DNA of 23,799 bases, taken from positions 1 through 23,799 of the IMG/VR virus record IMGVR_UViG_3300028837_001616; one strand, written 5' to 3'. The stretch's first letter is position 1; each line of letters starts with the position of its first letter. The position numbers were made by a program, and so were the translations under genes. The notes under the pieces are model-generated. The model was not told where the DNA came from. It saw nothing but the letters and a program-made list of their open reading frames with translations, and made no database searches. Positions 1-23,799 of the stretch are shown one piece after another. The DNA is from a virus.

Positions 1-66
1 CAAGCAGAAGACGGCATACGAGATCATGCCTAGTCTCGTGGGCTCGGAGATGTGTATAAGAGACAG
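1..66 (+). other. Nextera/Illumina P7 sequencing adapter (not biological)
   Basis: Bases 1-24 are the Illumina P7 flow-cell sequence, 25-32 (CATGCCTA) sit where the i7 index is placed, 33-47 are the Nextera read-2 primer portion, and 48-66 are the 19-base Tn5 mosaic end (AGATGTGTATAAGAGACAG). The order and lengths match a full Nextera i7 oligonucleotide exactly, as known from library chemistry. The assembled contig therefore begins with an untrimmed adapter and the phage sequence starts at 67. An open frame that crosses this join is an artefact. Confidence 0.98.
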
Positions 67-210
67 GCCTGATGCTTTAGCATGGATTTGTTTAACGGCA
101 ACAACTGCACCACCAATATACCACATGCCTTCATATTCAGAATCTCCCTGGTTCAAACCAGACCCAAAGAATCCACCATACTCCATGTCTCCTTGGTTCT
201 TTGCACTCAT
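67..210 (-). CDS. Truncated 5' part of a tail-tip gene, product unknown (48 residues present)
   Basis: An ATG at 210-208 overlaps the TGA (209-207) of the gene upstream as ATGA, the junction type used elsewhere in this operon. The frame stays open for exactly 48 codons until it hits the adapter at 66, so the 3' end is lost. The visible N-terminus is rich in glycine and aromatic residues (for example EYGGFFGSGLNQG and EGMWYIGGAVVAVKQI) and has no recognisable domain. Its position, last in a run of tail-tip genes, suggests another adhesin or fibre component; that is inferred from context only. It could also be a short accessory protein whose main part lies beyond the contig end. Confidence 0.72.
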
Positions 211-656
211 GATAAATCATCCCAGTAACACCAAGCTTTTCCTTCATCATCATCCAAACCATCAGAAACTGGAACTGGGTTTGACAAGACAACTCTATAA
301 ACCTGCTTAACCGCAGTGAAGGAAAGTGTCAGTTTGGTCCAAGACTCTTCTGTAGCAGTGGTGTCTGAATCCTCACTTTCACCACCAAGTGTTTCAATAT
401 AAAACAGAGGATTTGAACCCGGCAAAGCATACACATATATTTCTACTGTTGCTGAACCTGCATCAAGTGCATAATAGACTTCCTTGTACCCACCAATTCC
501 TGTACAAAAACTAGAACCACCACCACGGTATTGGTCTGTAGAAAGCCAAGCATTAAAAGACTTTATCAATCTACTAGAAAAGCTTCCTGCAAAATATTCC
601 TTATGCTGAGTAAATGCAACATCTGAAATATCATACCCACCAGAATATTGAGCCAT
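207..656 (-). CDS. Small beta-rich tail-tip protein, possibly a carbohydrate-binding-like fold
   Basis: The product has 149 residues, is acidic, and is dominated by alternating polar/hydrophobic stretches typical of a beta sandwich. No signal peptide or membrane segment is visible. It ends in WCYWDDLS, which resembles the aromatic/DD end seen in many jelly-roll binding modules; a fold assignment from this alone is weak. The start ATG (656-654) directly abuts the TAA (659-657) of the upstream gene, and its end overlaps the next gene by ATGA, so it is co-transcribed and probably translationally coupled. Context suggests a virion tail-tip component. The exact function is unknown. Confidence 0.8.
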   Translation of the reverse strand: MAQYSGGYDISDVAFTQHKEYFAGSFSSRLIKSFNAWLSTDQYRGGGSSFCTGIGGYKEVYYALDAGSATVEIYVYALPGSNPLFYIETLGGESEDSDTTATEESWTKLTLSFTAVKQVYRVVLSNPVPVSDGLDDDEGKAWCYWDDLS

Positions 657-1448
657 TTATGCCAACCTTATCCAACAACCAGTCCATGTAGAATAATTTC
701 CAGTTTGATATAACCACCTTCCATCTTCTGCTTCTACCTCTTCTCCTTTCCAACGTCCTTGTGCAGAACTATAAACATGTTTTACTCCATCAAGGTATCC
801 TAAAAGCACATTGGTTCCAACATCATAGAAAGGTGTTTCTTCAAACACTTGCTGACCACTTGATGTTCGTGTGTAATTAAAAGTTGAATTGTAATTCTGA
901 GCACGAATTTCTTGGTCCACTGATGCAGAATGATTCCATAGAGTTCTCTGAAATACTGTTGTATTTGTATTTTGGTATCCAAGAGGATTATACCAAGATG
1001 TAGTATTCCCGGATGACCTGCCTATAATAAATGGCATATTTTTTGTTGTGTCAAATCGCTTTGGCTGTCCAACATAATGTGCAAGATAATTATAAGCAGT
1101 AGCAATTATAACTCTGTGGTCATTATAAACAACATGAGTACCTCTTACTCCATAGAATCTAATTGTGTTGGTAGAATCAGGGGAAGTTACACTATCTCCT
1201 GTTCCTGCATGGGTTGATGTATCCCATCCTTCCCAAAGTTCCACAGTAGAAAAGTCAGCTTGGTTATCATCAACAGACACATAATAATCCACATTGTTTC
1301 CAGAATCATTACAACGGTAAACTTTATGATTTGTTCCTGCGGAAGCATCATAAACAGACCACTTGGAATTATTTACAACAATACCATCCCAAATGGCACT
1401 CAGCCTACTCCCTGCAGAATCATCAACATTTACAAATTCATAAGCCAT
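657..1448 (-). CDS. Tail-tip/fibre protein, paralogue B of a tandem pair
   Basis: The 263-residue product is a clear paralogue of the protein encoded just upstream (1448-2254). Both carry a block at residues 27-46 reading NS-x-WSVYDASAGTN-x-KVYRC, followed by a beta-rich domain with a DNQA(D/N)F motif near residues 60-66 and a W-D-(T/A)-S turn. The start ATG overlaps the upstream TAA as TAATG and is preceded by a perfect AAGGAGG site five bases away. No catalytic motif is visible. Phage tail-tip modules often carry duplicated beta-rich adhesin or fibre-head genes, so a structural role in host binding is likely but inferred. Confidence 0.86.
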   Translation of the reverse strand: MAYEFVNVDDSAGSRLSAIWDGIVVNNSKWSVYDASAGTNHKVYRCNDSGNNVDYYVSVDDNQADFSTVELWEGWDTSTHAGTGDSVTSPDSTNTIRFYGVRGTHVVYNDHRVIIATAYNYLAHYVGQPKRFDTTKNMPFIIGRSSGNTTSWYNPLGYQNTNTTVFQRTLWNHSASVDQEIRAQNYNSTFNYTRTSSGQQVFEETPFYDVGTNVLLGYLDGVKHVYSSAQGRWKGEEVEAEDGRWLYQTGNYSTWTGCWIRLA

Positions 1449-2254
1449 TATTCCTCCTTGATAAGACTAGCATATCTTGTGCCAGATGTACCTTCAATAT
1501 ATCTATAATTTTGAGCACTGATAGTCATATAGTCATCATTGTCCCATCCTGCAACTGTCCAGAATGACATTACATTCTCCATCACACCCAAAACTAAAGT
1601 AGTATTTTCATCCCAAATAAGAGACGGACGGAACATGGCATAGTCATCACTTGTTCTCCAAATACAAGAAGTTCCTGCCGTGTAATTCATACTCACTCTC
1701 ATGCTTCCATTAGAACCAGAAAGTGCTCTCCAAACAGCACTGCTCCCCTCTGCAGAATATGACAAAGGATTATACCCATTAGCATAACCTGTACTGGACG
1801 TGATGAGAACAGGAACTTGCCTCTCCAATTTGTGCTGACTTGAAACAGGTTTCAAGCAACCTATATAATTACCTTCCCATTCCAATTTATCAACCCAAAT
1901 AAATCTATGGTCTAACACACTTAAATAATAACCACTTGCACTTTTTGAAATATATGGATACTGAACACTGGTATTCCCATATGTTATACTCAGAGCACCA
2001 TCATGAACATGTGCTGATGCATCCCAAGAATCATACATATCTATTCTGGCAAAGTTGGCTTGGTTATCCTGAACATGAATGTAGAACTCAATAGGTGGGT
2101 CATTAGATGCATCAAGACATCTATAAACTTTCTCATTGGTTCCTGCAGAAGCATCATATACAGACCAATTTGAATTAGCAACAAGCAACGAATCAAACAC
2201 AGTGATGACTGCACCAATTGCACTTACATCAGTTGCACTACTTGTCCAAGCCAT
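1448..2254 (-). CDS. Tail-tip/fibre protein, paralogue A of a tandem pair
   Basis: The 268-residue protein shares its N-terminal block (residues 27-46, WSVYDASAGTN core) and overall beta-rich layout with the next gene downstream. The similarity is still visible in the DNA (about 2096-2185 against 1291-1379), which points to a fairly recent duplication. The C-terminal halves differ more, as expected if they bind different ligands. The start ATG lies behind TAGGAGA. The gene begins 12 bases after the stop of the repeat-rich stalk protein and its TAA overlaps the next ATG. It is probably a fibre or tail-tip subunit; no enzyme motif was seen. Confidence 0.86.
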   Translation of the reverse strand: MAWTSSATDVSAIGAVITVFDSLLVANSNWSVYDASAGTNEKVYRCLDASNDPPIEFYIHVQDNQANFARIDMYDSWDASAHVHDGALSITYGNTSVQYPYISKSASGYYLSVLDHRFIWVDKLEWEGNYIGCLKPVSSQHKLERQVPVLITSSTGYANGYNPLSYSAEGSSAVWRALSGSNGSMRVSMNYTAGTSCIWRTSDDYAMFRPSLIWDENTTLVLGVMENVMSFWTVAGWDNDDYMTISAQNYRYIEGTSGTRYASLIKEE

Positions 2255-2266
2255 TCATATCTCCTA

Positions 2267-2953
2267 TTAATATTCTATCCAAATATCACCATCATCTCCC
2301 TCTGTTGTGGGAGCACTATCTGAAACAAAGATTCTCCTGCCAAACTCAAGTCCGTCTGGTGTAGAATTTACTTTCACATATTTATCTGCTTGGCTTGTGT
2401 AAGAAGATGGAGTGTCTGCAAGGTCTGTAAATGCATCCATGTCCACCCACTCAACGGCTGTTCCACCTGAATTAACTCTGAGCAGTTTTAAACCTTCTCC
2501 TGTAATTGCAGGAACATCATCAAGGTCTTCTATATTAGCACCAAAAACTATTGCGTCTGGTGTTGCATTAACTTTCAGTACAGCGTTTCCTTCTCCAGTA
2601 TAGGCAGAAGGAGTATCATCAAGAGACAAAAAATTTGTTGCCATAGTAGCAAATTCAAATGCTGTCTCTCCAACATTCACCCTCAAGCCTTTAAGTGATT
2701 CACCAGAAAGTGAATCAGGTGTATCCCAAAGCTCTGTAATTCCTGCCTCTTCAAAGTACACCCTGTCTTCATCACTGTGCACCAGAAGGAATTTCCCGGC
2801 TTGGTCCTGGTAACTTGTAGGAGTATCAAGCAACTCTACAAGATTTGAAACACGCCCAGTTGTCCTAACCCTGAGTGCAACAATACGGCTGTCAATTCTT
2901 TGGGCAAGAGCTTCAAGCTCTTTCTTTGTTACCGCTCTGTCACCTATTGGCAT
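2267..2953 (-). CDS. Tail stalk/fibre protein with five tandem 32-36-residue repeats
   Basis: The 228-residue protein starts with a short helical, coiled-coil-prone stretch (about residues 7-32), followed by five tandem repeats of roughly 32-36 residues with the pattern L-x-DTP-x-(S/A)Y-...-LKVN-...-(F/W). The repeats begin near LVELLDTP, ITELWDTP, LSLDDTP, EDLDDVP and FTDLADTP. It ends in an acidic tail, EGDDGDIWIEY; similar DGD-I-W-I-x-Y endings occur in many phage tail fibre or stalk proteins. The start has an AGGA site six bases upstream. Its place directly after the tail hub genes fits a spike stalk or fibre connector. The repeats probably form short beta units along a trimeric shaft; this is inference. 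Confidence 0.87.
   Translation of the reverse strand: MPIGDRAVTKKELEALAQRIDSRIVALRVRTTGRVSNLVELLDTPTSYQDQAGKFLLVHSDEDRVYFEEAGITELWDTPDSLSGESLKGLRVNVGETAFEFATMATNFLSLDDTPSAYTGEGNAVLKVNATPDAIVFGANIEDLDDVPAITGEGLKLLRVNSGGTAVEWVDMDAFTDLADTPSSYTSQADKYVKVNSTPDGLEFGRRIFVSDSAPTTEGDDGDIWIEY
2405..2855 (-). repeat. Region coding five tandem protein repeats (about 34 residues each)
   Basis: The coding region holds five consecutive copies of a degenerate L-x-DTP-...-VN-...-F unit. DNA similarity between copies is low to moderate, with recurring segments such as those encoding GEGNAVLKVN and GEGLKLLRVN. Boundaries are approximate. In-frame gain or loss of whole units would change stalk length. Confidence 0.7.
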
Positions 2954-2961
2954 ATGTTTTC

Positions 2962-4494
2962 CTAATAGGACTGGGAATCAAGAATTGCTGTTATTTCAGC
3001 AACCCCTGTTGATATTTCTTTCTTGATAGATAGTATTCTAAAAAGTGTTGCAGTTAAAGACCCACCAGAAGCATCTGCTCTAGTCTTTGTTATCTTCACC
3101 TTTTGGGTTGGTCTCATATCAAACCCATACCCTGACACTTTAAAAACAATTTTCATTTGTGGTAGTTCACATAAGTCTAAATATGTTGTAGCAAGAGTGG
3201 ATGCTACAGATGCTTCTTTTAAATATGTCTCAACTACAAGTTCCTCTTTTGACTTATAAATATATTCAGCCACCTCTGAATCAACTTCTCTTTTTCTACT
3301 CATTTGTGTAGAAGGATTATCATCAAAATTTACCTGAACAGTTTTGATAATAGAAGCTCTGTCTCTCCAAGAACTAAAAGTAATAAAGTCTTCATCTCTA
3401 AAATGTGGAGTTCCTGCAGGTTCACCTGTAATATAATAATCTACAGTATATTTTGCATCATCCAAATTATGCTGAAACTTGAAGAGGCTTCCTGCTTCCA
3501 GACGATTTAAAAATGTTTGGAATGAAATTTCATGATTAAGATAGGCACAAATCTTTTCAGAACGTGCAGACTCAAGAGCCGAAAATGAAGTTGCATCCAA
3601 GTCTGAAACGTCCTTCCCAAGAACAGTTACGATAACATCTTCTAAAATTTCAGAAACATTTTCCATAAGATTTGCTCCTGACTTGTAGCCTTTAGCAGAA
3701 ACAAGGATTTCAGAATATTCACTTATTTCATTATAATAATTTTCAATAGTAGCAAGAGATGTACCAAAGGCAGAAACATCTTGTGCCACTGTCTTTCCAC
3801 CAACCCTAGTTCCAGACTGGTCTGAATGAATCTCAACTCTGAGGTCTCCTGTTGGAGTACCATTTTTTTCAAGCCACATTGTCACCTTGGTACAAAAGAA
3901 TGAAGTTGTTGCCGGAGTCTTAAAGCTTTGAGCTATCTGTGTCCGTGCACCTGCATCTCTCACAGCATAGTCTGTATTATAATTAGAATAAGTGTACTCA
4001 ACCATAAGCTCTTCTTCAGCTTCAATAGAAGTTTTTCCATACACCCTAAAACATAAGTCAACTCCAGAATCCCCAGTCCAAATGCCCCCACCATCAATTC
4101 TGTAGTATTGTCCATCAGAATATGAACCTGAAGAATCACCACCCACATTTACATAGTCAGAACCATTTACCGTCCAGTCACCTGTTACAACTATATAGTA
4201 TGTAGTGTCTTGAGTAAGGTATGGCATTCCATAAACTGTAAATTCAGCATTGGCAAGGTCTTGTTCATAGTCATCAGTTATTGTAAGTGCAACACCATCA
4301 GCTTGTATAGCCTCAATAGAATATATTTCTCTATTTGCAAGCTTATACTCAAGGATAGTTGTATCAATACACATAGGAGCAATATTGTCTTTTTCCCCAT
4401 AGAACTCAGGAATTGGCAAGCCCTCAAAACTTGAATCAAGGTTAGGATAGTTGGTAACCCAAAATTTATTTTTAGGAATCATTTCAGTAAACAT
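2962..4494 (-). CDS. Tail hub protein, gp27/Tal-like, with inserted binding domain
   Basis: The 510-residue protein has hub-like features at both ends. Residues 24-70 contain EGLPIPEFYG and an SIEAIQADGV strand. Residues 277-510 contain a helix-rich segment (NVSEILEDVIVTVLG), a WRDRASIIKTVQVNFDD stretch, and a strand with KVSGYGFDMRPTQKVKIT, a layout familiar from phage tail hub proteins in which the gene ends with an OB-like domain. Inserted at about 90-235 is material resembling a choice-of-anchor-R type beta domain, with its C-terminal half (93-153, ending DLCFRVYGK) placed before its N-terminal half (186-232, IAQSFKTP...LEKNGTPTGDLRVEI). The start overlaps the upstream stop as TAATG with AGGAG upstream. 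Function by family: closes the tail tube and links to the fibres. Confidence 0.82.
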   Translation of the reverse strand: MFTEMIPKNKFWVTNYPNLDSSFEGLPIPEFYGEKDNIAPMCIDTTILEYKLANREIYSIEAIQADGVALTITDDYEQDLANAEFTVYGMPYLTQDTTYYIVVTGDWTVNGSDYVNVGGDSSGSYSDGQYYRIDGGGIWTGDSGVDLCFRVYGKTSIEAEEELMVEYTYSNYNTDYAVRDAGARTQIAQSFKTPATTSFFCTKVTMWLEKNGTPTGDLRVEIHSDQSGTRVGGKTVAQDVSAFGTSLATIENYYNEISEYSEILVSAKGYKSGANLMENVSEILEDVIVTVLGKDVSDLDATSFSALESARSEKICAYLNHEISFQTFLNRLEAGSLFKFQHNLDDAKYTVDYYITGEPAGTPHFRDEDFITFSSWRDRASIIKTVQVNFDDNPSTQMSRKREVDSEVAEYIYKSKEELVVETYLKEASVASTLATTYLDLCELPQMKIVFKVSGYGFDMRPTQKVKITKTRADASGGSLTATLFRILSIKKEISTGVAEITAILDSQSY

Positions 4495-5174
4495 TACATG
4501 CTCCTAAAATCTTCAATATCAATTCTAACCATTGCCTCTGACCAATAGATGTTCCCTGTCCAACCTCTCCAAAGTGTAGCAACATCAGGTACAGGTGCTC
4601 CCCTGTATGTTATCTTTAACAACATCTCTCTGTTTTCATAAACATAGTCAGTCAACCTAGAATCAAAATGTCCATCTGTATTTATGAGACCTATTGCCCC
4701 AAAGGACTGTCTGACACCACCTTCATAATAATCTGTTACCGCTAAAGTAATATCAGGTACTGATTCAGAATTTAGATATGGAAGATAATATTGTGAGTTA
4801 TATATAACTGGATTGTCTTCATCCTGTGAGTTACAAAAATAATCCCAAAACTCACTTAGAATTATATACTTTGTCCCGGTTCCTGGGTCATCAGAATCTT
4901 CCATGTGAAGATACAATCTTGGTGGACTAACAGAAGTATCATAAAACCAACTTGAAGAATTGACATCCAAAATTGCAAGGCTTGCTCTTTCTGTATAACT
5001 GGTGTCTCTTTCCAAAGCACCCACCACAATTCCATCATCATGCTCAATGTACCAACAATTGGTGTACGTTCCATGTTGTGTCCAAGAGTCACCATCAATT
5101 CTGTGACCAAGTAGAAGCTCAATTAAAAAAATCTTCTCCCAGTCTGGGTTGCTAAGTATATCTGAAAATGCCAT
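4494..5174 (-). CDS. Tail hub N-terminal partner protein
   Basis: The 226-residue protein ends with a region (about 160-226: GLINTDGHFDSRL, then ENREMLLKITYRG, LWRGWTGNIYW and VRIDIEDFRSM) that matches the beta-barrel pattern of phage tail hub/baseplate proteins, where a G-x-I-x-NTDG-x-FD turn is followed by a strand pair and an RGW(T/I)G-type turn. The gene lies immediately upstream of the larger hub gene, with TAATG overlaps on both sides, so the two products probably form one hub complex and may be a split version of a single Tal/gp27-like protein. No catalytic residues were seen. The first 120 residues are beta-rich and unassigned. Confidence 0.78.
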   Translation of the reverse strand: MAFSDILSNPDWEKIFLIELLLGHRIDGDSWTQHGTYTNCWYIEHDDGIVVGALERDTSYTERASLAILDVNSSSWFYDTSVSPPRLYLHMEDSDDPGTGTKYIILSEFWDYFCNSQDEDNPVIYNSQYYLPYLNSESVPDITLAVTDYYEGGVRQSFGAIGLINTDGHFDSRLTDYVYENREMLLKITYRGAPVPDVATLWRGWTGNIYWSEAMVRIDIEDFRSM

Positions 5175-5995
5175 TATCTCATTTCCTCAAGTAGAATATT
5201 TGTTGACCATATTTGGGCATCACCCAAATGCTTAGACATAGCACCTGGAAGAGAAACAACTTTTCTAACATCATCAATTTCTCCTGTAGTAAATCCCCTG
5301 GAAATATTTATATCTGGTTCCCAGTATGTGCCAAGAAATATTCTTCCTATTCTGTGGTGAAAAGTACAATAAGGACAGTCATCCATGTCACCTCTTATCA
5401 CAACCTCTGTCTCATCCTCAGAGTTCATATAAATACGCCAGTATCTGTAGGTCTGTACAGAATCCCAGAACTTGACAAGAGGATGCATTGGATAATGGAC
5501 ATCAAGTGCAACATCAACAGATGGAGAACCCCAAGAATCTGTGGCGTTAGCTTGGATTCTAATATCTGAAGTTGGAAGCCACCAATGATAATTGAGAATA
5601 AAACAAGTCACATCTTGTGCAGAACCAAGGTCTATTACTATAGACTGCTCTCCACCAGACTCACTTCTCCAATGTTTGTGAGTCCACCTGTGTTGAATAC
5701 GGTCTGCCTCAAAATTCAACTGTTCAGATGAAGGAGTCAATGTGGCAGAATCAAACAGATTGTCCCACATAAACCTTATCTTTGTCCAGTCTCTTTCAAC
5801 TGGGTCAGTCATAGCATCCTGCCATTGATACCAACAATAGTCCATACTCCAATGTTCACCAAAAGGCATGAATCTCCAATAGTAAAGTCTTGGTGGATAC
5901 CCAACAGTTGAAGACCTTACCCTGGCAGGAATATAGTTATCAGGAAAAGACACAAACCGTGCCATTCCTATCTTGTCTTCAAACACATCTGCCAT
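5174..5995 (-). CDS. Discoidin (F5/8 type C)-like tail-tip protein, paralogue 2
   Basis: The 273-residue protein has a discoidin-like beta-sandwich at about residues 68-230: KIRFMWDNLFD, an H-x-RW-x-x-K-HWRSE segment, the SIVIDLGSAQDV strand, NATDSWGSPSVD, then YRYWRIY and IGRIFLGTYWEP. It shares these blocks and the terminal EEMR with the protein encoded at 7204-7962. It differs by a longer N-terminal extension (about 65 residues, aromatic-rich) and by a short insertion, DDCPYCTFHH, with a CxxC pair just before IGRIFLG. F5/8C-like domains usually bind carbohydrates. The start overlaps the upstream TAA as TAATG. It is probably a distal tail or tail-tip adhesin. Confidence 0.82.
   Translation of the reverse strand: MADVFEDKIGMARFVSFPDNYIPARVRSSTVGYPPRLYYWRFMPFGEHWSMDYCWYQWQDAMTDPVERDWTKIRFMWDNLFDSATLTPSSEQLNFEADRIQHRWTHKHWRSESGGEQSIVIDLGSAQDVTCFILNYHWWLPTSDIRIQANATDSWGSPSVDVALDVHYPMHPLVKFWDSVQTYRYWRIYMNSEDETEVVIRGDMDDCPYCTFHHRIGRIFLGTYWEPDINISRGFTTGEIDDVRKVVSLPGAMSKHLGDAQIWSTNILLEEMR
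5513..5545 (-). repeat. DNA repeat shared between the two discoidin-like paralogues (copy 2)
   Basis: These 33 bases match 7681-7713 at 32 positions. They encode the ATDSWGSPSVD block. Such near-identity over a divergent paralogue background could come from strong constraint or from gene conversion between the two copies. Confidence 0.85.
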
Positions 5996-7203
5996 TATGT
6001 TATACTCAATTGTAGCCTTGCTATCTTAGCCTCTTGTGTAGTTCCTGCACCCGGATTGCACCTCAACCAAAATGGTGTTTCTTCTCCTTCAGAAAAAGTA
6101 CCAAGAGAAGCAGATGACCCCCATGTTCCTGGACTACCACTAGAGTCGGGAGCTATTTGCAATATGTCATCAGCATCAGTCCTAGCATCAGAAATAATTC
6201 CTAGTGTGACAGTTCCACCTTCAGCTTCCAAAGCTCTCATATAATATTTAATGCCTGTAGAGATTCTGTCCTTTGGGACAGACCCCAAAGACATTGGAGA
6301 ATCCAGAAGCTGTCCGTCTTGGTCAAGAAACATAAATCTTATTCTTGGTGTATAAACTATAAATGTCTTTCCTGCATTCATGTCCACAGGATAGTTTAAA
6401 TATTCAGTCCATGCTTCTGATGTGAGGTTGAATCTATATATAGTATCATCTGCTAAGTTGATATGATAAAGATAATTATCACCATCCCACGTCAAATCAT
6501 TTGCTGAGTAAATTCCATTATGATTCCCAGGTAAGGAACCTATATTGGACCATACCCCTGTATTCACATTATACTTATCAAAAGCTGATGTTGATGATGC
6601 ATAATAAATATATTCTGTACCAGAACCATCTGCCCACACCATCCCACCACCACTTGGATTTTGAAGTAGAACTGTTTCTGAAGCCCAACCAGTGCTCCAA
6701 GAATAACTCCAAAAACTAGTTCCTGTGCCGTCTTCTATTGTGAAGAGTTCCCCAGGCTGATTTGTTGCCCATGGTGGAATCACACAAAAGCTATATCCAG
6801 TAGCATCATTTGGAGAATTTGATGGTAGGTTACCAAGTTGTTTTGTGGCATAACTATACATAGCACCAAAAGTTGGACCACCACCAATAATAATTCCTTG
6901 GTGAAAATCTTGTGTCATTCCTTTTGGCGTATCAGTCCAACCATGTGTGAACGGATAGTCCTCAAGGCTTTCATCAAACAGGTTAATACGTTTTTTATAT
7001 TCAACAGCCGAATGAGTATGATGCACATACAAATGGTAAGCTCCGTCCCAAGTTGCACCAACTGTTGAATAAGAATTCCAAACTGTTGCCTCTGTTACAA
7101 GATTCCATACACCGTCTGCTATATTATACCGTCTAATCCCATAGGGATATGTACTACCAGAATCATCAAACCCACACCAAAGACTTTCATCTATTGCTGA
7201 CAT
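5995..7203 (-). CDS. Kelch-like beta-propeller tail-tip protein
   Basis: The 402-residue protein has Kelch-like motifs, an aromatic followed by N-x-x-(T/S/D)-x-x-W: RRYNIADGVW (24-33), DKYNVNTGVWSNIGSLP (209-225) and YRFNLTSEAWTEY (256-268), with WDG turns at 52-54 and 239-241. This suggests a beta-propeller over about residues 1-290. The last 110 residues form a separate beta-rich domain (RIRFMFLDQDG ... KIARLQLSIT). No signal peptide or membrane segment is seen. The gene lies between the two discoidin-like paralogues, with TAG/ATG and TAATG junctions, so it is probably part of the same tail-tip complex. Kelch propellers mediate protein or glycan contacts, and a receptor-binding role is inferred. 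Confidence 0.78.
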   Translation of the reverse strand: MSAIDESLWCGFDDSGSTYPYGIRRYNIADGVWNLVTEATVWNSYSTVGATWDGAYHLYVHHTHSAVEYKKRINLFDESLEDYPFTHGWTDTPKGMTQDFHQGIIIGGGPTFGAMYSYATKQLGNLPSNSPNDATGYSFCVIPPWATNQPGELFTIEDGTGTSFWSYSWSTGWASETVLLQNPSGGGMVWADGSGTEYIYYASSTSAFDKYNVNTGVWSNIGSLPGNHNGIYSANDLTWDGDNYLYHINLADDTIYRFNLTSEAWTEYLNYPVDMNAGKTFIVYTPRIRFMFLDQDGQLLDSPMSLGSVPKDRISTGIKYYMRALEAEGGTVTLGIISDARTDADDILQIAPDSSGSPGTWGSSASLGTFSEGEETPFWLRCNPGAGTTQEAKIARLQLSIT

Positions 7204-7962
7204 CTATCTCATCTCCTCAACATCAATATTAAGTGAAAACCAATCATCCATAAATATGTGGTCAATGTTCCAGTCCGTTCTGTTTTCCACATAGTAAGTT
7301 TTACTAGCTCCTGAATCAGCATCTTGTGCAATGAAGTATGGTTTTGATTGTCCAACTTCATCAAAAATCTCTTCAAAATTTTCCTCTTCTGGTGATTGTA
7401 TAAATTGGAATTCATATGAAAATTTTCTAAAATGTGACTTTAGATTTGAAGACACTTGACCACCACTTGAATATGCTTTTCCTGAAGGGTCTGCTAAAGT
7501 ATATCTATGAGCATCAGTGAAGTTTGCAGTTGGCTCAAAATACGGACCCAGAAAAATACGTCCAATTCTTAGATAGGTGTCAGGATTGCTGTCATCTACA
7601 AGTGATATTCTCCACCACCTGTAGCTCTCAGATGCAGACAGAAAGTGGTGTATAGTTCTTGCGTTATAGGTCACCGTCTCATCAACAGATGGAGAACCCC
7701 AAGAGTCTGTGGCATTGCCTTGAAGCTTGATAGTAGCTCCGCTTGTTAAGTTGTGGTAATGAAGAACCAGTGCTTGGACAGATTTGGCTTCTCCAAAATC
7801 TATCTTTATCCACTCTGAAGCATCGTCTGTTGTTCTCCAAGCTCTTGTGTGCCATCTGTGGTATGTGTGCACATCTTCATAACCTGTCTCTTCAGAAGAG
7901 GATGTAACTGTGTGGTCCGGGTCATCCCAAAGGTTGTTCCATAGGAAACGAATGTTTTTCAT
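7204..7962 (-). CDS. Discoidin-like distal tail protein, paralogue 1
   Basis: The 252-residue protein begins directly with a discoidin-like domain (about 1-145: NIRFLWNNLWDD, WIKIDFGEAKSVQALVLHYHN, NATDSWGSPSVD, YRWWRISL, IGRIFLGPYFEP). A second domain follows (about 150-252) with an SSGGQVSSNLKSHFRKFSYEF strand run and a helix, EEENFEEIFDEVGQSKPYFI, a layout found in phage tail-tip proteins next to the tape measure. As the first gene after the tape measure, it occupies the usual distal-tail (Dit) position. The ATG is one base after the tape measure stop, with AGGTGA inside the end of the tape measure gene. The Dit role is inferred from position; a lectin-like role comes from the fold. Confidence 0.82.
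   Translation of the reverse strand: MKNIRFLWNNLWDDPDHTVTSSSEETGYEDVHTYHRWHTRAWRTTDDASEWIKIDFGEAKSVQALVLHYHNLTSGATIKLQGNATDSWGSPSVDETVTYNARTIHHFLSASESYRWWRISLVDDSNPDTYLRIGRIFLGPYFEPTANFTDAHRYTLADPSGKAYSSGGQVSSNLKSHFRKFSYEFQFIQSPEEENFEEIFDEVGQSKPYFIAQDADSGASKTYYVENRTDWNIDHIFMDDWFSLNIDVEEMR
7681..7713 (-). repeat. DNA repeat shared between the two discoidin-like paralogues (copy 1)
   Basis: This partner of 5513-5545 differs at one of 33 positions (A to G) and encodes the same ATDSWGSPSVD block. Confidence 0.85.
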
Positions 7963-7963
7963 A

Positions 7964-10900
7964 TTATCTCACCTGCCCTGGTGGAACTCTTACTTCTCCA
8001 CGTTCTATTTTCTTCACAACAAAGTTTACAACAGTTTCATGCTCTCTAGGAATAATCAAAGGTTCAATCTGTACTATTACATTCCCTGCTCCTGCTCCAC
8101 CCTTATGCTCTCCTCTGTCAACTTCATCCTTTCTCCAGACCTTCACATACTCTCCTTTGTGAGCCAAGAATGGTTGTGTTGGTTCCCTGATAAGTCCGTC
8201 ATATCCACCCTGAGCACCCTTCCTTTTTCCACCACCACCACCAGTGCCCTCATCAGGAGCACTATAGTCAACGTCTACTGTAAGTTCAGGAGCTTCAAGA
8301 GAATCAAGTGCTGTCTGAATGTCGTAAACACCACCTGCCATAGTACCAAAATCATCTACCAACTTTTCTGCCCCAGAAGCCATGTCAGAAAATGTATCCT
8401 CTGTCACTGTAGCTAAAATTTCCATAGCACCTGTAACACCAGAGCCATGAACAGCGTGTTCCAGTTCATTCATTTTATCTATAGATTCCTGCATGGCTTC
8501 AGGAATATCTGCACCAAGTGCCTGAATCATCAAACCGAATCCTGCCAACATAACATCTGTTGCAGACATCTGTTGTTCATCCAGTAATCCTGCTTCCTCA
8601 GCTTGGTCAATCAGTGCCTGTGTGCCCTTGTCAATTGCTAGTCCGTGCTCTTCAGCATAGTATTTCAGTTGCTGTAATGTTGGAGCCATTTGTGCCAGTG
8701 CTTGGTTGGAATCCAATCCGGCCTTCATCAAATTCTTGTAATAGTTCTTGGCCTTCTGTCCTGCATCCATCATGGCTTCCTGTGTCAGACTTCCTGTAGA
8801 TGCAAGTGCATTCAGCACTGCAAGGTTCCCATCAATTGCAAGCCATAAACCTTTGTGTGCTTGCTCAACTTCTCTTATCCTCAGAAGTTCCTGGATTGCC
8901 GTACCTGCCTCAATACCCATCTCTTCCTGTGCCAGTATAATCTGGTCCAAGGTAGGTCCAATAGCAGTCATTGCTTCTGAGTAGGATGCACCATTGGCAA
9001 TCATTGCATTGAATACAGCCAAGGTTTGGGATTCCAAATTCTGTAACTGTTTAGTAGCATTCTTTGTAGCATTCTCCATCTTCTCATTGACACCATCCAA
9101 CTCATCCTGCAGTGCCTTGTATGCATCACTTCCCTTATCTCCTATCAGGTCCATCTGTTCTAGGATGTCCTTCTGCTTATCTGACCACTTCTGGAATCTT
9201 TCTATTGGAAGCATGTCTGCCATGGCAAGTAGTCCTTCACTTGCATTCATTGCACTTTTTGGTACAAGCCCTAACTGGTCATTTATGTAATTTGTAACCT
9301 CTGCTACTTCAAGTCCTGAAGCCCTCACATGATTGATGAATTCTGTCATGGCTCTGGAGCCTTCTAAGCCCATGTCCCTTGCACCCTCTACTAATAGTCC
9401 AAACTGTCTGCCAAGTTCCTCAGAAGCCGTCACAGTGTCCACAAGCCCCTGTTCATAGGCAGAGATGAGACCGTGTGCTTTCCCCCACAATGCATTAATG
9501 TTTGTTTGGTCAATACCAACATCCTGCATAACCTTACTCATGTTCAGAGCCTCAGCTACCCAACCTGCATATTCTTTTCTACTCTCTGCAATAGCTCTTG
9601 CTGTGTCATCCGATATATCACCAAATTCCTTCATAGCTACTTTAGCTTCTTCCACCTGTGCATTGAACTGTTCCAACAGTCTTTGCTCTTCAGTCTTCTT
9701 TGGTTTCTTCTTTCCAAACAATCCACCCAACAGTCCACCTGCCAGTGCTCCAATTGCCTTCCCCAGTGGTCCAAAGATTCCACCAATGGTTGCACCTATA
9801 CTGGAACCCAACTGTGAAAAATTGTCTTTTGTTTTTGAAATGAAACCACCTATCTGACCACCAAGTTGTCCAAGCATTGGTGATATAGAACCAAGAACTT
9901 CACCAAGTCCTTTCACTCCATTTGCTACGGCCTGAACCGCTTGCTGTATTCCAATTCCAACTGTGGTAATAATTTCACCAAAAGCTCCACCAACCTGTTC
10001 TCCTAGTATTCCGATAAGTTGACCAAGCTTTTCCATTTCCACAAGAATATTACCCCTACCTTTTTTTGTACGCTTGATAAGCTCATCCATCATATCTTCA
10101 TACTTCTCTGGAGCCTCAATTCCAAGCTGTTCATATAGAGCCAAAATATCTGTAATCATTCGTGCTTGGTCTTTTTCAAGAACATCACCTGTTGTCATAA
10201 CATTATTGAACCCTTCTTCCAGGTACGCTAATTGCTTTTTCAGGTCTTGTTTAAATGTCACACCAAGTGCCTTTGCTATAGCCTGAACTTTGGACATACT
10301 CATCCATACTTTTTGCCCCTCAGTATCTATGCCCATAAACCCTCTTTCCAAATCCTTAAAAGTTTTTCCTACAGCTTGTTTTAAAATATCTGATAAGCCT
10401 TTGATGTTTGTCTTTAGAACAGCCACTTTTCCACCTGAAGAACTCAAACGTTTATTTAGGTTCTCAAGAGCCGGAGGTATTTCTGTTCCAAACATTTTCT
10501 TAATGGCTTCAGCACTTGTATACAGACTTGTTATTTGCTTTTCAAATAGTTTAGTTGCTTCTGTAGCATCTGCACCTTGAGCAATATACCCATCAATAAC
10601 CTGTGTCAAGGCTTGGGTTTGTGTGCCAATGTCTTTGGTGGTTGGCATAAGTTTTCTGTATTCATCAAGCAACTCTTTGTATGCTTCTTTTGATTCTCTT
10701 ATCTTAGCCTGATTTGCATCCAATGCATCAGCAACATCATACAAGCTTTGTGGAATATCTTGTCCTGCTTTTTTGTATGCACCCATCAATTCTTCTATCC
10801 GGCTGACTGCATCTACGTATCCAATTTTCCCTGTGTTGACCATATTCAACAGAGCCTTAGTCTGTGCATCCAAACTTGCAACCACTTCCTTAGTATTTGG

Positions 10901-13033
10901 TTTTAATTTTTTCGCAAGGTCTATAATTCCACCAAACATTTTAGATGCAAGCTTTGATGCTTCACCTGATTCAAGGAAATGTTTTGCCCATTTCTTGGTC
11001 TCTTCAGACACTACCGCAGTGGTTGCTTTTGCCTCATTTTTAACATAGTCAAATCCTTCTTTAAAGTCATCCTTGAACTTCTTCCAGAACTGTAACTTTT
11101 TAATCCAATTAACAACCTTGGTCACAGCGTCTTTGATTTTATTAAACACACCTTTCCAAAATCCAAACAACTTTTCACCATACCATTTAAGAGCAGTCCA
11201 AATTGCTTTACCCAAACCAGTTGCAATTATGACAATTCTTTTTATGTATCCACCAAAAAGCTTTAGCATTTGCTTATAAGGCCAAATCAAAACATTCAAT
11301 ACTTTCTTTGCCCAGTCTGGAAGCATTCCACTTATAGCATTCAATGCTCCTGCAAACACAGCCCTGATATTGGTCCACAGTTTTACAAAGAATTCCTTCA
11401 CCTTGTCCCAGTGCTTAATCAACATATAAGCCCCTGCACCAAGTGCCACTACTCCGGCAATGACCAACCCAACTGGGCCTGTGCTTGTTACCAATCCTGC
11501 CAAAACTTTTCCAAGCCCCATAACTCCAACCTTAATGACTTTGAATGCTTTTAGCATCATTGGACCTTGACCTGCTACTGCCCCACTGAACACCTTAAAC
11601 CTTCCTGCTACCTTGACCAATGCTGTTGACATTCCTGTTGCCCATGCATTAACCTTCTTCAGTGCCCAAAAAGTTGCAAGCACCTTTACCACAGTCACAA
11701 CGACTTTACGAAAATCAACCAGTGCCTTTATAACTTTACCTATGGACTCACCAAGCTTGGTTCCAAATTCAATTGCCTTCTTCTGCAACTCTTCCATTGA
11801 TTTTACAACATCATCCGTGTTCAAGATTGCCTCTTGAAATGGTTTCACTACCCCTTCCCAAATTGCAAGTTTCATCTTGTCAAGAATAGTCTTCAATGTT
11901 CTCAACATTGCATCTGCATTCTGTAACTGCTTCACAAATGCTTCATGTGTAACATTTCCATTTACAACAGCATCCCTCATCAAATCCACATCATCTGTAA
12001 ACTCTTCAATCTTGTCCCCTGCCAATGCAAAGACACCCATTAATGCACGGACATTTCCAAAGAGTGCTGTCATATCATCAACACTACCACCTGCTTTTTC
12101 GCTGACCATTGTCAACCAGTCTGCAAAACCCATTGCCTTGAGAGTTGCAGAATCAAATCCAATACCCAGTCTTTCTGCAGTCTCCGTTGCATCCTTGGTT
12201 GGTTTCAATACAGAGACCAATGTCTGCCTCAATGCCACTGTAGCAGTATTAACATCAATACCCTGTCGGGTCATGGTTGCCATGGCTCCTGCTACTTCCT
12301 CAAACTGCACACCAACTTGTGATGCAATTGGCACAACTGTTCCAAGTGCTCCTGCTAAAGTTTCATATGTTAATTTTCCTCTTTTAATTGTTTGGAACAT
12401 AATGTCAGAAATGTTTTCTACAGAGTATGCTTCTGCTCCATAAGCATTATACACAGTGGTTAAAGCATCAACTGAGGTACTAATATCAGTAACACCTGCC
12501 ACAGCACTTTTACTAGCTGTTGCCAGGAAGTCTAATGAATCAGCAACTGGAACGGATGCTGACAAAACTTGATACAATCCCTCTGACAGTCCTTTTGCAC
12601 CACCAAGCACTGGACTCATATTTATTAATTCTGTCTTCATGTCACTAAGTGATTGACCAGTGTCATCAATTATCTGACCTGTAGTTGACATCATGGTTGT
12701 AGTGTTTGCCCATGATGCTTGGAATTCTCTTCCAACCTGGATGGTAGACGTTATAGCACGTGATACTGAACGGAATAATCCGGTCACTCCGGTCATGACT
12801 CCCATACCCATTGCCATTTGTCCCCAAGTAGACTTCAACATTCCTTTGAGTTTTCCCATGCCCTTGCCAGAAGAACTCGCTCCTTTTGTTAATCCAATTA
12901 AAGCCTTCTCTGCATCCTTGGCCTTACCGGAAAACTGCCCCAGAGTCTTTACGCCATCCTTGGTTGCCTTCTTGAGTATAGCTGTCCCTTTGTCATCAAA
13001 GGACAAAACAAATTTAACGTCTTTGACTGCCAT
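7964..13033 (-). CDS. Tape measure protein
   Basis: The 1689-residue protein is the largest in the window and sits right after the chaperone genes, as tape measures do. Residues about 90-335 fit the TP901-type tape measure domain (VGREFQASWANTTTMMS, then a GL-SEGLYQVLSAS region and MATMTRQGIDVNTATVALRQT). A hydrophobic segment lies at about 517-541 (LVIAGVVALGAGAYMLI) and a glycine-rich one at about 1087-1115 (LGKAIGALAGGLLGGLFG), both followed by basic residues, as expected for a protein that enters the host envelope. Long helical regions with repeated G-x-x-(I/A)P motifs fill the middle. Near residues 1606-1641 is a GGYDGLIREPTQPFLAHKGE motif, comparable to the conserved C-terminal GG-PT-GE motif of other tape measures. 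The family rule of about 0.15 nm per residue predicts a tail near 250 nm. No peptidase or lysozyme motif was recognised. Confidence 0.95.
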   Translation of the reverse strand: MAVKDVKFVLSFDDKGTAILKKATKDGVKTLGQFSGKAKDAEKALIGLTKGASSSGKGMGKLKGMLKSTWGQMAMGMGVMTGVTGLFRSVSRAITSTIQVGREFQASWANTTTMMSTTGQIIDDTGQSLSDMKTELINMSPVLGGAKGLSEGLYQVLSASVPVADSLDFLATASKSAVAGVTDISTSVDALTTVYNAYGAEAYSVENISDIMFQTIKRGKLTYETLAGALGTVVPIASQVGVQFEEVAGAMATMTRQGIDVNTATVALRQTLVSVLKPTKDATETAERLGIGFDSATLKAMGFADWLTMVSEKAGGSVDDMTALFGNVRALMGVFALAGDKIEEFTDDVDLMRDAVVNGNVTHEAFVKQLQNADAMLRTLKTILDKMKLAIWEGVVKPFQEAILNTDDVVKSMEELQKKAIEFGTKLGESIGKVIKALVDFRKVVVTVVKVLATFWALKKVNAWATGMSTALVKVAGRFKVFSGAVAGQGPMMLKAFKVIKVGVMGLGKVLAGLVTSTGPVGLVIAGVVALGAGAYMLIKHWDKVKEFFVKLWTNIRAVFAGALNAISGMLPDWAKKVLNVLIWPYKQMLKLFGGYIKRIVIIATGLGKAIWTALKWYGEKLFGFWKGVFNKIKDAVTKVVNWIKKLQFWKKFKDDFKEGFDYVKNEAKATTAVVSEETKKWAKHFLESGEASKLASKMFGGIIDLAKKLKPNTKEVVASLDAQTKALLNMVNTGKIGYVDAVSRIEELMGAYKKAGQDIPQSLYDVADALDANQAKIRESKEAYKELLDEYRKLMPTTKDIGTQTQALTQVIDGYIAQGADATEATKLFEKQITSLYTSAEAIKKMFGTEIPPALENLNKRLSSSGGKVAVLKTNIKGLSDILKQAVGKTFKDLERGFMGIDTEGQKVWMSMSKVQAIAKALGVTFKQDLKKQLAYLEEGFNNVMTTGDVLEKDQARMITDILALYEQLGIEAPEKYEDMMDELIKRTKKGRGNILVEMEKLGQLIGILGEQVGGAFGEIITTVGIGIQQAVQAVANGVKGLGEVLGSISPMLGQLGGQIGGFISKTKDNFSQLGSSIGATIGGIFGPLGKAIGALAGGLLGGLFGKKKPKKTEEQRLLEQFNAQVEEAKVAMKEFGDISDDTARAIAESRKEYAGWVAEALNMSKVMQDVGIDQTNINALWGKAHGLISAYEQGLVDTVTASEELGRQFGLLVEGARDMGLEGSRAMTEFINHVRASGLEVAEVTNYINDQLGLVPKSAMNASEGLLAMADMLPIERFQKWSDKQKDILEQMDLIGDKGSDAYKALQDELDGVNEKMENATKNATKQLQNLESQTLAVFNAMIANGASYSEAMTAIGPTLDQIILAQEEMGIEAGTAIQELLRIREVEQAHKGLWLAIDGNLAVLNALASTGSLTQEAMMDAGQKAKNYYKNLMKAGLDSNQALAQMAPTLQQLKYYAEEHGLAIDKGTQALIDQAEEAGLLDEQQMSATDVMLAGFGLMIQALGADIPEAMQESIDKMNELEHAVHGSGVTGAMEILATVTEDTFSDMASGAEKLVDDFGTMAGGVYDIQTALDSLEAPELTVDVDYSAPDEGTGGGGGKRKGAQGGYDGLIREPTQPFLAHKGEYVKVWRKDEVDRGEHKGGAGAGNVIVQIEPLIIPREHETVVNFVVKKIERGEVRVPPGQVR

Positions 13034-13037
13034 TCAA

Positions 13038-13481
13038 TTAAACCCTAATACCTGCCTTGCCGGGTGAAGCCTCATTTGACCTTCCCTGTTTAGCTTTATC
13101 CAAATGTTCCTGCATTCTTTTTTTCTTCTTGTCTCTACGCTCCCTTGCATTTAAAAATTCTCTATGAAAAAACATCAGTCTATTATAGTAGTCTTCCCAT
13201 AGGTCAGAATGGATGTCATACAAAGTGAACACAAAACGAATTCCATCTGCAGACATGTCCTTCACTCCTGACATTGAATCAAATTTTTGTGGAAGAGAAT
13301 CATACAGGTCAAGTATGTTCTCATTGTCTTGACTTGGTTGGCTCAGTGTCACCTCACAGTTGACACAATCAAATGCCTCTGCAATGTGCACCTTAGCACC
13401 TTTCGGAAAAGAAGTTGGAGACCTGAACATTTCACAGGTCTCACAACTCCGCTTTTTTTCTTTAGAAAGCCACTGAGCCAC
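13038..13481 (-). CDS. Downstream tail assembly chaperone ORF with four-cysteine motif (frameshift product or GTG start)
   Basis: The frame encodes 147 residues if read from the GTG at 13481-13479, which overlaps the TAG of the preceding gene by one base. It lies in the -1 frame relative to that gene, and no ribosome binding site stands at a usual distance, so it is probably made mainly as a C-terminal extension by frameshifting at 13493-13487. Residues C13-x2-C16 and C39-x2-C42 form a zinc-ribbon-like pair. The C-terminal third is very basic (RERRDKKKKRMQEHLDKAKQ). The position between the first chaperone gene and the tape measure matches lambda GT-type second chaperone frames. The role by analogy is to load tape measure protein during tail assembly. 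Confidence 0.82.
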   Translation of the reverse strand: MAQWLSKEKKRSCETCEMFRSPTSFPKGAKVHIAEAFDCVNCEVTLSQPSQDNENILDLYDSLPQKFDSMSGVKDMSADGIRFVFTLYDIHSDLWEDYYNRLMFFHREFLNARERRDKKKKRMQEHLDKAKQGRSNEASPGKAGIRV

Positions 13482-13948
13482 TATTCTAAATTTTCTTCTG
13501 CCTTCTCTTGACGTTCCGCAACATGCTTGAAGTTTTGGACCTCAGTGGCAATATCAATTATCCAAGCTTCAAACTCAAGTGAAGATTCAAGCAAAGCCAC
13601 TGCCACGTCATGACCAAACTCAATCTCACGGTCCTTGTCATCCTCATTGTACTCAACCAGACCTGGAAGGATGTCCACCAACTTGGCAGGTGTCAACCCT
13701 TTCCAGTCACGGATGATTTGACGTGCATACTCATCCCTGAGCTTGTCTTCATTCATTTTCTCTTCTTTCTGTCCGGTCCTTGGATTGCCGTGAATTTCAC
13801 GTGCCACTTCCCTAATTTGGTTTAACACAAATTTGGAAGCATACGCAATCTCAACCTTGAAGTCCTTAATATAAGGACAAGAGAACTCACCACTTCTCTG
13901 TGCTTTTCCGGCCTTCCTAATAAGTCCGGCAAAATCTTTTGTTTCCAT
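13481..13948 (-). CDS. Tail assembly chaperone, upstream frame (lambda gpG-like role)
   Basis: The 155-residue protein has a helical C-terminal two thirds: KLRDEYARQIIRDWKGLTP, a short KLVDILPGL link, then EFGHDVAVALLESSLEFEAW. This layout is seen in phage tail assembly chaperones, which have a strand-rich N-terminal half and a helix ending near a conserved aromatic or acidic patch. A strong AAGGAG site precedes the ATG. It sits between the tail tube and tape measure genes, the canonical position. Its last codons contain the heptamer A AAT TTA in the zero frame, allowing a fusion of about 302 residues with the next frame. Sequence similarity to lambda G itself is not claimed. Confidence 0.83.
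   Translation of the reverse strand: METKDFAGLIRKAGKAQRSGEFSCPYIKDFKVEIAYASKFVLNQIREVAREIHGNPRTGQKEEKMNEDKLRDEYARQIIRDWKGLTPAKLVDILPGLVEYNEDDKDREIEFGHDVAVALLESSLEFEAWIIDIATEVQNFKHVAERQEKAEENLE
13487..13493 (-). promoter_or_regulatory. Probable -1 programmed ribosomal frameshift site A AAT TTA
   Basis: On the minus strand the zero-frame codons are GAA AAT TTA GAA TAG, so 13493-13487 reads A AAT TTA, an X XXY YYZ heptamer. A -1 slip re-pairs on AAA TTT and continues AGA ATA GTG GCT into the next frame with no stop. An SD-like AGAAGG (13506-13501) lies seven bases upstream, comparable to the stimulator at dnaX-type sites, and is too far (19 bases) from the GTG to serve as its initiation site. 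Confidence 0.8.
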
Positions 13949-13976
13949 TTACTTTTTCTCCTTGAATGGAATTTGA

Positions 13977-14000
13977 GTGGGGTCTACTGCTAGACCCCAC
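13977..14000 (-). promoter_or_regulatory. Strong intergenic hairpin between tail tube and chaperone genes
   Basis: A perfect 10-base-pair inverted repeat with four-base loop (GTGGGGTCTA, loop, TAGACCCCAC) lies 12 bases after the tail tube stop and 28 bases before the next ATG. On the minus strand it is not followed by a U run (TCAAATTCC follows), so it is not a classical intrinsic terminator for the operon. It may act as a 3' stability element or partial attenuator that keeps tail tube mRNA more abundant than downstream mRNA. On the plus strand a T5 run follows only after 10 bases. Confidence 0.8.
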
Positions 14001-14012
14001 CCTTGCAAATTT

Positions 14013-15185
14013 TTACTTAAAGGTAATTTTGAACTCATCGTTCAGTGATGCACTGGCAACCCCACTAAATGGAATTGTCTGGTTGAACTCTTCATCCCCT
14101 GAGATGGTTGGTGTACCATACTCAGCATACGGAATACTAAGTTCACAGATGTACCCTGCTACATTTCCTGCAGGGATTATCAGAGCATCAGCAATCTGGT
14201 ACTCAGCACGGTAGAAGTATGTTGGTCCCTGTTGCATGTAGTATGCTTCAAGCGTACCTTCCACAACACGTTTCCCAGGTCTTCCAAACCGCTCTGCCGT
14301 AAATACATTGTTCTTCTCATCTACATAATACTTGATGTTGTTGCTAAGTGTCACATTGCCACTCAGCACAATTGCGTCCTCACCGTCAATTGTAACCATG
14401 CCCAGTTTTCCGTGCACAGGTTCTCCAACCTCTGCTCCAGAAGTAGGCCACCATGGTGTCACTGGAGGGTCTGTGCCCTGTGTTGGTGCACCTGCCAGTG
14501 CAGGTGTGATTGTCAGTGTGTCAGTCGTATAATTGATTGCAGTAATTTCATATCCGTTTCCAGAATTGTCCTCATCATCAACCTCAATAAACATACCAAC
14601 AGTATACCTGAGTGAGTTCTTTGGCTTCATCACAATATCAGTCTCAGCACCTACATAGGTTCCGTGTGCTGTTCCGGTTCCTGCCCAACCCTGTTCCATG
14701 TAACCACCACCCCAGGAAACACCTGAAATAGCGTCACCACTCACACCATGCTCCATGCTCTGTACAGTCGCTCCACGGAAAGTAAAGACAGTATGTCCTT
14801 TCTTTGCCCACAGAGAATACGAATCCAACTGATTCTCAAGTGTGTACTGAACATCAACACCTGGGTCAATTGTCTCCGCTCCCATACCACACGTATACAG
14901 AACAGAATGTTCTGGTGGAGTTCCTAGTGTGCCTGACGGCTTCACGTATGTATTCATACTCCACTCACCAGGATTCTTTTTCCCTTTGATTTTACTCAGC
15001 ATAGATGCTGATGGACGTATCTGCTCATCTTCAAGGAATTCCTGTTCCTGACTGAACTCAACTGGTCCAACTGAAAAAATTCTGTCGCTTGGGGTTGGCT
15101 TTACCAAAGTTCCACAAGCTGTTTCAAGTTTTGCAAAGCATTCTTCTTCATTTGAGAATGCAAAATCTAATGCACAATTGCTCAT
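14013..15185 (-). CDS. Major tail tube protein
   Basis: The 390-residue protein has a pattern common in phage tail tube proteins: residues about 57-95 (PSASMLSKIKGKKNPGEWS, then TYVKPSGTLGTPPEHSVLY), followed by long beta-rich regions and a C-terminal strand pair ending FKITFK. A middle segment (about 195-235, GMFIEVDD ... YEITAINYTTDTLTITPAL) looks like an inserted beta unit, which explains the length above that of simple tube proteins. The start has AAAGGGAG upstream. It lies between the terminator-like genes and the chaperones, the expected order. A strong hairpin follows the gene. The absence of a neighbouring sheath gene favours a siphovirus tail. Confidence 0.86.
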   Translation of the reverse strand: MSNCALDFAFSNEEECFAKLETACGTLVKPTPSDRIFSVGPVEFSQEQEFLEDEQIRPSASMLSKIKGKKNPGEWSMNTYVKPSGTLGTPPEHSVLYTCGMGAETIDPGVDVQYTLENQLDSYSLWAKKGHTVFTFRGATVQSMEHGVSGDAISGVSWGGGYMEQGWAGTGTAHGTYVGAETDIVMKPKNSLRYTVGMFIEVDDEDNSGNGYEITAINYTTDTLTITPALAGAPTQGTDPPVTPWWPTSGAEVGEPVHGKLGMVTIDGEDAIVLSGNVTLSNNIKYYVDEKNNVFTAERFGRPGKRVVEGTLEAYYMQQGPTYFYRAEYQIADALIIPAGNVAGYICELSIPYAEYGTPTISGDEEFNQTIPFSGVASASLNDEFKITFK

Positions 15186-15198
15186 TGTTTACTCCCTT

Positions 15199-15510
15199 TT
15201 AGACCTCTATATATTTGTACGTTGTCTTAACCTCAAAATTCTCATCTAACTTCAAGGCGTTGGCAATTCTTTCAGAGACCTCAAATTCCTTTCCTGGGTG
15301 GATTCTGCCCACACCGGAAAGTGTAATACGTTTTGCCGTGCCTGTATATGTTGCCACATGCACATGCAATCTTTTTCGTTTTGGTTTTGGTTGTTCTTCA
15401 ACCACTGGTTCCTCTTCAGCAACCTCAACCAAGGTTTCCTCTTCTGCCTCAATCAAATCTTCAGTTGCTTCCAGTTCTTCTTCAGTGGTCCTAATTTCGT
15501 CTTCACCCAT
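15199..15510 (-). CDS. Small acidic protein between tail terminator and tail tube genes
   Basis: The 103-residue protein has a very acidic first half (about 2-40, rich in Glu, low complexity), a basic bridge (PKPKRKR, 42-48), and a small beta-like C-terminal domain (about 49-103) with GVGRIHPGKEFEVSERIANALK. The C-terminal pattern, pGK-x-F-x-V-S-x-x-x-A, recurs in small phage structural genes of unknown role. A good AAAGGAG site precedes the ATG. Position implies a virion or tail assembly role, perhaps a minor head or tail protein. The charged halves could drive self-association or binding to a basic partner. No function is claimed. Confidence 0.75.
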   Translation of the reverse strand: MGEDEIRTTEEELEATEDLIEAEEETLVEVAEEEPVVEEQPKPKRKRLHVHVATYTGTAKRITLSGVGRIHPGKEFEVSERIANALKLDENFEVKTTYKYIEV

Positions 15511-15522
15511 AATTTTGCTCCT

Positions 15523-15984
15523 TTATGTAACTTGTTGGTCAAGGTAATATTTTACCCTCAAGTTAAACTCAATGTTCCACAATGGTACTTCTCCAAGTAC
15601 CTTTGAGATGTCCACAATCCAACATGCTGTGGCTGTGCCATTGACTCTAAACTCTGCACCAACTTTGTCACGGATGTTCTTCACAAGAGTTTCATACGTG
15701 CCCTGGACATTATCATTCCAGTCCACAAAGTAAACTCTTAAAACGGTATCCAAAAATTGGATTGACCTTCTGCTTGTCATCTCCTCATCATTCAACTCTT
15801 CAGGTTCAATTAGGTCAATCAATGGAAGTTGTGCTTCTGCATATTGTGAGATGTCAATCCCCTCTTCACCACCTCTGACTACATTAGCTCCCCCACCATA
15901 TGACCTAACAACTGTTGTGATTCCTGTCACAGTTCCAAGGATTGTCTCAAGCCCTGATAAAATATCTCTTCTATTTAACGCCAT
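15523..15984 (-). CDS. Tail terminator-like protein, second copy
   Basis: The 153-residue protein has the tail terminator/completion layout: an N-terminal helix (RDILSGLETILGTV-GI), a central LPLIDLIEPEE strand, an RVYFVDW strand, a helix (TYETLVKNIRDKV), and a final strand pair ending NLRVKYYLDQ. Its neighbour upstream (15988-16428) has the same arrangement with low sequence identity, so the window carries two tandem terminator-like genes. The ATG follows a GGAG site and the gap to the neighbour is three bases. One copy may close the tail tube and the other may act as a head-side connector; which is which cannot be told. Confidence 0.72.
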   Translation of the reverse strand: MALNRRDILSGLETILGTVTGITTVVRSYGGGANVVRGGEEGIDISQYAEAQLPLIDLIEPEELNDEEMTSRRSIQFLDTVLRVYFVDWNDNVQGTYETLVKNIRDKVGAEFRVNGTATACWIVDISKVLGEVPLWNIEFNLRVKYYLDQQVT

Positions 15985-15987
15985 TGT

Positions 15988-16428
15988 TTACTCCGCACTA
16001 AAGAATATAATATTCACCATAATCACAAATATTGCTTGTGGATACCTATTTCCTGCATCAGTCTCAATTGTAGTGAGGTCTGTTGTATAAGCTTCACCAC
16101 CCCTACTTCTGTCAGCAATCACAGCATCTTTTATACTCTCAACAAATGTGTTCAACTTGGTTCCAAGATTCTCCATCACACCGTCTATCTCTTCACCCCA
16201 CACACCACCAACTAACCCCACCATAAATGTATTCTTGGTGATGTCTTTAAGCATCTTGATTTTATCGGTCCTCACGTCATTGATGAACATAAATGGGTAT
16301 CGGTCCCTTGTAATGCTCTGGTCATAAACCCTCTGCCAGTCCACAAAACCAATTCCACTTACGGCATTGATTGCCGTTTCTATGTTCAACAAGATTGCCT
16401 CTTTTGTTCCTCTTTTATATAAACTCAT
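15988..16428 (-). CDS. Tail terminator-like protein, first copy
   Basis: The 146-residue protein starts with a helix (KEAILLNIETAINAVSGI), has a YPFMFINDV strand, a long helix (EIDGVMENLGTKLNTFVESIKDAVI), and a final strand (YPQAIFVIMVNIIFF). This alternation fits phage tail terminator or tail completion proteins, which form a hexameric ring at the head-proximal end of the tail. GAGGAAG precedes the ATG, and the start overlaps the end of the gp10-like gene by four bases (ATGA). It follows the HK97 gp10-like gene, which is the normal order of connector genes. Confidence 0.72.
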   Translation of the reverse strand: MSLYKRGTKEAILLNIETAINAVSGIGFVDWQRVYDQSITRDRYPFMFINDVRTDKIKMLKDITKNTFMVGLVGGVWGEEIDGVMENLGTKLNTFVESIKDAVIADRSRGGEAYTTDLTTIETDAGNRYPQAIFVIMVNIIFFSAE

Positions 16429-16910
16429 GGTTTTGTCTTCCTCATAATCTTATTAACTAGATTAACTTGTTGTCTCTCCCACCAGTCCATCTTTGGCTTG
16501 ATATACTCCCCAGTTTTGTCAATCATCCTGTAGGCAGGAGTTCCCGGATGACTCACCCGGTATGCATAAATTTCTTTCCCCAACCACCAGAAATGTAAAG
16601 GATATGTACCTCTTGACTTTATCTCATGTGGGACAGTTCCCTCTTCAAAAAACAGGATAACTTTATTTGGCTCATAGGTATTCTGAATTATAAATACTTC
16701 TCTGGTCCTTTGTCTGCTCTGCTTCATTTCCCACATGGACCTAATATCAGTTCCTGTCTTTGTTTCTGGTGTCCGGTCCTTTATCATTTCCAAGGCAACT
16801 TCAGCTACACGCCTTGCTGTCTCTTTGGCAAACGGCATAACCTGTGCATGAAGAAGTTCAGACTTAGCTTTCCACAAGGAATAGTCAACATACAGTTTAG
16901 TTTTTGCCAT
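16425..16910 (-). CDS. HK97 gp10-like head-tail connector/neck protein
   Basis: The 161-residue protein matches the HK97 gp10-like pattern: an N-terminal amphipathic helix, the FFEEGTVPHEI turn (about 89-99; family pattern E-x-GT-xx-H), a PLHFWW-x-GK-E strand, and VSHPGTPAYRMI (about 118-129; family pattern HPG-x-x-A), then a C-terminal helix. This is one of the better supported calls here. AAGGTAG lies upstream of the ATG. Together with the neighbouring adaptor and terminator-like genes it would form the neck between capsid and tail. Confidence 0.88.
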   Translation of the reverse strand: MAKTKLYVDYSLWKAKSELLHAQVMPFAKETARRVAEVALEMIKDRTPETKTGTDIRSMWEMKQSRQRTREVFIIQNTYEPNKVILFFEEGTVPHEIKSRGTYPLHFWWLGKEIYAYRVSHPGTPAYRMIDKTGEYIKPKMDWWERQQVNLVNKIMRKTKP

Positions 16911-16914
16911 AATA

Positions 16915-17604
16915 CTACCTTGTATAAACCATAGATTTGACCTTCAACTTCTCATCAAACTCTTCCTTCTTATCCTGCACAAAGAGCCTTAATTCTGTTG
17001 ATGGATATGTAACACGTCCACCTTCCCTAACCTGCCCACCAAGGTTGCTCCGCTTTAAAGCAACTTGACTCAATGACTTCCAGGCAGTACCAACAACCAC
17101 CATCTCTATAAAGTCTTCCGGCAACTTGCTAAGTAACCACTCCGTCTTATCCACTGACATATAGTAGTAAAGCTCTCCGTCTTCCTTTGGAGCCGGGTCT
17201 ATCTTCAGCTTCCTGTTAATGGGGTCAAACTCCCAAATCAGTCTTGGCAGTGCCCTCATTTTTCTCATCATTTTTATCTTCCATAAGGAAGGCCATGTCA
17301 CGTCACTCACTATCCCACCACCACCTGTGATTTCCAGTGAGGTCTGACCAAAGTCATACATGTCATCTATGGCATGATATGGATACAAATCCTGAACTCT
17401 AAGCACTTCTATAGGCACATCATATTCCCTTTCATCTTCCTCAGATGTAAAGTACCTCAGTGTTTTAACAGTTATTTTTTCACCTATCAGACCTAGTATT
17501 TTACCACCGTATCTGATGATGTCTTTATCATCCACTTCACCCATTGCAACGGTAATTCCACCTATCTCTCCACGGACGGATTCAATTAGTTCCTGTTCTG
17601 TCAT
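16915..17604 (-). CDS. Head-tail adaptor/connector protein
   Basis: The 229-residue protein has an N-terminal helix (TEQELIESVRGEI) and, at about 138-185, the pattern FDPINRKLKIDPAPKEDGEL followed by YYY and LPEDFIEMVVVGTAWKSL. In phage adaptor proteins of the P22 gp4/HK97 gp6-like kind, a beta hairpin with an acidic or proline turn is followed by a helix beginning with (L/I)P-x-(D/E)F. This is the basis of the call. AAGGAGCAACAAGG precedes the ATG, giving an AGGAG site at eight bases. The start lies inside the end of the 54-residue gene (23 bases overlap). It is first in the recognised connector set, so portal and capsid genes probably lie outside the window. Confidence 0.75.
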   Translation of the reverse strand: MTEQELIESVRGEIGGITVAMGEVDDKDIIRYGGKILGLIGEKITVKTLRYFTSEEDEREYDVPIEVLRVQDLYPYHAIDDMYDFGQTSLEITGGGGIVSDVTWPSLWKIKMMRKMRALPRLIWEFDPINRKLKIDPAPKEDGELYYYMSVDKTEWLLSKLPEDFIEMVVVGTAWKSLSQVALKRSNLGGQVREGGRVTYPSTELRLFVQDKKEEFDEKLKVKSMVYTR

Positions 17605-17746
17605 CCTTGTTGCTCCTTCTTAAAACCAACAACACCTTTTCTTGCTTTGGATAAATCACATGTTCATTTCCATATGCATCCCTTATGTATACATCTGTAT
17701 CTGTTTTATTTTTGTACGTCTTCTTGGTGAGCCTAACCTGTGTCAT
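17582..17746 (-). CDS. 54-residue protein of unknown function, first small gene of the connector operon
   Basis: An ATG at 17746-17744 forms an ATGA overlap with the TGA of the upstream gene, and the frame runs to a TGA at 17584-17582 inside the start of the adaptor gene. The product begins MTQVRLTKKTYKNKTDTDVY and continues with IRDAYGNEHVIYPKQEKVLL, a probable small beta barrel with basic character (many K and R). The coupled junctions on both sides, and the fact that its end carries the ribosome binding site of the adaptor gene, support a real gene. It is likely a small structural or regulatory protein. No family was recognised. Confidence 0.75.
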   Translation of the reverse strand: MTQVRLTKKTYKNKTDTDVYIRDAYGNEHVIYPKQEKVLLVLRRSNKDDRTGTN

Positions 17747-17991
17747 TTTTTACCGTAGTCCTTATGTTGTCTCCAGACTCTTGGTGCAACACCTGTCTTC
17801 ACAGCTTGCTCCACCAACTCATCAATTTCCTGAATCAATGCATTCCTCTGGTTGTTCAGGTCATTAATTTTTAGCTTGGCTCTACCCACAGCCTTCAGTT
17901 TTGACTTTGGGTTGTGGGCTATATCTTCAGTGTGGTAAATCTTCAAATTCACCACTGTCAACTTGTCAATCAAACTTCCTATAGTTTCCAT
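17743..17991 (-). CDS. DUF4254-like small protein
   Basis: The product has 82 residues and starts METIGSLIDKLTVVNLKIYH; it continues with TEDIAHNP, an R-x-K-x-KINDLNNQRN helix and ALIQEIDELVEQA. The ID-x-L...K-x-x-H-x-ED...NP ... ID/N-x-x-NNQRN...EID pattern resembles the DUF4254 family, which occurs near glycosyltransferase genes; this assignment is from memory and unverified. I chose the ATG at 17991-17989 over one 18 bases upstream because TGGGGT lies at a usable distance and the upstream ATG has no site. The gene starts the leftward operon and ends in an ATGA overlap with the 54-residue gene. Its role is unknown; the family link fits the nearby glycan genes. Confidence 0.72.
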   Translation of the reverse strand: METIGSLIDKLTVVNLKIYHTEDIAHNPKSKLKAVGRAKLKINDLNNQRNALIQEIDELVEQAVKTGVAPRVWRQHKDYGKK

Positions 17992-18004
17992 GTTATACCC
18001 CACA

Positions 18005-18049
18005 CCCATATAGTGGTGTATTACAAGAATACCCCCATATATAGGTGCA
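18005..18049. repeat. Two operator-like direct repeats with inner dyad
   Basis: CCCATATAGTGGTGTA (18005-18020) and CCCATATATAGGTGCA (18034-18049) are imperfect direct repeats 29 bases apart. Each is partly palindromic: the first contains ACACC (18002-18006) facing GGTGT (18015-18019). Two such sites in a divergent intergenic region suggest regulator binding; no binding protein is identified. Confidence 0.55.
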
Positions 18050-18082
18050 TAAAATTATTTTTAAAATACTTGCTAAAAACAC

Positions 18083-18111
18083 TTGACAACCACCTTATTT
18101 GGATGTATATT
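18083..18111 (+). promoter_or_regulatory. Sigma70-type promoter for the plus-strand cassette
   Basis: TTGACA (18083-18088, consensus) and TATATT (18106-18111, five of six) are separated by 17 bases. A start point about seven bases after the -10 box falls at 18118-18120, right at the ATG of the first cassette gene, so its mRNA would be leaderless or nearly so. Confidence 0.8.
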
Positions 18112-18120
18112 ATATATGCA

Positions 18121-18267
18121 ATGAGAAAGAAAGAGAGACAAGCCATCAAAGCCCCCCGGAAGCCCATTCAAGGTCACTACGGTCTTGAGTATGCTTTGGC
18201 TCATATGGGTGAAGACCTCTCAGACGTTCTCAAGCATCTTGAGTCTGAACAAAGGAGAAACAAATGA
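18121..18267 (+). CDS. 48-residue basic protein, first gene of the plus-strand cassette
   Basis: The frame encodes 48 residues (MRKKERQAIKAPRKPIQGHY..., ending ESEQRRNK), with basic ends and an amphipathic helix (GEDLSDVLKHLESEQ). An in-frame ATG at 18103 would add six residues but lies inside the promoter, so 18121 is preferred. No Shine-Dalgarno site precedes it, in line with a leaderless transcript. Its TGA overlaps the ATG of the next gene as ATGA, and its end carries that gene's AAAGGAG site. It may be a small DNA- or RNA-binding or regulatory protein, judged only from charge. No family was recognised. Confidence 0.68.
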   Translation: MRKKERQAIKAPRKPIQGHYGLEYALAHMGEDLSDVLKHLESEQRRNK

Positions 18268-18662
18268 GTGAAACAAGATGGATTAAAGGACAGGACAGAC
18301 GTTGGCACGAAATTGGTCCTGATGACCGTGACTGGAACTGGGGTATCAGCAAGGAAGAGTTGGACAGTAGCATTAAGATTGCTAATGGTCAGGCTTGCCC
18401 TGCTTGCTCCAGTGACCAGATTGACATTGCCAATGGAATCAGGCAGTGCCGTTCCTGCAACGGAATCTTTACCACCAGGGAAAATTCCATTCCGCTCAAC
18501 AAGGCAGTGGAAATTGTCAACATCCGTAAGATGGAAGAAGGCCGGACTGACCCCTACCACAACCAATACTTTGACTTCTACATTGAACATCCTGACTTCA
18601 CCATCACCAGGGTTCACGGATGGTTCAACAACATCACCAGACGTGTTACTCAGTTTGGATAA
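18264..18662 (+). CDS. Zinc-ribbon protein, second gene of the plus-strand cassette
   Basis: The 132-residue protein contains a zinc-ribbon at residues 45-65 (CPAC at 45-48 and CRSC at 62-65, 13 residues between pairs). Its C-terminal domain ends HGWFNNITRRVTQFG, a motif I associate with short phage and bacterial proteins of unknown role. The start is well supported by AAAGGAG six bases upstream and by the ATGA overlap with the 48-residue gene. It is followed by an intrinsic terminator. The gene is read against its surroundings, from its own promoter. Zinc ribbons of this size can bind nucleic acid or protein, so a regulatory role is possible but not shown. Its last 13 bases overlap the converging NoeA-like gene. 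Confidence 0.85.
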   Translation: MSETRWIKGQDRRWHEIGPDDRDWNWGISKEELDSSIKIANGQACPACSSDQIDIANGIRQCRSCNGIFTTRENSIPLNKAVEIVNIRKMEEGRTDPYHNQYFDFYIEHPDFTITRVHGWFNNITRRVTQFG

Positions 18663-19951
18663 CATCCTTCAGCCTCATTGAGACCCGGACTTGTTCCGGG
18701 TCTTTTTTTATATAGTAATACCGCTCTTGGATGTGGTGTCATGGGAGCCACTTCAATCAACTTAAAGTGCTTCTTGAATGCACTCATAAAATTCACTTCA
18801 GTATACCCCGGCATATCCACTCCAAATTTGTTCATCTGTCCAGTCAAACATTTGTCTGTGTTTGGTATCCACTCAATCATCAAATACTTGCCTGTGTACT
18901 TCCACAACTGCTCTGCTAAATCCTCAAAGCTAACCTGCCTGAAGTAGCATAAATGATGTATCAATGCTATGCATAGAACTAGGTCACATCTAAATCTCTC
19001 AGTTGCAGGTCTGTGGTTGGCATACGGTTCATATTTGTCCATCACATTAAAGTATGCACAAGTCACTGGCAGGTCTTCCACTTTGGTCTCTTTGTAGAAC
19101 TGCTCAATCACTCCCTCATCAATGTCCACAGATACGGCCTTCTTAACCCCATTGGCAAGCATACACCTTGTGAAGATTCCCCTTGACGCTCCTATGTCAA
19201 GGACTGTCTCAACATTGCCGTGTAGATGTCTTTGAAACATCTGGGTTGCATCCCCATACTTCCCTGCATGAGTCTCCGGCTTGTCCACATCCATTCCCTT
19301 TGGCAATGCCTGGGAATATTTTGACCACTGTGTTTTTCGCTCTGGTGGTTGAAGCTCCTTTACCATCTTGATGCTCTCTGTGTATAGGTGCTCCGGGTTT
19401 GTATATTTATAAACCAGATTGTTCAACATAGCCTTGTTGACACCAAGCCAAATTCCCCAACCTTGGAATGGCCTTTTCCTACCCAACCAAAACTGCTCTG
19501 CCAGTCTTGTCACATTTGGCAGGTCAGGATGGATAGAATCATAGTCAAAATATATTGGCCTTGAGTTCTTGAATGTCACGTTGTTTATGTGTGGGTCATG
19601 TAGACTGAATCCATGTCTTCTCAGAAACCTCTGGAGTTTCAGAATCATAATGACTGCATCCTTCTTCTGTTGGAATGTCCAGTCATGGACCTTAGTCTGA
19701 TGGTTGAATCTTTCATGCTTCAGGATATAGTTTCCTAAACCTGTCTTTCCAAGAAACTCAGTTTTAATCAATCCAATACGCTCCAAGTGTCCGGCAATCT
19801 CTTTTAACTCATCCATTTTTAATATCAGCTTTGGTGTATATATAACCCTGTAGATTTTACCATCCACTTCACCAACAATACCCCACCGTTTGGACCCACT
19901 CATATTCTTGGCTCTTAATATGGATTCAATATCATTTAGAGACATATCCAT
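18650..19951 (-). CDS. NoeA-like two-domain class I methyltransferase
   Basis: The protein has 433 residues from the chosen ATG; the frame also has a GTG six bases upstream (19957) and an ATG six bases downstream (19945). Counting from the GTG, residues 119-141 (LHDPHINNVTF, then YFDYDS) resemble a kinase-like loop HDxHxxN plus a D-x-D-S strand, as found ahead of the methyltransferase domain in NoeA-type proteins. Residues 252-262 (VLDIGASRGIF) are the SAM-binding motif I, 276-281 (SVDIDE) is motif II-like, and 325-340 (DLVLCIALIHHLCYF) is motif IV-like. It would transfer a methyl group, probably to a sugar or small glycan. The last 17 residues are encoded by the plus-strand terminator stem and beyond, and look like a non-conserved tail. 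The start overlaps the sulfotransferase gene. Confidence 0.82.
   Translation of the reverse strand: MDMSLNDIESILRAKNMSGSKRWGIVGEVDGKIYRVIYTPKLILKMDELKEIAGHLERIGLIKTEFLGKTGLGNYILKHERFNHQTKVHDWTFQQKKDAVIMILKLQRFLRRHGFSLHDPHINNVTFKNSRPIYFDYDSIHPDLPNVTRLAEQFWLGRKRPFQGWGIWLGVNKAMLNNLVYKYTNPEHLYTESIKMVKELQPPERKTQWSKYSQALPKGMDVDKPETHAGKYGDATQMFQRHLHGNVETVLDIGASRGIFTRCMLANGVKKAVSVDIDEGVIEQFYKETKVEDLPVTCAYFNVMDKYEPYANHRPATERFRCDLVLCIALIHHLCYFRQVSFEDLAEQLWKYTGKYLMIEWIPNTDKCLTGQMNKFGVDMPGYTEVNFMSAFKKHFKLIEVAPMTPHPRAVLLYKKRPGTSPGLNEAEGCYPN
18681..18709 (+). terminator. Intrinsic terminator of the plus-strand cassette
   Basis: AGACCCGGA (18681-18689) and TCCGGGTCT (18695-18703) form a perfect nine-base-pair stem with a five-base loop, followed by a T7 run (18703-18709). 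It lies 19 bases after the zinc-ribbon gene's stop. It is also inside the converging methyltransferase coding region, where it codes part of the C-terminal tail; in that direction no U run follows the stem. Confidence 0.93.
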
Positions 19952-20729
19952 TCCCACTCAACAAAAAATCCAATTTACTTTTGACCTTTTTCTTCTCTGC
20001 CCCACTCACCCACTTGTGCCACTTATCTGTTACAGGAAACTGTAGCTTAGTTTTATGCATGAATCCACCCAACATCTGGAGTCCATCATTCTGCCCACGC
20101 TCAACAATTTCTTCAATCTCTGGCCTTGTTAGTGGAACTCCAAAATGGTCATACACCTTTTCAAGCCATGGCACTGGTTCAGTTATCAAGTCCTCATACC
20201 TCATCACAATTGCTCTATCTTTGAGTGCCTTTTGAGCCTTTCTTAAATGCCCCCACCACTCTATATACAAGTCACACATGTCATTGATACCAACTACCTT
20301 TCCAAGCTGTTTATATACCTTTTGTCCTTTTGGATTATTCCTGTACTGGAACATGGCAGAAGCAATAGTATCATACGGATGTCTGTGCATCAAAATCACT
20401 TTACTCTCCGGGAACATTCCCTGTGTAATCTCCGGTATATATGGAGCTAACCACGGATGCTTCAGCACCAAGGTATCTCTCTTTGTCTTCTTCATCAATG
20501 CACCATAGTGGGTCTCAATGAATGCTTTGACTGCAGGATGGAAACAAGCATTGTAGTCTGCCCCAAATAGGTCAGCATATTGCTTCTTCCACCGTGCTAC
20601 CTTGGTCACCAAATGAAAGAGATGGTTTGGCTCTGCATACCCAGTTTCAATCCTTGGGTTAGCTCTCATGTAAGACAGGAACATGGTAGAACCTGTCCTT
20701 GGGAAGCTAAAGTGAAAGTTAATTTTCAT
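19932..20729 (-). CDS. Sulfotransferase (PAPS-dependent)
   Basis: The protein has 265 residues from the ATG at 20729. The longer frame to 20798 is unlikely because it would overlap the previous gene by about 80 bases. Residues 6-15 (HFSFPRTGST) are the 5'-phosphosulfate-binding loop and residues 114-124 (LMHRHPYDTIAS) the 3'-phosphate-binding motif with R116 and S124, both typical of PAPS sulfotransferases. It would transfer sulfate to a hydroxyl or amino group of a carbohydrate, by family. Neighbours are methyltransferases on both sides in the same overlapping operon. The enzyme is cytosolic (no signal peptide). The length is typical for bacterial sulfotransferases. The acceptor is unknown. 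Confidence 0.9.
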   Translation of the reverse strand: MKINFHFSFPRTGSTMFLSYMRANPRIETGYAEPNHLFHLVTKVARWKKQYADLFGADYNACFHPAVKAFIETHYGALMKKTKRDTLVLKHPWLAPYIPEITQGMFPESKVILMHRHPYDTIASAMFQYRNNPKGQKVYKQLGKVVGINDMCDLYIEWWGHLRKAQKALKDRAIVMRYEDLITEPVPWLEKVYDHFGVPLTRPEIEEIVERGQNDGLQMLGGFMHKTKLQFPVTDKWHKWVSGAEKKKVKSKLDFLLSGNGYVSK

Positions 20730-21363
20730 ATCGTCTGCATATCCAAAGCTCACGCTTCTTTCCATAAATGGTAAATGGCTTGAGCAACTTGAATCCAAAT
20801 TTGTCCAGTGCCTTCAACAACCAACCATGTGATGGAATCACATTGTTCCACTCTCTCTGCTCTTCTCTTATACTCACCTGCTTCATGTCTGCGTCCACCC
20901 ACATCTCAATCACAAGCACATCATTGGAAAGGTCACACGCCTTTTTCAATTGCCGTGCGTATCTCTGCAATGGGAAGTGATGTAGAACGCCTAAGCAGAG
21001 CACTATGTCAAACATCCCATACAAGGATTCAAGTGTGTCTCCATGGGTCTCCAGGAAGTCAATCTTCTCAAACATCAACTGCTCATCTGAGAATCCAAGC
21101 TCTTCCTTGGCTCCATTGGCAACCTGCAACAACCAGTCCACATTATCAATACCAAGTGCAAACAATGCACCAAGCTCCATTGCCTCTATCGCTCCATAAC
21201 CCTCTGAACAACCGATGTCCAAAACCATCTTGTCCCGGAAGCCTATTCTCCTTTCCAAGATGTCCCACTTCTGTGTGGCATTTTTGTGCTGTTCATTCAT
21301 GATAGGATATGGCTCACCTCTAACCTTGTTCCGTATTGGCTCAAAGATTTCTGTGTGTCTCAT
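20719..21363 (-). CDS. Class I SAM-dependent methyltransferase
   Basis: The protein has 214 residues from the ATG at 21363, which has AAAGGAG five bases upstream and overlaps the preceding TGA as ATGA; a longer frame (to 21381) has no site. Motif I is at residues 47-56 (VLDIGCSEGY), with IDNVDW near 72-77 (acidic motif II), and 118-131 (MFDIVLCLGVLHHF) is the motif IV/V region common in small-molecule methyltransferases. The C-terminal part (about 170-214) is helix and strand rich with no extra domain. The substrate is unknown. Gene context (glycosyltransferase, FkbM, sulfotransferase) points to a sugar. Confidence 0.86.
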   Translation of the reverse strand: MRHTEIFEPIRNKVRGEPYPIMNEQHKNATQKWDILERRIGFRDKMVLDIGCSEGYGAIEAMELGALFALGIDNVDWLLQVANGAKEELGFSDEQLMFEKIDFLETHGDTLESLYGMFDIVLCLGVLHHFPLQRYARQLKKACDLSNDVLVIEMWVDADMKQVSIREEQREWNNVIPSHGWLLKALDKFGFKLLKPFTIYGKKRELWICRRYEN

Positions 21364-22136
21364 ACATCTCCTTTTGTACATAATATATTTCTGAATGGAA
21401 GACCTTGTTCTTTATACTTAATCACCCACTCAAGATTGTCATCTGTTACCTCACCAAGTTCCTTGGTTCCCTGTAGCATCATCCAGACATCAAACCCCAA
21501 CTCTCTCAACATGCTATAGTAGTCCCTAATGTCATGGTCTCCATTTTCAAAATTTTCCTCTGAGAACTCAGTCATGATTGTAATGTTTGGGTTCTCCTCA
21601 ATCACTCTGGTCATTCCCAACAAGACAGGAACTTCATTGCCCTCTGTGTCTATCTTCACAAAATCCACCCGGCTTCCAGGCTTGAAGTAGTCATCCAGGC
21701 TTGTGATGTTTATATCCACATGGCCTGTAGTCTCTGGAACTTCAAACAAGCTGTGATGTCCTGAGTTCTCCCCGGTAAGATACAGCTTCACCGTAGTATC
21801 CAAACTCCGCTCACCAACTGCCCTTCTCCAAAGTGATGTGTTCTGTGTGTTGTTTAATGCAGTATTCTCTTCCAAATACAGGAAGTTGTTCACCTCAGGT
21901 TCAAATGCAACCACCACACCATCTGGTCCAACCCAGTGTGACAGCAACAATGTCCAGTAGCCTATGTGAGCACCAACGTCCACTGTAATGTCTCCCTTGT
22001 TTACAAACCTCTGACAGATAACTGATTCTGTTGGCTCCCACAATCCTTGTTTCCAGAGCCTGGAAGATATAATATCACCCTCACCCTGCAGAGCCATGTC
22101 AAACTTGCCTATCCTTTTTTGTCTAACTGCTTCCAC
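21360..22136 (-). CDS. FkbM-family methyltransferase
   Basis: The protein has 258 residues and starts at a GTG (22136-22134) with TTGGAG five bases upstream; the upstream stop lies 11 bases inside, giving an overlap of 14 bases. Residues 51-60 (TVDVGAHIGY) are motif I, FEPEVNN (78-84) is the acidic motif, and SLDDYF ... VDFVKIDTEGNEVPVLLGM (146-175) is the signature region of FkbM-type O-methyltransferases. Family members often methylate sugars or glycosylated products. It lies within the overlapping glycan operon. An ATG at 22097 is an alternative start but would remove the N-terminal helix and has weaker support. Confidence 0.9.
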   Translation of the reverse strand: MEAVRQKRIGKFDMALQGEGDIISSRLWKQGLWEPTESVICQRFVNKGDITVDVGAHIGYWTLLLSHWVGPDGVVVAFEPEVNNFLYLEENTALNNTQNTSLWRRAVGERSLDTTVKLYLTGENSGHHSLFEVPETTGHVDINITSLDDYFKPGSRVDFVKIDTEGNEVPVLLGMTRVIEENPNITIMTEFSEENFENGDHDIRDYYSMLRELGFDVWMMLQGTKELGEVTDDNLEWVIKYKEQGLPFRNILCTKGDV

Positions 22137-22857
22137 GTATATACTCCAATTGTTCTTTTATTTTGTCCGGCTTTTGTATCTCCGGGTCATCTTCCCACCA
22201 CGTCCTCATAATTCTCATATCAATAGTAGACCTGCCCATTAACTTATGTAATGACAGCCTGTGTGAACCCTGCACAACATGTGCCTTATCCAGTGCAAAC
22301 CAGATAGGTTCATCCATCCATGCTTTGTAGTCATTCCTCAAATCTCTCACCCGGCTGTGGTAGGCAGGTTCCCTTCTAGCAATCAAAGGCCACAAGTCAT
22401 TCCACATAGGAATGTTAATGGGAACGTTTGTCACCACCACATCCTCTCTAAGAGCCGTGAAGTCCATTCCAATGCTATGGGGTATCCTTGGCATACGTAT
22501 TGCCACTACAAGCATCCTGGTGCTTCCAGTATGGTGTATATACTCAACTGTGAAACCCATATCTGCAAGTCTCCGTGAAAGCCTCAGAAAAGTGATAGGA
22601 GTATATCCGGCAATGCGTCTTGGCTTCTCACCAAATGAATGCTCATCCTCTACGCTTTTTTTCACTGCCATTTCCAGGAATACTCTCTGCCGTGCACAGT
22701 ATGTCAGCTTGGCAAGCCATTCTTCATATTGCACATGGTCATCAGCAAAATGCAATGTGTTTGGGCACACCACAGAATCATACTTCATAAACTCTGATGG
22801 TGCAGGTTTAAACTTCTGGATGTCGCCCTTGTTGATAACAGTTAAGACTTTACCCAT
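22123..22857 (-). CDS. Methyltransferase-like protein lacking motif I, with ParB-like C-terminal part
   Basis: The 244-residue protein has no G-x-G motif I. Residues 27-65 (YDSVVCPNTLHFADDHVQYEEW, then ARQRVFLEMAVKK) resemble the motif IV to V half of a class I methyltransferase, as if the SAM-binding half were missing or encoded elsewhere. The C-terminal part (about 165-215) contains ARREPAYHSRVRDLRNDYK and AHVVQGSHRLSLHKLMG, the latter like the V-x-(D/Q)G-x-HR motif of ParB/sulfiredoxin-like domains. GAGGG upstream supports the ATG. It overlaps the glycosyltransferase end by 16 bases and the FkbM gene by 14. Function uncertain; it is possibly a degenerate methyltransferase or a partner protein. 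Confidence 0.68.
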   Translation of the reverse strand: MGKVLTVINKGDIQKFKPAPSEFMKYDSVVCPNTLHFADDHVQYEEWLAKLTYCARQRVFLEMAVKKSVEDEHSFGEKPRRIAGYTPITFLRLSRRLADMGFTVEYIHHTGSTRMLVVAIRMPRIPHSIGMDFTALREDVVVTNVPINIPMWNDLWPLIARREPAYHSRVRDLRNDYKAWMDEPIWFALDKAHVVQGSHRLSLHKLMGRSTIDMRIMRTWWEDDPEIQKPDKIKEQLEYIRGSS

Positions 22858-23799
22858 GGTTCCCTCACTTTATCTTTCCAATCTGGATTTAAACGCTTTA
22901 CTTGCTCCACGGTATTTAATATCTGCCGTTCTTCATATGGATTGAAATTCCAAACAGCCTTGAATGCTTCTACACCCTTCTGCCATTCCCTGTCCTGTTT
23001 CCGTTTATCAAAGCTCTTAAACACTGCCCCATGCTTATGGTAGAATGTTGTTGCGTAGGTCTTCACAAGGTCATGCCCTGATAACCTGATTCTCAACAGA
23101 TGGTCTTCATCTGACTGATACCTGGGAGCAAAGTTTCTAAATGGTCCTATCTCTTCCATGCACTCCGTTGAAACTAGCAACGCTGAATAATCCCCGGCTT
23201 GCATTACCTGAACTGGTTTCTCAATTCCTTTTACCATCTCATGAAAATGCAATTGGTCTGCTTCATGTTTGTTGACAACCTGCCCAGTCACAGCATATGC
23301 CTTCCGTCTCTCCGCAACTTCAACCACTATGTCCACATATAGTGGACTTAGTATGATGTCATTGTTGCACAGGAGCACATAGTCATAGCCTTCTATCCAT
23401 GCCTTCTTCATTGCAAGGTTCCATGCTTCCGGCACGTTCATCTGCTTGGACAAAATGTCTATGCTGTTGTCCATGCACCATTGTTGTGTGCCATCCTCAC
23501 TCTCATTGTCTATCACAAAAATGTCATAGTTATGGAAGCTTCTAACACTGTCTATGCACTGCTTGGTAAGGTCCAGGAAGTTGTAGGTCAAAACCGTCAC
23601 TAACACCTTTTTTGGCTGTGTATGATGTCTTTGGACTTCATCAGCAACTGTCTGTGGGTCTATGTTCAAACACTGTGGAGACTTGGTGACTTCCTTCTCC
23701 TGCATGTTCCGGCCTGGAAGACACTTGAGTGTCCACCAACATCTGTTCCGTTCTCCCACCGGACATGGGACTTGGACACAGGTCACCTTCTCATAGTCC
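22842..23799 (-). CDS. Family 2 (GT-A) glycosyltransferase, 5' end outside the window
   Basis: The frame is open to the right edge, so the gene is partial at its 5' end; an in-window GTG at 23786 and ATG at 23705 are alternative starts. From the GTG, VTVLTYNFLDLTKQC (about 63-77) and IFVIDNESEDGTQQW (about 90-104) are the nucleotide-sugar binding strands; DYVLLCNNDIIL (about 135-146) holds an NND in place of the usual DxD metal site. QSDEDHLLRIRL (about 224-235) fits the acceptor-side ED motif. It would add a sugar to a glycan. The N-terminal 30 residues before the domain have five to six cysteines (CVQVPCP, NRCWW, KCLPG) and are unusual. It leads the glycan operon seen here. Confidence 0.87.
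   Translation of the reverse strand, partial: DYEKVTCVQVPCPVGERNRCWWTLKCLPGRNMQEKEVTKSPQCLNIDPQTVADEVQRHHTQPKKVLVTVLTYNFLDLTKQCIDSVRSFHNYDIFVIDNESEDGTQQWCMDNSIDILSKQMNVPEAWNLAMKKAWIEGYDYVLLCNNDIILSPLYVDIVVEVAERRKAYAVTGQVVNKHEADQLHFHEMVKGIEKPVQVMQAGDYSALLVSTECMEEIGPFRNFAPRYQSDEDHLLRIRLSGHDLVKTYATTFYHKHGAVFKSFDKRKQDREWQKGVEAFKAVWNFNPYEERQILNTVEQVKRLNPDWKDKVREPWVKS

Follow-up and report, generated by a model that had tools for sequence, protein, structure and literature searches.

Gene content of the locus

The window analysed here, a 23,799-nt stretch of viral DNA, carries an island at positions 18650-23799 on the minus strand. Six overlapping open reading frames make up this island and encode the C-terminal part of a GT9-GT2 glycosyltransferase, a protein designated P5, an FkbM-family methyltransferase, a CmoB-like methyltransferase, a Sulfotransfer_3 protein and a NoeA-family protein. 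The overlap suggests that they are read from one transcript. Comparisons draw mainly on two phage relatives: G001, a 69-kb relative from another metagenome (66-88% amino acid identity), and L100, a distant relative (capsid identity 47%). The features of the region are as follows.

22842..23798, minus strand: GT9-GT2 double glycosyltransferase, C-terminal part (PF00535; homologues in G001 and L100)
22123..22857, minus strand: P5, half methyltransferase with a ParB-like C-terminal motif (L100 homologue; no Pfam family)
21360..22136, minus strand: FkbM-family methyltransferase (PF05050, TIGR01444, phrog_8156)
20719..21381, minus strand: class I methyltransferase, CmoB/Methyltransf_9-like (PF08003; L100 homologue)
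19932..20729, minus strand: PAPS-type sulfotransferase, Sulfotransfer_3 (PF13469, PF00685; likely ATG start at 20729)
18650..19957, minus strand: NoeA-family kinase-methyltransferase (alignments, invariant residues, predicted model)
17994..18704, plus strand: inserted mini-cassette outside the island set (two ORFs, promoter-like and terminator-like elements)
17743..18009, minus strand: short DUF4254 protein (PF14063, 49.4 bits; likely start at 17991)
15523..17604, minus strand: neck/head-completion genes, the boundary on the island's 3' side (weak phrog_5 match; synteny in relatives)

All five enzymes listed by the initial annotation for this overlapping run are present on the minus strand, with families above curated cut-offs. 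The DUF4254 gene is a member of the island's gene set; homologues occur in the relatives L001, L011 and L100, and wherever the sequence of a relative extends that far, the family occurs together with the GT9 genes. The opposite-strand mini-cassette comprises a promoter-like element (18083-18111), two ORFs (18123-18267 and 18264-18662) and a terminator-like element (18680-18704), and has no alignment in G001. Across the region, promoters and terminators were no more numerous than in shuffled sequences. The neck region matches phrog_5 (tail completion/Neck1) weakly and is 33-86% identical to its relatives.

The glycosyltransferase, methyltransferases and P5

The GT-A (GT2) domain of the first protein scores 34.6 bits against PF00535 (cut-off 23.3). 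It also matches rhamnosyltransferase and AglJ-type models weakly, and no NodC model is among the matches listed. The 5' end of this gene is lost at the contig end, and the window keeps the Cys-rich end of a GT9 domain followed by the GT-A domain. The original call of a GT-A glycosyltransferase was correct for the GT2 domain, but the protein is the C-terminal half of a GT9-GT2 enzyme. The G001 homologue (627 aa) matches the GT9 models TIGR02201 (2.5e-6) and PF01075 (0.0021) and also contains GT2. PF01075 scores in G001 (17.9 and 16.9 bits) lie below the cut-off of 22, and the L100 homologue (909 aa) exceeds that cut-off with 50.4 bits. The GT9 assignment has weak profile scores in G001 and is firm only in L100.

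The FkbM-family protein, with 77.3 bits against PF05050 (cut-off 22.7), 82.2 bits against TIGR01444 (cut-off 37.7) and a match to phrog_8156 at 5.8e-26, is a probable sugar O-methyltransferase. The neighbouring class I methyltransferase matches PF08003 at 41.1 bits (cut-off 23.8) and CmoB models at 1e-13, far under the cut-off of the latter; it is kept in the L100 island.

P5 is the sixth gene of the island and was not named in the initial annotation. It matches no Pfam family, no PDB sequence and, only weakly, a PHROG of unknown function; a search of 889 genomes from three sampled phyla, run without a positive control, found no homologue. As a complete enzyme P5 was rejected, with a poor predicted model (48 pLDDT), and it took the L100 homologue to establish its identity. 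That 310-residue protein contains a complete methyltransferase domain (PF13649, 30.6 bits) and the motif VVDGVHRL, whereas P5 is missing the SAM-binding motif I and ends in VVQGSHRL. On this comparison P5 appears to be what is left of a complete methyltransferase, now damaged, that had a ParB-like motif at its C terminus, suggesting that some parts of the island may be decaying or non-catalytic. Alignment with hhalign gave E values of just 0.03 against the neighbouring methyltransferase and 0.064 against a plasmid ParB, which leaves the ParB-like label as a lead at the level of the motif.

The sulfotransferase

The sulfotransferase matches PF13469 at 76.9 bits (cut-off 27) over profile positions 6-215 of 216, and PF00685 at 46.9 bits. 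Its G001 homologue, 88% identical with an omega of 0.09, scores 72.7 bits against Sulfotransfer_3, which makes the initial PAPS sulfotransferase call a strong one. In both homologues the loops that bind the 5' and 3' phosphates of PAPS, FPRTGST and RHPYDTIAS, read as intact. Sulfotransferases of the same Pfam family occur in other tailed phages, those of OM43 and Synechococcus, with a role stated to be unclear (PMC10580990). For the window protein, tblastn detected nothing similar in any phage record, and it lies within a glycan island of a structural operon, while no glycosyltransferase is mentioned in PMC10580990. A second sulfotransferase likewise gave no tblastn match in cultured phages.

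The NoeA-family protein combines a kinase-like and a methyltransferase domain

The initial assignment of the last gene to a NoeA-like methyltransferase had the family right over both domains and overlooked the N-terminal kinase-like domain. The kinase domain spans approximately residues 1-205 and the methyltransferase residues 207-421, with a predicted model at 86.7 pLDDT; the methyltransferase fold is FtsJ-type (27.8 bits, cut-off 24.1). The family was sampled by a genome scan with 478 confirmed relatives and by alignments that include 3 phage and 78 bacterial proteins. Homology covers both domains, as seen in an alignment of 41 members and in tblastn matches to plasmids down to 2e-12, and key residues and motifs of both domains are invariant across these 41. 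Invariant R37, D121, N126 and D138 are the equivalents of PKA K72 (here Arg), D166, N171 and D184. The NoeA/Lani_1194 family has been assigned as a kinase, with R38 named as the Lys equivalent (PMC9758233); the phage protein shares this two-domain architecture and the atypical Arg, Asp, Asn, Asp set, so the invariant phage residues match that assignment. The protein probably does more than methylate. The kinase-domain profile had no sequence match in the PDB. In a fold search against the PDB, the matches listed cover mainly the methyltransferase domain (207-421), hardly sample the kinase part and do not include WbdD.

The phage proteins differ from the bacterial members (20-27% identity) in that a stretch between the domains is absent, HDPHINN replaces the usual KDASAYN, and the usual NoeB-type partner is absent beside the gene. 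In a quick tree the phage clade, with 100% support, is set off by a very long branch from rhizobial NoeA and every bacterial member, Rhizobium T136 among them. Across 2.9 million viral contigs this kinase-methyltransferase was confined to the present phage group.

WbdD of E. coli O9a is a single protein with kinase and methyltransferase domains that phosphorylates and then methylates the glycan end (PMC3482155). The phage protein likewise carries both predicted activities in one chain, but in the reverse order, kinase first, and it ends after the methyltransferase without the C-terminal coiled coil of WbdD.

The island is inherited with the structural genes

The capsid gene lies outside the window, and placement between capsid and neck is read from relatives. 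In G001 the island is complete with all genes open, directly downstream of a Gp23-like major capsid protein gene and upstream of neck and tail genes on the same strand. The initial annotation had raised the alternative that an island of bacterial origin was joined in error to the phage contig. We reject this, since in G001 the island is flanked by capsid and neck/tail genes that share its orientation, GC content is constant across the window junction, and the same junction is found in G001 and L011.

Purifying selection acts on each of the six genes, with omega between the window and G001 of 0.09-0.17 compared with 0.08-0.25 for structural genes; this shared range and similar dS indicate that island and structural genes are inherited together. 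The NoeA and DUF4254 genes recur in a contig from a third metagenome. This recurrence in contigs of other metagenomes, with the genes open and under purifying selection in G001, shows that the set is no product of chance. A related explanation, cargo acquired from a bacterium and functionless for the phage, would fit the fact that all the enzyme families are common in bacteria, yet we consider it exceedingly improbable given the omega values, vertical co-inheritance, the long separate phage NoeA branch and the recurring site in distant relatives.

The screen of related phages proposed at the outset recovered the same gene set in G001 and a partly replaced one in L100. At the same site between capsid and neck, L100 carries a different island that keeps GT9-GT2, the CmoB-like methyltransferase, a P5 homologue and DUF4254; FkbM, the sulfotransferase and NoeA are swapped for another glycosyltransferase and a methyltransferase. 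In the relative L099, a GT9 gene lies shortly after the capsid gene. The suggestion that this combination is undescribed in phages was supported by tblastn, in which the sulfotransferase, NoeA-like protein, P5 and GT9 had no counterpart in 50,697 phage records. Viral-contig scans from two-row alignments, with only two N-terminal patterns each, returned nothing new.

Comparison with Nod-factor genes

A phage late operon predicted to sulfate and methylate a glycan, as originally proposed, is supported by the gene content. The accompanying label of a Nod-factor-like enzyme set does not stand. The island shares sulfation, methylation and a NoeA-family protein with rhizobial Nod-factor genes, but no acyl-chito-oligosaccharide backbone enzymes were identified in it. 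NodA and NodB models had no match in five related phage records (fragments, with the island complete in G001) and matched strongly in a rhizobial control plasmid. The NoeE model scored 14.5 bits against the sulfotransferase (cut-off 500), and no alkaline-phosphatase-superfamily (NoeB-type) gene was recognised in the island of the window or G001. A plain Nod-factor pathway is rejected on the absence of NodA/NodB, the NoeE score and the NoeA tree. Orthology to rhizobial NoeA of nodL-noeA-noeB is likewise rejected, as the phage proteins form a separate clade and lack a NoeB neighbour.

A predicted virion glycan

We propose, with a probability of about one half (0.52), that this is a late, modular glycosylation island of a tailed phage, giving the virion a sulfated, methylated and possibly methyl-phosphorylated short glycan. 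Its observed basis is gene content, order, conservation, intact motifs, the structural-operon site and the replacement of decorating enzymes in L100. Beyond these observations, we infer a virion acceptor, an order of steps, a methyl-phosphate and a purpose. Assembly of the glycan would take place in the cytoplasm, where two GT9-type (heptosyltransferase-like) domains and a single GT2 domain would draw on sugar nucleotides supplied by the host. The FkbM and CmoB-like enzymes would add methyl groups, and the sulfotransferase would add sulfate with host PAPS as donor. No APS kinase or sugar epimerase was found in the phage records examined (controls positive in 11/14 and 14/14 genomes), an absence that implies host supply of the substrates. 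The NoeA-type protein would phosphorylate a sugar and may methylate the phosphate, as WbdD does on the O9a O-antigen. The likeliest acceptor would be a virion protein from the same operon, the capsid first and then neck or tail, with the altered surface charge and identity serving adsorption, particle stability or evasion.

The main rival to a virion glycan is a change of the host envelope during infection. In this alternative, which we regard as rather unlikely, the GT9 enzymes, members of a family that acts on LPS, would lengthen the LPS core or some other surface glycan, while the sulfotransferase and the NoeA-type protein would cap or charge it; receptors would thereby be blocked against superinfection or reabsorption of progeny by debris. 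Besides the LPS substrates of GT9, it draws on the capping of O-antigen by the kinase-methyltransferase WbdD (PMC3482155) and on bacterial NoeA-family genes, which at 39 of 78 loci adjoin a membrane protein from a single sulfatase/LTA-synthase-like cluster, suggesting envelope or secreted glycans. The virion is favoured because the island sits between capsid and neck genes, an arrangement found in related lineages; late expression would leave little time for envelope remodelling, and no NoeB-like membrane partner, flippase or polymerase was recognised in the islands of the window, G001 or L100. A structural-operon site is not proof of a structural target; morons with other roles are also found among late genes. 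Hypermodification of DNA bases by glycosylation, sulfation and methylation as a defence against restriction is very unlikely, with the island in the structural block away from replication genes and GT9, FkbM and the NoeA-type protein resembling glycan enzymes. A Tet/JBP search gave no match, and neither did its positive control.

Virion glycosylation by phage-encoded glycosyltransferases has been suggested for Maravista (PMC11256854). The island shares phage-encoded glycosyltransferases with such systems, and its proposed virion target is read from its genes. In mycobacteriophages and other phages, capsid or tail proteins are the proposed targets of these enzymes; we know of no sulfotransferase or kinase-methyltransferase in the virion glycosylation systems described. 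At bacterial O-antigen and flagellin glycan loci the site is fixed and the core conserved, and the decorating enzymes can be exchanged. The island resembles them in this respect and differs in its position between phage capsid and neck, with no flippase, polymerase or sugar-nucleotide genes recognised. A bolder and more tentative reading of the virion glycan is a serotype-like locus between capsid and neck, in which a conserved glycosyltransferase core and exchangeable decorating enzymes might produce a lineage-specific virion glycan, here sulfated, methylated and capped with methyl-phosphate by a kinase-methyltransferase new to phages.

The role of sulfotransferases in phages has been described as unclear (PMC10580990); here one lies in a glycan island of a structural operon, under selection and co-inherited. 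If the serotype-like reading is true, it would be the first concrete role for phage sulfotransferases. Should the glycan sit on the virion, the particles would bear charged, serotype-like sugars on their surface, with possible effects on adsorption, stability and recognition, and there would be a simple system in which to identify the reaction of the uncharacterised NoeA family.

Gene content of the window

The window, one entire IMG/VR record of 23,799 bases, is a fragment of a tailed phage, with its tape-measure, tail, tail-assembly and neck genes all encoded on the minus strand. Its tape-measure protein matches phrog_1272 (2.8e-50) and only distantly matches those of cultured phages. The window contains no tRNA. 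The six overlapping ORFs reported at 18650-23799 by the initial annotation are real, and its enzyme names hold.

Genes of the island, in order of transcription
Minus strand, running off the contig end: GT2 protein, truncated
22123-22857, minus strand: P5
21360-22136, minus strand: FkbM methyltransferase
20719-21381, minus strand: CmoB-like class I methyltransferase
19932-20729, minus strand: Sulfotransfer_3 sulfotransferase
18650-19957, minus strand: NoeA-like protein
17743-18009, downstream of the NoeA-like gene: short DUF4254 gene

An opposite-strand mini-cassette (17994-18704, plus strand) sits between the NoeA-like and DUF4254 genes. It carries a promoter-like TTGACA-17-TATATT, two small ORFs, one with zinc-ribbon-like CxxC pairs, and a strong terminator-like hairpin into which the 3' end of the NoeA-like ORF extends. 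It looks like a recent moron; G001, a related 69-kb phage contig, has a small membrane-protein-like ORF at this position instead.

Glycosyltransferases (PMC11256854) and sulfotransferases (PMC10580990) are already known from phages. Among 50,697 phage records, the sulfotransferase, NoeA-like protein, P5 and GT9 gave no tblastn match, and a full-text search found no paper joining phage, sulfotransferase, FkbM and glycosyltransferase.

The island in close relatives

Queried with the sulfotransferase, a collection of 2.9 million viral contigs yielded a single relative (88% identity), in G001. This contig holds every island gene in unchanged order at 66-88% identity to the window; its island is bounded at the start by the gene for a Gp23-like major capsid protein (PF07068, 152 bits) and at the end by the neck genes. 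The upstream part of the G001 island adds a coding region for a 346-aa GT9-like protein and contains a 627-aa GT9-GT2 fusion; the last half of this fusion lies in the window. On a third contig, L011, the NoeA-like gene and DUF4254 also adjoin the neck genes. Between the window and G001, omega (NG86) was 0.09-0.17 for six island genes and 0.08-0.25 for structural genes, with similar dS. The island is under selection and has been inherited along with the phage.

Beyond the tail genes, where the window stops short, G001 encodes a second, distinct sulfotransferase (Sulfotransfer_1, 27 bits; L005:12708-13406, a piece of G001 equivalent to its 32708-33406, minus strand) adjoining a PAS-like protein. 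Tandem paralogous tail-region proteins number two in the window (657-2254) and three in G001 (34473-36876), as if by duplication or loss between the lineages. Downstream of the tape measure, a paralogous phrog_8610 pair (window 5174-5995 and 7204-7962) lies on either side of a third gene, an arrangement also found in G001. Eight tRNA genes of G001 lie beside an ECF-type sigma factor (PF07638; L005:7053-8494) and are, with it, possible host hints. L007:399-1604 encodes a capsid protein of the T4-type Gp23 family with only ~27-33% identity to the best cultured phages; its phage has a long tape measure and represents a lineage that has no cultured phage in the collection.

An alternative gene set in the capsid-neck interval

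The G001 capsid protein as query recovered two more contigs, L099 and L100 (65% and 47% capsid identity). In L099, two small ORFs and then a GT9 gene (45%) follow the capsid gene. The capsid-neck interval of L100 encodes an HNH endonuclease, a 909-aa GT9-GT2 protein whose GT9 part scores above cut-off (50.4 bits), a Methyltransf_9/CmoB-like methyltransferase, a GT2-like protein, another methyltransferase and a P5 homologue. Upstream of the capsid gene there are genes for a GT9 and a DUF4254 protein. Neither FkbM nor a NoeA-like protein was seen in the capsid-neck interval, and Sulfotransfer_3 had no match anywhere in the L100 record. There is thus a conserved core (GT9, GT9-GT2, CmoB-like methyltransferase, P5 and DUF4254) with an exchangeable decorating set, a pattern not visible from the window alone.

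Also upstream of the L100 capsid gene (2517-6273), the N-termini of five small proteins carry the leader MSKTFTNKE(V/L)F or one near it, which resembles a common targeting peptide that perhaps serves prohead entry.

P5 of the window has no recognised domain, and its predicted structure is a poor model. The L100 homologue is a complete methyltransferase that has the SAM-binding motif and, in an added C-terminal segment, VVDGVHRL, whereas P5 of the window and G001 lacks the SAM-binding half and retains VVQGSHRL. P5 has thus probably lost methyl transfer and retained a role in binding or one like that of ParB, a label that reflects resemblance of the motif only.

The NoeA-like protein and the Nod-factor comparison

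Plasmid searches recovered relatives of the NoeA-like protein spanning both domains; on a Rhizobium plasmid, the gene for one of them has nodL on one side and a sulfatase-like gene on the other, the known nodL-noeA-noeB arrangement. A profile scan of bacterial genomes gave at least 478 confirmed relatives from many phyla, and a scan of 2.9 million viral contigs detected family members only in this phage group. The relatives have in common a C-terminal class I methyltransferase and, ahead of it, an N-terminal domain in which R37, D121, N126 and D138 are invariant. These domains and residues agree with the published account of Lani_1194/NoeA proteins as kinase-methyltransferases in which Arg replaces the usual Lys (PMC9758233).

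AlphaFold modelled the whole protein at 86.7 pLDDT. Experimental structures of many methyltransferases matched the methyltransferase half, with Z reaching 18; NodS and the methylphosphate-capping enzyme were among tied rows, and therefore no specificity can be read from them. The putative kinase half had no PDB sequence match. Among viral models, the sole good full-length match was a giant-virus protein (Mimivirus LCMiAC01, TM 0.65-0.68). In bacteria, a membrane protein of one cluster, resembling the sulfatase/LTA-synthase proteins annotated beside plasmid NoeA relatives, occurs near 39 of 78 NoeA-like loci, mostly directly downstream; the phage island lacks such a protein. In the family tree, a very long branch leads to a single clade of the three phage proteins, which stands apart from rhizobial NoeA.

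The enzyme set had been likened to that of Nod factors, a comparison that does not extend to the pathway. NodA and NodB models, strong in a rhizobial control, had no match in five phage records, and the island sulfotransferase scored 14.5 bits against the NoeE model, whose cut-off is 500. The likeness is one of chemistry.

Proposed function

The analysis shows the gene set, motifs, selection, site and modular exchange of the island; from family knowledge, a working scheme can be proposed. The GT9 and GT2 domains would build a short glycan, which FkbM and the CmoB-like enzyme would methylate and the sulfotransferase would sulfate. PAPS would come from the host, since no APS kinase was found in the phage records searched, all of them fragments; sugar nucleotides and like substrates also seem to be host-supplied, as these fragmentary records yielded no epimerase. 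The NoeA-type protein would phosphorylate, and perhaps also methylate, a terminal sugar; the analogy is with WbdD, by which the last mannose of the O9a O-antigen is first phosphorylated, then methylated (PMC3482155). Modification of the envelope by the island enzymes is the main rival reading, and modification of DNA a minor one. The position of the island suggests that the acceptor of the glycan would be a virion protein.
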